A stretch of DNA of 56,620 nucleotides from Roseomonas sp. (GTDB taxonomy: Bacteria; Pseudomonadota; Alphaproteobacteria; Acetobacterales; Acetobacteraceae): contig JADCEV010000105.1 of the NCBI GenBank assembly GCA_020249865.1, forward strand, positions 1 to 56,620, in the 5' to 3' direction. Numbering within the stretch: the stretch's first letter is position 1; the number at the start of each line of letters is the position of its first letter. Under the pieces are notes generated by a model. It saw only the letters and a program-made list of their open reading frames with translations. It had not been told where the DNA came from and made no database searches. Both the position numbers and the translations under genes were made by a program. Of the stretch, positions 1 through 56,620 are shown piece after piece.

Positions 1-705
1 AAGTGCCACATGGTCCACATCCATATTGAGGCCCATGCCAATCGCATCTGTCGCCACCAGGAAATCCACTTCCCGGTTTTGATACAGTGCCACTTGCGCA
101 TTGCGGGTGCGCGGCGAAAGCCTGCCCATCACCACCGCGCAGCCACCGCGCCGGCGGCGCACCGCTTCGGCAATGGCGTAGACTTCCTGCGCGCTGAAGG
201 CGACGATGGCAGAACGTGCCGGCAGGCGCGACAGCTTGGCAGGGCCGGCGTAAGTCAGTTGCGATAGCCGCGCGCGGGTTTCGATTTCCGCGCGCGGAAT
301 CAGGCGGCGGAGCAAGGGTGCGATGGTCTCCGCCCCCAGGAACATGGTTTCCACCATGCCGCGTGCATTCAGCAGCCGGTCCGTGAAGACATGGCCGCGA
401 TCCGGGTCCGCGCAAAGCTGGATTTCATCCACGGCGAGGAATTCCACCGGGCGATCCAAAGGCATGGCTTCCACCGTGCAGGCGAAATACTTCGCCTCTG
501 GCGGCACGATCTTTTCCTCGCCGGTGATCAGGGCGACGAAGCGCTCACCCTTCATCGCCACCATGCGATCATAATTTTCACGCGCCAGCAGCCTGAGCGG
601 AAAGCCGATACTGCCCGAGGCATGGGCGAGCATCCGCTCAATCGCGAGGTGGGTCTTGCCGGTATTGGTCGGGCCGAGAATGGCGCGAACCCTTGGTTCG
701 AACAT
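1..705 (-). CDS. SUV3-like DEAD/DEAH-box RNA helicase (partial, C-terminus outside window)
   Basis: This is the N-terminal part of a superfamily-2 helicase on the minus strand; the rest lies beyond base 1. From the ATG at 703-705 the protein has a Walker A motif GPTNTGKT at residues 11-18, the Walker B variant DEIQ at 93-96, and a motif ATDAIGMGLN just before the window edge. The PTNTGKT/DEIQ pair is typical of the mitochondrial SUV3 group and its alphaproteobacterial homologues, which act in RNA turnover. An earlier in-frame ATG at 769-771 would add 22 residues. I prefer 705 because homologues begin shortly before the Walker A loop and neither start has a clear ribosome-binding site. The gene is divergent from the MFS transporter. 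The function is inferred from the family. Confidence 0.85.
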   Translation of the reverse strand, partial: MFEPRVRAILGPTNTGKTHLAIERMLAHASGSIGFPLRLLARENYDRMVAMKGERFVALITGEEKIVPPEAKYFACTVEAMPLDRPVEFLAVDEIQLCADPDRGHVFTDRLLNARGMVETMFLGAETIAPLLRRLIPRAEIETRARLSQLTYAGPAKLSRLPARSAIVAFSAQEVYAIAEAVRRRRGGCAVVMGRLSPRTRNAQVALYQNREVDFLVATDAIGMGLNMDVDHVAL

Positions 706-804
706 GCGGGGGTCAATGTCCAAGAAAGGAAAACGCGCCGTTCCGTGGCATGATGCGGCGCGCTTGTCCATGGTGGCGGCTACGGGCAGGGTGGCGGGCC
801 TGTC

Positions 805-1935
805 ATGAACCCCGCCACCCGCTTCGCCCTGATCTATGCCGCGCAATTCGCGGCCTTTGGCGTGATGATGCCCTTCCTGCCGCCGCTATTGCTGGCGCGC
901 GGGCTGACGCCGGCTGATCTGGGGACGGTTTTGGCCGCCGGTAGCGCGCTGAAATTGCTGGCAGGGCCTTTGGGCGGGCGGGTCGCGGATTGGCTGGGTG
1001 ATCCCAGGCTGGTGCTGATTTGCTGCACCAGCGCGGCGGCAGTTTTCGCGGCCGGATTCGGAATGGCCGCTGGGTTCTGGGCGCTGCTTTTGGTGAATCT
1101 GGCGCTTTCGGCGGCGCTGGCGCCGACTACCGCACTCGCCGATGCGATGGCGCTGCGCGCAGCCAGGGAGCCCCCCGGCTTTGATTATGGCCGCGCCCGT
1201 GCAGCTGGATCGGCGAGTTATATCGTCGCGGCGGTTGCCGCTGGCGCGCTGGTGGGCGTTCTGGGTGCGGGGAGTGCCGCCTGGTTGATTGCCGCCATGC
1301 TCGGCCTTGGCGCGGCAGCCGCCTTTCTGCTGCCGCGCGCCGATGGTTTCGGGCGTGGCGGGGCAAGCGGGTTTCGCGCGGCACTCGCGCTGCCGTGGTT
1401 GCGCCGACTGATGCTGATTGCCGCGCTGATGCAGGGCAGTCACGCCGCCTATTACGCCTTTGGGTCCATCCATTGGCAGGCATTGGGCCTCAGCGCCGGG
1501 GTGATTGGCCTGCTCTGGGCCTGGGGTGTGGTGGCGGAGGTGGCGCTCTTCATCTGGGGGCGCGGCCTGGTGGAACGGCTTGGCGTGCGCGGGATGATTT
1601 TGCTCGCCGCCGGGGCGGGCTTGGTGCGCTGGCCGATCATGGCGCTCAGCGAAAGCCTGCCGCCGCTGATTTTCGCGCAGGCGCTGCATGCGCTGACCTT
1701 CGGCGCGATGCATCTGGCGGCGATAAGGCTATTGCAGGAACGCGTGCCGGCCAGCCTTGGCGGCACGGCGCAGACGCTGCTGGGCGCCGCGGTGGGGGCG
1801 ATGACGACGGTTCTGACGCTGGCATCCGGGCCTGGCTATGCCGCGCTGGGGGCCGGGATTTTCTGGGCCATGGCGGGGCTTTGTGGGGTGGTGGCGGCGA
1901 TGGTGGGGGTGGGCGGCAACCTGCGCCGGTCATGA
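805..1935 (+). CDS. MFS transporter
   Basis: This 376-residue protein is almost entirely hydrophobic, with about twelve predicted membrane helices, as expected for the major facilitator superfamily. The loop after helix 2 reads GGRVADWLGDPR, matching the MFS G-x-x-x-D-R-x-G-R-type loop. It resembles the short MFS_1-like/nucleoside-symporter-like branch, which is usually 370-400 residues. The substrate cannot be told from the sequence. The gene stands alone between the divergent helicase and the molybdenum-hydroxylase operon. Its ATG at 805 has only a weak purine-rich stretch upstream. Confidence 0.85.
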   Translation: MNPATRFALIYAAQFAAFGVMMPFLPPLLLARGLTPADLGTVLAAGSALKLLAGPLGGRVADWLGDPRLVLICCTSAAAVFAAGFGMAAGFWALLLVNLALSAALAPTTALADAMALRAAREPPGFDYGRARAAGSASYIVAAVAAGALVGVLGAGSAAWLIAAMLGLGAAAAFLLPRADGFGRGGASGFRAALALPWLRRLMLIAALMQGSHAAYYAFGSIHWQALGLSAGVIGLLWAWGVVAEVALFIWGRGLVERLGVRGMILLAAGAGLVRWPIMALSESLPPLIFAQALHALTFGAMHLAAIRLLQERVPASLGGTAQTLLGAAVGAMTTVLTLASGPGYAALGAGIFWAMAGLCGVVAAMVGVGGNLRRS

Positions 1936-2008
1936 ACATCCCAGCCCGATCGCCCGGGGTGAAGTGCGGCGACGGGGTCGGGCCATGGCGACAGTTTGAT
2001 TGAAATGA

Positions 2009-2020
2009 CTGAAATTTCAG
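2009..2020. promoter_or_regulatory. 12-bp perfect palindrome upstream of the molybdenum-hydroxylase operon (possible operator)
   Basis: The sequence CTGAAATTTCAG is its own reverse complement. It lies 25 bp upstream of a TTGACA hexamer (2045-2050) in the 167-bp gap before the operon. The position fits an operator for a dimeric regulator, but no regulator gene is adjacent, so the role is inferred from position and symmetry only. The first gene of the operon has a good ribosome-binding site, AAGGGGGAG at 2087-2095, placed 7 bases before its ATG. Confidence 0.4.
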
Positions 2021-2102
2021 AGTCTTGCCGGACTGGCGCCTCGCTTGACAAGCAGGCTCTGCTAATGATCAAAGCACGCAACACAAAAGGGGGAGACACT
2101 GC

Positions 2103-2969
2103 ATGAAATGGCCGGCCATGGGCTATGCACGCGCCAAGAGCCTCGCCGAGCTGTGGTCAGCGCTTGAGGTGCATGGAAGCGCGGCGCAAATCATCGCGGG
2201 CGGGCAGACATTGCTGGCGACGCTCGCCTTCCGGCTCTCCGAACCCGGTACGCTGATTGACATCAACGGCATCACGCAATTGCGCGGCATTTCCACCCAC
2301 GGCCAGGTGCTGCGCCTTGGCGCGCTGACGCTGCATGCAGAGCTTTGCAGTGATCCACTGGTAAAGGCGCATGCGCCCTTGCTTGCAGCGGCGGCGCCCT
2401 TGATCGCGCATCCGGCCATTCGCAATCGCGGCACCTTGGGCGGCAGCCTGGCCTATGCTGATCCGGCAGCGGAATTGCCGGCCTGCATGGTGGCGCTGGA
2501 AGCGACCATCATCGCGGCATCCGCCAAGGGCGAACGGCGCATTCCGGCGGCCGACTTTTTCAACGATCTCCTGCAAACCGCGCTGGCGCCACAGGAAATC
2601 ATCGCCGCAGTCGAAATCCCCTTGACCGGGCGCCTTGCCGCCATTGAGGAAATCACGCGCCGTTCGGGCGATTACGCCATGGCGGGGCTGGCTGCGACCC
2701 TGGCCTTGGAGGCCGGGCGCGTCGTCGCGCCCCGTTTGGTTTATTTCGGTGTCGGCAATATCCCCGTGCTGGCCGCGGCTGCCTCCCGCGCCCTGGAAGG
2801 GCGCAGCCTTGACCGCGCGAGCATCACCTCCGCGCAGCAGGCGCTGGCCGAAGATCTGGACCCGCCGCGCGATTTGCATGGCCCGCCCGAGATGAAGCGC
2901 CATCTGGCGCGCGTCCTGACGGAGCGTGTTTTGCTTGGTTTTCTGAACCCGAAGGTCGAAGCCGCATGA
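2103..2969 (+). CDS. Molybdenum hydroxylase FAD-binding medium subunit (CoxM/CutM type)
   Basis: This 288-residue protein is the flavoprotein subunit that passes electrons from the iron-sulfur subunit to the final acceptor in xanthine-oxidase-family enzymes. It shows the two FAD-binding signatures of the family: IIAGGQTLL near residue 35 and NRGTLGGSLAYADP near residue 110. The length is usual for CoxM-like subunits. A strong ribosome-binding site precedes the ATG. Its stop codon overlaps the next ATG by four bases (ATGA), which implies translational coupling with the 2Fe-2S and molybdopterin subunits. The family is often annotated as carbon monoxide dehydrogenase, but the large subunit here does not support that. 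Confidence 0.92.
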   Translation: MKWPAMGYARAKSLAELWSALEVHGSAAQIIAGGQTLLATLAFRLSEPGTLIDINGITQLRGISTHGQVLRLGALTLHAELCSDPLVKAHAPLLAAAAPLIAHPAIRNRGTLGGSLAYADPAAELPACMVALEATIIAASAKGERRIPAADFFNDLLQTALAPQEIIAAVEIPLTGRLAAIEEITRRSGDYAMAGLAATLALEAGRVVAPRLVYFGVGNIPVLAAAASRALEGRSLDRASITSAQQALAEDLDPPRDLHGPPEMKRHLARVLTERVLLGFLNPKVEAA

Positions 2970-3439
2970 TCCCGATTACGCTGACCGTGAATGGCGAAAA
3001 GGTGACCCGGCATGTGGAACCGCGCCGTCACTTGATTGACTTCCTCCGCCTTGATCTTGGCCTGACAGGGTCTCATGCGGGCTGCGAGCATGGCGTTTGC
3101 GGCGCCTGCACCTTGCGCGTGAATGGCAAGATCATGCGTGGCTGTCTGATCCTTGCGGCTTCGCTGGATGGTGCTGAGGTTGTCACGATTGAAGGCCTTT
3201 CCGAAAGTGGGGAGGTTGCGGATTTGCAGGCAGCTTTTGTGGCGCGCAATGCAGCGCAATGCGGCTTTTGCACACCGGGCATGGTGATGACGGCGGCTGA
3301 GTTGCTGGCCGAGGGCGGCAGCCCGACGCGGGGTGAAATCCGCGAATATCTTTCGGGCAATTACTGCCGCTGCACCGGCTATCAGGCGATTGTGGATGCG
3401 GTGGAAGATACGCTCCGCAGCAGGGGGGCCACGCCATGA
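2966..3439 (+). CDS. Molybdenum hydroxylase 2Fe-2S small subunit (CoxS type)
   Basis: This 157-residue protein carries two [2Fe-2S] clusters. The plant-ferredoxin-like N-terminal cluster is bound by Cys40, Cys45, Cys48 and Cys60 (motif CEHGVCGAC). The C-terminal helical cluster is bound by Cys99, Cys102, Cys134 and Cys136 (motifs CGFCTPGM and CRCTGY). All eight ligands are present, so the electron chain should be functional. The start overlaps the stop of the FAD subunit by four bases, and its own stop overlaps the start of the large subunit by four bases. The order M-S-L is that of the cox/cut operons. Confidence 0.95.
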   Translation: MIPITLTVNGEKVTRHVEPRRHLIDFLRLDLGLTGSHAGCEHGVCGACTLRVNGKIMRGCLILAASLDGAEVVTIEGLSESGEVADLQAAFVARNAAQCGFCTPGMVMTAAELLAEGGSPTRGEIREYLSGNYCRCTGYQAIVDAVEDTLRSRGATP

Positions 3440-5832
3440 ATGAGATCACGCCGGCGTCCATCGGCCTGTCGCGCGAGGATTTGCCCAATTCCTATATCGG
3501 CCGGTCCGTGCCGCGCCCCAATGTGCCAAAGCTGGTGCAGGGCCGCGCCACCTATACGGATGATGTGACGCTGCCGCGCATGCTGCATGCGGCGTTTCTG
3601 CGCAGCCCCCATGCGCATGCGAAAATCAGCGCCATTGATACGGCGCGCGCCAAGGCCGTGCCGGGGGTGATCCGCGTCTTTACCGGCCATGATCTGGCGA
3701 AATTTTGCGATCCCTGGGTGGCGACGCTGGATCATTTGAAGGGCATGAAATCCGCGCCGCAATATCCGCTGCCGCTCAACCGCGCCACCTGGCAGGGAGA
3801 GCCGATTGTGGCCGTGGTTGCGGAAAGCCGGGCCGCAGCCGAAGATGGCGTGGCCGCGCTGCAAGTGGAATTCGAAGCCCTGCCCGCGCAGATTGATATG
3901 GAAACGGCGCTCGCCCCAGGGTCCGTCGTGATCCATCCGGAACTTGGTGATAATTTGGTCTTTACCCGTACGGCCGAAACCGGCGATGTCGCCGCGGCTT
4001 TTGCCGCCGCGCATAAGGTTATCGAGGCGCGCTTCGTGACGGGCCGGCATACGGGTGTCACGCTGGAACCGCGTTCCATCATCGCCGATTACAATCCGGC
4101 GGATGAAACACTCACCGTTTATCACTCGACCCAGGCGCCGCATATGATGCAGGGCGTCTTCGCCAAGCAGTTGCGCATGAAGGAAGGCGATGTCCGCGTG
4201 ATCTGCAAGGATGTCGGTGGCAGCTTTGGCATCAAGGTGCATGTCTATCCGGATGAGGTCGCGGTGGCCGCCATGGCGCGCATCATGGGCCGCCCGGTGA
4301 AATTCGTGGCCGACCGGTTTGAATCCTTCGTGAGTGACATCCACGCGCGCGATCATCGCATCAAGGGCCGCCTGGCAGTGGATGCGGAAGGCCGCGTGCT
4401 GGCCTTTGACATTGATGATCTGACCGGGATCGGCCCCTATTCCGTCTATCCGCGCACCAGCGCGATTGAGGGCAATCAGGTCGTCAATCTTTGCGGCGGC
4501 CCCTATGATTTCAAGAATTACCGCTGCACCACAACGGTTGTGCTGCAGAACAAGACACCAACCTGCCAATATCGTGCTGTTGGCCATCCGATTGCGACCG
4601 CAGTGACGGAAGGGCTGATGGATCTGGCTGCCGAGGCGCTCGGCATGGACCCGGTCGAGATACGCCGGCGCAATCTTATCCGTGATGATGCCTATCCCTA
4701 TACCTCACCGCCCGGCATGCGTTTTGAAGGGCTGTCGCATCACGCATCGCTGAACAAGTTGCTGGATATGGTGCCGCTTGAGCGTATTCGGGCGGACCAG
4801 GCAGAAGCGCGCCAGCGCGGCATTTATCGCGGCATTGGCTTTGCGTCCTTCATTGAACTGACCAATCCTTCGCCCTTCATGTATGGCATTGGTGGCGCGC
4901 GTATTTCCGCGCAGGATGGCTGTACGGTGCGCATGGACCCGGATGGGTCCATTGTTGCTTCCTCCGGCGTCACGGAACAGGGCCAGGGGACCGAGGCGAT
5001 CCTGGCGCAAATCGTCGCCCATGGTGTTGGCGTGCCGGTCAATCGCGTGAAGATCATCACCGGCGATACGCAGACCACGCCCTATGGCGGTGGAACCTGG
5101 GCCTGCCGTGGTGCGGGCATTGGTGGGGAAGCGGCGCTGCAATCCGCCATTGCGCTCAAGCAGCAAATCCTGGAAGTGGCTGGCGCCATGCTGCAAGCGG
5201 CGCCAGATACACTTGATGTCGTGATGGGCGAAATCACGGACAGGGCCAGCGGCAAGCCGCGCATGACGCTGTTTGAATTGGGGCGCATTGTCTATTTCCG
5301 TGGCGATACCCTGCCCAAGGAATTGCCGCGCGAATTGGTACAGACGCGCCACTTCATCACCAAGGAATACCCCTTCGCCTTCACCAATGGCATTCAGGCC
5401 AGCTGGGTGGAAGTTGACCCCGCCACCGGCATGGTGAAACTGCTGGAACATTGGTGCGTCGAAGATTGCGGCCGCGTCGTGAACCCGCTTTTGGTGGATG
5501 AACAGGTGCGCGGCGGCATTGTGCAGGGCATTGGCGGCGCGCTTTACGAACATTGCGTCTATGATTCCGAAGGCAATCTGCTGACCACGACGCTGGCCGA
5601 TTATCTTGTGCCCATGTCGGCGGAAATGCCCGAAATCCATGTCGGCCATGTGGAAACGCCAACGCGCGAATCCCTTCTTGGCGCCAAGGGCGCTGGTGAG
5701 GCCGGTACCGCTGGCGCGCCGGCCGCCATCATGAACGCCATCAATGATGCGCTGAAGCCCTTCAAGGCCCGCGTGCATGAACAGCCCTTCACGCCAGAGC
5801 GCATTCTGCGCGCGCTTGGCACCATCGCCTGA
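3436..5832 (+). CDS. Molybdenum hydroxylase large subunit, molybdopterin-binding (xanthine dehydrogenase/CoxL family)
   Basis: This 798-residue subunit binds the molybdenum cofactor and hydroxylates the substrate with water-derived oxygen. It has the cofactor loop GGSFG at 261-265 and the catalytic glutamate E755 in KGAGEAG. The loop that in form I CO dehydrogenase reads AYRCSFR, with the Cu-binding cysteine, reads QYRAVGH here (378-384). It lacks that cysteine and is also not the AYRGAGR of form II enzymes. A substrate other than CO, such as an aldehyde, purine or N-heterocycle, is therefore likelier. No XdhC/CoxD-type maturation gene is in the window. The TRAP transporter downstream suggests an anionic or carboxylated substrate. 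Confidence 0.92.
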   Translation: MNEITPASIGLSREDLPNSYIGRSVPRPNVPKLVQGRATYTDDVTLPRMLHAAFLRSPHAHAKISAIDTARAKAVPGVIRVFTGHDLAKFCDPWVATLDHLKGMKSAPQYPLPLNRATWQGEPIVAVVAESRAAAEDGVAALQVEFEALPAQIDMETALAPGSVVIHPELGDNLVFTRTAETGDVAAAFAAAHKVIEARFVTGRHTGVTLEPRSIIADYNPADETLTVYHSTQAPHMMQGVFAKQLRMKEGDVRVICKDVGGSFGIKVHVYPDEVAVAAMARIMGRPVKFVADRFESFVSDIHARDHRIKGRLAVDAEGRVLAFDIDDLTGIGPYSVYPRTSAIEGNQVVNLCGGPYDFKNYRCTTTVVLQNKTPTCQYRAVGHPIATAVTEGLMDLAAEALGMDPVEIRRRNLIRDDAYPYTSPPGMRFEGLSHHASLNKLLDMVPLERIRADQAEARQRGIYRGIGFASFIELTNPSPFMYGIGGARISAQDGCTVRMDPDGSIVASSGVTEQGQGTEAILAQIVAHGVGVPVNRVKIITGDTQTTPYGGGTWACRGAGIGGEAALQSAIALKQQILEVAGAMLQAAPDTLDVVMGEITDRASGKPRMTLFELGRIVYFRGDTLPKELPRELVQTRHFITKEYPFAFTNGIQASWVEVDPATGMVKLLEHWCVEDCGRVVNPLLVDEQVRGGIVQGIGGALYEHCVYDSEGNLLTTTLADYLVPMSAEMPEIHVGHVETPTRESLLGAKGAGEAGTAGAPAAIMNAINDALKPFKARVHEQPFTPERILRALGTIA

Positions 5833-5877
5833 CCCATTTCAACGGCGTTCGCAAACGCCACAACAGGGAGATTCGCA

Positions 5878-6948
5878 ATGACCACCCTTCGACGGAGCCT
5901 GATCCTGGGCGCTTCGGCGCTGCCCTTGTTTTCCATCCATAGCCGCGCGCAGACCGCGCTGAATATCACCATCGCCTCCAGCCACCCGGTTGCGAATTTC
6001 TGGGTGTCGATGATGAAGAATGTCTTCCAGCCGGAAGTGGACAAGCTGCTGCGCGATGGTGGCAATACGCATCGCGTCAATTGGCGTGAATCCTATGGCG
6101 GCACGCTCTATCGCTTCCAGGACACGATGGAAGCCGTACGTGATAACATCACCGATATCGGCTATGTCGGTACGCTCTGGGAAGGCAGCACCATGCCGCT
6201 GCAGAACGTGACCTATTTCACGCCTTTCGCAACAGGTGATCACGCTTTGGTGGCCAATGCGTTTGAGGCGATGAACCAGAATGTGCCGGCCATTCGGCAG
6301 AATTGGAACGGCCTCAATATGGTGCCGCTCAGTTCTTACATCACTGATACCTATCACATCTGGTCGAATTTCCCGGTGCGCAGCCTGGATGATTTGCGCA
6401 ACCGCAAAATCTCGGCCCCCGGCACCAGCGCCAATTGGCTGACCGGCACGGGCGCGACGCCGGTGGATGGTGCGCTCACTACCTATTACACCGATATCCA
6501 GACCGGTGTTTCAGAAGGCGCGCTGTCCTTCTTTGTTGGCATCCTGCCGACCCGCGTGCATGAAGTGGCGCGCTACATCACAAAATGCGATGTGGGTGCG
6601 ATGTATGTTGGCGGCATTGCGGCCAATAAGCAGCGCTTTGATCGTTGGCCCGAAGGCGTGCGCCGCGCCATGACGGAAGCGGGCAAAACGACGACGCAGG
6701 CGCATATTCGCGATGTCTCGGCCCGCATCGCGGCGGCTGAGACGGAAATGCAGCGCCAGGGCGCCATCATCAGCACGCTGCCAACGGCAGAGCGTGAACG
6801 CTGGATCCGCGGCCTGCCCAATCTGGCACGCACCTGGGTGGATAGCTCTGGCCCCGCGGCGCGGGATGTGTTGAACGCTTATTTTGCGGCCATTCGCGCG
6901 GCAGGCCAGACGCCTGGGCGCAATTGGGACCGCGAAGTCACTTCCTGA
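5878..6948 (+). CDS. TRAP transporter substrate-binding protein (DctP family)
   Basis: This 356-residue periplasmic receptor delivers its ligand to the TRAP permease encoded by the next two genes. The N-terminus, TTLRRSLILGASALP, is a twin-arginine-like signal peptide, with likely cleavage after the SRAQ region near residue 25. The mature part begins with the conserved beta strand ALNITIASSHP. The length fits DctP receptors (about 320-360). The gene follows the large subunit by 45 bp, with a GGGAG ribosome-binding site. That placement suggests it captures the substrate of the molybdenum hydroxylase. The ligand itself is not readable from the sequence. Confidence 0.9.
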   Translation: MTTLRRSLILGASALPLFSIHSRAQTALNITIASSHPVANFWVSMMKNVFQPEVDKLLRDGGNTHRVNWRESYGGTLYRFQDTMEAVRDNITDIGYVGTLWEGSTMPLQNVTYFTPFATGDHALVANAFEAMNQNVPAIRQNWNGLNMVPLSSYITDTYHIWSNFPVRSLDDLRNRKISAPGTSANWLTGTGATPVDGALTTYYTDIQTGVSEGALSFFVGILPTRVHEVARYITKCDVGAMYVGGIAANKQRFDRWPEGVRRAMTEAGKTTTQAHIRDVSARIAAAETEMQRQGAIISTLPTAERERWIRGLPNLARTWVDSSGPAARDVLNAYFAAIRAAGQTPGRNWDREVTS

Positions 6949-6966
6949 TCCGGAAGGCCTGCCCGC

Positions 6967-7521
6967 TTGGCTGATGATATTGATATGGCGGCGCTGGATA
7001 GCGCCGCCCCCAGGCAGCCCCTCGGCCCGATCCAGATGCTGCTTGATGGCTTAGCCGCCATCGGCACCATTTGGACCTTTGGGCTGATGCTGCTGATTTG
7101 TGCCGATGTCATTGGCCGATCCTTTCTGAATGCGCCCATCACCGGGGTCGCGGAAATTGCCGCGCATTCGGTGGTGGGGATCGTCTTTCTGCAGATTGGC
7201 GCCACCATCTATCACCGCCGCATGACACGCGCGGATTTCCTGATCCAGCGCGTGCTGACCTGGGCGCCGCGTTTCGGGCGCGGGCTTGAGGCGTTGTTTT
7301 TCCTGATCGGCGCGGCGGTGATGTTCTTCATCGCGCAAGCCGCTTGGCCGGGCATGTGGAATTCCATCAATTTGCGCGAGTTCTTCGGCGTGCAGGGGCT
7401 TTTCACCGTGCCAACCTGGCCCTTTCGTGGCCTGATCGTGCTGGGCGGCGTGGCGGGGGGCATTGCCTATCTGGCGGTATTTGTCGCGGAACTGCGCGGG
7501 ATGCTGACGCGCCATGGATGA
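6967..7521 (+). CDS. TRAP transporter small membrane subunit (DctQ family)
   Basis: This 184-residue protein has four hydrophobic segments, as in DctQ subunits. It forms the membrane complex with DctM and uses the sodium gradient for uptake of the bound ligand. The start is taken as TTG at 6967, because GGAAGG at 6952-6957 lies nine bases upstream. An in-frame ATG at 6985 is the alternative. The stop codon overlaps the start of dctM by eight bases, so the two subunits are translationally coupled. Confidence 0.88.
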   Translation: MADDIDMAALDSAAPRQPLGPIQMLLDGLAAIGTIWTFGLMLLICADVIGRSFLNAPITGVAEIAAHSVVGIVFLQIGATIYHRRMTRADFLIQRVLTWAPRFGRGLEALFFLIGAAVMFFIAQAAWPGMWNSINLREFFGVQGLFTVPTWPFRGLIVLGGVAGGIAYLAVFVAELRGMLTRHG

Positions 7522-8833
7522 TACCAGCCTTGGCTTCGCCTTGATCGGGCTGATGGTGACGCTGATCATCATCGGCCTGCCCATTGGCATTACGCTGATT
7601 TCAACCGGCGCGATCGGTGTTTGGCTGATTCGCGAGAATCCTGATCTGGCCTTTCGCTTCGCCGCCATGGCGACCTATTCTGGCATTCAGGATTATCTGT
7701 TTGCGACCATACCGCTTTTCGTCCTGATGGGGCTTCTGGTCAGTATTTCCGATGTCGGGAAGGACACGTTTGATGTCGCCCAGAATTTATTGAAACGCAT
7801 CAAAGGCGGGCTTGGCATCGCAACCGTTGGCGCTAATGCGGTATTCGCAGCGGTGACAGGGGTTTCCATCGCTTCAGCCGCTGTCTTCACCAAGGTCGCG
7901 GTGCCGGAAATGGTGCGCCACGGTTATTCCATGCGCTTCGCCGCCGGCACGGTCGCGGGCAGCAGCATCCTTGGGATGCTGATACCGCCATCGCTGCTCA
8001 TGATCGTCTATGGCGTATTGGCCGAGGTTTCCATCGGCGCCATGTTCATCGCGGGCGCCATTCCGGGCGTGATTATCGCCATCAGCTTCGCCATCATGAT
8101 CTGGTGCTATGCGCGTTTCGCGCCCCAGCGCATCATGAACGCCACCACCGGCCCTGTGATGGCTGATGAAAAGCTGATGGGCCCGGCGGAAATGCTCGGC
8201 AAGTCAGTGCCCATCCTCTCGCTTGTGGCGCTGATCCTGGGCGGGCTTTACACGGGTTTCTTCACGCCGACCGAAGCGGGCGCGGTGGGTGCGGCGGGTG
8301 CCTTGCTGATTGCCTTGGTAAGGCGGCGCCTGACCCTCGCCAAATTCTGGCGCGTCTTGCGCGAAACCGGCCTCGTTTCAGCCGCCATCCTGTTCCTGCT
8401 GATTGCGGCGGGGCTTTATTCGCGCATGCTGTCCATGGCGGGCGTGCCCAACGCCATTGGCGATTTCGTGGAGCATCTGGGCCTTGGGCCTTACGGCTTT
8501 CTCTTTGCCTTCGTCATTGTGATCCTTTTGATGGGGATGATCCTGGACAGTACCTCCATCCTGCTGATCATGGTGCCGATCGGTGCGCCAATCGCGACAG
8601 CCATGGGGTTTGACCTGATCCATTTCGGTATTGTCACCATCATCGCGGTGGAGATGGGGCTGCTGACGCCGCCCTTCGGCATTTCAGTCTTTACCGTGAA
8701 GGCAACATTGGCTGACCCGAAGGTCAGCATTGAATCGATCTTCGCTGGCGCCTTGCCCTTTGTGGTGGTGATGGGCTTGGCGCTGATTCTGATCGCCTTT
8801 TTCCCCATTCTTGCGACAGCGCTGGTGCGCTAG
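7514..8833 (+). CDS. TRAP transporter large permease subunit (DctM family)
   Basis: This 439-residue protein, with about twelve membrane segments, is the transport-conducting subunit of the TRAP system. The TGVSIASAAVFTKVAVPEM stretch in the first half and the GFFTPTEAGAVGA motif in the second half are typical of DctM. The gene overlaps dctQ by eight bases. Its TAG stop codon is also the first three bases of the dispersed repeat that follows, so the repeat directly abuts the coding region and probably marks the operon end. Confidence 0.93.
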   Translation: MDDTSLGFALIGLMVTLIIIGLPIGITLISTGAIGVWLIRENPDLAFRFAAMATYSGIQDYLFATIPLFVLMGLLVSISDVGKDTFDVAQNLLKRIKGGLGIATVGANAVFAAVTGVSIASAAVFTKVAVPEMVRHGYSMRFAAGTVAGSSILGMLIPPSLLMIVYGVLAEVSIGAMFIAGAIPGVIIAISFAIMIWCYARFAPQRIMNATTGPVMADEKLMGPAEMLGKSVPILSLVALILGGLYTGFFTPTEAGAVGAAGALLIALVRRRLTLAKFWRVLRETGLVSAAILFLLIAAGLYSRMLSMAGVPNAIGDFVEHLGLGPYGFLFAFVIVILLMGMILDSTSILLIMVPIGAPIATAMGFDLIHFGIVTIIAVEMGLLTPPFGISVFTVKATLADPKVSIESIFAGALPFVVVMGLALILIAFFPILATALVR

Positions 8834-8935
8834 AGCATGCTTCGTTCACGTGGGTTCACGCAGCACGCTCTACCTCGTTGTTTTTCGAGCATCTTCACAC
8901 GTTCAGATGATTCCATCTGAACGTGATCTGCTCTA
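8831..8935. repeat. TAGAGC dispersed intergenic repeat, copy A
   Basis: This 105-bp element begins TAGAGCATGC and ends CTGCTCTA. It contains the perfect palindrome arms ACGTTCAGATG / CATCTGAACGT around a short centre, plus a run TTGTTTTTCGAGC. A copy in the opposite orientation lies at 15565-15669 with roughly 90 percent identity by eye. It overlaps the dctM stop codon and could form stem-loops that end or stabilise transcripts. It is most likely a REP-like or non-autonomous mobile sequence family of this genome. Confidence 0.85.
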
Positions 8936-9015
8936 AGCCGTCTCCCGCTCGGATAACCCTGCGGGAGACGCCGCAAACAGCCTATGGGCGCGCAAACCCC
9001 TATCGGGCGATCACG

Positions 9016-9996
9016 TCACTCCGGCCTTACGCCCGCGGTGCGCAGCACGGCGGCGCTGCGCGCCAATTCCTCCCGCACATAGGCGGCGAAGGCTGGAATG
9101 GTCGCGAATTGCGGTTCGATTTCAATGCCAATGTCAACCAGGCGCGGCCTGATGCGTTCCAGCGCCGCGTTGAAGGTGACATTGAGCGATTCCACGATGC
9201 TGCGCGGAGTCTGCGCCGGCACAAAGGCGCCCATCCAGGCCGCACCAGCCCAGGCGGGCAGCCCGGCTTCGGTGGCAGAGGGAATTTCCGGCAGGCTCGC
9301 CACGCGCTGAGACCCGGAAATGGCAATCGGGCGCACTGTGCCGGCGCGGATATGGGAAGTGGCGGAAGCGGTCGGGTCCACCGCCATATGCGCTTCGCCC
9401 GAAATCACTGCCGCCATGGCGGGGCCACCACCGCGATATTGCACCATCTGCATTTCCACATCCGGCAGCACGGCGCGGAAGACCTCTGAGGTCAAATGAT
9501 TGGCGCTGCCAATCCCGGCAGAGGCAAAATTGATCTTCCCCGAATTGGCGCGCAACCAAACAATCAGGGATTGCATATCGGTCGCAGGAATATTGCGATT
9601 GATCACCAGCACCTGCGGAATGCGGCCCAAATGCGCAACGGGGGCGAAATCCGCAATCGGATCATAAGGCATGCGCGCCACCAGGCTGGGCGCGATCACA
9701 TGTGCATTGGAATGAATCATGATGGTATAGCCATCCGGCGCGGATTTGGCGGCGGCCTCTGCGCCGATCAGCCCGGCCGCACCGCCGGCGCGGTTTTCCA
9801 CCACCATATTCTGGCCGAGCATCTGCCCCGCCGCATCGGACACCAGCCGCGCCACCACATCGGTCGCCCCGCCGGGCGCGAAGGGCACAATCACGCGCAT
9901 CGGCCGATCCGGCCGCCAGGCCCCCTGCGCGCGGGCAGAGGCAAGGGCAGGTGTGGCAAGCGCAAGCGCCAAAGCGCCACGACGAGTAAGCTGCAT
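9016..9996 (-). CDS. Tripartite tricarboxylate transporter substrate-binding protein (Bug/TctC family)
   Basis: From the ATG at 9994-9996 the protein has 326 residues, begins with a signal sequence containing an RR pair (QLTRRGALALALATPALA), and continues with the Bug-family strand RPMRVIVPFAPGGATDVVAR. Bug proteins are periplasmic receptors for carboxylates, nicotinate-like compounds or amino acids. Many are orphans without TctA/TctB, as here. An upstream in-frame start at 10068 is possible, but GGAAGG sits about ten bases before the chosen ATG. The gene is divergent from the TPP enzyme across about 120 bp. The ligand is unknown. Confidence 0.9.
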   Translation of the reverse strand: MQLTRRGALALALATPALASARAQGAWRPDRPMRVIVPFAPGGATDVVARLVSDAAGQMLGQNMVVENRAGGAAGLIGAEAAAKSAPDGYTIMIHSNAHVIAPSLVARMPYDPIADFAPVAHLGRIPQVLVINRNIPATDMQSLIVWLRANSGKINFASAGIGSANHLTSEVFRAVLPDVEMQMVQYRGGGPAMAAVISGEAHMAVDPTASATSHIRAGTVRPIAISGSQRVASLPEIPSATEAGLPAWAGAAWMGAFVPAQTPRSIVESLNVTFNAALERIRPRLVDIGIEIEPQFATIPAFAAYVREELARSAAVLRTAGVRPE

Positions 9997-10119
9997 GAAA
10001 CGGCGTCCTTCCCGGTTGGAATGCTTCCCTGAGCGGGCGCTTATACAGATTTTGCGGCCTGGCGCCATGGATCATCTTTGGCCCCCGCGCTATGCCTTCT
10101 GCCAGGAAGGATCGCTATC

Positions 10120-11733
10120 ATGAAAACCGCTGCCCAAGCCCTGATTGAATTCCTCGCTGCCCAGGGCATTGACCGTGCCTATTGCGTGCCCGGTGAAAGT
10201 TATATCGCGCTGCTTGATGCGCTGCATGCCCATCCGCGGATGGATTTGGTGACGTGCCGCAGCGAAGGCGGCGCCGGCTTCATGGCGGTGGCCGATGGTA
10301 AAATGACCGGCAAGCCCGGCGTGGTGCTGGTCTCACGGGGCCCCGGCGCCTGCAATGCCTCCATCGCGGTGCATACGGCGGAACAGGATGCTGTGCCGAT
10401 GATCCTGCTGATCGGGCAGGTGGAAAAGCGCGATCTGCGCCGCAATGCCTTTCAGGAAATTGACTATGCCCGGATGTTTGGCGGCATCGCGAAATGGGTG
10501 GGGGAAGCGACCAGCGCAGATCAGGTGCCGGAATTGATCGCGCGCGCCTATGCCATGGCGATGCAGGGCGTGCCGGGGCCGGTGGTGCTCAGCCTGCCGG
10601 AAGATGTGCTGGCCGAACCCTGCGCCGCGCCCATCCCGCCCGCCACCATCGCCGCACCGGCGCAACCTGCACCCACTGATGTCGCACGGCTCGCCGCCAT
10701 GCTGCGCGGTGCTGAACGGCCGATCATCCTGGCCGGCCATGCGCTTGACACGCCGGGCGGGCGCGAAGCCTTGCTGGCCTTTGCCGAGGACTGGCAGACC
10801 CCGGTTGCGGTTTCCTTCCGCCGGCAGGATCTTTTCCCGAATGATCATGCGCTTTACGCGGGTGATCTTGGGCTCAGGAACCCCGATGCGCAGCGCGCCG
10901 CCTTTGCCGATGCTGATCTGGTGGTCGCCCTCGGTACGCGCCTGACCGATATCACCACGCAGGGTTGGACTTGGCCCGCTCCCGGTCAGCGCCTTGCGCA
11001 TATCTGCGCGGAACCGCGCTTCCTGGGTTGGCATTTCCCGGCAGAGCTTGCGGTGGCCGCCGATGCGCGCGCGGTGCTGGCCGCGCTTGGCGCGGAAAAG
11101 CCGGGGGCACCCGCCGCACGCGGCGCCTGGGCGAAAAAGCTGCGTGATCTGCAAAGCGCTGATGCCCAAGTGGCGCCGACCACGCATAATGATGGCGTCG
11201 CCTTCGCGCGCATCGCGAAGCTGATTGGTGAAATCGCGGCACCCGATGCGATGATTGCGCTGGACGCCGGCACTTTTGGCGCCCCCTTCTATCGCAAGAT
11301 CGCCTGGGTTTCGCCGCGCCGTTTATTGGCGCCGGTTTCAGGCGCCATGGGCTTTGGTGTGCCGGCCGGTGTGGCAGCAGCGCTGCGCTATCCCAATCGG
11401 CAGGTGATCGCGCTGGTCGGTGATGGTGGCGCCTTGATGACCGGCGGGGAATTTGCGGTGGCGGTGGCGCGTGGCGTGCCGCTCAAGATGATCCTGTCCG
11501 ATAATGGGTCCTACGCTTCCATCCGCATCCATCAGGAACGTGCCCATCCCGGGCGTGTGAGTGGCACCAGCCTGGAAAACCCGGATTTCGCTGCCTGGTG
11601 CGCGGCGTTCCGCGTGCCGGTGACGCGCATTGAAACGGATGCGGATATGCCGAAGCTGGCTGAAGCACTCGCGGCACCGGGGCCGGCCGCGATCCATGTG
11701 CGCACCTCCTTGCAGGCGGTGCTTCCAAACTAG
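10120..11733 (+). CDS. TPP-dependent enzyme, acetolactate synthase large-subunit-like
   Basis: This 537-residue protein has the three-domain layout of the IlvB/benzoylformate decarboxylase family. The catalytic glutamate E49 lies in CRSEGGAGFMAVADG. The middle domain spans about residues 190-320. The thiamine-diphosphate motif GDGG starts near residue 434 and ends at a DNGSY about 30 residues later. No regulatory small subunit (IlvN) is adjacent, so this is probably a catabolic decarboxylase or carboligase rather than the biosynthetic enzyme. The start is the ATG at 10120, preceded by AGGAAGG at 10104-10110. Confidence 0.85.
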   Translation: MKTAAQALIEFLAAQGIDRAYCVPGESYIALLDALHAHPRMDLVTCRSEGGAGFMAVADGKMTGKPGVVLVSRGPGACNASIAVHTAEQDAVPMILLIGQVEKRDLRRNAFQEIDYARMFGGIAKWVGEATSADQVPELIARAYAMAMQGVPGPVVLSLPEDVLAEPCAAPIPPATIAAPAQPAPTDVARLAAMLRGAERPIILAGHALDTPGGREALLAFAEDWQTPVAVSFRRQDLFPNDHALYAGDLGLRNPDAQRAAFADADLVVALGTRLTDITTQGWTWPAPGQRLAHICAEPRFLGWHFPAELAVAADARAVLAALGAEKPGAPAARGAWAKKLRDLQSADAQVAPTTHNDGVAFARIAKLIGEIAAPDAMIALDAGTFGAPFYRKIAWVSPRRLLAPVSGAMGFGVPAGVAAALRYPNRQVIALVGDGGALMTGGEFAVAVARGVPLKMILSDNGSYASIRIHQERAHPGRVSGTSLENPDFAAWCAAFRVPVTRIETDADMPKLAEALAAPGPAAIHVRTSLQAVLPN

Positions 11734-11852
11734 TGGTGCGATTCATGCTGACCTATCCCCTGCCCAAAAAGCCCCCGCGCACCACTAGCCGTATATTTGG
11801 TGGGCCGATTCACGCCGCTGTCGGGAACCGACAGCGGCGATCGGACCACTAG
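11731..11852. repeat. Compound inverted repeat between the TPP enzyme and aroC
   Basis: Two stem-loop-forming blocks lie here. The outer block pairs CTAGTGGTGCG at the end of the TPP gene with CGCACCACTAG near 11779-11789. The inner block is a perfect 12-bp stem (11813-11824 with 11828-11839) closed by a GAA triloop, extended by CCGAT / ATCGG (11805-11809, 11840-11844) across a three-base bulge, and ends again in CCACTAG. The first arm starts at the stop codon of the TPP gene. The structure may end or stabilise its transcript, and looks like another dispersed palindromic repeat family. Confidence 0.75.
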
Positions 11853-11895
11853 GGGCGCTTGTCGCAAGGCAGGGGGCGGGATAGACCCATGCGCC

Positions 11896-13002
11896 ATGTC
11901 GCATAACAGTTTCGGCCATCTTTTCCGCGTCACCACCTGGGGCGAAAGCCATGGGCCGGCGATTGGCTGCGTGGTGGATGGCGCGCCGCCGCGCATGTCG
12001 CTTTCGGAAGCCGATATCCAGCCCTTCCTGGATCGGCGCCGGCCGGGGCAGTCCAAATTCGTCACGCAACGCCAGGAAGCGGATCAGGTGCGGATTCTCT
12101 CGGGCGTGTTTGAAGGCCAGACCACCGGCACACCCATTGCGCTGGTGATCGAAAATACCGACCAGCGCAGCAAGGATTACGGGGAGATCAAGGATCGTTT
12201 CCGCCCCGGCCATGCCGATATTGCCTATGAATTGAAATACGGCATTCGCGATTACCGTGGCGGCGGGCGTTCCAGCGCGCGGGAAACCGCGATGCGTGTT
12301 GCCGCCGGCGCCATTGCGCGCAAGGTGCTGGGCGATAGCGTGCGGATCAGGGGTGCGCTTGTCGCCATGGGCGGGGATGCGGTGGACCGCGCCCATTGGG
12401 ATTGGTCGGCGGTGGAGGAAAATGATTTTTTCTGTCCGGACCGTGCCGCTGCCGCGCGCTGGGAAGAACAGCTATTGGCGCTGCGCAAATCCGGCAATTC
12501 AGTGGGCGCGGTGATTGAAATTGTCGCAGAAGGCGTGCCCCCCGGCCTGGGTGCCCCGATTTACGGCAAGCTTGATGCGGATTTGGCGGGCGCGCTGATG
12601 GGGATCAATGCCGTAAAAGGGGTTGAGATTGGCGATGGCTTTGCCGCCGCTGCCCTGACCGGCACTGCCAATGCAGATGAAATGCGCATGGGCGAAGGTG
12701 GCTTGGTGGCCTTCCAGGCCAATCATGCCGGCGGCGTTTTGGGCGGGATCAGCACCGGCCAGCCGATTGTGGCCCGCTTTGCGGTGAAACCCACCAGTTC
12801 CATCCTGGAGCCCCGCCTTGGCGTGGATCGCTTCGGTCAGGATGTGGAGATCATCACCAAGGGCCGCCATGACCCCTGCGTTGGCATTCGCGCCGTCCCG
12901 GTTGGGGAAGCGATGATGGCGCTGGTGCTGGCAGATCATTTGCTGCGCCATCGCGCGCAGAACCCGGACGCACCAAGCGCGGCGCGCCTGCCGCGGAATT
13001 AG
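11896..13002 (+). CDS. aroC: Chorismate synthase
   Basis: This 368-residue protein converts 5-enolpyruvylshikimate-3-phosphate to chorismate, the last step of the shikimate pathway, using reduced FMN. The family signatures are complete: GESHGPAIG near residue 17, [20 protein letters not shown] near residue 106 and the following [10 protein letters not shown]. The length is usual for the bacterial enzyme. The ATG at 11896 is chosen because the protein then begins [20 protein letters not shown] as in homologues; the frame is open further upstream. The TAG stop is shared with the start of another dispersed repeat. Confidence 0.96.
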
Positions 13003-13076
13003 AGCATTTTCAAGCCAAGTGGCATCATTTGGCGGCTTGGAAAATGCGACCAAACCAAGGTTTTTCGCAGAGCGCC
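13000..13076. repeat. TAGAGC-type dispersed repeat, divergent copy
   Basis: The segment starts TAGAGCATTTTC, contains an imperfect hairpin (ATTTTCAAGCC pairing with GGCTTGGAAAAT), then a TTTTTCGC run and a second AGAGC. Its outline matches the copies at 8831 and 15565, but the internal sequence differs. It also overlaps the TAG stop of the upstream gene (aroC). It is probably a related subfamily. Confidence 0.6.
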
Positions 13077-13207
13077 CGTGCCGCAATCGCGCCATACCCG
13101 CCACGGCACCGCCGTAAAAGTCCTGAAAATACCTTGCCTTCGTCGTAAGGCCGCCTTGCCGGCGCGGTCATATGTCCATGCGCACAGTTCAACATAAGGA
13201 GGACAAG

Positions 13208-13447
13208 ATGCGCTACATGATGAAGACCTCACTTCTCGCCACCGGCCTTGCTTTCGCGCTTACGGGCGCGGCACTCGCCCAGGGGGCGGCCAGCACCGCT
13301 CCGGTCCAGGGCAGCCGTCCCGCCGCTCAGGCGCCGGCCGCCGCCAAGCCCGGCGACGCCGCCCATGGCAAGGTGTCTGGCCATCAGGGGAATGGCCAGA
13401 CCCGCGCGGTGACGCCGGCCGCGCCCTCGGGCGGTGCAACCCGCTGA
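13208..13447 (+). CDS. Small secreted alanine-rich protein of unknown function
   Basis: This 79-residue protein begins MRYMMKTSLLATGLAFALTG, a clear signal peptide with probable cleavage after ALAQ near residue 28. The mature part is a low-complexity Ala/Pro/Gly/Gln-rich chain of about 50 residues without cysteines. A perfect ribosome-binding site, AGGAGG at 13197-13202, lies five bases before the ATG, so strong translation is expected. It is followed by a GC-rich hairpin and a classic terminator, which makes it a monocistronic unit. I do not recognise a family. Confidence 0.7.
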   Translation: MRYMMKTSLLATGLAFALTGAALAQGAASTAPVQGSRPAAQAPAAAKPGDAAHGKVSGHQGNGQTRAVTPAAPSGGATR

Positions 13448-13460
13448 GGTAGCAGCCAAA

Positions 13461-13490
13461 CCGGCGGGCGGATGTGCCCCCGCCCGCCGG
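13461..13490. repeat. Perfect 11-bp GC-rich hairpin
   Basis: The arms CCGGCGGGCGG (13461-13471) and CCGCCCGCCGG (13480-13490) enclose an eight-base loop. It lies just past the small secreted protein gene and 10 bp before the intrinsic terminator, so it may protect the 3' end of that mRNA. Confidence 0.7.
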
Positions 13491-13500
13491 CCAGCAGGAA

Positions 13501-13533
13501 GGCCCGCCCCAAAAAGGCGGGTCTTTTGCTTTT
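13501..13533 (+). terminator. Intrinsic terminator after the small secreted protein
   Basis: CCCGCC (13503-13508) pairs with GGCGGG (13516-13521) across an A-rich loop, followed by TCTTTTGCTTTT. The stem plus T-rich tail is the usual Rho-independent terminator form. Confidence 0.75.
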
Positions 13534-13626
13534 CCGGCCCGACCCGGCCCGTAAAGATTGACGTTTCGCAAAGCCCCGACGCACATTCCCCCGATAGCAA
13601 GACCCAAACAGGGGGAGGACCCAGGC

Positions 13627-15558
13627 ATGGCTGATGAATTGATTGCGCTGAAACCCGAAATCGTCGCCAAGGCGCGTGTGACGGAAGCCGAGCGCGCGGC
13701 CATGTATGACGCGGCGGCAAAAGACCCCGAAGCCTTCTGGCGCGCTGAGGCCAGCCGCATCGCCTGGATGAAGGCGCCGACCAAAATCAAGAATACCGAT
13801 TTCAACGGCAATGTTTCGATCAAATGGTTTGAGGATGGGGTGCTGAATGCCTCCGTGTCTTGCCTTGATCGGCATTTGGCCACACGCGGCGATCAGGTGG
13901 CGATCCTGTGGGAAGGCGATGATCCGGCCGCGGATAGCAAAGTCACCTACCGGGAATTGCATGCGCGCGTCTGCAAACTGGCCAATGCCATGCGCAAGCT
14001 TGGCGTGAAGAAGGGTGATCGCGTTTGCATCTATTTGCCGATGATTGTGGAAGCAGCGGTTGCCATGCTGGCCTGCGCGCGCGTTGGTGCGATTCACTCC
14101 ATCGTCTTTGGCGGGTTTTCGCCAGATAGTCTGGCGTCCCGCATTCAGGATTCCGAATGCGTCATGCTGATCACCGCCGATGAGGGAAGGCGCGGTGGCC
14201 GCCGTGTGCCGCTGAAGGTGAATGCGGATGAGGCGCTGCTGACCTGCCCTTCCATCAAGAACGTGATTGTGGCGCGCAATACCGGCGGTAATGTCGAGAT
14301 GATGTCCGGCCGCGATCATTGGTGGGATGCGATCACGGCTGGCCAGCCTGATACTTGCGAACCCGAGCCGATGGGCGCGGAAGACCCGCTTTTCATTCTT
14401 TATACCTCAGGCAGCACCGGCAAGCCGAAAGGTGTTTTGCACACCACCGGCGGCTATATGGTCTGGGCTTCCTATACCCATGAAAAGGTTTTCGATTACC
14501 GCGATGGTGAGATCTACTGGTGTACCGCTGATGTCGGCTGGGTGACCGGGCATAGCTACATTGTCTATGGCCCACTCGCGAATGGCGCCACCACGCTGAT
14601 GTTTGAAGGCGTGCCGAGCTGGCCGGATTCCGGGCGCTTCTGGCAGGTGGTGGAGAAGCATAAGGTGAATATTTTCTACACCGCTCCGACTGCGATTCGT
14701 GCCCTGATGCGCGATGGCGAGGCGCCGGTGAAGAAGCATGATCGCTCGAGCCTCCGCATCCTTGGCAGCGTGGGTGAGCCGATCAATCCTGAAGCCTGGC
14801 TCTGGTATTATCGCGTCGTGGGCGATTCCCGCTGCCCGATTGTGGATACCTGGTGGCAGACAGAGACCGGCGGCATTTTGATTTCTCCGCTACCGGGCGC
14901 GGTCGCGCAAAAGCCGGGATCAGCCACGCTGCCGCTGCCAGGTGTGCAGCCCGCGCTGGTGGATGGTGAAGGCAAGCTGTTGGAAGGTGCGACCGAGGGT
15001 AATCTGGTGATTCTTGATAGTTGGCCGGGGCAGATGCGCACTGTCTATGGCGATCATGAACGCTTCGTGCAGACCTATTTCTCCACCTTCAAGGGCATGT
15101 ATTTCACCGGCGATGGCGCGCGGCGTGATGCGGATGGCTATTACTGGATCACAGGTCGCGTGGATGATGTGATCAATGTCGCCGGCCACCGCATGGGCAC
15201 CGCTGAGATTGAAAGCGCGCTGGTCGCGAACCCGGCGGTAGCAGAAGCTGCGGTGGTTGGCATGCCGCATGACATCAAAGGCCAGGGCATCTACGCCTAT
15301 GTCACGCTGAAGGCGGGCGTGGAGCCCACCGATGTGCTGCGCAAGGAATTGGTCGCCTGGGTGCGCAAGGAAATCGGGCCGATCGCCACACCTGATGCCA
15401 TCCAATGGGCGCCGGGCCTGCCAAAGACTCGTTCCGGCAAGATCATGCGCCGCATCCTGCGCAAGATCGCGGCGAATGAGGTGGATGGGCTGGGTGATAC
15501 CAGCACACTCGCTGATCCTGCCGTGGTGGATGAGTTGGTGGCGAATAGGGTGCGGTGA
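13627..15558 (+). CDS. acs: Acetyl-CoA synthetase (AMP-forming acetate--CoA ligase)
   Basis: This 643-residue enzyme activates acetate with ATP and CoA. It shows the adenylate-forming P-loop [11 protein letters not shown] near residue 258, the WWQTETG motif in the middle of the chain, and the C-terminal [11 protein letters not shown] whose lysine is the acetylation-regulated residue in this family. The length matches bacterial Acs (about 650). The ATG at 13627 follows GGGGGAGG with suitable spacing. The frame is open to 13558, but that part does not look like Acs. The gene is monocistronic and followed by a dispersed repeat. Confidence 0.95.
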
Positions 15559-15564
15559 AGTTCT

Positions 15565-15669
15565 TGAGAGCAGATCACGTTCAGATGGAATCATCTGAAC
15601 GTGTGAAGATGCTCGAAAAAAACGAGGTAGAGCGGGTGGCGTGAACCCAGGTGAACGCAATACGCTCTA
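15565..15669. repeat. TAGAGC dispersed intergenic repeat, copy B
   Basis: This is the inverted counterpart of the element at 8831-8935. It starts with GAGAGCAGATCACGTTCAGATGG, whose central palindrome is intact, and ends with ATACGCTCTA. The reverse complement of copy A matches it almost base for base, apart from a few substitutions and a one-base length change in the A-run. It lies between the convergent acs and SDR genes. Confidence 0.85.
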
Positions 15670-15729
15670 GTTCCGCGATTGGCGCGATCCCGCGATAGGG
15701 ATCACGCCATGGCGCGCGGCAAGCGCCAA

Positions 15730-16512
15730 TCAATCATCCGAACGGCTGGGCGTGCCGGCCAGCACGCCGCCATCAATCACAATCGTCTGCCCGGTCATGA
15801 AGGACCCGGCAGCCGAGCCCAGAAACACCGCCGCTCCCGCGATTTCATCGGGTTCCCCAATGCGCTTGAGCGGCGTGTCCTTGGTGCGCTTGGCGTAAAT
15901 GCCCGGGTCTTCCCAAAGCGCGCGGGCGAAATCCGTCCGTACCAGACCGGGCGCAATGGCATTGGCCCGGACGTTTTTCGGCCCCCATTCCACCGCCAGA
16001 TTCCGCACCAATTGCATATCGGCCGCCTTGGAAATGGCATAGGCGCCGAGCACGGGCGAACCGCGGAAGCCGCCGATGGAGGAGATGATGATGATGGAAC
16101 CGCCGCCGCGTTCCGCCATGCCCGGTGCCGTCATATGCGAAAGCCACAGGTTGGATTTGATGTTGGACGCCATGATCTTATCAAAAATCTCATCCGGCAT
16201 GGTCATGGCAGGGCCGAAATGCGGGTTGATCGCGGCATTGCAGACCATGATATCCACTTGGCCCCAGGCGGCGATGGTTTGGTCTATCAGCGCCTGACAT
16301 TCATTCTTGCGCCCGATATTGCAGGCAATGGCCATGGCTTCCCCGCCCTTGGCCTTGATGGCGTCGACCACTTCCTGGCAGGCATCCAGCTTGCGGGAGG
16401 AGACGACCACTTTCGCCCCCTGTTCGGCCATTCTTTCGCAAATCGCCCGGCCAATGCCGCGGCTGCCGCCGGTTACCACGGCCACCTTGCCGGTCAGATC
16501 GAATAGGGACAT
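15730..16512 (-). CDS. SDR family oxidoreductase
   Basis: From the ATG at 16510-16512 this 260-residue classical short-chain dehydrogenase has the NAD(P)-binding TGGSRGIG at residues 14-21, the NAG-like CNAA motif near residue 90, and the catalytic Ser and YAISK of the active site near residues 140-160. The C-terminal IDGG motif is typical of FabG-like enzymes. The ATG has a GGAGAAA site upstream; the frame stays open to 16554. It is divergent from the beta-oxidation operon and may supply one of its steps, but the substrate is not identifiable. Confidence 0.9.
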   Translation of the reverse strand: MSLFDLTGKVAVVTGGSRGIGRAICERMAEQGAKVVVSSRKLDACQEVVDAIKAKGGEAMAIACNIGRKNECQALIDQTIAAWGQVDIMVCNAAINPHFGPAMTMPDEIFDKIMASNIKSNLWLSHMTAPGMAERGGGSIIIISSIGGFRGSPVLGAYAISKAADMQLVRNLAVEWGPKNVRANAIAPGLVRTDFARALWEDPGIYAKRTKDTPLKRIGEPDEIAGAAVFLGSAAGSFMTGQTIVIDGGVLAGTPSRSDD

Positions 16513-16656
16513 GGCGTTTCTCCTGCTTAGATTGATCGGGAGCCAGCGCAGCATGGCGCGCGCTTTCCCGCAACTGGGTGCTTGCCCTCAGGCGCAGAGT
16601 GCCGGAGACTAGCGGGAAAGGGGCGTCAGGCCCCGCCTGGATGAGGGAGAGACGCT

Positions 16657-18741
16657 TTGGCTGAGAATCAATTCGTGCAGCATGTGGCGATGGGGGAGGT
16701 GCATGTGCTGCGCCTGGCCAACCCCCCCGTAAATACGCTGCGCACCGAAATCCGCGCCGGGCTTCATGATGGCATGAAGGCCGCGCGCGCCGCCGGCGCC
16801 AAGGCAGTGGTGATCATCGGCACCGGGCGCATGTTCTGCGCGGGCGCCGAGATGACCGAATTCGGCAAGCCGCGGGTGCCGCCCTCTCTCACGGAAGTGT
16901 TTGACCAGTTTGAAAGCTTCCCCGGCATTACGGTGGCCGCCATTCATGGCTCGGCCCTTGGGGGTGGTTTGGAAGTGGCGCTTGCCTGCCATGCGCGCGT
17001 GGCGTTGGCCGATGCGAATCTGGGCCTGCCGGAAGTGAAGCGCGGCTTTGTGCCGGGGGCGGGCGGTACGCAGCGCCTGCCGCGCCTGATTGGCCCGGAG
17101 GCAGCGCTGAAAATCATCGTCTCTGGCGACCCGATCAAGGCGACCGAGGCGCATAAGCTCGGCTTTGTGGATGCGATCATTGATGGCGATCTTGAAGCCG
17201 GCGCCATTGCCTTTGCGCGCGCCAATCTTGGCAAGAGTTTCACCTTGGCGCGCAACCGCACGGACAGGATCGCGGGCCAGGATATGGCGGCGTTTGATGC
17301 CGCGGCGGGCGCCTTGCTGAAGCGTTCGCGTGGTCAGGAAAGCCCGAAGGGCTGTGTGGAGGCGGTGCGCGCTTCCTTCACCTTGCCGTTTGAGGAAGGC
17401 TTGCAGAAGGAACGCGATTTGTTCGCGACCCTGGTGGCTGGTGAGCAATCCAAGGCGTTGCGGCATATCTTCTTCGGTGAACGCGAAGCGCAGCGCGTGC
17501 CCGGACTGCCCGCCGATACTGAAGTGCTGCCAGTTGGCAAGCTGGTGGTGATTGGTGGTGGCACCATGGGCGGCGGCATTGCCATGAGTGCGGCGAATTT
17601 CGGCGTGCCCGTGACCATTGTGGAAATGACGGAAGAAGCGCTGGCGAAAGGTTTGCAGCGTTGTGAGGCGAATTGGCAGCGCACGGTCGCTTCCGGGCGT
17701 TTGTCTCAGGCCGAATATGAAAAGCGCCGCGCGCTGCTGACCGGCTCGACGGATTTCGAGAAAGCTGTGGCTGAGGCCGATCTGGTGATCGAAGCGGTGT
17801 TCGAGAATATGGAGGTGAAGAAGCAGGTCTTCGCGCGCTTGGATAAGGCAGCGCGGCCGGGGATTGTGCTGGCTTCCAATACCTCCACGCTTGATATTGA
17901 CCAGATCGCGAGCGCGACTTCGCGGCCGGAATGGGTGATGGGGATGCATTTCTTCAGCCCGGCCAATGTGATGCGCCTGCTTGAGAATGTGCGCGGGTCG
18001 AAGACCAATGCGGTTGCGATCGCAACGGCGACCGAATTTGGCAAGAAGATCGGCAAGCTGCCGGTGCTGGTTGGCAATTGCGATGGCTTTGTCGGCAATC
18101 GCATGACCGGCAAGCGCACGCCGCAGGTGGAAAAGCTGCTGCTGGAAGGCTGCCTGCCGCAGGATATTGACCGCGTGATGGAAGGCTATGGCATGGCCAT
18201 GGGGCCGCTTGCCACTGGTGACCTGGCGGGGCTGGACATTGGCGCTGCGGTGCGCAAGGCGCGCGGCACAGTCGCGCCGATTGCGGATGCGGTGGTGGCG
18301 GCAGGGCGTTTCGGTCAGAAAACCAGCAAGGGCTGGTATATGTATGATGAAAAGCGCAACCGCCTGCCCGACCCGGAAGTGGAGCGCATCATCCTGGATG
18401 TCGCGGATAAAATGCAGGTGCGTCGCCGCAAGATTGAAGCGGATGAAATCCTGGAACGCCTGTTGCTGCCTATGGTGAATGAAGGCGCGCGCATTCTGGA
18501 AGAAGGCATCGCCTCCCGCCCGATTGATATTGATGTGATCTTCACCAATGGCTTTGGCTGGCCGGCTTGGCGCGGCGGGCCGATGTTCTGGGCGGATACG
18601 CTTGGCCTTAAGGCCGTGCGCGACAAGCTCAATAAATACGCCGAGGCGACGGGGGACAAAAACCTGCGCCCGGCAACTTTGATCGAAAAACTCGCCGATG
18701 AGGGCGGCAGCTTCGCCGGCATGGGCAAATCCAAGGTTTGA
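16657..18741 (+). CDS. Enoyl-CoA hydratase / 3-hydroxyacyl-CoA dehydrogenase fusion (FadB/FadJ-like)
   Basis: This 694-residue bifunctional beta-oxidation enzyme has an N-terminal crotonase domain (about residues 1-200; oxyanion-hole segments GRMFCAGAEMTEF and HGSALGGGLEVALA). It continues with a Rossmann domain, VVIGGGTMGGGIAMSAA at about 303-319, and C-terminal dehydrogenase domains. It hydrates enoyl-CoA and oxidises the resulting 3-hydroxyacyl-CoA. The start is TTG at 16657, with GAGGGAGA seven or so bases before it; no better ATG exists. No thiolase gene follows. Two acyl-CoA dehydrogenases complete the operon. Confidence 0.93.
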   Translation: MAENQFVQHVAMGEVHVLRLANPPVNTLRTEIRAGLHDGMKAARAAGAKAVVIIGTGRMFCAGAEMTEFGKPRVPPSLTEVFDQFESFPGITVAAIHGSALGGGLEVALACHARVALADANLGLPEVKRGFVPGAGGTQRLPRLIGPEAALKIIVSGDPIKATEAHKLGFVDAIIDGDLEAGAIAFARANLGKSFTLARNRTDRIAGQDMAAFDAAAGALLKRSRGQESPKGCVEAVRASFTLPFEEGLQKERDLFATLVAGEQSKALRHIFFGEREAQRVPGLPADTEVLPVGKLVVIGGGTMGGGIAMSAANFGVPVTIVEMTEEALAKGLQRCEANWQRTVASGRLSQAEYEKRRALLTGSTDFEKAVAEADLVIEAVFENMEVKKQVFARLDKAARPGIVLASNTSTLDIDQIASATSRPEWVMGMHFFSPANVMRLLENVRGSKTNAVAIATATEFGKKIGKLPVLVGNCDGFVGNRMTGKRTPQVEKLLLEGCLPQDIDRVMEGYGMAMGPLATGDLAGLDIGAAVRKARGTVAPIADAVVAAGRFGQKTSKGWYMYDEKRNRLPDPEVERIILDVADKMQVRRRKIEADEILERLLLPMVNEGARILEEGIASRPIDIDVIFTNGFGWPAWRGGPMFWADTLGLKAVRDKLNKYAEATGDKNLRPATLIEKLADEGGSFAGMGKSKV

Positions 18742-18779
18742 TGCCGCGCGGCGGCAGGCAGGAATGAAGGGAAAGAACA

Positions 18780-19988
18780 ATGGATCTACGCTTCACGGAT
18801 GAGGAACGCGCCTTCCGCCAGGAAGTGCGTGATTGGATTGATGCCAACCTGCCCGCCGATACGCGGGAACGCATGGCGGCGGGCCGCACGCCCACCAAGC
18901 AAATGCAGGTGGATTGGCAAAAGAAGCTGAATGCCAAGGGCTGGTGCGTGCCGCATTGGCCGGCGGAATGGGGCGGGCAGAAGGATTGGTCCGCGATTAA
19001 GCGCTTTATCCTGCTGGAAGAATTGCAGGGCACGCCGGCGCCGATTCCGCTTGGCTTCAACTGCAATATGTTGGGCCCGGTGCTGATTGCTTTCGGTACG
19101 GAAGAACAGAAGAAGTTCTTCCTGCCCAAGCTTGCCAATCTTGATCTGTGGTTCTGCCAGGGCTTCTCTGAGCCCGGCGCGGGGTCTGATCTGGCGTCGC
19201 TGAAAACGCGCGCGGTGCGCGATGGCGATCACTACATCGTCAATGGGCAAAAGACCTGGACGACGTTGGCGCAATATGCCGATTGGATTTTCCTGCTGGT
19301 GCGCACCAATCCGGAAGCGACCAAGCAGCAGGAAGGCATTTCCTTCCTGGTCGTGGATATGAAGACGCCGGGCATCACTGTGCGCCCCATCATCACCATT
19401 GATGGCGCGCATGAGGTGAATGAGGTTTTCTTCGATGATGTGAAAGTGCCGGTCGCCAATCTGGTCGGCACCGAACATCGCGGCTGGGATTGCGCGAAAT
19501 TCCTGCTCTCCAACGAACGCACCGGTCAGGCGCGCGTGGGTGCTTCCAAGGATCGTATCCGCCGGCTCAAGCTGATTGCACAGAATGCGCCGGGTGGTGA
19601 GCGCCCGATGATCGAAGATGGGCGCTTCCGTGAACGGCTGGTGGAAGTTGAAGTACAGTTGAAGGCGCTGGAGATGACCACGATGCGCGTGCTGGCCGAT
19701 GAGAATCGTCAGCTCAGTGAACGCAAGCCCAACCCGGCATCTTCCGTGCTGAAGATCAGGGGCACGGAGATTCAGCAGGCGATCAGTGATCTTTATGTCA
19801 TGGCCGCCGGGCCTTACGGCATGGTGGGTGCGGACCCCGATGGCGATCGCTGGAATGAACCGGAATTGGCGCCGGAATGGGCCACGCTTGCGCAGCCAAC
19901 CTATTTCAATTGGCGCAAGCAGACGATCTATGGTGGTTCCACCGAGATCCAAAAGAACATCATGGCAAAAGCGTTTTTGGGGCTCTGA
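18780..19988 (+). CDS. Acyl-CoA dehydrogenase, first of a tandem pair
   Basis: This 402-residue flavoprotein catalyses alpha-beta dehydrogenation of an acyl-CoA. The FAD-binding region contains GFSEPGAGSDLASLKTRA, and the C-terminus has TIYGGSTEIQKNIMAK, both family hallmarks. It lies 38 bp after the hydratase/dehydrogenase and only 3 bp before a second, different acyl-CoA dehydrogenase. Adjacent unequal ACAD genes often encode heterotetramers acting on bulky cyclic or branched substrates, as known from steroid degraders. That assignment is an inference here. Confidence 0.93.
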   Translation: MDLRFTDEERAFRQEVRDWIDANLPADTRERMAAGRTPTKQMQVDWQKKLNAKGWCVPHWPAEWGGQKDWSAIKRFILLEELQGTPAPIPLGFNCNMLGPVLIAFGTEEQKKFFLPKLANLDLWFCQGFSEPGAGSDLASLKTRAVRDGDHYIVNGQKTWTTLAQYADWIFLLVRTNPEATKQQEGISFLVVDMKTPGITVRPIITIDGAHEVNEVFFDDVKVPVANLVGTEHRGWDCAKFLLSNERTGQARVGASKDRIRRLKLIAQNAPGGERPMIEDGRFRERLVEVEVQLKALEMTTMRVLADENRQLSERKPNPASSVLKIRGTEIQQAISDLYVMAAGPYGMVGADPDGDRWNEPELAPEWATLAQPTYFNWRKQTIYGGSTEIQKNIMAKAFLGL

Positions 19989-19991
19989 GAC

Positions 19992-21143
19992 ATGGATTTT
20001 GATCTTTCCGAAGACCAGCGGCTGCTGCAGGACAGCCTGACGAAGCTGCTGGCCGATAAATACAAGTTCGAAGACCGCAAGCGCTTCATGAAATCAGCCA
20101 CTGGCTGGTCGCAGGAAATGTGGGAAGCCTATGCTGATCTTGGCCTGCTCGGCCTGCCTTTCGCGGAAGAGGATGGCGGCTTCGGCGCCGGCCCGGTTGA
20201 GGTGATGCTGATGGCGGAAGCCATGGGCGGCGCGATCACGCTGGAACCATGGCTCGCAACCGTCGTGATGGGCGGTGGCTTCATTCGCCACGGCGCATCG
20301 GCGGCTCAGCGCGCCGCCATGGTGCCGGAAATCGCTGCGGGGAAGTTGAAACTCGCCTTTGGTTATACGGAACCGCAATCTCGCCATGATCTTCATGATG
20401 TCGCGACCACGGCGAAGAAGGATGGCGCGGGCTGGGTGCTGGAAGGCCGCAAGGGCGTGGTGCTGCATGGCGATGTGGCGGACCAGATTGTGGTGACCGC
20501 GCGCACCGGTGGCGCGCGGCGCGACAAATCCGGCATTGGCGTGTTCCTGGTACCGGCGAATGCCAAGGGTGTGACACGGCGCGGCTACCCCACCACCGAT
20601 GGGCTACGCGGTGCGGAAATCACGCTTGATCGCGTAAGCCTGCCCGCCGAAGCGCTGCTGGGTGATGCCGGCAATGGCCTGGCGCTGGTGGATCGCGTGG
20701 TGGATGAAACCATCGCGGCCCTGGCCGGTGAGGCGGTGGGGGCGATGGATGCGCTGCATAAGCTGACGCTGGATTACCTGCGCACGCGCAAGCAATTCGG
20801 CCGGCCCATTGGGTCCTTCCAATCGCTGCAGCATCGCGCGGCGGAAATGATGGTCTCCTTGGAAGAAGCGCGTTCCATGGCCATGCTGGCGGCTATGATG
20901 GCGCAGGAAGCCGATGCCACCGAACGCCGCCGGCAAATGTCGGCTGTGAAGGTGCAGATCGGGCGTTCCGGCAAATTCCTCGGCCAGAGTGCGATCCAAT
21001 TGCATGGCGGCATTGCCATGACGATGGAATATCTGGGCGGGCATTACTTCAAGCGCATCACCACCATAGACACCATGTTCGGCGATGCGGATCATCATGT
21101 CTCGCAGCTCATGGCGATGGGCGGGTTGAACCAGGCTGCCTAA
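19992..21143 (+). CDS. Acyl-CoA dehydrogenase, second of a tandem pair
   Basis: This 383-residue protein has the N-terminal helical domain, a central beta domain with FGYTEPQSRHDLHDV in place of the usual S-E-P-x-A-G-S-D loop, and the C-terminal helical domain with RKQFGRPIGSFQSLQHRAAEM. Its C-terminus, HGGIAMTMEYLGGHYFKR, differs from the YGGSTEIQ form of the first ACAD. The degenerate FAD loop supports a partner role in a mixed complex with the upstream protein. The intergenic spacing is three bases, and a terminator hairpin follows. Confidence 0.9.
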   Translation: MDFDLSEDQRLLQDSLTKLLADKYKFEDRKRFMKSATGWSQEMWEAYADLGLLGLPFAEEDGGFGAGPVEVMLMAEAMGGAITLEPWLATVVMGGGFIRHGASAAQRAAMVPEIAAGKLKLAFGYTEPQSRHDLHDVATTAKKDGAGWVLEGRKGVVLHGDVADQIVVTARTGGARRDKSGIGVFLVPANAKGVTRRGYPTTDGLRGAEITLDRVSLPAEALLGDAGNGLALVDRVVDETIAALAGEAVGAMDALHKLTLDYLRTRKQFGRPIGSFQSLQHRAAEMMVSLEEARSMAMLAAMMAQEADATERRRQMSAVKVQIGRSGKFLGQSAIQLHGGIAMTMEYLGGHYFKRITTIDTMFGDADHHVSQLMAMGGLNQAA

Positions 21144-21153
21144 GCGCAAGATT

Positions 21154-21198
21154 GTCATGGCCGTGAAATTTTCATGACACGGCCATGACCCGCTTTTT
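21154..21198 (+). terminator. Terminator-like perfect hairpin after the beta-oxidation operon
   Basis: The arms GTCATGGCCGTG (21154-21165) and CACGGCCATGAC (21178-21189) are perfectly complementary around a 12-base AT-rich loop. The run CCGCTTTTT follows, consistent with an intrinsic terminator. Confidence 0.7.
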
Positions 21199-21250
21199 CT
21201 GCGCCCGGCATCCGGTTAGCTAGCCGTGCAACCCGAAGGAACGACGCATC

Positions 21251-21802
21251 ATGGATAACGACCCGCGCTTGCAGGAATTGGCCGATCTGATTGATGGCAA
21301 GGGCCATGGCCGTTATGGGCTGCATGATGTCACGCAGCGCCAACACGCCCTGCAATCCGCCTGGCAGGCAGAGCGTGAGGGTTGTTCCTCAGCACTCATT
21401 GCCGCCGCGCTTCTGCATGATATCGGCCATATGGTGCATGATCTGGGGGACAATCCCGCCGCGCATGGCGTGGATGACAAGCATGAGGAATTGGGCCAGA
21501 TCTGGCTGCAATCCTGGTTTGGCCCTGAGGTGACGGAACCCGTGCGGCTGCATGTCGCCGCCAAGCGCTATCTTTGTGCGACGGAGGCCGATTACTTCGC
21601 CAAGCTGTCCCCTGATTCCGTGCTCAGCCTGTCGCTGCAAGGCGGGCCAATGTCGGCGGAAGAAGTCGCGGCATTTCGGGCGCTGCCACATGCGGAAGAT
21701 GCCGTCCGTCTCAGACGTTTTGATGAAGGGGCGAAGGTGGCGGGGCTGACGACACCGCCGGTGCAGCATTTCCTGCCCCATGTGGCGGCGTGTTTGAAAT
21801 AA
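21251..21802 (+). CDS. HD-domain protein related to PhnZ-type mixed-valent diiron oxygenases
   Basis: This 183-residue protein has the metal-ligand pattern of the HD superfamily: H32, H56-D57 (LLHDIGH) and H78 in a DKHEELG segment. The overall layout (YGxxxVTQxxHALQ, HDIGH, HxxLG, RLHVAAKRYL) resembles the phosphonate-degradation HD oxygenases such as PhnZ, which cleave C-P bonds after hydroxylation by a PhnY-like partner. From memory, PhnZ has a Tyr-x-x-Glu pair in this loop; here it reads Y22-G-L-H25, so the glutamate is replaced by histidine. No PhnY-like dioxygenase is adjacent. A substrate other than 2-aminoethylphosphonate is possible. Confidence 0.75.
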   Translation: MDNDPRLQELADLIDGKGHGRYGLHDVTQRQHALQSAWQAEREGCSSALIAAALLHDIGHMVHDLGDNPAAHGVDDKHEELGQIWLQSWFGPEVTEPVRLHVAAKRYLCATEADYFAKLSPDSVLSLSLQGGPMSAEEVAAFRALPHAEDAVRLRRFDEGAKVAGLTTPPVQHFLPHVAACLK

Positions 21803-21847
21803 TTTCTTGCTTGACCGGGGCCGATGCGCCCCGCAGGCTTTGCCCTT

Positions 21848-22747
21848 ATGGGCGGTATTCTCGTTATTGGTTCTTATAATCGCGACACGGTGTTGCGCCT
21901 TGCGCGCTTTCCCGCGCCGGGTGAGACGCTGACTGCGCTTGGCATGGCCGAGTTTCATGGCGGCAAGGGCAGCAACCAGGCGGTCGCGGCGGTGCGCGCT
22001 GGTGGGCGTGTGGCGCTGATCGCCGCCATTGGTGATGACGCAGCGGGCCAGGCTGCACAAGCGCTTTGGGCGGCGGAAGGGATTGCGGCGCAGGCCGTGC
22101 AAATCACTGAGGCGCCCACCGGCGCCGCCACCATCCTGCTTGATGCAGCCGGTGAGAATCAGATCATCATCCTCGCAGGCGCCAATGCGGCATTGGCTTT
22201 ACCCCCCGGCTTCACACCGCCCGGCGATATCGCGGTGGCACTCGCGCAGCTTGAAACGCCGCAAGCCGCGACCGCCGCGCTGTTTCGTGCCTCGACTGAC
22301 GCGCGCCGCATCCTGAATGTCGCCCCCGCGGCGCCCATCACGCCAGAGCTTCTGGCGGCCACCGATATGTTGGTGCTGAATGAAACCGAAGCCGCCATTC
22401 TGGCGCAGCGTGAGGCTGAACCCGCCGCCCTGGCGCTTGCGCTGGCTGCCGAGACAATGCGCGACGTGATCGTGACCGCTGGCGCCGCTGGCGCCTTTTG
22501 GGCGCGCCCGGATGGTGTGGTGATTGATGCGGCGTCACCGCGCATCACGGTGGCGGATACCACCGGCGCCGGTGATGCTTTTCTGGGCGCCTTCGCCGCC
22601 TTCAGCGCGGAAGGCTTCACGCCTGAAAAGATCTTGCGGCTTGCGGTAACGGCGGGCGCCCTGGCCTGCACGCAAGAAGGCGCTGTGCCTTCCTTGCCCT
22701 ATCACGCGGCGATCATGGCGCTGGGAGCGGAATCGGTTTCTCCATGA
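21848..22747 (+). CDS. Ribokinase-like PfkB family sugar kinase
   Basis: From the ATG at 21848 the protein has 299 residues and begins with the ribokinase strand GGILVIGSYNRDTV. It then shows GGKGSNQAVAAVRAGG, the substrate-binding GGKGxNQA motif of ribokinases, and TTGAGDAFLGAFAAF, the ATP/anion-hole motif with catalytic Asp. It should phosphorylate ribose or a similar sugar. An upstream in-frame ATG at 21824 adds eight residues; homology to family N-termini favours 21848. The stop overlaps the next start by four bases. Confidence 0.87.
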   Translation: MGGILVIGSYNRDTVLRLARFPAPGETLTALGMAEFHGGKGSNQAVAAVRAGGRVALIAAIGDDAAGQAAQALWAAEGIAAQAVQITEAPTGAATILLDAAGENQIIILAGANAALALPPGFTPPGDIAVALAQLETPQAATAALFRASTDARRILNVAPAAPITPELLAATDMLVLNETEAAILAQREAEPAALALALAAETMRDVIVTAGAAGAFWARPDGVVIDAASPRITVADTTGAGDAFLGAFAAFSAEGFTPEKILRLAVTAGALACTQEGAVPSLPYHAAIMALGAESVSP

Positions 22748-23673
22748 CCCTTGGCTTCCTGGAATGGTCCGCCCGGCGCGGCGGATTGCTGCTGGCGCTT
22801 GGCATCTTCGCGGGGCTGTTCATTCCGCCCTTGGCTGCGCTGTTTCGTGATGCGGTGACCTTCACGGTCGCAACCCTGATGACCATTGTGCTGCTGCGCG
22901 TGGATTTGGCGCAGGTGGTGGCGTATTTGCGCCGGCCCGTGCTGGTGGCGCTGCTGGTCGGCTGGATGATGCTGGTCTGCCCCATCCTGCTATTCCTCGT
23001 GCTGCGCGGCTTTGGCTTTGATGGGCCCTTGGTGGCGGGGCTCGTGATCAGCGCCATGGGCTGTGCCGCCACATCCTCCCCGGCATTTGCGCGCATGGTG
23101 GGGTTGGATGGGGAAATCTCCCTGGTGGTGGCGATCATCACCACGCTGATTGTGCCCTTTACCGCACCGCCCCTGGCGCTTGGGCTGATGGGCATTGATT
23201 TGGCGATCTCGCTTTCCGCACTGATGGGGCGCCTGATGCTGGTGGTGGGTCTGCCCTTGCTGATTGCGGTGGCGCTGCGCCGGCTTTTGGGCCCGACGCG
23301 CCTGCAACGCTATGCCGGCGCCCTGGATGGGTCTGTGGTCTGGCTGGTGGTAATTTTCGGCTTCGGCGTCATGGATGGGATGCTGGCCAAGATCACCTCA
23401 GACCCTGCCTGGGTCATGGGCGGCCTTGCATTGGCATTCGCGGCGAATTTCGGCCTGAATGCCGCAACCGCCCTGGTCTTTGCGCCAACGGGCAAGAAGC
23501 TGGCACTGACGGCCGGCTTGCTCGGCGGCAATCGCAATATGGCGCTTTTTCTGGCGGTACTGCCGGCAGCAACGGATGAGCGCATTCTGCTATTCTTCGC
23601 CCTCGGCCAATTCCCGCTTTTCCTGACACCTTTCCTGCTAAGGCCGATCTATACGCGTTTCCGGCCAGGATAG
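22744..23673 (+). CDS. Bile acid:sodium symporter (BASS) family transporter
   Basis: This 309-residue protein is strongly hydrophobic, with about ten membrane segments. Its arrangement resembles the SBF/BASS family, including the polar helix region GCAATSSPAFARMVGLDG and the later GLLGGNRNMALFLAVLP, which correspond to the crossed sodium-binding helices. It overlaps the sugar kinase by four bases (ATGA), so the kinase and transporter are co-translated. The solute is unknown. Organic-anion transport is the usual role of this family. Confidence 0.75.
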   Translation: MTLGFLEWSARRGGLLLALGIFAGLFIPPLAALFRDAVTFTVATLMTIVLLRVDLAQVVAYLRRPVLVALLVGWMMLVCPILLFLVLRGFGFDGPLVAGLVISAMGCAATSSPAFARMVGLDGEISLVVAIITTLIVPFTAPPLALGLMGIDLAISLSALMGRLMLVVGLPLLIAVALRRLLGPTRLQRYAGALDGSVVWLVVIFGFGVMDGMLAKITSDPAWVMGGLALAFAANFGLNAATALVFAPTGKKLALTAGLLGGNRNMALFLAVLPAATDERILLFFALGQFPLFLTPFLLRPIYTRFRPG

Positions 23674-23682
23674 GCGCATACG

Positions 23683-25833
23683 TCAGGCGGCGCGCAGCTT
23701 GTCGAGGAAGTTGGCAAGCTCAGCCTTCAGACCCTCGCCCTTTTCGCCAAGGCCATCCGCCATGCGGCGCAGTTCCGTAAGCGCCTCATCCGTAGCGCCA
23801 ATGCCATCCCTGACTTTTTGAATACGGGCCGTGACCTGGTTGGCATCCTCGGCCGCTACGGCAACACCTTCGGCAATCTGCTGCGTTGCGACGCCCTGCT
23901 GTTCGACCGCTGAGGAAACCTGCGCTGCGATACTGTCTATTTCATGGACAACCTTTGCAATGCTTTGGATCGCTTGCACGGCACCTTCCGATGCTGCGCG
24001 CATTTCCTGAATTTGGCGGGAAACCGTCTCCGTCGCTTGCGCTGTCTGGGTTGCGAGGGTCTTGACCTCACTCGCCACCACCGCAAAGCCACGCCCCGCA
24101 TCGCCGGCGCGTGCCGCTTCGATCGTGGCATTCAGCGCCAGAAGATTGGTCTGCTCGGCGATGGAGGAGATCATCCGCACCACATCGCCCACCCTTTCGG
24201 CACCCTTGTCGAGCCCCTGGACGATAGCGTCCGTCCGTTCTGCCTCGGCCACGGCACGACGGGCGATGGCGGCGGATTCCTGCACCTGGCGTGAAACCTC
24301 CACGACCGTAACGGCAAGTTCTTCCGCAGCCGCAGCGACCTTGCCGGTTTCCTCACTGGCACGTTCCGCCGCTGAGGTAATGGCGCGCGCTTCCTCATTG
24401 GTGGTGCGTGTGACCGCGCCAAGTTCGGCGACCGAAGCCTTGGTGGCATCAGAGGATTGCAATATCTCATTTGAGATCATGCCAACGCCGCGCTCAAAAC
24501 TATCAGCCAGGACGCGTTGCGTTTCTTCCTTGTCAACCCGCGCCGCCTCACGTTCGGCAGCCTGTGCCGTGGCGGCTTCTTCGGCTTCACGCAGCTTTTT
24601 GCGGAGATCATTCAGCGCCAGACCCATTTCTGAAAGCTCATCACGGCCCTGGATATCAACCGCGCCTGTGAGATTTCCTTCGGCGGTTTCGCGCATTGAA
24701 GAACGCAAAACCGCAAGCCTGCTCACCACCCCCCGGCGGATCAGCAGCAACGCCACGCCCGCGCTGATGACAATGGCGGCAGCCGAAATCAACAACATCA
24801 GCACCGTCACGCGCCGAACCGCCGCACGCGCTTCGTCGCCCGCCAGCCTCGCCGCTACCTCAGCATCGGATACCGCCTTGGAAACCGTGGCATCCAATTG
24901 CCCGGCTTGACGCCGCGTAGCACCGAGTGCGCCTTCCGCCTGGGTGATGGCGGTCAATTGTCGGCCACGTAATTCAAACAAGCCATCTTGCCCGTGGCCG
25001 AAGGCAGTCAGGGAGGCGATCGCACGCCGCAAAATCTGCGCCTGATCGTCATTGCCCAAATCGCCCAAGGCCCTGTCAAGCTGTTGGCTGGCAGCCATCA
25101 TGCGGTCGCGCAACGGAATCAGCGCATGCGCATCAGGCGCCTGTGCGGCTTCCGCCAAAAGCCCGGCGATCAGGTTCACATCCGCGCGGCCTTGCATGAA
25201 GGCGGAAAGCCGGACCAATTCCTGATCGGTCAGCTTATTGATGCTTTCTTCCATCGCCTTGGCATCGGGCGCATCCGAAACGCCGCGCAATCCCAAGGTA
25301 AGGTCAAAGAAAGCCTCATCTGCCTGAGGTGCAATGAGTTCAAGAACCTGGCGATGTGCGGCGCGCATTTGTCCCACGCGTTCCGCTATGGATGCCGTCA
25401 AGGCAAGGCGCGTTTGCGTTCCCTGCGCCAGGCTTGCCAATGCGGATTTCATCGCATTCGCACCCTGCTTCAGTTCATCTGCACGATCATCGGCCAGGGT
25501 CGCCGCGACATCATCAACAAGTGTTGCCAGGCGCTGCGCTTCGGTTTCAAGCGTGGCGCGGGTTCGGCGTGCCTCTTCTGCATTATGGCTGGCGGCAAGC
25601 TCTGGCGCGGTTGCGGCAATGCCTGTGCTGGCAACTGAAAGCAGCAAGGCGCGGCGCGTTGCGGGCAGGTGTTCCTCTGTCACCTGCTGAACGGTGGCGG
25701 CGATCTGCGTATTTCCAAGGACTGCAATACCGGCCGCCGCAATCGTCAGGCCGGCAACCACCCCGAAGGATAGGTAGAGCCTTTTGGCAATACCTATTTG
25801 CAGGCGCGATCTGGCAAGATGATGATCCACCAT
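23683..25833 (-). CDS. Methyl-accepting chemotaxis protein with long helical periplasmic sensor
   Basis: This 716-residue receptor has TM1 at about residues 20-41, a 300-residue all-helical periplasmic region, TM2 at about 342-366, a HAMP domain (367-415) and a signalling domain whose hairpin tip reads [20 protein letters not shown]. No CheR-tethering pentapeptide is seen at the C-terminus. The sensor region ([19 protein letters not shown], then [16 protein letters not shown]) recalls the TorS-type sensor that reads a periplasmic binding protein; this is a resemblance from memory. It starts three bases after the stop of a periplasmic binding-protein gene, so the two proteins are co-expressed and probably work together. 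Confidence 0.92.
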
Positions 25834-25836
25834 GGC

Positions 25837-27000
25837 TTACCCCTGTGCGCCTGACAGACGCTCCACCGCGCGAAAACTGCCATCCGCCTGAATAACTGTC
25901 AGCCAAACCTTGTCCGAGCCTTGGTTCTTGTCTGCCGAAAAGGATAGTGGCATGCCATCAATATCAAAGCCATTGGCGCGAATGGTGCCGAGAAGTGACT
26001 GGCGCGTTGGCGGATTGGCGGCTTTGGCCAGCGCCGCGAGTGTAAGGCGCCCCACCAGATAGCCTTCAAGCGACACAAAGCCAGGGGTGGCATTGGGAAC
26101 CGCCGCGGCCAGCGCCGCCCGGTAGCGTTTCACGACGGCAAGATTTTCATCGCCCGGGAAAGGTACCACCTGCGTCACCACCACCCCTGCACCGGCTGCA
26201 CCCAGTTCCTGTGCCAGCGCATCACTACCGACAAAGGAGATATTGACGAAGGTTGCATTGAGCCGAAGCTGACGCGCCGTTTTGATGAACTCGGCGCAGG
26301 GCCTATAGGCGCCAACCATGATTACCGCGTCTGGCCGGCCGCGTTGAATGGCAAGGGCAGCGCCGCGCACGGCAATTGTATTGCGTTCATAGGTGCCTTC
26401 GGCAACCAAGGCCATGTTGCGCTTGGTAAGCGCCCGCTGAACACCTGCAAGACCAGCGCGACCAAAGGCATCATCCTGAAAGAGAATAGCAATGCGCGAA
26501 GCACCCAGATCGCGCGTCAGGCGTTCCACCATTTCCTCGGTTTCCTGGAAATAGGAAGCGCGGAGATTGATGACATTGGCAAGCTTGATATCACGCAGGA
26601 ATTCGGCACCGGTAAAGGGGCCGATGAAGGGCACACCTGCTTCCGCCGCAATTGGCTGTGCTGCCTGACTGGTTGGTGTGCCGACGGGACCGATCAGGGC
26701 AAAGACATTATCTTCGGTGATCAATTGTCGCGTCACGGCGGCGGATCGCACGGGTTCATAACCGTCATCACGGGCAATCAGTTCCACTTTCCGCCCATGA
26801 ATACCGCCTGCCTTATTCGCTTCATTGAAGGCGGCCAGGATGCCGTCGCGCATGCCCGTGCCCAAGGCAGCGGCCGGGCCATCCAACGGTGCGGCCTGTC
26901 CAAAAACAATGCGATCATTAAAAATCCCTGAATTGGCCATTGATTCAGCTGCAAGAAGAAGTGCTGGGGCAGCCAGAAGGGCCGAACGGCGTGAGAGCAT
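25837..27000 (-). CDS. Periplasmic branched-chain amino-acid-type binding protein
   Basis: This 387-residue type I periplasmic binding protein (LivK/Peripla_BP_6 fold) has a signal peptide, LSRRSALLAAPALLLAAESM, with an RR pair. It carries the family strand IVFGQAAPLDGPAAALG and the segment FALIGPVGTPTSQAAQPIA. No ABC permease or ATPase genes are nearby. Instead it sits directly upstream of a chemoreceptor on the same strand, with three bases between them. This suggests that it presents a ligand to that receptor rather than to a transporter. The start has an AAAGGAAAA site upstream. Confidence 0.88.
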   Translation of the reverse strand: MLSRRSALLAAPALLLAAESMANSGIFNDRIVFGQAAPLDGPAAALGTGMRDGILAAFNEANKAGGIHGRKVELIARDDGYEPVRSAAVTRQLITEDNVFALIGPVGTPTSQAAQPIAAEAGVPFIGPFTGAEFLRDIKLANVINLRASYFQETEEMVERLTRDLGASRIAILFQDDAFGRAGLAGVQRALTKRNMALVAEGTYERNTIAVRGAALAIQRGRPDAVIMVGAYRPCAEFIKTARQLRLNATFVNISFVGSDALAQELGAAGAGVVVTQVVPFPGDENLAVVKRYRAALAAAVPNATPGFVSLEGYLVGRLTLAALAKAANPPTRQSLLGTIRANGFDIDGMPLSFSADKNQGSDKVWLTVIQADGSFRAVERLSGAQG

Positions 27001-27495
27001 GACTTTTCCTTTCCAAAGACTGCGACAAGCCTATCTGGCAGAGATAAAAAAAGGGTCAAAACAACGAAGACAGTTGCCTTAAAAAGGCGCCTCTGCACAA
27101 TTGTTGTGACTGGATGAAGATTGTATGGATAATTTGACATGTTAATGTTTTATCAAGAATCAAATCAGGCACAAAAGGCAATGTACTTGCCCTGAAGAAC
27201 GGGCAACCATGCAATGATGCGACCCTTCGCTGCGCCAAGAATGTGGGTTGAAAGAGCTTCGGCGTAGGTTTCACTGCGCGCTTGCACGCATTTCGTGTGC
27301 AACACCACTTATTGAACTCGCTGAATATATTTTTTCGAATAGAATTTCGGCGCCACAAAGCGAATCCAGTAGCGCTGGAGATACGTCATTCACGCGCCAT
27401 TCGCGGGCGGTTACATCAGATCAGAAGAAGCATCAGCAGCATTCAGGGATCACATTATTTTTGGGAATGAAGCCGGCGGGGGGGGGGGGGAGCCC
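27001..27495. other. AT-rich intergenic region with a 13-G tract
   Basis: About 495 bp separate the binding-protein gene from the next chemoreceptor. The part from 27030 to 27360 is clearly lower in GC than its neighbours and probably holds the promoter of the binding-protein/chemoreceptor operon, but no convincing -35/-10 pair stands out. A run of 13 G residues spans 27478-27490, five bases before the stop codon of the minus-strand gene. I see no credible gene here. Confidence 0.6.
27478..27490. repeat. Homopolymer tract of 13 G
   Basis: Thirteen consecutive G bases lie immediately beyond the 3' end of the minus-strand chemoreceptor gene. Long G tracts are unstable in replication, but this one is outside the coding frame, so classic on/off switching by frameshift is not possible here. 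It could affect the 3' end of the transcript or be a sequencing artefact. Confidence 0.8.
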
Positions 27496-29547
27496 TCAAG
27501 CCGCCCTTAGTCGCGCCGCCAGAGACACCACTTCCTGCTGCAGCACCGCGCTTTGCCGCGCCATCGCCTCAGCTTGGCTGTCCAGCGCCGCCACAGGCGC
27601 GCCAGCGGCTTCCATGCCGCCCTGCACCTTGGCGACCGCGCCGGCAACCGCCGTGGTGCCCTCGGCCGCCGCAGCAATGCCCTGGGCAATTTCCCGCGTC
27701 GCTGCACCCTGCTGTTCAATGGCGCGCGCAGCTTCGGCGGCGATGCTGTCAATCTGCTGCACCACCTCGGCGATGCCTTGGATGGCCGCCACCGCTTCTG
27801 CGGATGTGCCGCGAATTTCCTGTACCTGGCGGGAAATCTCCTCAGTCGCCTTGGCGGTTTGCGTCGCCAGCGCCTTCACTTCTGAGGCCACCACGGCGAA
27901 GCCCTTGCCCGCTTCACCCGCACGCGCCGCTTCGATGGTGGCATTGAGCGCGAGAAGATTGGTCTGGCCGGCAATGGCGGTGATCAGCTTCACCACATCG
28001 CCAATCTTCTGCGCCGCGCCAGACAGGCCTTGGACAATGGCATCGGTCCGGCCCGCATCATTCACGGCCCGGGCCGCGATGGTGGCGGAATGTCGGATTT
28101 GTTCTGAGACCGCGCCGACGGTCGCCGTCAGCTCCTCTGCGGCGGCCGCCACCTTGCCCGTTTCCTCCCGCGCGCGCTCGGCGCTGGCACCAATCCCGGT
28201 GGTGGCCTGCTGTGCATTGGCCTGTGCTTGCATCAGCGCCGCCAGTGTCTCACGGCTGGTCTTTGCCTCCTGCGTCAGGCCTTGCAGGCGCGGCGTGATA
28301 TCGGCTTCCAGCATGCGGGCTGTTTCGGCCCGCAGCGCGGCGTGGTCCCTTTGCAGCCGCAGCAATGCGGCCTTGGCTTCATCGCGCGCCGCATGGGCGC
28401 TGAGAAGCTCGGCCCGCAGTGCGGCAAGCCCGCCATGATCGGGGCGCGCTGCCAAAGCGGCAGGCACGACGCGGCGGAAAGTAAAAAATGCCGATATCGC
28501 CGCCAAGATCAGGGCAAATACCCCAAGCCCGATGGGCAGCATCTGCGCCGGTAGGTGCTGCGGCTGTGCAGGGCGGGCGCGGCGCGCTTCTTCCGCGGTG
28601 CTGATCAGCAGGGGGCCCATCGCTGCCTGAAAACGCGCGCCCGCATCCGTGAGCCGCGCCGCAGCGGCGGCGACATTAGTGCTGGCGCTGACACCAAGCG
28701 CATGCCGGGCGGCTGGTGCTTCCAGCGCTTCATGCGCGCGCTGCAAGGCCGCAGCGGCTTCGCGGAGTGCAAGGTAGCGCGGCGCGCTGCCAAGCACGCT
28801 CATGGCATTTTGCAAGCCGGCCAGCGCGGCTTTCTGTGTGGTGAGCAATGCCTGAAAACTGGCATCATCCTGCATGGTGCCGACACGATTGGCGATGCCG
28901 AAAAGCTCCTCCGCCGCGCTCCGTGCCTTCAACAAGGCGGATTGGCGCGGGATTTCATTATTGGCGAGCATGCCGCGCGGCCGCGGCGCCTGACCGCGCG
29001 GTGGCGAAGCACCATTCATGGCGCGGCTGATTTCCTGGCCCACCTGGTCAATCGCCGGCAGCAATGCGGCACGAAAGGCATGATGCGCCGCGCCAAGCGC
29101 AGCCACATGGCGTTCGGTTTCCTGACGTGCCTGTTGTTCCGTGGTCAGCACGATGCCCAATTGGCGCAGTGCCGCTGCCAGATCATTGCTGGCTGCCTGG
29201 ATCACGGCGGGGCTCTGCGCCATGCCTCGCAACAGCGCATTCAGCCGGTCTTCCGCCTGGCGCGCCCGGCGCGCGGCTTCCGCCAATTCCGCTTCAGAAC
29301 GCGCGAGCAACATGGGCGGCACGGCGCCCGAAAGCTGCATGGCGCGTTCAGCGACATCCAGGCTGCGCGCCAGCATCGGCAGGCGCGGATCAGCCGGCGC
29401 TGCGGGCAGGGTCTGTGGCAGACCCTGGATGATGCCGGCGGTACCCAAGGCCGTGAGCCCCACGACAAGGCAAAGCCCAAGCATGAAGCGTTTTGCTGAA
29501 GGCGCCGCAGATAAGGATTGCATCAGGTTTTCCGTATCAACATGCAT
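27496..29547 (-). CDS. Methyl-accepting chemotaxis protein without an obvious HAMP domain
   Basis: This 683-residue receptor has TM1 at about 21-43, a long helical Ala-rich periplasmic sensor, TM2 at about 336-356, and then a coiled coil rather than a recognisable HAMP before the methyl-accepting domain, whose tip reads [20 protein letters not shown]. The sensor ([38 protein letters not shown]) resembles that of the neighbouring receptor at 23683-25833, suggesting an old duplication. A second in-frame ATG at 29523 is an alternative start. No binding-protein gene is paired with it. The gene is divergent from a third receptor. Confidence 0.9.
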
Positions 29548-29901
29548 TTCGAAAGCATCAGGATGTTAGGCGAAATTCCTAAACAGGCGATGAGGAAGCA
29601 TGCGCGACCTTCAATCCGTCATTCATGCGGCGCTACGGCCATGCTTAATGAAATCCTTACCCGCTGCTGCCTGCTCCATCAGGCAAGGCATGGCTTGATT
29701 GATGTATCTTCATGTCAGTCTTCAGGGCTTCTTCACCAAGCCACGTTATCCTGACCCCGTCATTCACCTTGTTCCAGGACGGTTCGGCCGCGCGACAGCC
29801 ACGGCTTCCTGCTGGCACGCAAGCGGCGCCTGCCCAGGGCCGCAAGGCACCTTCGAATAAGGGAATGGCTTTTGAAACCCGCCGGGGACCAGGAGACCCA
29901 A
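29548..29901. other. Divergent intergenic region between two chemoreceptors
   Basis: This 354-bp gap must hold promoters for both chemoreceptor genes. I see a good ribosome-binding site for the rightward gene (AGGAG at 29891-29895) but no clear promoter hexamers and no credible gene. Confidence 0.5.
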
Positions 29902-31701
29902 ATGTTACGAATTCGGCCTTTGGCCATTGTCATGAGCCTTGCTTTGGCTGCTGCCTCTGGGCTTGCATTGTTGTCCTTCCTGATGATGCAGGATGCCTTC
30001 AGCGCTGCGCGAAACGCCTACCAGAATCAGCATCTGTCCTATCGCCTGGCTGATGAATTGCGCCAATCATCGGATGATATCACGCGCAATGCGCGCACCT
30101 ATGTGGTGACGGGTGATCCGAAATGGGAAGAACAATTCCTGTCGGTGATCGCGATTCGCAATGGTGAAAAGCCGCGCCCGGTGGATTATCACCGCATCTA
30201 TTGGGATTTCGTCGCGGCAACGGGCCGTGCGCCGCGCCCGGATGGCGCACGTATCCCACTGCAACAGATGATGCGCGAGGCGGGCTTCTCGGAAGCGGAA
30301 TTCGCGCTGCTGCGTCAGGCACAGCAGAATTCCGATGCGCTGATCCAGCTTGAAACGGTTGCGATCAATGCCGCCAAGGGTATCTTCGCAGACTCTGAAG
30401 GCAAGTTCACGGTCCGGCGTGATCCTGATTTCGCCATGGCGCGTGATCTGATGCATGGCGCGGATTACCACCGCTTCAAGGCCGACATCATGGGCCCGAT
30501 TGACCAGTTCTATGTCGCCCTTGAAGAACGCCTGGCGTCCAGCATTCGTGCCGCAGAAGATCGGGTTGCCTTCTGGCGCTCCATCCTTGGCATTGCGGTT
30601 GCCATGATCCTCGCGGTTTCTGCCGCCGCTGCCTGGTTGCTGGTGCTGCGCATTTCCAAGCCGCTCGATCAGCTTTCGGGTTCCATGGACAAGCTTGCGA
30701 AGGGCGATCTTGGCGTTGGCATTCCGCATGCTGAACGCGTCGATGAAATCGGCGACATGAGCCGCGCCACCACCATCTTCCGCGATGGCCTGGTGGAAAC
30801 GGCGAAGTTGCGTGAAGCGGAAGCCAAGCGTGGCGCGGAACTGGAAGCCGCACGCCGTACTGCCATTCAGGAAATCGCCAATGATCTGGAAAAGGCGATT
30901 GGCCAATCCGTCTCGGCGCTATCGGACAATTCCGCCAAGCTTGTCGTGGAAGGTGGCAAGGTGGCCAGCACCACCGATACCGCGCTGACCCAGGCCCGCA
31001 CCGCGGCGCATGAAGGGATTGAGGCAAATAACGGCATCCAAAGCGTCTCTGCCGCCGCGGAACAATTGACCGTCGCGATTTCCGAAGTCTCGGCGCGCGT
31101 GACCGCCGTGGCGCAAACGGCGCGCAGTGCCGCCGATGAGGCGGATCGTGTCACTTCCTTGATTGATGGGCTGAATGCTGCATCGGTCAGGATCAATGAC
31201 GTGACCGGATTGATTGGGTCCATTGCGGCGCAAACCAATCTGCTGGCGCTGAACGCCACCATCGAATCGGCCCGCGCTGGTGATGCCGGCAAGGGCTTTG
31301 CTGTGGTGGCCTCAGAAGTGAAGAACCTGGCCGCGCAATCGGCCAAGGCGACTGAAGGCATTCAGGGCGAAATCAGCGCCATGCAATCCATCATTTCGGA
31401 TGTGGTTGCGGTGATTCGTGAAATCGTGGGCCGCATCAGCCAGCTCAATAACGAAAACGGCGCGATTGCCGCAGCGGTGGAAGAACAATCTGCCACCACG
31501 GCGGAAATTGCCTCAAGCCTGCGCTCGGCGGCGTCTTCTGTCGGCTCGCTCGAAGGTTCGATCGGTCGCGTTTCCACCATGACCGAGGATGCCGGCAAGG
31601 CGATTGGCACCATCAACCAGGCGACCAAGTCCCTGGCGGATGAGGCAGTGCAGCTTCGTGGCGCGACGCAATCGCTGATCCAGCGCCTGCAAGCGGCCTG
31701 A
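29902..31701 (+). CDS. Methyl-accepting chemotaxis protein
   Basis: This 599-residue receptor has a short N-terminal TM, a periplasmic region of about 195 residues (containing [20 protein letters not shown]), a second TM near residues 225-247, a HAMP domain ([20 protein letters not shown]) and a signalling domain with [20 protein letters not shown] at the tip. The periplasmic part differs from the two receptors to its left; its DDxTRxARxYVxTGD pattern is common in proteobacterial chemoreceptors. The ATG at 29902 is preceded by AGGAG with six-base spacing; an upstream TTG frame extension is not needed. A bidirectional terminator follows. Confidence 0.93.
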
Positions 31702-31722
31702 TTGGTGCTGCTTGCCCAAAAC

Positions 31723-31753
31723 AACGCGGCCTGCCGATGCAGGCCGCGTTTTT
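31723..31753. terminator. Bidirectional intrinsic terminator between chemoreceptor and fabI
   Basis: GCGGCCTGC (31726-31734) pairs perfectly with GCAGGCCGC (31739-31747) around the tetraloop CGAT. The stem has A bases on the left and TTTTT on the right, so it can stop the rightward receptor transcript and, less strongly, the leftward fabI transcript. Confidence 0.85.
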
Positions 31754-31760
31754 CACGCAA

Positions 31761-32597
31761 TCAAACCGTGGAAATATCCGGCGCGTCGGGGTTCTTCATG
31801 CCGACAATGTGATAGCCGCTATCCACGTGATGCACTTCACCCGTCACGCCGGCAGCGAGATCAGACAGCAAATACAAACCCGCACCGCCCACTTCCTCAA
31901 TCGTCACATTGCGGCGCAGCGGCGAATTATACTGGTTCCATTTCAGGATATAGCGGAAATCGCCAATGCCGCTGGCGGCGAGTGTCTTGATCGGGCCGGC
32001 GCTAATGGCATTCACGCGAATGCCGGCCTCACCCAAATCGGTCGCCATGTAGCGCACGCTGGCTTCCAGGGCGGCCTTCGCCACACCCATCACATTGTAA
32101 TGCGGTGTCACGCGCTCCGCCCCAAGATAGGAAAGGGTGAGTTGCGCCCCGCCCCGCTTCATCAGCGCGGCAGCACGGCGGCCGACAGCGACGAAGGAAT
32201 AGCAGGAAATATCCATCGCCTGCAGGAACGCGTCGCGCGGCGTGTCCAGATAGCGCCCGCGCAGATACTGCTTGTCGGCAAAGCCGATGGCATGGACCAG
32301 GAAATCCAGCCCGCCCCAGGCCTGCTCGACGGCGCCAAAGGCGACATCCATATCGGCGTCATCGGCGACATCGCAGGGCACAACCAGGCTTGATCCCAGG
32401 CTTTCCGCCAGCGGGCGCACGCGCTTTTCAAGCGCTTCCCCCTGATAGGTGAAGGCAACCTCTCCCCCTTGGGCGGCGATGGCCTGTGCAATGCCCCAGG
32501 CGATGGAACGATCATTCGCAACACCCATGATCAGGCCGCGCTTGCCGGCCATCAGGGTGCCTTTGGGGATGCTGGGTGCTGGTTCCGCGTCGTTCAT
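31761..32597 (-). CDS. fabI: Enoyl-[acyl-carrier-protein] reductase (NADH), FabI type
   Basis: This 278-residue enzyme reduces enoyl-ACP in the last step of fatty-acid elongation. It has the FabI N-terminus LMAGKRGLIMGVANDRSIAW, the VHAIGFAD segment, and the catalytic Tyr-(x6)-Lys in YNVMGVAK. The C-terminal VHHVDSGYHIVGM is also characteristic. The ATG at 32595-32597 gives a typical N-terminal length; the frame is open to 32738, but that portion lies over the divergent pdxH promoter and start. Triclosan-type inhibitors target this family. Confidence 0.94.
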   Translation of the reverse strand: MNDAEPAPSIPKGTLMAGKRGLIMGVANDRSIAWGIAQAIAAQGGEVAFTYQGEALEKRVRPLAESLGSSLVVPCDVADDADMDVAFGAVEQAWGGLDFLVHAIGFADKQYLRGRYLDTPRDAFLQAMDISCYSFVAVGRRAAALMKRGGAQLTLSYLGAERVTPHYNVMGVAKAALEASVRYMATDLGEAGIRVNAISAGPIKTLAASGIGDFRYILKWNQYNSPLRRNVTIEEVGGAGLYLLSDLAAGVTGEVHHVDSGYHIVGMKNPDAPDISTV

Positions 32598-32715
32598 CGG
32601 GTGATGGACCATCCGGCTAAATCTATGCGCGCCCTCTGCCATGGCGGCGAATGCCGGGCAAGGGCCTTGTCCTTTCGCAAAGCCTCCCGATACAGGGCAT
32701 GACAAGGAGAAAACC

Positions 32716-33312
32716 ATGGACGGCACCGTGACCACCACCGAAGACCCCTATGCCCTGTTTCAGGATTGGATGGCGGAAGCCACCAAGGGGGAGATCAATG
32801 ACCCGAATGCGGTGTGCCTGGCGACCGCCACGCCGGATGGCAGGCCATCGGCGCGCATGGTGCTGCTGAAGGGCGTGGATGCGCGCGGCTTTGTTTTCTA
32901 CACCAATCTGGAAAGCCGCAAGGGCGGCGAATTGGCCGCCAATCCTTTTGCTGCGCTTTGCTTTCACTGGAAGACGCTCCAGCGCAGCATTCGCGTGGAA
33001 GGCCAGGTGGAGAAGGTCTCGGACGCTGAGGCGGATGCCTATTATGCGTCCCGCGCGCGCACCTCGCGCCTTGGCGCTTGGGCGTCCAAGCAATCGCGCC
33101 CGCTGGAAAGCCGCTTTGCCTTGGAAAAGGCAGTGGCGGAATACGGGCTGAAATATGCGGTGGGCGAGATCCCACGCCCGCCCTTCTGGTCCGGCTTTCG
33201 CGTGCTGCCGGCGCGGATTGAATTCTGGCGCGACATGCCCTTCCGCCTGCATGAACGCCGCGTTTTTCACCGTGATGGCGCGGGGTGGCGGCTGGAAACC
33301 CTCTACCCGTGA
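32716..33312 (+). CDS. pdxH: Pyridoxamine 5'-phosphate oxidase
   Basis: This 198-residue FMN enzyme oxidises pyridoxamine or pyridoxine phosphate to pyridoxal phosphate. Family motifs include [20 protein letters not shown] (FMN/PLP site), [12 protein letters not shown] and the C-terminal WRLETLYP. The ATG at 32716 follows AAGGAG at 32704-32709. The TGA stop overlaps the GTG start of the next gene by four bases (GTGA), coupling it to a kinase-like fusion protein. Confidence 0.95.
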
Positions 33313-34790
33313 CACTGGCCGCCGGCATTCCCCGGAACCAGGCGGAAGTGGCCGCCTTTCTGGAGCAGCTTGCTGGCGCCACGCCCATCCAGACGCATAT
33401 CTCGGCGATTTTTGTCGGGCGGGACACCGCCTGGAAGATGAAGAAGGCCGTCGCTTTGGGGTTTCTCGATTTCAGCACCTTGGCAGCGCGGGCGCATTTC
33501 TGCCGGCGGGAATTGGAGTTGAACCAGCCCGCCGCGCCGGGGATTTACCGCGATGTGGTGGCGATCACCCGCGCCCCGGATGGCAGCCTGCATGAGGGCG
33601 GCGCGGGTGAGGTGGTGGAATGGGTGCTCCGCATGGCGCCGATCCCGGCTGGCGATTTCCTGGATGCGGTGGCGGCGCGGGGCGGCCTGACGCCCGCCTT
33701 GCTGGACGCCCTGGGCGATGCGGTTTTCACGCTCCATCAGGCAGCGCCCAAGGTGGTGGGGCTGGATGCGCCCGGCGCCATGGAGGCAGTGCTATCGGGC
33801 AATCTGCGCGCCGCCCGCGCGGCGGGGTTGCCAGAGGCCGCGATCACGCCTTTGGCCGCACGCTTCCAGACAGCGCTGCGAGCCGCTGCGCCCTCGCTTA
33901 TGGACCGCGCGGCAGAAGGCCGCATCCGGCGCTGCCATGGCGATCTGCATTTGGGGAATTTGTGCCTCTGGCAGGGCAAGCCCACGCCCTTTGATGCCTT
34001 GGAATTTGATGAGGCGCTGGCGCGGATTGATACCGGCTATGATCTGGCCTTCCTGCTGATGGATCTGGACCGGCAGGCGGGGCGCGCGGCGGCGAATCGT
34101 GTGCTGAACCGATATCTGGCGCGGTCGGGCGATTATGGCGTGCTCAGCCTTCTGCCGCTCTGGCTTGGACTTCGCGCCCTGGTGCGCGCGCATGTGGAAG
34201 CCGCGCGCGGGCGGGATGGTGTGCCGCTGCTCCGCGCCGCCGAGGCGTATCTCGCGCCACCGCCGCCGCGGCTGATTGCGGTGGGCGGGCTGCAGGGCAC
34301 CGGCAAATCCACCCTGGCGCGCGGCCTGGCCCCCGCCCTCGGCGCCGCACCGGGCGCACTGCTGCTGAGAACCGATGAGCTCCGCAAACGCCACTTCGGT
34401 CTGGCGCCGGAGGAAAAGCTGCCGCCCGAGGCCTATACCGAAGCCATTAGCGCCGCGACACATGAAGAATTATTCATGATTGCCGAGGCCGCGCTGCGCC
34501 AGGGCTATGCGGTGGCGCTGGATGCAATGTTTTTGGACGCGCAGCATCGGCGGAAGGCAGCAGAAATCGCGGCGCGTGTCGGCGTGCCCTTTCAGGGTTT
34601 TTGGCTTGAAGCGCCAATGGAAATCCTGAGATCGCGCATCCTGGCGCGGCGCGGCGATGCCTCTGACGCGACCATCGCCGTTTTGGAACGCGCCGCCCAG
34701 GCGGACCCCGGCACGATTGACTGGCGCCGGCTGGATGCGGCGGGGGATGCGCTTGGCGCGGCACGCAAGGCCCTTGGCGTGGCGGGCTGA
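33309..34790 (+). CDS. Bifunctional aminoglycoside-phosphotransferase-like / P-loop kinase fusion protein
   Basis: This 493-residue protein joins two domains. Residues 1-310 form an APH-like kinase fold with the catalytic loop [12 protein letters not shown] and the metal-binding [13 protein letters not shown]. The C-terminal part is a P-loop NTPase with [14 protein letters not shown] near residue 325 and the base-proximal [14 protein letters not shown]. Such fusions are known as COG2187/COG0645 proteins with uncharacterised function; they may phosphorylate a small molecule. The GTG at 33309 overlaps the pdxH stop, and the upstream GTG at 33285 is less likely because it would run deep into pdxH. 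Confidence 0.85.
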
Positions 34791-34858
34791 AAATGCGCTA
34801 ATCCGTCCCATATCTGGGACGACGCAATCAAGACCAAAACAACAGAGGAGGCATGGCC

Positions 34859-35737
34859 ATGGCCTATCGCCGTCTATTGCTGCCGCTGACCGGCACGGCT
34901 GCGGGGGAATCCGCGCTTGCCACCGCGCTGATTGCCGCGCGCATTTGGGGCGCGCATGTGCATTGCCTGCATGTGCGCGTGGATGCGCGGGATGTCGCGC
35001 CGCTCGCCGGGGAAGGGCTTTCCGGCGCGATGATCGAGGAAATGATGGCCGCCACCGAACGCGAAAGCGGTGAGCGGGCCGATCGCGTGAAAACTCTGTT
35101 CCAGAAATTCACCGCCAATCTGGGCGATGTGACCTTGGCCGATAACCCCGATACCGCCGCCAAGACCGCGGGGCCGACGCTGTCCTTCGAATCCATGGTG
35201 GGGCGGGAAGAAGATATCGTCGCGCAGCAATCGCGGCTTTATGATCTGGCCGTGGTGCCGCACCCCGAAGCGGGTGAGGATGTTTCCAGCAGCGATGCCT
35301 TGCACGCGATCCTGTTCGATTCCGGCCGACCCGTATTGATTGCGCCGCGCACGCCGCCGGCGGCGATTGGCACGCGGGTTTGCGTGGCCTGGAATGGCAC
35401 GGCGGAAAGTGCGGCGGCGGTGGCGGCAGCACTCCCCTGGCTGCATCAGGCCAAGGCGGTACGCGTCCTTTGCGCCGATGAATATCAGCGCCGTGGCCCG
35501 AAGGCCGAGGGGATTCAGGCCTATCTCCGCTGGCATGGGATTGAGGCAGAACTCGTGCCCTTCAAGCCGCAAACCCGCGATGTGGGGGCGGGGCTTTTGG
35601 GCGCGGTGCGCGATTTCGGCGCCGATATGCTTTCCATGGGCGCCTATAGCCATTCCCGCCTGCGGCAATTGATCCTGGGCGGTGTGACGCGCCATGTGCT
35701 GGAGAATGCGGAAATCCCCGTGCTGATGTGTCGGTGA
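34859..35737 (+). CDS. Universal stress protein with tandem Usp domains
   Basis: This 292-residue protein has an N-terminal Usp-like half (YRRLLLPLTGTAAGESALA) and a C-terminal half ending MGAYSHSRLRQLILGGVTRH, the family's phosphate-binding G-x2-G-x9-G-type region. Tandem Usp proteins help survival in stasis and oxidative stress. Two ATGs are six bases apart. AGAGGAGG at 34844-34851 almost touches the first (34853) but is correctly spaced from the second (34859), so I choose the second. It is a single-gene unit. Confidence 0.88.
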   Translation: MAYRRLLLPLTGTAAGESALATALIAARIWGAHVHCLHVRVDARDVAPLAGEGLSGAMIEEMMAATERESGERADRVKTLFQKFTANLGDVTLADNPDTAAKTAGPTLSFESMVGREEDIVAQQSRLYDLAVVPHPEAGEDVSSSDALHAILFDSGRPVLIAPRTPPAAIGTRVCVAWNGTAESAAAVAAALPWLHQAKAVRVLCADEYQRRGPKAEGIQAYLRWHGIEAELVPFKPQTRDVGAGLLGAVRDFGADMLSMGAYSHSRLRQLILGGVTRHVLENAEIPVLMCR

Positions 35738-35838
35738 TCATGCCCCGTGCATAGCAGTCTTGCGCGGGCGGTATGGCGCCGCCCGCCGAGCCGCCCTATC
35801 TGAACCGCAAGGCCACAAGCGGCCATGCGAGAAAACCC

Positions 35839-36549
35839 ATGATCGAACTGCGTTCCTTTGAAAGCCTGGGCAAGGCGAATTTCGGTTGGCTCAATGCCAA
35901 TCACCATTTTTCCTTCGGGCATTACCGCGATGCTGCGCGCATAAATTGGGGGCGGCTCAGGGTTTGGAATGATGATGAAATCGCGCCCGGCACGGGGTTT
36001 GACCCGCACCCGCATCGCGATATGGAAATCATCACCTATGTCCGCCAGGGTGCGATTACCCATAAGGACAGCATGGGCAATGAAGGCCGCACCGAAGCCG
36101 GCGATGTGCAGGTCATGAGTGCGGGCACCGGCGTGGTGCATTCGGAATATAATCTGGAACCTGGTGTGACCACGCTGTTTCAGATTTGGATCATGCCGGA
36201 CCGCACCGGCCTGCCGCCATCCTGGGGGGCAAAGCAATTCCCCAAGGAAAAGCGCGAGGCTGCGTTTGAGGTTTTGGCCTCAGGCCGTCCGGCAGATGCG
36301 GGCTTGGGGGCGCTGCCCATCAATGTGGATGGCGCGGTGATGGCGGCGACGCTTGCCAAGGGGCAAAGCCTGACACAACCATTGGCGGAGGGTCGCGCGG
36401 CCTATCTTGTGCTCGCGCGTGGTTCAGCGCAGGTCAATGGCGTCAAAGCAAGCGCGCGTGATGGCCTGGCCATCCGTGCGGAGGACGCGATCACCATCAC
36501 CGCCAGCGAAGATGCCGAATTGGTGATGGTGGAAGTGGCGGATCGCTGA
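35839..36549 (+). CDS. Pirin family bicupin protein
   Basis: This 236-residue protein has the pirin N-terminal cupin with DPHPHRDMEIITYV, whose histidines and glutamate bind iron, and the segment GTGVVHSEYN that supplies the remaining ligands. Bacterial pirins act as quercetinase-like enzymes or as redox-sensitive modulators. The ATG at 35839 begins MIELRSFESLG as in homologues of the short YhhW type. The frame extends upstream to 35773 without support. Confidence 0.9.
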   Translation: MIELRSFESLGKANFGWLNANHHFSFGHYRDAARINWGRLRVWNDDEIAPGTGFDPHPHRDMEIITYVRQGAITHKDSMGNEGRTEAGDVQVMSAGTGVVHSEYNLEPGVTTLFQIWIMPDRTGLPPSWGAKQFPKEKREAAFEVLASGRPADAGLGALPINVDGAVMAATLAKGQSLTQPLAEGRAAYLVLARGSAQVNGVKASARDGLAIRAEDAITITASEDAELVMVEVADR

Positions 36550-36556
36550 TCCGCGC

Positions 36557-36814
36557 TTACCATTTCTTCCAGATCGGCCGATGTGGAAACAGCGGCCGAT
36601 GGTGATGGTGATGATGGTGCCGGTAATGCCGATGCGGTTCAAAGGCGCGGTAGCTGTGCCGATAGGGCCGATAGGCATGGCCGCCATAGGGCGCATAGCC
36701 ATAGCCGCCATAACCATAACCGTAGGACGGGCTGTGATGGCGGCCGCTGGCAAGGCAGCCGCCCAGGCTCAACACCAGAAACAACATGGCAATGGGCACG
36801 GTGATTAGGCGCAT
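36557..36814 (-). CDS. Small His/Tyr/Gly-rich lipoprotein
   Basis: This 85-residue protein has a lipoprotein signal, with the lipobox LGGC placing the lipidated cysteine at residue 20. The mature part is a low-complexity chain: a GYGYGGYGYAPYGG block and then a histidine-rich block with seven consecutive His. Such a tail could bind metal ions (Ni, Zn, Cu) at the outer membrane. AAAGGGG lies about six bases before the ATG. I know no named family for it; similar short His-rich lipoproteins occur in alphaproteobacteria. Confidence 0.7.
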   Translation of the reverse strand: MRLITVPIAMLFLVLSLGGCLASGRHHSPSYGYGYGGYGYAPYGGHAYRPYRHSYRAFEPHRHYRHHHHHHHRPLFPHRPIWKKW

Positions 36815-36912
36815 GTGACACCCCTTTGATCGCTTTGGATCGAAGGGGAGGTAACCACGCCGCCATGGTCGCCTCAGGGCGGGATCAGGGTATTTTGGTG
36901 TCCTGCGCCCGC

Positions 36913-37329
36913 TCAGCGCCGTAATTCAACCGCGCAGGACCTGGCGAAATCCCGGTCCGAGAGCATCCAATCCTGCACCCCGGTGAAGCGCGCCACACCA
37001 TCCGCGCCAAGCCGGCCTTCATAGCGCGCGCGGTAATGAAAGCCGCGCCCGGAAGACCCGCCCTGCAACAGCAGCGTGCCATCCGTGGCCACGCGCCCTT
37101 CGCCCCTTTCCCAGGCGCCGGTCCGGGCACCTGAGGCCGAAAGCACCGGGCGTTCATATTTCGCGACATTGCCTTCCACCCTGAGCGTGAAAGGCGCATC
37201 AAGCGGGGTCTGCGTCATGCCTTCCACGGCATCACAGGTCAGCCTTCCTTGCCAGACGCCATGAAAACCTTGCGCCGCCAGCGGGCTGGCAGCGCAAAGC
37301 ATCACGGCAAGGCAGGCAGCGCGGATCAC
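36913..37329 (-). CDS. Secreted protein of unknown function, coupled to ilvD
   Basis: This protein of 138 residues starts at a GTG (37327-37329) that overlaps the ilvD TGA stop by four bases. It opens with a signal peptide, IRAACLAVMLCAASPLAAQG. The mature part is a beta-rich domain of about 115 residues with two cysteines (in RLTCDAV and RSCAVEL) that could form a disulfide, and begins FHGVWQGRLTCD. Its repeated G-x-W/F patterns recall small lipocalin-like extracellular domains. The upstream in-frame start at 37419 lies inside ilvD and is unlikely. The function is unknown. Confidence 0.75.
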   Translation of the reverse strand: MIRAACLAVMLCAASPLAAQGFHGVWQGRLTCDAVEGMTQTPLDAPFTLRVEGNVAKYERPVLSASGARTGAWERGEGRVATDGTLLLQGGSSGRGFHYRARYEGRLGADGVARFTGVQDWMLSDRDFARSCAVELRR

Positions 37330-39044
37330 TGATCCGCGTAGCAATGGGTTTCCGCCCCGCCACCCGGATGGGTCACCGCGCCAAGATAGGCCGGGCCAAC
37401 AAGCTGCGCATATTTCCAAAGCACGCCGGAATTATAGTCGGTCTGGCGCGGCTTCCATTCGGCGCGGCGCTTGGCCAATTCCTCGTCGGAAAGCGCCACA
37501 TCAATCGTGCCCTTATCGGCATCAATGACGATCCTGTCGCCATCACGCAGCAGCGCAATCGGCCCGCCCACCGCGGCTTCCGGCCCGACATGGCCGATGC
37601 AGAAGCCGCGCGTCGCACCCGAAAAACGCCCATCGGTGATCAGCGCAACCTTATCCCCCATGCCCTGACCATAAATGGCGGAGGTGGTGGAGAGCATTTC
37701 CCGCATGCCAGGCCCACCCTTCGGGCCTTCATAACGCACGATGATGACATCGCCCGGCTTATAGGCGCGCATTTCGACGGCCTTGAAGGCATCTTCCTCA
37801 CAATCAAAGCAAAGGGCGGTGCCTTCAAAGCGCAGCTTTTCCATGCCGGCGATTTTCACAATCGCACCTTCCGGGGCCAAATTACCCTTTAGCGCGACCA
37901 CGCCACCAATCGGGCTGATCGGATCAGAACAGGGGCGCACCACATCCTGATCTTTCGGCACGATCACTTCGCGGTGATTTTCGCCAATGGTCTTGCCCGT
38001 GACGGTCATGCAATGACCCTTCACATAGCCGCCATCAATCAGCGCCTTGATGATGATGGGCACGCCACCGATGCGATGCACATCGGCCGCAACATAACGC
38101 CCGCCGGGCTTGAGGTCGGCGATATGCGGCGTCTTGCGCATGATCTCCGCCACATCTTGCAAGGTGAAGCGAATGCCCGCTTCGTGCGCCATGGCGGGCA
38201 GATGCAGCGCGGCATTGGTCGAACCACCGGTGGCACCGACAATGGCTGCGGCGTTATGCAAGGAATCGAGCGTCACGATATCGCGCGGGCGGATATTGCG
38301 GCGGATCAGTTCCACCACGGCGCGGCCTGATTCAATTGCCCAACGGTCGCGATCTTCATCCGGTGCCGGCGCGCCAGCCGAAAACGGCAGCGCAAGCCCG
38401 ATCATTTCCGAAACGCAGGCCATGGTATTGGCGGTGAACTGCCCGCCGCAAGCGCCCGCACCTGGGCAGGCATGGCGTTCCAGCTCATCCAATTCCTCGT
38501 CAGACATGCCGCCGGCAGCGTGCTTGCCCACCGCTTCAAACACATCCAGCACGGTGACATCGCGGCCATGATGCTTGCCCGGCATGATGGACCCCCCATA
38601 CATGAAGACGGAAGGCACATTCAGCCGGATCATGGACATCATGACGCCAGGGAGTGACTTGTCACAGCCCGCAATGCCGACCAGCGCATCATAGCAATGC
38701 CCGCGCATCGTGAGTTCGATGGAATCCGCGATGGTATCGCGCGACGCGAGTGAGGATTTCATGGATTGATGGCCCATCGCAATGCCATCGGTCACCGTGA
38801 TGGTGGTGAATTCGCGCGGCGTGGCGCCGGCTTCCTTCACGCCGATCTTGGCGGCCTGTGCCTGGCGCGACAGGGCGATATTGCAGGGTGCCGCTTCATT
38901 CCAGCAGGAAGCGACACCGACCAGCGGCTGCACGATTTCTTCCTGCGTCAGTCCCATGGCGTAGTAGTAGGAACGATGCGGCGCGCGTTCCGGCCCCATG
39001 GTGGTGTGCCGGCTCGGCAGCTTTGACTTGTCCCATTTCGTCAT
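37326..39044 (-). CDS. ilvD: Dihydroxy-acid dehydratase
   Basis: This 572-residue iron-sulfur enzyme makes the 2-keto acids of valine and isoleucine from dihydroxy acids. Candidate cluster ligands are Cys54 (APCNIALS), Cys127 (GIAGCDKSLPG) and Cys199 (CPGAGACGGQF). The C-terminal GRFSGATRGFCIGHVGPEAA is a family signature. The length is that of bacterial IlvD. It is followed by a four-base overlap with a small secreted protein gene. The start ATG at 39042-39044 has GGAGGAGACTG just upstream. Confidence 0.95.
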   Translation of the reverse strand: MTKWDKSKLPSRHTTMGPERAPHRSYYYAMGLTQEEIVQPLVGVASCWNEAAPCNIALSRQAQAAKIGVKEAGATPREFTTITVTDGIAMGHQSMKSSLASRDTIADSIELTMRGHCYDALVGIAGCDKSLPGVMMSMIRLNVPSVFMYGGSIMPGKHHGRDVTVLDVFEAVGKHAAGGMSDEELDELERHACPGAGACGGQFTANTMACVSEMIGLALPFSAGAPAPDEDRDRWAIESGRAVVELIRRNIRPRDIVTLDSLHNAAAIVGATGGSTNAALHLPAMAHEAGIRFTLQDVAEIMRKTPHIADLKPGGRYVAADVHRIGGVPIIIKALIDGGYVKGHCMTVTGKTIGENHREVIVPKDQDVVRPCSDPISPIGGVVALKGNLAPEGAIVKIAGMEKLRFEGTALCFDCEEDAFKAVEMRAYKPGDVIIVRYEGPKGGPGMREMLSTTSAIYGQGMGDKVALITDGRFSGATRGFCIGHVGPEAAVGGPIALLRDGDRIVIDADKGTIDVALSDEELAKRRAEWKPRQTDYNSGVLWKYAQLVGPAYLGAVTHPGGGAETHCYADQ

Positions 39045-39078
39045 CGTCAGTCTCCTCCTGCAAAATTGACCTATGCCA

Positions 39079-39267
39079 TCATCCGATGGCGTATAAAAAA
39101 CCCACAGCGACCGCGAGCCCGATCAGGGCCGCGATGAATTGCGCCACCGCGCGGCTGAGCGGCGCCCCGCCAAGATTAAGGCGCGTCAAACCATTCGTCA
39201 GCAGCACCGTCACGCCCACAAAAAGCGTGATAGCGGCGAATAGCTTGAACGTGCCCCCTTCAAACAT
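39079..39267 (-). CDS. Small two-TM membrane protein
   Basis: This 62-residue protein has two hydrophobic helices (about residues 8-25 and 40-60) joined by a short polar loop (TRLNLGGAPLSR). It begins a few bases after the valS stop on the same strand, so it is probably co-transcribed with valS. I do not recognise a family; the composition and compact size are typical of small inner-membrane proteins. It is supported by its reading-frame composition and the tight spacing only. Confidence 0.6.
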   Translation of the reverse strand: MFEGGTFKLFAAITLFVGVTVLLTNGLTRLNLGGAPLSRAVAQFIAALIGLAVAVGFLYAIG

Positions 39268-39270
39268 GCG

Positions 39271-41970
39271 CTAATCCGCAATCCGTGCCAGCGCCGCATC
39301 AAGCCGCGCGATTTCCGCCTGCCAGGAAGCCAGTCTTTCGCGGTTTTCTTCCACGATTTCCACCGGCGCGCGAGAGATAAAAGCCTCACTCCCAAGCTTG
39401 GCTTCAACCTTCTGTACTTCGCCTTCAACGCGCGTCCGTTCCTTCGCAAGGCGGGCGCGTTCGGCGGCGAAGTCAATCACATCCGCCAAGGGCAGCATCA
39501 GCGTGGTTTCATCAAGCACGGCCTGCACCACGCCCTTTGGCGGGTCGCCACTCAGCGCGCGAATCTCGCTGGCGCGCCCCAGACGACGGATGGCATCCGC
39601 CCAACGTTCGGCGCGCGCCAGGCTTTCGGGCCGGGCGCCGGCCATCAGCAGCGGCACGGTGATGGAAGGCGCGACATTCATCTCAGAACGTACGGTGCGC
39701 ATTTCAGAGATCAACCGCACCACCCAATCCAATTCCGCGCGCGCCTCTGCGGCATCAGCCACCGCCATGGCTTCCGGCCAAGCAGTGCGGATCAGGCTCC
39801 CCTCAGCGCCATAGCCCATGCGGTGCCACAACTCCTCCGTGATGAAGGGCATCACCGGGTGCAGCATACGGAGAATCACGCCGAGCACATGCGCCGCAAC
39901 CGCCTTCACCTCGTTCTTGTCGGCACCATCCGGGCCATTCAGCATGGGCTTGGCGAATTCCAGGAACCAATCGCAGAAATCATTCCAGGCGAAGCGATAA
40001 CAAGCCTTGGTGTAATCATCGAAGCGGAAGCCTTCAAGCGCGGCATTCGCTTCGGCCAGCGCCGCATTGGTCGCATCCAAAATCCAGCGCGAAAGCGGCA
40101 ACTTCGCCGAGGCCGGATCAAACCCTGCCCCAGGCGCAATACCGTTCATCTCGCAAAACCGCGCCGCATTCCAGATTTTCGTGGCGAAGGATCGGTAGCT
40201 TTCCACTCGCTGCCGGCCGAGCTTGATATCGCGCCCCGGTGCCGCCAGCGCACACAGCGTAAAGCGCAGCGCATCCGCGCCATAGGCGTCCACCAATTCC
40301 AGCGGGTCCATCACATTGCCGCGCGATTTGGACATTTTCTGCCCCTTTTCATCGCGCACCAGGCCATGGATGCAAACCGTCTTGAAGGGCACTTCCCCCA
40401 TGAAATGAATGCCCATCATCATCATCCGGGCGACCCAGAAGAAGATGATATCCCAGCCCGTCACCAGCACATCGCCCGGATAATATTTCGCCAGCTCAGG
40501 CGTTTTTTCCGGCCAGCCAATGGTGGAAAAGGGCCATAGCGCGCTGGAAAACCAGGTATCCAGCACATCTTCATCACGCGTCAGCGCGACCGCTGCGCCG
40601 TATTTCGCGCGCGCCGCCGCATGGGCCTCTTCTTCCGTATGCGCGACAAACACCTCACCATCCGGCGCATACCAGGCTGGGATCTGGTGGCCCCACCAAA
40701 GCTGGCGGGAAATGCACCAGGGCTGGATGTCGCGCATCCAGGCGAAGAACATGTTTTCGAATTGCTTGGGCGAGAACACGGTCTGGCCGGATTCCACCGC
40801 ATGAATGGCCGGCCCCGCGAGTGTCTTCGCATCCACATACCATTGCAGCGTGAGCCGCGGTTCAATCGGCACGCCGGACCGATCCCCATGCGGTACCATA
40901 TGCGTGTGCGGTTCAATTTTCTCGACCAGTTCTAGCTCTTCCAACCGCGCGACAATCGCCTTGCGTGCCGCGAAGCGGTCCTGCCCCGCCAGCCCGCGCA
41001 CAAAATCATGATCCGCAATGCCATCAGCGGCGGCGAAATGCGTGCTGATTTCATCCAGCATCACGCGCCCTTCGGCATCCAACACGGATGGCATGGGCAG
41101 ATCATGGCGCCGCCCGACCTCAAAATCATTGAAGTCATGGGCGGGCGTGATCTTCACCGCGCCCGATCCTTTTTCGGGATCGGAATACTCATCTGCCACC
41201 ACCGGAATGGCGCGGCCCAAAAGCGGCAGGATGACACGCTTGCCGACCAAATCCTTGAAGCGCGCATCATCGGGATGCACGGCAACGGCCGTATCGCCCA
41301 GCATGGTTTCCGGGCGCGTCGTGGCCACCACCAAAAACTGCCCCGGCGCGCCTTCCACCGGGTAGCGCAAATGCCAAAGGCTGCCCTTCACTTCCTTGCT
41401 TTCGACTTCCAGATCGGAAATCGCGGTCAGGAATTTCGGATCCCAATTCACGAGGCGCCGGTCGCGATAGATCAGGCCCTGGCGGTGCAGCGTGACGAAT
41501 ACTTCGCGTACCGCGGCTGAAAGCCCCTCATCCATCGTGAAGCGTTCGCGCGGCCAATCGAGCGAAGCGCCAAGCCGGCGCAATTGCCGCGTGATGGTGC
41601 CGCCCGATTCTGCCTTCCATTCCCAAACGCGCTTCAGGAATGCCTCGCGCCCCATGGTGCGGCGGTCCGGCTGCTTCTGTTCGGCCAGCAGGCGTTCCAC
41701 CACCATTTGCGTCGCAATGCCGGCATGGTCGGTGCCGGGTTGCCACAGCGCATCGCGCCCCTGCATGCGCCGCCAGCGGATCAGCACATCCTGCAAGGTA
41801 TTATCCAGCGCATGGCCGATATGCAGGCTGCCGGTCACATTCGGCGGCGGGATCATGATGGTGAAGGGGCGCTTTGGGCTTTCCGGATGGGCGGAAAAAG
41901 CGCCTGCAGCCTCCCAGCCTGCATAGAGGCGGGGTTCAATCGCGGCGGGGTCGAAAACCTTATCGAGCAT
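39271..41970 (-). CDS. valS: Valyl-tRNA synthetase
   Basis: This 899-residue class I synthetase charges tRNA-Val. The HIGH motif is at residues 50-53 in NVTGSLHIGHALDN, and KMSKS is at 545-549. The editing domain lies between them, and the C-terminal ~65 residues form the valyl-specific coiled-coil arm (ERTRVEGEVQKVEAKLGSEA). The length fits bacterial ValS. GGGAAGGGAAG lies just upstream of the ATG. Confidence 0.96.
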   Translation of the reverse strand: MLDKVFDPAAIEPRLYAGWEAAGAFSAHPESPKRPFTIMIPPPNVTGSLHIGHALDNTLQDVLIRWRRMQGRDALWQPGTDHAGIATQMVVERLLAEQKQPDRRTMGREAFLKRVWEWKAESGGTITRQLRRLGASLDWPRERFTMDEGLSAAVREVFVTLHRQGLIYRDRRLVNWDPKFLTAISDLEVESKEVKGSLWHLRYPVEGAPGQFLVVATTRPETMLGDTAVAVHPDDARFKDLVGKRVILPLLGRAIPVVADEYSDPEKGSGAVKITPAHDFNDFEVGRRHDLPMPSVLDAEGRVMLDEISTHFAAADGIADHDFVRGLAGQDRFAARKAIVARLEELELVEKIEPHTHMVPHGDRSGVPIEPRLTLQWYVDAKTLAGPAIHAVESGQTVFSPKQFENMFFAWMRDIQPWCISRQLWWGHQIPAWYAPDGEVFVAHTEEEAHAAARAKYGAAVALTRDEDVLDTWFSSALWPFSTIGWPEKTPELAKYYPGDVLVTGWDIIFFWVARMMMMGIHFMGEVPFKTVCIHGLVRDEKGQKMSKSRGNVMDPLELVDAYGADALRFTLCALAAPGRDIKLGRQRVESYRSFATKIWNAARFCEMNGIAPGAGFDPASAKLPLSRWILDATNAALAEANAALEGFRFDDYTKACYRFAWNDFCDWFLEFAKPMLNGPDGADKNEVKAVAAHVLGVILRMLHPVMPFITEELWHRMGYGAEGSLIRTAWPEAMAVADAAEARAELDWVVRLISEMRTVRSEMNVAPSITVPLLMAGARPESLARAERWADAIRRLGRASEIRALSGDPPKGVVQAVLDETTLMLPLADVIDFAAERARLAKERTRVEGEVQKVEAKLGSEAFISRAPVEIVEENRERLASWQAEIARLDAALARIAD

Positions 41971-42255
41971 GGCGCTTCCCTTCCCCGCCCCAGGGCGTTA
42001 CGTCAAGGGCAAGCGCGTGTCCCGGTCCATAACGCGCTGCAAAACATCACTGTGGGCACCATCACGCGCCTTCATCAGCCGCGCCTGGCACGTTGAGCTG
42101 GGCGTGCCGGACGTGGCGGAACCCTCCCCCAGCGCTTCGGGCGCCTTGGGCAGGCGGCCGGCGGCAGAGGAATTCGGCAGTTTCCGCAAGGCACAAATGG
42201 CGCTTTGGGGGCGCGTTGTGCGGGAAACAATATCCGTTCGGAATAATACGCCCGA

Positions 42256-42828
42256 TCACGGCACAGCGCGATTGACGACCCTTTCGATTTCGGCGCGCAC
42301 CAGGCGTTCCACCAAAGGCGGCAGATGGGTATCCAGCCAATCCTTCAGGATCGGGCGGATTTCTTCGCGCACTACGTCTTCAATGCTCGGCCCGCTACGA
42401 TAGACCTGCGACCCGCGCTCGGAGCTCACGGCGCGCAGCAAAGATCCAACCGATGCTGCAGCGGCGGCAGCGGCGGCCGGGGTGATGAGGCCGGAAGAAG
42501 GATCATCCGCACCGGCGCGTTGGGATGATTCGGTCTTGGTGGGCGGCGTCACGAGCATATCCGAGGTCAATTCAAACGGCTCCGGGCCGGACCGCGCAAC
42601 GGGTGGCGGTGGCGTGATCGGCGGGGGTGCGAATTCGGGCGCAGGCGCCCTGGGCGGTGGTGGCGCCTCAGGCGCCTCAGCGGCCAATGCGTCCTGCGCG
42701 GCAGGTTCCGCCACGTCCGTCGCCTGGGCCGTTGCCTCATCCTCATTCAGGATGCGGCGAATGGACGCCAGGATATCATCCATGGATTGATCCTGCCCCC
42801 CGGCGGGGGACGGGGCGGTACCGCTCAT
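42256..42828 (-). CDS. popZ: PopZ-like polar organizing protein (DUF2497)
   Basis: This 190-residue protein has the PopZ layout. An N-terminal helix, SMDDILASIRRILNEDE, binds client proteins. A Pro/Ala/Glu-rich disordered linker covers about residues 35-100. C-terminal oligomerising helices follow (SIEDVVREEIRPILKDWLD and the next LVERLVRAEIERVV). PopZ forms the polar matrix that anchors ParB/centromeres in alphaproteobacteria. Its start overlaps the stop of the TolC-like gene by four bases. The next 285 bp, up to valS, contain nothing I can call except a weak 63-codon TTG frame. Confidence 0.88.
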   Translation of the reverse strand: MSGTAPSPAGGQDQSMDDILASIRRILNEDEATAQATDVAEPAAQDALAAEAPEAPPPPRAPAPEFAPPPITPPPPVARSGPEPFELTSDMLVTPPTKTESSQRAGADDPSSGLITPAAAAAAAASVGSLLRAVSSERGSQVYRSGPSIEDVVREEIRPILKDWLDTHLPPLVERLVRAEIERVVNRAVP

Positions 42829-44279
42829 GGTCTTCCTCTCGAAGGCGCCTGGGGCGCCGTGGCGGCAGTGGCAGCGGCGGGACGTGCCGCGACATCACTA
42901 TAATCCCCAGTTCCAACCCAAAGGTTACGAACCGCCTGATGATAGGCTTTCGGGTCATAAAGCTGAACGGGCAGGCCAAGATCCTGCGCAGTCAAGCGGC
43001 CAATGGTGGCTGTCAGGGAATAGGATGCATTGACCAGAGTGGCCAGCGCCTGGACCAGGCTGACGCGGGCATTCAGCAATTCCTGTTCGGCGTTCAGCAC
43101 ATCAAGCGTGGTACGGCTGCCAACTACGGCTTCGCGCTGCACGCCATCAAGCGCGATTTCCTGGGCCCTGATCTGGGCGCGCACGCTTTCCACCTGGGCG
43201 CGCGCGGTGCGCAAAGTTTCCCAGGCTTGTGCCGCCTGTTGCCCGGCAAGGCGCCTTGCATCTTCCACCAATTGGCGCTGCTGCTGCGCCTGCTGGCGCG
43301 CCTGGCGCACGGCGGCGTGTTCCGCACCCCCCTGATAGAGCGGCACGGAAAGATTGGCGGTGACTTGAGAGCCCGTTTGTCTTGTACCGCGGGTCGTATT
43401 GTTATCCAGCCGGAAGGTCTGGCCCTGTACGCCGATGGTCGGCAGCAATGCGCCGAATTGCAGGTCAATATTTTCAATGGCCGCCGCTTCATCGAACATG
43501 GCGGCGATGACGGTCGGGTTATTCGTGCTGGCCTTTTGCACCGCTTCCTGCGCGGAACGCACAGGTGGGATCAGCGGTTGTGGGGGCGAAACCCTATTGG
43601 GTGCCATGCCGATCAGGCGCTGGAATACCGCACGGGAGGATTCCCGATTGCCCTCTGCCTGTTCCAGGGCGGCGCGGGCACCAGCCAAGCGCGATTCCGC
43701 CTGCGCGACATCAGTGCGGGTGATTTCACCCACCCGGAAGCGCTCATTCGTGGCCTGCAATTGCCGTGTCAGCACCTGAACATTGTTCGTATTCAGGCGG
43801 ACAACTTCCGAATCGCGAATGACCGCGACGTAAGAAGCAACGGAATCCAGCAAGACCTGCTGTTCGGTCGCGATCAGGCGGGAACGCTGCGCGTAAATCT
43901 GATTCTCCGCCCGCCTTGTGCCCGCCACGGTCCGGCCGCCGCGATAAATGGGCTGCGTAATGGCGCCAGTCAGATTGCCTGTGCTGCGATCAATATCCGT
44001 AAAGCGCGAATAGGGACCCGTCGCGCCATCCACGCGCGAGCGTGCTGTGGCATCCGTATAGCCGCCAGCGCCTGAGAAGGTGACACTCGGCCGCCAGCCG
44101 GCCAGGGCCTGGGGCAGGTTTTCATCAACCGCGCGAAGCTGCGCCCGGGCGGCCAGCAGCGCAGGATTATTGGCGTAAGCGGCCGCCAGGGCTTCCTGAA
44201 GGGTTTGCGCACCAGCCGAGGCAAGCGGCGCCACGGCCAGCGTTGCGGACAGGAAAAGCGTTGCGCGAAAACTCTTCAT
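42825..44279 (-). CDS. tolC: TolC family outer-membrane efflux protein
   Basis: From the ATG at 44277-44279 the protein has 484 residues with a signal peptide (KSFRATLFLSATLAVAPLAS). The two TolC repeats are rich in long helices (ANNPALLAARAQLRAVDENL at the start; the second begins near ASTNNPTVIAAMFDEAAA). TolC proteins form the outer-membrane tunnel of type I secretion and RND efflux systems. No partner pump is adjacent. A TTG at 44288 is an alternative start, but GGGGG is better spaced from the ATG. The C-terminal tail is Ala/Pro-rich. The gene lies between a Pcm-like gene and popZ, an order I recall from other alphaproteobacteria. Confidence 0.92.
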   Translation of the reverse strand: MKSFRATLFLSATLAVAPLASAGAQTLQEALAAAYANNPALLAARAQLRAVDENLPQALAGWRPSVTFSGAGGYTDATARSRVDGATGPYSRFTDIDRSTGNLTGAITQPIYRGGRTVAGTRRAENQIYAQRSRLIATEQQVLLDSVASYVAVIRDSEVVRLNTNNVQVLTRQLQATNERFRVGEITRTDVAQAESRLAGARAALEQAEGNRESSRAVFQRLIGMAPNRVSPPQPLIPPVRSAQEAVQKASTNNPTVIAAMFDEAAAIENIDLQFGALLPTIGVQGQTFRLDNNTTRGTRQTGSQVTANLSVPLYQGGAEHAAVRQARQQAQQQRQLVEDARRLAGQQAAQAWETLRTARAQVESVRAQIRAQEIALDGVQREAVVGSRTTLDVLNAEQELLNARVSLVQALATLVNASYSLTATIGRLTAQDLGLPVQLYDPKAYHQAVRNLWVGTGDYSDVAARPAAATAATAPQAPSRGRP

Positions 44280-44414
44280 CAAGTGCAACCCCCAAACCCC
44301 GGATTTAGCTCCAGGGTAACCCCCACCCCGAAACTACCAGGAGGGCCTTGACGCAAAGCTACAGCATGCGCGGGCGGTTGCGCCAGCCCAAGATTCAACA
44401 CAACCGGAGCGCGC

Positions 44415-45071
44415 CTAAAATGCGAAGCTGGGCGTTGGCTGAAAGGCAGGCAGCGGCGCGGCATGGGCCTCAAAAGCGGTGCGCGGCGTGAAGCTGCCGG
44501 CAATATGGCGCACCAAAATGGCCCGCGCCGGCGGCCCGCCGGTGGTAACCAGCGCCACCAGCCGCCCGCCTTCCGCCAGCAGGGTTTCGATCGGCCGCGG
44601 AATGGCGGGCACACCGCCTTCGATCACAATCACGTCAAAGGGGCCAAGGCCGGGCGGCGGATGGGCGGGGTCTTCGCGCATTAGCCGGACCGCGGCTTCC
44701 AATTGGCACTGGGCCAGGCCTTGTTGCGCCAGGGCGAGCAGCGCCGCATCATTTTCGAGCGCGGTGACATTGGCCCCCATGGACGCCAGAACCGCCGCGC
44801 CATAGCCGCAGCCCGCCCCAAGCAACAGCGTGCGGTCCCCACGGCGGAGCTCCGCCAATTGGAAAAGCCGCGCCATGACCATGGGCTGCATCAGCGCCCG
44901 CCCACCCGGCAGCGGCACATCCGCATCCGCATAGGCGCGCGGCGTGAGGTTGGCGGGGACAAACGCCTCTCGCGGCAGGTCACCAAAGGCCGAGAGGATG
45001 CGGGGATCCTGCACCTGGTTTGGCCGCAACTGCCCATCCACCATGAATCGTCTGACGCGCGCGAAATCCAT
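44415..45071 (-). CDS. Protein-L-isoaspartate O-methyltransferase-like protein
   Basis: This 218-residue Rossmann methyltransferase begins MVDGQLRPNQVQDPRILSAF, the PCMT-family N-terminus, and has a SAM-binding motif I LLLGAGCGYGAAVLA near residues 83-97. The usual substrate-binding and catalytic parts are conserved in outline, but the motif I sequence departs from the canonical VLEIGTGSGYQ. It may act on proteins or on another carboxylate. The gene is upstream of the TolC-like gene on the same strand. Confidence 0.85.
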   Translation of the reverse strand: MDFARVRRFMVDGQLRPNQVQDPRILSAFGDLPREAFVPANLTPRAYADADVPLPGGRALMQPMVMARLFQLAELRRGDRTLLLGAGCGYGAAVLASMGANVTALENDAALLALAQQGLAQCQLEAAVRLMREDPAHPPPGLGPFDVIVIEGGVPAIPRPIETLLAEGGRLVALVTTGGPPARAILVRHIAGSFTPRTAFEAHAAPLPAFQPTPSFAF

Positions 45072-45139
45072 ATCGCCCTTCCTTCAAGCCTTGTTGCACC
45101 CCTTATAGGTCCGCGGGCGCCGCCCCGCCAAGGTGGCGC

Positions 45140-45168
45140 TTGACCCGGAAGGGACGCGGCCCGATACA
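45140..45168 (+). promoter_or_regulatory. Sigma-70-type promoter of tRNA-Cys
   Basis: TTGACC (45140-45145) and GATACA (45163-45168) are separated by 17 bp. Transcription would start about 10 bp before the first base of the tRNA, as is usual for tRNA genes. Confidence 0.6.
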
Positions 45169-45178
45169 GGCGCCGAGG

Positions 45179-45252
45179 GGTCCGGTGGCCGAGTGGTCAG
45201 GCAAGGGTCTGCAAAACCCTCTACAGCGGTTCGATTCCGCTCCGGACCTCCA
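45179..45252 (+). tRNA. tRNA-Cys(GCA)
   Basis: A 74-nt cloverleaf can be drawn. The acceptor stem GGTCCGG pairs with CCGGACC, the anticodon stem AGGGT/ACCCT encloses the loop CTGCAAA with anticodon GCA, the T stem AGCGG/CCGCT encloses TTCGATT, and the 3' end TCCA supplies an encoded CCA. Confidence 0.95.
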
Positions 45253-45280
45253 AGGCGCGCTTTAGTGAAGCTGCAGGGCT

Positions 45281-45308
45281 TTGACATAAGGCGCGGCGCT
45301 GCTATTAG
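45281..45308 (+). promoter_or_regulatory. Sigma-70-type promoter of tRNA-Asn
   Basis: A perfect TTGACA (45281-45286) and TATTAG (45303-45308) are separated by 16 bp, about 16 bp before the tRNA-Asn gene. The two tRNA genes thus appear to be transcribed separately. Confidence 0.65.
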
Positions 45309-45324
45309 GCCCGCCGGCTCCTGT

Positions 45325-45400
45325 TCCCCGATAGCTCAGCTGGTAGAGCGCGGGACTGTTAATCCCTAGGTCGTTGGTTCGAGTCCAACTCGGGGAGCCA
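45325..45400 (+). tRNA. tRNA-Asn(GTT), integration site of a mobile element
   Basis: This 76-nt tRNA has acceptor stem TCCCCGA/TCGGGGA, D arm GCTCAGCTGGTAGAGC, anticodon loop CTGTTAA with anticodon GTT, T arm GTTGG/CCAAC, and an encoded GCCA end. Its last 17 bases plus GA recur at 53281-53299, so the gene is the attachment site of the element to its right and is restored by the element's left end. Confidence 0.96.
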
Positions 45401-45402
45401 GA
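45384..45402. repeat. attL: 19-bp direct repeat at the tRNA-Asn 3' end
   Basis: TCCAACTCGGGGAGCCAGA occurs here, in the T arm and acceptor of tRNA-Asn, and again at 53281-53299. The identity block is 19 bp and the flanking bases differ on both sides, which defines the likely crossover core. Confidence 0.9.
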
Positions 45403-45539
45403 TAGCCTTCCAAGGCATGTCACCCAAGGGCGCGAGGCGCCCTTTTTTCTTGTCTAAACCCCTGAAAAGGCTTGGAAAGTCTCAATGTGCGCCACGTTGC
45501 GCCATTTTGACATTGCAGGGGCTTGGTGTGGGGAGTAGT

Positions 45540-45562
45540 GTGGGGAAGCTGATCTTCCCCAC
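45540..45562. promoter_or_regulatory. GTGGGGAAG inverted pair upstream of the integrase
   Basis: GTGGGGAAG (45540-45548) and CTTCCCCAC (45554-45562) form a perfect inverted repeat around CTGAT. A related GTGGGGAGT lies at 45528-45536. The same motif recurs by the other end of the element, so these are candidate arm-type integrase sites, or an operator controlling int. Confidence 0.5.
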
Positions 45563-45579
45563 AATCGCGAGGCCCCGCC

Positions 45580-46920
45580 ATGGCCCTTGATGCCAAGACA
45601 GTCGAAAACGCCAAAAAGCGCGAAAAGCCCTATCGCCTATCGGATGGGGGCGGCTTGCTGCTTCAAGTGAACAAAAGCGGGTCTAAAGATTGGCTTGTGC
45701 GGGTGACAATCGCCGGCAAGCGCCGGGATATGGGGCTTGGCGGCTGGCCCGTTGTGAGCCTGGCCCAAGCCCGCGCCAAGGCCCTAGCGGTGCGGCGCGA
45801 CATTGAAGCCGGGCTTGATCCCATTGAAAAGCAACGGGAAGACGAAAGGAAAGCCAAGGCCGATCGCGAGGCGCGGGAAGAGGAAGACAAGCGCATATTC
45901 GAAGCCGCCCTTGATGCCTATTTGAAGGCTGAGGCGCCAAGCTGGAAAACCGCCAAAACCGCCAAAAGCTGGCGCGCCAGCCTGAAGCAACACGCCGCCC
46001 CGATTATGCGCCTGCCTGTGGGGAAGATTAGTGGGGAAGATGTGGGGAAGGTCCTTTCCCCGATCTGGCATGACAAGCCGGTGATGGCCGGCAAGGTGCG
46101 GCGGCGCATTGCGGCCGTATTGGACTATGCCGCCCGCAAGGGCTGGCGCGAAGATAAGAACCCCGCCCATGCTTCCCGGCTGAAAGACTTGGGGCTGTCC
46201 AAGCAAGCCCAAGGCCGGAATCAGCCTTCCTTGCCATGGGCGAAGCTGCCCGCCTTCATGGCCGCGCTAGACGGTGAAGCCGGCATGGCCCCGCTGGCGC
46301 TGCGCTTCCTGATCCTGACCGCCCTTCGATCGAGTGAGGGGCGCGCCTGCCGGTGGTCTTGGGTGTCCTTCGATCAAGACGGCCCCACCCTGACCATACC
46401 GCCGGAAGCGATGAAGGGGCGGAAGACGGAAAAGATTGATCCCCACCGCATTCCCTTATGCCCTGCCGCGCTTGATACCCTGGCCCGCGCCTATGGGCAG
46501 GCTATCGGGAAAAAGCCCGATCTGGCGAACCTGCCCAAGCTTGCCGCCCTTGCGGGGGATGCCTGGATTTTCCCGAACGCTTCACGCAATGGCCCGCTTT
46601 CGGATGCTGCAATCTCCAAGGTGATTCGGGTGATGCACAAGGCAAGCCCCTGGAATGATCGGGACGGGCGCCGCGCTTCCGTGCATGGCTTCCGTGCATC
46701 CTTCGCCACATGGGTTGATGATGTTTGCCCGGCTGAGCATTACGCGCGCGAAAAGGCCCTGGCCCATGAAATTCCCGATGGGGCGGTTAGCGCCGCCTAT
46801 CGGCGAAGCGATCTATTCGCGCGGCGGGTGCCGCTGATGGCCGCATGGGCTGAGCATTGCACCAAGCCGCCCGCGCAAGTGGTGAGCCTGCCCAAAGCCC
46901 GCGCGAAGCGGGCGCGGTGA
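45580..46920 (+). CDS. Tyrosine-recombinase integrase, P4/DUF4102 type
   Basis: This 446-residue integrase has the N-terminal DUF4102 arm-binding domain (residues 1-90, with YRLSDGGGLLLQV), a core-binding helical domain (about 100-200), and a catalytic domain. The catalytic domain has Arg250 (LTALRSSEGR), His369-x-x-Arg372 (HGFRASFATW) and the nucleophile Tyr407 in AAYRRSDLFARR. All expected residues are present, so it should be active. It lies 180 bp from attL, as usual for P4-type elements that integrate into tRNA 3' ends. The ATG at 45580 follows GAGG eight bases upstream. Confidence 0.95.
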   Translation: MALDAKTVENAKKREKPYRLSDGGGLLLQVNKSGSKDWLVRVTIAGKRRDMGLGGWPVVSLAQARAKALAVRRDIEAGLDPIEKQREDERKAKADREAREEEDKRIFEAALDAYLKAEAPSWKTAKTAKSWRASLKQHAAPIMRLPVGKISGEDVGKVLSPIWHDKPVMAGKVRRRIAAVLDYAARKGWREDKNPAHASRLKDLGLSKQAQGRNQPSLPWAKLPAFMAALDGEAGMAPLALRFLILTALRSSEGRACRWSWVSFDQDGPTLTIPPEAMKGRKTEKIDPHRIPLCPAALDTLARAYGQAIGKKPDLANLPKLAALAGDAWIFPNASRNGPLSDAAISKVIRVMHKASPWNDRDGRRASVHGFRASFATWVDDVCPAEHYAREKALAHEIPDGAVSAAYRRSDLFARRVPLMAAWAEHCTKPPAQVVSLPKARAKRAR

Positions 46921-46950
46921 TCCCCACCGCCGGCGGCTGAAAGGATGCGC

Positions 46951-46970
46951 GCCGGGGCGCTTTCCCCGGC
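46951..46970. other. GC-rich hairpin downstream of the integrase
   Basis: GCCGGGG (46951-46957) pairs with CCCCGGC (46964-46970) around CGCTTT. There is no T-run after it, so termination is uncertain. It lies in the 115-bp gap between int and the next gene. Confidence 0.5.
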
Positions 46971-47035
46971 AACAAAGCGGCGGGGCCGGTGGTTGCCTCA
47001 CCTGCCCCGCCTGACTCCGAAAGGATGGACTGACC

Positions 47036-47275
47036 ATGCCAAGCGAAGCTACCGAAAGCCCTACCACAACGCCGCCCTCTTTGGTGAAGGTTGCCGACAC
47101 GCTTGCTGACTTGCGCGCGGGAATTGATGCGCTGATGTATCTTTCTGTCTCTGAGCATTTTGACAGCAGGGCGCAAAGCGCCTTCGGCTTCATTCATCGC
47201 AATCTGTCTGACAAGCTGGAAGAGGCCCTTGATCTTGTGGAAGGCGCGCTAAGCCTGCAACGGGCTGGCGCATGA
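47036..47275 (+). CDS. Small element-encoded protein of unknown function
   Basis: This 79-residue acidic, mostly helical protein begins MPSEATESPTTTPPSLVKVA. It is preceded by GAAAGGATGG about ten bases before the ATG. The middle (LADLRAGIDALMYLSVSEHF) and C-terminal halves are amphipathic. No motif or family is recognised. Its stop overlaps a possible start of the next gene by four bases. It is the first gene of the element's operon after the integrase. Confidence 0.6.
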   Translation: MPSEATESPTTTPPSLVKVADTLADLRAGIDALMYLSVSEHFDSRAQSAFGFIHRNLSDKLEEALDLVEGALSLQRAGA

Positions 47276-47284
47276 CCCGCCGGC

Positions 47285-47324
47285 CAATGACGGAAGGCGC
47301 GAAGGGGCGGGGCGATAATGCCCC
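47285..47324 (+). repeat. 40-bp repeated translation-start segment, copy 1
   Basis: The 40 bases from CAATGACGG through GATAATGCCCC match 47734-47773 at 37 of 40 positions. In both places the segment contains the start codon and first 13 codons of a gene plus a purine-rich stretch. Confidence 0.8.
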
Positions 47325-47739
47325 GCCTGAGCGGAAACGCGCCTGCAAACCGAAGGCGCCACGCGCGCCGGATATAGGCGCCATGCGCTGGCCTGCCATG
47401 GCCCTGCCACCGCCGCCGGATGATGCCCGATGGAAGGTGAAGGCCGAAACCGAATTGACCGCGCTACGCATCGCGCGCGCCGCGCTATCCGATGACGCCG
47501 AAACCATGTTTGCGCGCTTCATTGCCCAAGGTGCTGAGCCTGGCACATGGGGCGCCGCCATGGCTTCCGTCGAAAGCTTTGGCGCGCTTGCGGAAGACTT
47601 GCGAACCCGCGCCGCGATCTTTGACGCGGTGAAGGCGCGGCTTGCTTGTGTAATTACCCGCGCGGCGGAAGAGCGCCCGGACTTGGCGCCCGCGATTGAT
47701 GAAGCCGCCCGGCTTCGATTGATCGCCAGCCCGCAATGA
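47287..47739 (+). CDS. Element-encoded protein of unknown function
   Basis: From the ATG at 47287 the protein has 150 residues. It has a basic, Pro/Lys-rich N-terminus, a 60-residue linker and a C-terminal helical segment (AAIFDAVKARLACVITRAAEE). An alternative ATG at 47272 overlaps the upstream stop by four bases. I prefer 47287 because the first ~13 codons (MTEGAKGRGDNAP) repeat almost exactly at the start of the next gene (MTKGAKGRGDAAP). Its stop overlaps the next ATG by four bases. No known family. Confidence 0.6.
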   Translation: MTEGAKGRGDNAPPERKRACKPKAPRAPDIGAMRWPAMALPPPPDDARWKVKAETELTALRIARAALSDDAETMFARFIAQGAEPGTWGAAMASVESFGALAEDLRTRAAIFDAVKARLACVITRAAEERPDLAPAIDEAARLRLIASPQ

Positions 47740-47773
47740 CGAAAGGCGCGAAGGGGCGGGGCGATGCTGCCCC
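47734..47773 (+). repeat. 40-bp repeated translation-start segment, copy 2
   Basis: This is the second copy of the repeat at 47285-47324. It overlaps the end of one gene and the start of the next through ATGA. The only differences are one base in the fourth codon region and two in the codon before the CCCC. Confidence 0.8.
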
Positions 47774-48701
47774 TTCGCTTAGCCCCTCTTCAATTCTCGA
47801 ACTAAGCCGCGATTGGCCGCGTTATGCCAAGGCGCTGCGCCTTTTGCGGAAGGCGCCGGCGCCGACTGAGCATGATAAGCTGCGCCTGGCAAAGCACATG
47901 ATTGAGGTTTGTGAGAATTGCGATTCCGAGGGGCTTGAAGAAACCGTTGGATATAACTTCGATCGCACAGAAGAACTTCGATCACTGAAGAGCGACACAA
48001 AGGCCGCGCGGAAGGCCGCGCGTGATCTGGCACGAATCATCCGAAGGCATCACGCCGCCCCGGAACTGAGCGCCGCGATCCAAGAAGCCGTTTGGGTTGG
48101 CGCGTGCCGTTACATTATCGAAGAGCAAAACGAAATCATCCTTGAGCAGGCAAACGAGACAGGCAAAAATTTAAGCGAAGCAGCGCGCGAAGCAAAAATA
48201 TCTGCAAGGCTGGCAGGGCAGGAAAATGCGATGAAAGCCGCACATGATGCCGGCCTAGACTATGGGCTAAGGGTCTGCGATGGATTTTTCATTGCCGCTG
48301 TTTTAGAAGATTTTGCGGAAAATCTGCCAAAGTATATTGAGGGCTTTGCGGGTGAACATCGGCGGCGCGGTATCCGCTTTAAGTCTTCACTGCTACGCAA
48401 GGGCCGATCGGCTGATGCGCTAACCGATTGCCTTTTTGGGCTAGTGTTTCATGCGCGATTGGCGACTGGCGCCGGGCGGGATGCTTGGGCGAACGCTGCT
48501 GATATCAGAAATGCCGGGCCGATGCCTAAGGACGGTGAGCCGCTTTATGACATTGTCGCCGCCTTCGCTTCCGCTGCCTTCAAGCTTGAGGAAGGTGACT
48601 TAGACGAAAAGAGAGCGGCGGATCGCCTGAGGCGATTTCTAATTCGCAATCCCGGCGCAGAATTTGAGGGATACCAAGTGAAGTGTTTTCTTTGGGAATA
48701 G
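47736..48701 (+). CDS. Element-encoded protein of unknown function, 321 residues
   Basis: This is the largest orphan gene of the element. The protein is predicted almost wholly helical, with a charged central part (KSDTKAARKAARDLARIIRR), a segment FFIAAVLEDFAENLPKYIEG, and a C-terminus rich in charged residues. No signal peptide, TM helix, Walker motif or nuclease motif is seen. The middle of the gene uses more A/T-rich codons than its neighbours, suggesting a different origin. The start overlaps the upstream stop by four bases. It is the best candidate for element cargo such as a defence or phage-interference protein, but nothing in the sequence proves that. Confidence 0.65.
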   Translation: MTKGAKGRGDAAPSLSPSSILELSRDWPRYAKALRLLRKAPAPTEHDKLRLAKHMIEVCENCDSEGLEETVGYNFDRTEELRSLKSDTKAARKAARDLARIIRRHHAAPELSAAIQEAVWVGACRYIIEEQNEIILEQANETGKNLSEAAREAKISARLAGQENAMKAAHDAGLDYGLRVCDGFFIAAVLEDFAENLPKYIEGFAGEHRRRGIRFKSSLLRKGRSADALTDCLFGLVFHARLATGAGRDAWANAADIRNAGPMPKDGEPLYDIVAAFASAAFKLEEGDLDEKRAADRLRRFLIRNPGAEFEGYQVKCFLWE

Positions 48702-48799
48702 CCGCGCGACGAATTAGCCCTTGATATTTTTAATTGGTCGAAAAAACCGGGCGCCGGAAATGGCATGAATGCTTCGAGACACATTCGGAGCATAACGCC

Positions 48800-49045
48800 A
48801 TGTCCACCTTACCCGATGCACTGATCAGCGCCGAAAGCGCCGCCGCCGAAACTGGCCTGAGCCTGCCGGCATTTTGGAAGATGGTAGCCGCCGGGCGCTT
48901 ACCTCGCCCCTACTATCCTGCGCCGCGCGCGCCGCGCTGGCGCCGTAGTGAATTGGCCGCCGCGATCGAAGCAACCCGCGCCTTACCGCGTGAAGCCCGC
49001 GCCGCGCGCCGGCAAGCGCGCATCGCTTCCAGCGCCGCCGCCTGA
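48800..49045 (+). CDS. AlpA/excisionase-like small HTH protein
   Basis: This 81-residue protein has the AlpA-type layout. A helix-turn-helix lies at residues 7-35 (LISAESAAAETGLSLPAFWK), followed by a wing with RLPRPYYPAPRAPRWRRSEL, where recognised AlpA proteins have P-x-x-x-G-x-x-x-x-W. AlpA proteins regulate int expression and excision in P4-like elements. The ATG at 48800 follows CGGAG at 48786-48790. The C-terminus is basic and Ala/Arg-rich. Confidence 0.78.
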   Translation: MSTLPDALISAESAAAETGLSLPAFWKMVAAGRLPRPYYPAPRAPRWRRSELAAAIEATRALPREARAARRQARIASSAAA

Positions 49046-49054
49046 GGCCCGGCT

Positions 49055-49369
49055 ATGTGTGTGTGCGAAAGCCCAAGCCTTGCCGGCTTGGTGAAGCTGG
49101 GGACGCCGCAAGGCGCTTTCCGCTTGAAGCTTTGGGCGCTGGCCTTTCAAATTGTGGCGCGCGGCGCCCATGGCGCGCCCAACAATCTTGAGGAATCGGC
49201 GCGGCGGCTTTTCTCGGTCTTGACTGTCCCCGTCATGGAGCGATCGGCGCTGTGCTTCGCGGTGCTGGTTGCGGAAGCCGAGCTTGATTTTACGCGCGAA
49301 ATTGGCGTGTCCTATCATTCCGATCGGGCGTCGAAGCGCAAAACGCGCTTGAAGAAATCGCGCCGATGA
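49055..49369 (+). CDS. Element-encoded protein of unknown function
   Basis: This 104-residue protein begins MCVCESPSLAGLVKLG and has a hydrophobic middle (LKLWALAFQIVARG) and a basic tail (SKRKTRLKKSRR). It lies ten bases after the AlpA-like gene, and its stop overlaps the next start by four bases, so it belongs to the replication operon. No family is recognised. Confidence 0.55.
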   Translation: MCVCESPSLAGLVKLGTPQGAFRLKLWALAFQIVARGAHGAPNNLEESARRLFSVLTVPVMERSALCFAVLVAEAELDFTREIGVSYHSDRASKRKTRLKKSRR

Positions 49370-50202
49370 ACGCGCCAGAAATCGCCGCCCGGCTTGGGCT
49401 GAAACGCGCCGGGCGCGGCTGGCAAGGTGCCTGCCCTTGTTGCGGCTATGCTTCCGGCCTGCGCTTGTCTGAAAAGGATGGCCGCGCGCTTTGGTGGTGC
49501 GCTTCCTGCCATGATCGCGGCGCCCTGAGTGCCGCCGTGCTAGGCCAAGCGGAACCCGTCACGCCGCGCGCGCCTGGCCCTGGCAATGCCGCGCCCGATC
49601 GCCGCGCCGCCGCGCTGGCGCTTTGGGATGATGCCATGCCGGCGGAAGCATCGCCCGTCGAAACCTATCTGCAATCGCGCGGGCTTGGCCTGCCGCCCGC
49701 GCCGGTGCTGAGATACCTTCGCGCCGCCAAGCATCCCACCGGAGCGCGCGCGCCTGCGATGCTGGCCATTGTGCAAGATGAAGCCGGGCGCGCCGCCGCA
49801 ATCCACCGGACTTACCTTCGCCCCGGTGGTGACGGCAAAGCTAAGCTTGATCCACCGCGCGCCACGCTTGGCGCGGTAGCCGGTGGCGCGGTGCGGCTTT
49901 ACCCGGAAGCGCCGCGCCTGGTTGTTGCGGAAGGGCTGGAAACCGCCCTAGCCGCCGCGATCTTGCTGCGCCTTCCCGCATGGGCGGCGCTATCTGCCGG
50001 CAATTTGGCCGATGCCCTGGCCCTGCCACCGGTGGTGCGAGAGGTGATCATTGCCGCCGATGCTGATGCGCCGGGGCGCAATGCCGCGCGCGCGGCGGCG
50101 CGGCGCTGGCGCGCTGATGGCCGCACGGTGCGAATAGCCGCGCCCGATCGAGAGGGCGCCGATTTTAACGACATTCTGATGGAGCGCCGGAAAAATGACT
50201 GA
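49366..50202 (+). CDS. Zn-ribbon/TOPRIM primase-like protein
   Basis: This 278-residue protein has an N-terminal zinc ribbon (Cys23-x-Cys25-Cys26 and Cys45-x-x-Cys48). It also has a C-terminal TOPRIM domain with its acidic EGLET (RLVVAEGLETALAAA, around residue 188) and the DxD in IIAADADAPGRNAARAAARR. This combination is that of phage and plasmid primases, as in P4 alpha-type N-terminal modules. Here it is a separate polypeptide, with the ATPase in the next gene overlapping it by eight bases, so the primase and helicase parts are split. It would make primers at the element's origin. Confidence 0.88.
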   Translation: MNAPEIAARLGLKRAGRGWQGACPCCGYASGLRLSEKDGRALWWCASCHDRGALSAAVLGQAEPVTPRAPGPGNAAPDRRAAALALWDDAMPAEASPVETYLQSRGLGLPPAPVLRYLRAAKHPTGARAPAMLAIVQDEAGRAAAIHRTYLRPGGDGKAKLDPPRATLGAVAGGAVRLYPEAPRLVVAEGLETALAAAILLRLPAWAALSAGNLADALALPPVVREVIIAADADAPGRNAARAAARRWRADGRTVRIAAPDREGADFNDILMERRKND

Positions 50203-51817
50203 TCCCGGCTTCACAATCTCCGATGCGCCCGAAGGTGAAGAACCAAAACGCCGCCGGCGCGGGCGCCCGCCGCGCCCCAAGCGGGGCGATCTGCTTTCCG
50301 AATTGCTGAGCGATGCGGAACTCTGGCCCGGTGATGATGGGGCGGGATATGCAAGTGTCCCCTGGGGGGAATGGCGAGAGCATTTCCGCATTACCTCAAA
50401 GGATTTCCGCCGATGGGTGATGCTGCGCTATCACGAAAAGCACGGCGCCGCACTATCTGGCAGCGCGCTTGCGGAAGCGGTGGGGCTTGCTGAGGCCCAA
50501 GCCTTGGCAAAGGGCGATCGCGCCGCGCATCGCCGCGCCTGGCGCCGTGTTGCCAAGCATGGCCGCGCGATCATTCTAGACATGGGCGGCGCTGATCCTT
50601 CGCGCGAAAGGCGTGCGGTGGAAATTACCGCCGCCGGCTGGCGCTTGCTTGATCCCGGCGCGGTGCCGGTGGCGTTTTTGCGCGCGCCGGATGCCCTGCC
50701 ATTGCCGGAACCGATACGCGATGAAGCGAAATTTGGTGATCTGGCGCGCTTCCTGAATTGCCCGGAAGGCGAAATCCTTTTGGCTTGGGCTTGGCTTGTG
50801 ACCGCGCTTCGCCCCTTTGAAAGCGGTGGCGCTTATCCAATCCTTGCCCTAACAGGGCAGCAAGGAAGCGGGAAAAGCCTTTCGTCCCGCTTCCTGCAAA
50901 GTCTGGTTGATCCTTCTAGCCTTTCCGGTGTCGCGCCGCCGCGCGATGAACGCGACATTTACGCAAGCGCCGGCGCGCGCCACCTGCTTGCGTATGACAA
51001 TCTGAGCGGGCTTCGCGATGATTTGGCCGATGCGCTTTGCCGCATTGCCACCGGTGGCGCCTTCATGGCCCGCGCCTTGTTCTCTGACTTTGATCAAGCC
51101 GCGATAACCGCGCTTCGCCCGCAACTCATAAACGGGATTCCGGCAAGCATCGCCGCGCGCAATGACTTGGCGGAAAGGTGCATCGCCCTGGAATTGAGCC
51201 GCCCGGTGCATCGCATCGCGGAACAGGAATTGATCGCGCAATGGGAAGCCGCCCGCCCGGCATTGCTTGGCCTGGCCTGCGATGCCCTTGCGGCGGCGCT
51301 ACGGAATCTTGATCGCGTCACGATTGAAGGCGAAGCGCCGCGCATGATTGATGCCGCCTTATGGGCGGAAGGCGCGGCGGAAGGCTTGGGGATTGAACCC
51401 GGCGCCATGGTGGCAGCATGGCGCGAAAACCGCCTGAGCGCCGATCGGGACGCGGTGGCGCTTGATGACCTGGCCCGCGCGGTGGTTGCGCTGATGGCCG
51501 CGCGCGAAAGGGAAAGAGACCCGAAGCACCCAAGCGATGAAGACAGGGCGATTGATGATCTAGAGAAAAGTGCTGAGGAATTGTGGGACAAGCTTTCGAA
51601 TAAGTTTCCGCCTGTGGCGGTGGATAAGGCCCTGAGGGCGATAGCCGGTCCCGATGCTACGCGCGCGCGATCTTTTCCCGCGAGTGTTGCCGCCATGTCT
51701 TCGCGCCTGAAACGCCTGGCCCCTGCCCTGAAAGCGGCTGAGAGGATCGAGATTGATTCCGGGCGCGACAAGGCCGGGCGCTGGATTTCCCTTCGCCGGC
51801 TTCCGCCGGCGGCTTGA
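50195..51817 (+). CDS. AAA-type replicative ATPase/helicase-like protein
   Basis: This 540-residue protein begins with a basic Arg/Pro-rich tail and has a P-loop GQQGSGKS at residues 221-228. A hydrophobic stretch with an acidic residue follows (ARHLLAYDNLSGLRDDLADA, near residues 262-281), serving as Walker B. Downstream, the segments LINGIPASIAARNDLAERCI and LELSRPVHRIAEQE resemble the sensor regions of P4-like primase-polymerase/helicase proteins. The gene overlaps the primase-like gene by eight bases. It should unwind the element's origin, but may also be annotated simply as an ATP-binding protein. Confidence 0.85.
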   Translation: MTDPGFTISDAPEGEEPKRRRRGRPPRPKRGDLLSELLSDAELWPGDDGAGYASVPWGEWREHFRITSKDFRRWVMLRYHEKHGAALSGSALAEAVGLAEAQALAKGDRAAHRRAWRRVAKHGRAIILDMGGADPSRERRAVEITAAGWRLLDPGAVPVAFLRAPDALPLPEPIRDEAKFGDLARFLNCPEGEILLAWAWLVTALRPFESGGAYPILALTGQQGSGKSLSSRFLQSLVDPSSLSGVAPPRDERDIYASAGARHLLAYDNLSGLRDDLADALCRIATGGAFMARALFSDFDQAAITALRPQLINGIPASIAARNDLAERCIALELSRPVHRIAEQELIAQWEAARPALLGLACDALAAALRNLDRVTIEGEAPRMIDAALWAEGAAEGLGIEPGAMVAAWRENRLSADRDAVALDDLARAVVALMAARERERDPKHPSDEDRAIDDLEKSAEELWDKLSNKFPPVAVDKALRAIAGPDATRARSFPASVAAMSSRLKRLAPALKAAERIEIDSGRDKAGRWISLRRLPPAA

Positions 51818-51886
51818 TGCGCGCCCCGGTGCGATCGCCGCGCGCGCCGGGCGTGTCCCCTTCCATCGCGGCTGAGAGGATGATTG

Positions 51887-52096
51887 ATGCCCAAGCTACG
51901 CGAAAACGCGCCGCCGCCCATGGTGGGGGCGCTGTCCTTCACGCTGTCACAAGCCGCGCGAATTTCCGGCCTAAGCACGGCAACGCTTCGCCGGCGCGGT
52001 GCGGAAGGCAAGCTGCGCCTATTCCGGTGCGGCGGCCGCCGCATGGTTGATGGGGATAGCCTTCGCCGCATGGTGGGGGTGGGGGCGAGTGAATGA
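51887..52096 (+). CDS. Small HTH DNA-binding protein
   Basis: This 69-residue protein has a helix-turn-helix in SFTLSQAARISGLSTATLRR (about residues 18-37), followed by a basic wing (GAEGKLRLFRCGGRRMVDG) like MerR/AlpA family binders. The ATG at 51887 has GAGAGGA just upstream; a TTG three bases earlier is possible. It may act with the AlpA-like protein at 48800 on int or origin control. Its stop overlaps a following 28-codon ORF by four bases. Confidence 0.72.
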   Translation: MPKLRENAPPPMVGALSFTLSQAARISGLSTATLRRRGAEGKLRLFRCGGRRMVDGDSLRRMVGVGASE

Positions 52097-52179
52097 ACCG
52101 CTTCACCTATGGCGCGGCGCTTATCGCCGCGCCGCTGGCAATCCTGGCCCTTGCGGGCTTGCTGCGCCTGGCCCGATGA
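52093..52179 (+). CDS. 28-residue single-TM peptide
   Basis: This ORF overlaps the stop of the HTH gene by four bases (ATGA). It encodes MNRFTYGAALIAAPLAILAL and then eight more residues ending LRLAR, giving one membrane helix with a short polar N-terminus and a basic C-terminus. The tight coupling to the upstream gene suggests it is translated; its size keeps it out of most gene predictions. A further 26-codon ORF starting at 52176 overlaps its stop by four bases and reads as a Pro/Trp-rich chain; I do not claim that one. Confidence 0.45.
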   Translation: MNRFTYGAALIAAPLAILALAGLLRLAR

Positions 52180-52531
52180 TAAGCCGCCCGGCCTGGCCCT
52201 GGCCCCCACCGCGCGCCGCCTGCCTGCCCCACCCCGCGCCCCTGCCCTGGGGTTGAAGCACACGGCGCCCGCAAGCGCCGGGGCGCCGGCCTGGCCTGCC
52301 GGTGGTATTGAGGGCCGGGGGCTTGGGTCCTTCCTGGCCTTCCATGTATGCGGGCAGCTAGCGCGCGCGAATTTTCTAGTGGGGTTGCATCCGAAAAGGG
52401 TCAACTGGTGAATTCCTGCAACGCTTCACGCGCCCGCAATCTCTGGCGCTTTCCCCATGTCTCCCCTTTGAGTGAACCTTGCCCCCCTTTTGGTGCAACC
52501 GGTGAAATGAACCGGGCGCCTGAGCGGCGGC

Positions 52532-52795
52532 GCCATGTCAGCGCATGTCAGCGCATGTCAGCAACGCATCACGCCTAAGCCCCTGATCTGGAACGGGAAA
52601 TGACGCGGTGACGCCGGTGACGGTCCTTTCTATTCTATAGACTGAAAAAAAGAGGGGGAGAGCGGGGAAGGAATATATCGCGTGTCGGAAGATAGGAAAA
52701 ACGCCGTCACCGCCGTCACCGCGTCATTTTGCCAGCCCGATCAATGGCTTGCCGGTAATAGGGTGCTGACGGGCGCTGACATGCGCTGACATGGC
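52532..52795. other. Candidate replication origin: concentric inverted repeats around an AT-richer centre
   Basis: Outer arms 52532-52563 and 52764-52795 are complementary at 30 of 32 positions. Inner arms 52598-52623 and 52704-52729 are complementary at 25 of 26. Both pairs share exactly the same centre (52663.5). Within each arm there are short tandem units: GCGCATGTCA in the outer and GGTGACG in the inner. The centre (52624-52703) has A-runs and AT-richer sequence. Direct iterons arranged in inverted sets next to a melting region are typical of origins, and the element's primase-like and ATPase genes lie just upstream. P4 itself uses GGTGAAC-type iterons, a recalled parallel. Confidence 0.55.
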
Positions 52796-52884
52796 CGCGC
52801 CCGATCGCCGCCGGGCGGCGCCCGCCACCCCTTGCGGATGATGCGATAAAGGGGAGCGCGAAATCCCAAGGCCCGGCGGCGCCT

Positions 52885-53160
52885 GGCCCTGGGGAGCATG
52901 GCCCCTGCCGGTGGGGGCTTCGATCGCCGGCGGCTGGGGCTTGGCCCCACCGCCACCGCTTGGCCCTGGGGCGCATGGCCCCTGCCGGTGAGGGCTTCGA
53001 TCGCCGGCGGCTGAGCCTTGGCCCCACCGCCACCGCCTGGCCCTGGGGCGCATGGCCCCCTGCCGGTGGGGGCTTCGATCGCCGGCGGCTGGGGCTTGGC
53101 CCCACCGCCACCGCCTGGCCCTGGGGCGCATGGTCCCTGCCGGTGGGGGGCTTCGATCGG
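52885..53160. repeat. 77-bp tandem repeat array, about 3.5 copies
   Basis: Copies start at 52885, 52962, 53039 and 53117, giving periods of 77, 77 and 78 bp. The unit begins GGCCCTGGGGCGCATGGCCC and contains GCTTCGATCGCCGGCGGC; the last copy is partial. The period is not a multiple of three, so the array is not a protein repeat. It lies about 120 bp from attR and may be a partition, incompatibility or helper-recognition site. Confidence 0.9.
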
Positions 53161-53175
53161 CGGATTGATTCGCCC

Positions 53176-53223
53176 CTTCCCCACCCCTACCGGGCGCGAA
53201 ACGTGGGGAACATTGTGGGGAAC
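53176..53223. promoter_or_regulatory. GTGGGGAAC/CTTCCCCAC motifs near attR
   Basis: CTTCCCCAC (53176-53184) and two GTGGGGAAC (53203-53211, 53215-53223, spaced 12 bp) lie within 110 bp of attR. They mirror the set at 45528-45562 near attL. They are candidate arm-type binding sites for the integrase. Confidence 0.5.
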
Positions 53224-53280
53224 AGAAATTTTCCGAAAATTTTCTATTGATAATTCAATTCTCTAGAAAGAGCGTTTTAC

Positions 53281-53299
53281 TCCAACTCGGGGAGCCAGA
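53281..53299. repeat. attR: second copy of the 19-bp tRNA-Asn end
   Basis: This is an exact copy of 45384-45402. It lacks the rest of the tRNA, so it is a remnant of the original target left at the far end of the element. Confidence 0.9.
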
Positions 53300-54839
53300 A
53301 AAATCAAAAACTTACGAGCCCGATGCCCTCCCAAAAAATCGAAATTTTTCGCCGTGGTGCCACTATGGTGCCAGATTGGTTGGGCTTGGTGGAACTCGCC
53401 CAGGCAGGGCGTGCCTTGGCGTCTCTCGGGTGATCGTAGCGTCTAAACTGGATCAGTTTCGCGTTGGGCCGCTTGGGCGCCTGAACGAGTGGGCGAGTTC
53501 TCCAGGCGCGTACGGGTGCAAGCGGAGATTACACCGGAACGCGCGTTGACGCCCGTTATGAAGCCCCCCCCCAGAGACATAAAGCCCAGCGCGGGACTCC
53601 CGGGCGCAGGGGGCGCCAGTTCTTCACGCGTCGCCGAGCACAGCTGCCCCCCTACCCGCCCCCGCGCTTCCGGGCTGGCCGATCCGCCCACCCTGGTCCT
53701 GATCGGGTCAATGGCACCGCTAAGCCACCTAATGATGTAGTCGTCCAAATTCACCAGTGTGGCTGAGTGCCGCGGCCGCGGGCGAAGCCGCTCTGCGTCG
53801 CCAACGTGCAGGTAGCGCCGGACAGCCTCGCGTCATAGCCCAACTTTTCACGCAATCGCGTGCAAACCATTGTTCTGCTTTTTCAGTAGAAGCTTCTCTA
53901 ATACCAAATCCCCCGCATGCATGAGCACGCCTATCCGTTGGGTAGCAAAAAAATAAAGCGGGGCCAGTTTTCAAAATGCACATGTGCCAGCTTTACGGCA
54001 TCGATTGTAATCCAGGACGGATCGGCACCTTCACGCGTCATGCCTGTACGCATTTTTTCGCGGCGTCCGGAGAGATCATGCGTTCAAGCGTGGCGACTCA
54101 ATGGCCTTAACATTTCCTCCGCCTGGAGAGTGATGAGCTGGATCGGCGCCATTCAGCATGGCGTCATCTAGATTTCAAAGAAGAAAAGAACGCCAGCTGC
54201 ATGGGGTATTAATAATGCGAGCATGACTGAAATAATTTTTTTGTAATCTATTACTTTTTGCAAGACGATAAAGTATCATAGCATTCTAAGGGCACAGAGC
54301 GCCAAAGTGGATATTCTTAAGATTTTAGCTTGGTTTTCTCTGGCCTGATGCATTTAGAAAACTAAGGATGAACTCAGGGCTAAATTGAAAACGAAAATCC
54401 GGTCAGGTCAGCGTGGTCCGGGAAAGTCGCAGAGCGGTGCCAGCAAAGCCATTAATGTCGAGGCTACAGGCGAAGACATTCTCACCCTTGGAGAAAGAGC
54501 CGCTGAGAACAAACCTGAAACCTCGATGGTGCGTCAGGGTCTCACCGACGGGTTACGTTATCTGACGGCTCAAGAAGCCGCCAAGCTGCGAAATCAGGGG
54601 CTAAGTTCTTTTTGGCGTCAAGAGAGCCGGTTCGGTTTCAAACTCGATAGTCCTCATCATTTTCCTGCCTATGAATACAACGCATTTGAGCAATTTGGTT
54701 GCGCCTTCCCGTAACTAGGAAATGGGAAACTGGCAAATAGGTAACGCTAATTCCGGATTTGGAATCACCCGCCCTTGAGAAAGATAGGTCCTCGATATTG
54801 CAAAATTTCATTATCGTCACTGGGCCACAATCACCTGCG
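53300..54839. other. Decayed accessory region without a clear gene
   Basis: These 1.5 kb are heterogeneous. The first 450 bp are GC-rich, while 54180-54380 is AT-rich. Frames such as 53443-53754 (minus) and 53917-54171 (plus) are open, but they show no recognisable motif, ribosome-binding site or plausible composition. I interpret the stretch as remains of earlier insertions to the right of the tRNA-Asn element. Confidence 0.55.
54385..54714 (+). CDS. Hypothetical protein, doubtful
   Basis: This is a 109-codon frame from a TTG, with a basic N-terminus (KTKIRSGQRGPGKSQSG) and a middle part LTDGLRYLTAQEAAKLRNQG that could be helical. It has only a weak ribosome-binding site and no recognised family, and it sits among pseudogenes. 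It may be a real small gene or a fragment; confidence is low. Confidence 0.25.
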   Translation: MKTKIRSGQRGPGKSQSGASKAINVEATGEDILTLGERAAENKPETSMVRQGLTDGLRYLTAQEAAKLRNQGLSSFWRQESRFGFKLDSPHHFPAYEYNAFEQFGCAFP

Positions 54840-55226
54840 AAGGCGCCACCACAAAGCGCGGCAAGCCCATGAACAGGAGTGATGTCTATCGCATTCTGAC
54901 CAACCGCGTGTTTTTGGGCGAGGCCGTGCATAACGGCAATTCCTATCCCGGCGAGCATGACGTCATCATTACGCAAGCGCAATGGGATACGGTGCGGGCC
55001 ATCCTGAAAATCAACCCTTGCATCTGGGTCAATCAGTCACAGAGTACCACCGCGCCATTACTGCGTAGCCTGCTAGGTGCCCCGCATGCTGCGGCTGAAG
55101 TTGCTGGCGCCGGAAATGGTGGAGGCAATCCTGGATGGAAGGCAGCCGAAGGCGGTGACGCTGCCGGGAGTTCTGGAGCCGTTTCCCTTGGAATGGATAC
55201 AACAGGCAGGCTACCCGTTGCCGTGA
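54840..55226 (+). pseudogene. Serine-recombinase remnant
   Basis: Two fragments of a large serine recombinase are read in different frames. The first (54840-55020) reads GATTKRGKPMNRSDVYRILT, continuing with NRVFLGEAVHNGNSYPGEHD, which matches the Recombinase domain after the catalytic domain. The second (55077-55226) reads LKLLAPEMVEAILDGRQPKA and ends at a stop, matching the family's C-terminus. The sequence between is altered, and the whole N-terminal catalytic domain with the nucleophilic serine is missing. It is a dead fragment of an older mobile element. Confidence 0.75.
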
Positions 55227-55438
55227 CCTGTGCCGCTTATCGGCGATACCACGGCGCACGGCGTTAATTGTCTCGGACGCATCCGCCAGGCTAGGCTTCT
55301 CAGTAACGCCATAAACCGGAACAGAGCATTGAAAGCGCCATGCCGTCTCATCTCTCCAGTCTCACCCTGGCTCTGTTCGTCGCGCTCGCCTGCAACGCTG
55401 CGGCTCAATCGGCCAGAGATCGCCCGCTGGTCATAGCC

Positions 55439-56497
<1,059 letters not shown>

Positions 56498-56502
56498 AAG
56501 GC

Positions 56503-56620
56503 TCACTGCTGAGTTCTGAATAGTAATGCTTCCAGATAATCTGTGTTCATGGCGGCTTTTTTTCTTCTGACTTTAAGGCTGTGTTTGTCGTCTGCGTTGC
56601 GTATCATGTTCATGGCCATG
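56503..56620 (-). CDS. C-terminal end of a second transposase (partial)
   Basis: The minus strand from the window edge reads MAMNMIRNADDKHSLKVRRK, then KAAMNTDYLEALLFRTQQ and a stop at 56503-56505. This resembles the basic C-terminus of ISAs1/IS4-like DDE transposases (N-x-x-R-x-x-x-x-K-x-S-x-K-x-x-R-x-x-A); the family call is a recalled resemblance. The rest lies outside the window. It directly abuts the truncated IS21 remnant. Confidence 0.5.
   Translation of the reverse strand, partial: MAMNMIRNADDKHSLKVRRKKAAMNTDYLEALLFRTQQ

Follow-up and report, generated by a model that had tools for sequence, protein, structure and literature searches.

The window, a 56,620-nucleotide stretch of Roseomonas sp. 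DNA, carries a discrete insertion of 7,897 bp in a tRNA-Asn gene (Table 1). The 19-bp sequence TCCAACTCGGGGAGCCAGA was found at 45384 and again at 53281, in agreement with the original prediction of a direct repeat at the tRNA 3' end and 7.9 kb downstream; at the left end, the tRNA gene supplies its last 17 bases to the core, which includes 2 further bases. With up to three mismatches allowed, the window held 2 matches to this sequence compared with 0.02 expected. The empty site that the prediction implied was also found. The sister genome (locus L075) matched the window at 96% identity over 44101-45402 and then continued with window positions 53281-54620, exactly 19 bp being common to the two segments, and the same joint occurred in L077, L078, and L082, the core in L082 having one mismatch. 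Because the sister genome joins the same tRNA gene directly to the right flank of the window, we delimited the element as 45403-53299. Direct repeats and an empty site, the two marks of an integrative mobile element, are both present. DNA similar to 45403-53280 was not found among plasmids or phages. Directly inside attL lies a copy of the native terminator, which showed 87-92% identity to the sequence following tRNA-Asn in L076, L080, and L081 and to that following a partial tRNA copy in L086.

Table 1. Features of the tRNA-Asn locus (positions in the window).
Feature	Position	Strand	Basis
tRNA-Asn(gtt), integration target, 3' end within core	45325..45400	+	tRNA call, Rfam
attL core, 19 bp	45384..45402	+	Repeat search; sister-genome junction (L075, 1285-1303)
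Element-borne copy of native tRNA-Asn terminator, 66 bp, stem GGGCGC/GCGCCC and T-run	45403..45468	+	Sequence comparison
Left-arm integrase-type sites: GTGGGGA 45528+, GTGGGGAA 45540+ and 45555-	45528..45562		Motif search
Tyrosine integrase, P4-type	45580..46920	+	Arm-DNA-bind_3, Phage_int_M, Phage_integrase domains
Three GTGGGGAA copies inside int	46018..46049	+	Motif search
Post-int structured RNA, two hairpins, covarying	46945..47022	+	Covariation; present after int in related islands
ORF, 79 aa, weak relative in L177 (E 6e-5)	47036..47275	+	ORF list, locus comparison
ORF, 155 aa, no family	47272..47739	+	Pfam/PHROG, defence-gene search
ORF, 321 aa, no family, possibly cargo	47736..48701	+	Pfam/PHROG, further profile search
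AlpA-like HTH regulator/excisionase	48800..49045	+	phrog_66, E 4e-7
ORF, 104 aa, directly 5' of primase	49055..49369	+	ORF list
Stand-alone primase: Zn-ribbon, DUF7146, TOPRIM	49366..50202	+	Pfam/PHROG profiles, hhalign
Stand-alone P-loop ATPase, putative replicative helicase/origin binder	50195..51817	+	Homologues; Walker A by eye
Second small HTH protein	51887..52096	+	HTH_17 E 2e-4 (below curated cut-off), phrog_66 E 2e-4
Putative replication origin, inverted iteron dyad around A-rich centre	52526..52801		Dyad scoring
3.7 tandem copies of a 77-bp GC-rich unit	52880..53163	+	Repeat search
Right-arm integrase-type sites, three GTGGGGAA copies: 53177-, 53203+, 53215+	53177..53222		Motif search
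attR core, 19 bp	53281..53299	+	Repeat search

The integrase adjoining attL was complete, with all three expected domains, and shared 26% identity with P4 Int (E 2e-32). Eight of the nine GTGGGGAA copies in the window lie within the element, and we infer that they are arm-type sites bound by Int. The predicted AlpA-like gene was likewise recovered through its phrog_66 match; phmmer identified relatives in L088, L173, and L177, and BLASTP against P4 ORF88 returned nothing. For the second HTH protein, a defence-gene search yielded its sole match, mad1 (E 9e-4), which we attribute to HTH similarity. This gene, the integrase arm-type sites, the structured RNA after int, and the terminator copy at attL are additions to the anatomy described earlier.

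Nine ORFs of the element, scanned against Pfam and PHROG, gave no match to a virion, packaging, or conjugation family, consistent with the predicted lack of packaging and conjugation genes; psu, sid, delta, and epsilon were also without a match in these ORFs. Genes for a capsid, TerS, or capsid remodelling were likewise not recognised, four of the nine ORFs (79, 155, 321, and 104 aa) belonging to no family. In relatives, the position of the 104-aa ORF is occupied by ORFs of 91-167 aa with no detected similarity. An integrative mobilizable element carried by a conjugative machine would match the small size and the integrase and HTH genes, and the primase weakly matched the C-terminal portion of TraI (TIGR02760), scoring 32.7 bits where the cut-off is 930. 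However, that match falls on the TOPRIM-bearing part, and no relaxase or coupling protein was recognised among the nine ORFs, six window proteins having also been profiled further; we regard this explanation as highly improbable.

The primase and ATPase are encoded by separate genes overlapping by 8 bp, as predicted. The primase matched DUF7146 (E 7e-30) and Toprim_3 (E 3e-18) firmly, and the Zn ribbon at just E 0.01. Its alignment by hhalign with residues 33-300 of P4 alpha (prob 98, E 2e-13; control against P4 Int, E 0.17) indicates that it is homologous to the alpha N-terminus. Among phage records, the primase matched a single entry, a 10-kb contig without annotation (E 4e-7). The second protein had been called an AAA ATPase. 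A Walker A motif, identified by eye, and homologues bear out an ATPase, whereas no Pfam, PHROG, or NCBIfam profile gave a convincing match. A profile search of solved structures returned P-loop-level matches only (best E 0.004), and the hhalign comparison with the helicase region of P4 alpha was marginal (prob 9.8, E 0.003; control E 0.64). The split is not peculiar to this element. It occurred in all 10 close-group loci inspected (L088, L089, L090, and L173-L179), and in other elements a TOPRIM gene stands alone next to a helicase of another kind.

The origin-like palindrome noted earlier proved to be real, and we newly observed that it is an inverted iteron dyad. Its arms (52526-52623 and 52704-52801) are 79% complementary, each consisting of three CATGTCAGCG-type and three GTGACG-type units, and on our own scoring the 276-bp dyad reached 56 compared with a shuffle maximum of 21. 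A dyad lay between the last gene and att in six of nine elements tested, with scores of 21-56 against shuffle maxima of 14-21; all six exceeded their own shuffle maximum, although scores of 20-22 are near it. The inner edges of the dyads are similar between elements though the iterons differ, so that place and form are kept while the iteron sequence varies. In a sister clade, the dyad lies within the ATPase gene. Among the loci compared, the adjacent 77-bp unit matched just copies in its own genome and 20 bp in L043.

The P4-type anatomy of the original prediction was confirmed, but not membership in the P4-like class. P4 has a tRNA-type integration target, and the element resembles it in this respect and in its P4-type Int, AlpA-type regulator, and primase homologous to the alpha N-terminus. 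In circular form, the order would read primase, ATPase, iteron region, attP, int, with arm-type sites on both sides and inside int; P4 (NC_001609) similarly has crr between alpha and attP and arm repeats on both sides and inside int. By contrast, the element has no recognised psu, sid, delta, or epsilon, its primase and ATPase are split, and its ATPase is just marginally like alpha. According to the available text of PMC8628076, P4-like satellites require at least five of seven components and are described in Enterobacterales, whereas the present host belongs to Acetobacterales. At most three of the seven were found, namely integrase, alpA, and a partly matched alpha, and we rejected the assignment as a P4-like satellite. 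PICMIs, as the accessible part of PMC10803314 describes them, have int, alpA, and prim as core genes, with no separate ATPase named and no known capsid-remodelling genes; they show that so small a set can be enough when a helper phage is present. All three core genes, along with a few unknown ones, are present here. PICMIs, however, are Vibrionaceae elements inserted next to fis and dependent on virulent phages, whereas the present element has a tRNA-Asn target and an extra ATPase, dyad, and RNA. The element probably works like P4 or a PICMI yet is not a P4-like satellite.

The primase-ATPase backbone is shared by relatives delimited by tRNA repeats of 46-50 bp (L090, Thr, 50 bp; L173, Gly, 47 bp; L178, Gly, 46 bp; L182, Lys, 46 bp; L183, Arg, 47 bp; L089, Lys, 48 bp at 87.5%), and the backbone of the element is that of a family of small tRNA-borne elements. 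The conserved synteny expected from the original prediction was observed, the full order of int, AlpA-like gene, small ORF, primase, ATPase, and dyad being seen just in L173 and L089. Several relatives carry virion genes 3' of the ATPase. L089 encodes a protease-capsid fusion (PF05065, E 6e-41), its sole virion gene among the genes examined, and a protease without a capsid was identified by profile in L088, L174, and L178 and by phmmer in L173. A TerS-like gene was found in L178, in which a 965-aa protein matched no profile, and tape measure genes were found in L176 and L179. L176 was left out as a bounded satellite because its contig stops within a set of tail genes and may belong to a prophage, and L179, which begins at a contig end, is not bounded. 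The isolated virion genes suggest that these relatives are satellites exchanging virion modules. The available texts (PMC11389934, PMC10803314) allow a comparison with PICIs and cf-PICIs, the latter being said to make their own capsids (PMC10803314): L089 likewise has its own capsid gene and L178 a TerS-like gene. Unlike a cf-PICI, L089 has just the protease-capsid fusion among the genes examined, and the window element has no recognised virion gene.

We put the probability at roughly 0.6 that the insertion is a minimal satellite-type integrative element spread by helper phage particles. Since the family has stray virion genes in some members, the element probably moves inside helper-virus particles. 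Its inferred dependence on a helper phage is strengthened by the incomplete virion gene sets of the relatives; it is weakened by the occurrence of ATPase relatives on plasmids and by the own genome, in whose 154 contigs PF05065 had no match and no resident HK97-type helper was therefore seen. ATPase relatives were present in 23 of 397 family genomes, the own genome included, and in 28 plasmid records (Streptomyces 20, Stanieria 3, Methylobacterium 2, and three others), compared with 2 phage records, both of Microbacterium phage Zeta1847 under different accessions. Scans of viral contigs, based on a few short peptide patterns, revealed no close relative (none for the window ATPase or A4, two distant loci for A1, and one for A3). 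The plasmid matches would suit an integrative plasmid that excises, replicates itself from the dyad using its own primase and ATPase, and, needing no dedicated helper phage, is spread through transformation, passive mobilisation, or generalised transduction. The window element has no recognised virion gene, and none was seen in the bounded L090 (four proteins profiled) and L182 (phmmer only). Nevertheless, the gene set is of the P4 and PICMI type, and genes for a head-maturation protease, a capsid, or a TerS-like protein occur in L088, L089, L173, L174, and L178; we consider such a plasmid unlikely. Decay of a satellite or prophage, now stripped of virion genes and surviving passively, would account for the approximately 1.2 kb without a recognisable gene from the second HTH gene to attR, with its GC-rich tandem repeats, and for the position of the virion genes in relatives. 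The backbone genes, however, are intact open frames, and neither the arm-type sites, nor the dyad, nor either core is missing. A search of 51701-53300 for remnants of the virion genes seen in relatives gave nothing convincing (best non-self E 0.012, a 201-aa ORF of L089), and L090 and L182, likewise with no recognised virion gene, also look intact; decay is distinctly doubtful.

Under the satellite reading, Int and the AlpA-like protein would excise the element at the 19-bp core through the GTGGGGAA arm sites on both flanks, and the circle would replicate from the iteron dyad. The ATPase may recognise and open the dyad while the separate primase makes primers, so that the two jobs of P4 alpha would be divided between two proteins. 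Insertion would leave the tRNA restored together with its terminator, the RNA after int might govern how the early operon is expressed, and the element, without recognised virion genes, would spread in helper phage particles. Separate proteins narrow the question of the minimal gene set, as each can be tested singly for the jobs of alpha, and the iteron dyads can serve to test initiator-origin specificity because the iterons differ along with the ATPases. Relatives with a tape measure or protease-capsid gene and no full set raise the question of which virion part a satellite must replace in its helper.

The odds seem about even that these elements form an undescribed guild of Acetobacterales phage satellites. 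Its members would be tRNA-borne, with int, a post-int RNA, an HTH regulator, a primase and an ATPase encoded separately, and an origin formed by inverted iterons. Individual virion genes of the protease, tape measure, TerS-like, or protease-capsid fusion kind would be gained or lost, down to bare forms such as the present one; iterons would change with the dyad kept, and the origin would lie inside the ATPase gene in one clade. The accessible part of PMC11389934 names P4-like satellites, PICIs, cf-PICIs, PLEs, PICMIs, VEIMEs, tycheposons, and soil elements and ties none of them to this host group. No such element is described in the literature available to us on satellites in Acetobacteraceae, Alphaproteobacteria, or Roseomonas.

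The covarying two-hairpin RNA 3' of int is a new observation and is common to many related islands, in which it is a candidate regulator. The int-alpA RNA (RF02996) usually lies downstream of int, and both are structured RNAs of phage-like elements. We rejected this identity because the window had no RF02996 match. In L205, RF02996 was below threshold, and in L203 the two RNAs are separate, the RF02996 match lying further downstream.

The results revealed that the element inserted in the tRNA-Asn gene is real and discrete and has its own replication gene set. Five of the components that the original prediction had listed (a direct repeat, an integrase, and AlpA-like, Zn-ribbon/TOPRIM, and ATPase genes) were located where it had placed them, and the two copies of the 19-bp repeat were its only matches at three or fewer mismatches (0.02 expected from shuffles). 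Pfam and PHROGs scans identified the integrase, assigned the AlpA-like protein to phrog_66, and matched the primase to DUF7146, Toprim_3, and phrog_510. The ATPase matched no convincing Pfam or PHROGs family, and NCBIfam and PADLOC likewise yielded nothing further; the ATPase of a distant relative, L184, matched the C-terminal part of the PHROG "DNA primase" phrog_1156 (E 1e-5).

Coordinates of the element, its flanks, and features of related loci
Feature	Sequence	Coordinates	Remark
tRNA-Asn	Window	45325-45400	ARAGORN and Rfam agree
attL core	Window	45384-45402	
Element	Window	45403-53299	
Integrase gene (int)	Window	45580-46920	
Post-int RNA	Window	46945-47022	Two hairpins
Primase gene	Window	49366-50202	
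ATPase gene	Window	50195-51817	
Inverted iteron palindrome (dyad)	Window	52526-52801	
77-bp tandem repeat	Window	52880-53163	GC-rich, 3.7 copies, adjoining attR
attR core	Window	53281-53299	
GTGGGGAA copies	Element		Left arm 2, inside int 3, right arm 3
Right flank	Window	53300-56620	GTGGTGCC-type repeats and a serine-recombinase-like fragment, named by eye
IS21-like transposase ORF	Window	55514-56497	At contig end, named by eye
Protease-major capsid fusion	L089	10805-12622	In a 9.3-kb tRNA-Lys element
65-aa ORF	L090	6831-7028	Overlaps int stop by 4 bp
int-alpA RNA (RF02996)	L203	1089-1157	Above threshold
int-alpA RNA (RF02996)	L205	1834-1903	Below threshold; downstream of the post-int RNA
ATPase-relative remnant	G007, C45	12189-12769	L003, L004; broken by stop codons

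The window is one complete contig of a 3.65-Mb, 154-contig genome; NCBI taxonomy places Roseomonas in Roseomonadaceae, Acetobacterales. We searched for the tRNA-Asn region in 59 genomes, including its own, of which 58 matched (distant ones via tRNAs), and 13 places were fetched. An empty site, which the original prediction had called for, was found with a precise joint at the 19-bp core: locus L075 of the sister genome G020 (same genus, Roseomonas record JADCER010000003.1) joins window 44101-45402 (96.0% identical) to 53281-54620 (93.1%), with exactly the core in common. The same joint was present in L077, L078, and L082, the last with one mismatch in the core. These joints therefore define an element of 7,897 bp, which either has moved since the split from the sister genome or was lost there.

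In five of the 13 places (L076, L080, L081, L084, and L086), the core was followed by a different sequence, a terminator, which we take as the probable native flank. It ran on into kilobases of common chromosome in four of the five and was common for the first 64 bp only in L084; a partial tRNA copy preceded it in L086. Adjoining attL, the window has 66 bp that copy this flank (87-92% identical). Because the native flank should follow attR after insertion, this copy most simply arrived with the element, restoring the tRNA plus its terminator. Different sequences again occupied the last four places (L079, L083, L085, and L087), those of L079 and L087 weakly resembling the right flank of the window. 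That right flank differs from the native chromosome of other relatives and appears to belong to a second, degraded element, of which it would be the left end; L075, L077, L078, and L082 have it too (genomes G020, G018, G024, and G025).

The first search covered 59 genomes, 35 of them belonging to the genus, and detected the ATPase in three (its own, G020, and, interrupted by stops, G007). It was present in 23 of 397 genomes of the family used in the genome searches, its own included, and 54 relatives came from the contig collection, ranging taxonomically from Alphaproteobacteria as far as Streptomyces, Cyanobacteria, and methanogens. The predicted conservation of gene order was borne out: in a close group including L088, L089, L090 (= L007), and L173-L179, the primase gene directly precedes the ATPase gene, and the complete order, AlpA-like gene included, was found in L173 and L089 (in L089, the frame at 7064 was read by eye). 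L088 and L177, on contigs without an integrase, also have an AlpA-like gene; none was called in L090 or L178. A search for tRNA repeats at 16 loci showed six elements with the ATPase, 7 to 16 kb long, to be bounded by them (L089, L090, L173, L178, L182, and L183), as were L039 and L043, which have another helicase. The other eight showed no convincing tRNA repeat, L187 having an 18-bp repeat with one mismatch.

The virion genes of the relatives bear on the nature of the element. The 605-aa fusion in L089 matched PF05065 (E 6e-41) and PF04586 (E 5e-6), with no terminase or portal among the genes examined there. Related head-maturation proteases were found in L088, L174, and L178, and in L173 by phmmer to that of L088. 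L176 and L179 encode tape measure proteins, and L176 has further genes for a tail assembly chaperone and for a minor tail protein. In L178, one protein resembles TerS by PHROG profile (phrog_57, E 1e-10), a match that Pfam did not back. The scan covered a chosen set of proteins from these elements and detected no large terminase or portal among them. The window has none of the relatives' virion genes and no convincing relic of them. We consider the element most likely a minimal phage satellite, with a probability of about 0.6; an integrative plasmid is the next, less likely reading.

The proposed assignment to P4-like satellites did not hold. In the portion of PMC8628076 consulted, a set qualifies as P4-like when five or more of the seven components are present, whereas the window has at most three. 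The primase matched P4 alpha strongly (probability 98, E 2e-13, alpha 33-300; control against P4 Int, E 0.17) and the ATPase weakly (probability 9.8, E 0.003, Walker A on Walker A; control, E 0.64); thus, the replicase is P4-like in its primase half, and the ATPase may be a distant SF3 relative. As candidate integrase arm-type sites, the window contains nine copies of GTGGGGAA where 1.6 are expected, eight of them inside the element, and an additional GTGGGGA lies in the left arm. As in the P4 annotation, where arm repeats occur on both sides of the core and inside int, these copies occupy both arms and int. In gene economy, the PICMIs, as described in the part of PMC10803314 consulted, are closest, and the L090 ORF is arranged as that part describes for their iolg gene. 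The element's class is already known; in the literature consulted in part, we found no published description that combines a split replicase with an iteron dyad, a post-int RNA, and this host group.

The predicted origin-like palindrome was present, scoring 56 against a maximum of 21 in 30 shuffles. A dyad between the last gene and att exceeded its own shuffle maximum in six of nine elements (the window, L088, L089, L090, L173, and L178). The arms comprise approximately three units of 9-10 bp each, loosely repeated in L088, L089, and L173. The units vary, being GTGACG-type in the window and GGACGACCC-type in L178 and L090, and the inner edges remain similar despite this (CCTTTTCC-like and TAGGGAAAAAGCCG-like). 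The position and form of the dyad, together with the parallel in P4, where crr lies between alpha and attP, suggest that it is the replication origin. In the other three elements (L182, L183, and L185), and in L180, L181, and L187, a dyad lies inside the ATPase gene towards its 3' end, with scores of 23-37; 20 synonymous-codon shuffles per gene peaked at 15-24, and each gene outscored its own best shuffle. An origin-like site is thus embedded in its probable initiator gene. A scan of 35 loci, reaching up to 6 kb from the helicase gene, gave inverted repeats scoring at least 20 in 11 and none in 24, several of these on short contigs. Because shuffles of five such stretches (eight each) reached 20, only seven of these 11 loci stand out clearly (L095 and the six intragenic cases); L099, L110, L119, and L179 score 20-22, near background, the first three nonetheless with repeated units. 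The 77-bp repeat, which among the loci compared was matched only within its own genome except for a 20-bp stretch of L043, is a candidate packaging or replication site.

A DNA search with 45403-48800 revealed that the 121 bp after int are 86% identical in the otherwise diverged element of G020. A model of this post-int RNA, built from four sequences and absent from Rfam, matched 30 of 299 family genomes, its own included; in a 289-genome sample of the class, the window's own genome alone matched at E 0.001. We checked 34 places, namely the four model sequences, L039, and 29 other loci from the family search (38 listed matches). The RNA started -1 to 348 nt after a same-strand integrase stop codon in 21 (17 of 30 without the model sequences, including the eight best-scoring family-search loci); the other 13 had E 1.2e-5 or weaker in that search. 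In a MAFFT alignment of 21 sequences with int upstream (L218 left out of 22), 92.8% of cells pair. Seven of 14 pairs changed on both sides (shuffle mean 4.2; 3 of 500 shuffles reach 7), and the covariation score was 0.297, compared with 0.087 for shuffled and no more than 0.050 for slid versions; the structure was named after viewing the same alignment, which biases these figures in its favour. Further pair types were not unusual (12 against 10.0; reached by 66 of 500 shuffles), and the first helix competes with an alternative pairing (columns 3-6 with 13-16), the two excluding each other. Identity with int-alpA RNA was rejected, as L203 bears RF02996 as a separate match further downstream. 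In 11 of 13 neighbourhoods fetched (not L233 or L239), int lies 0-348 nt upstream. In L227-L238, the RNA accompanies other replicases (fused primase-helicases and other TOPRIM/helicase pairs) and therefore marks a wider guild of islands; in L230, L231, L232, L235, and L237, the genes that it leads into encode primases or helicases of different types.
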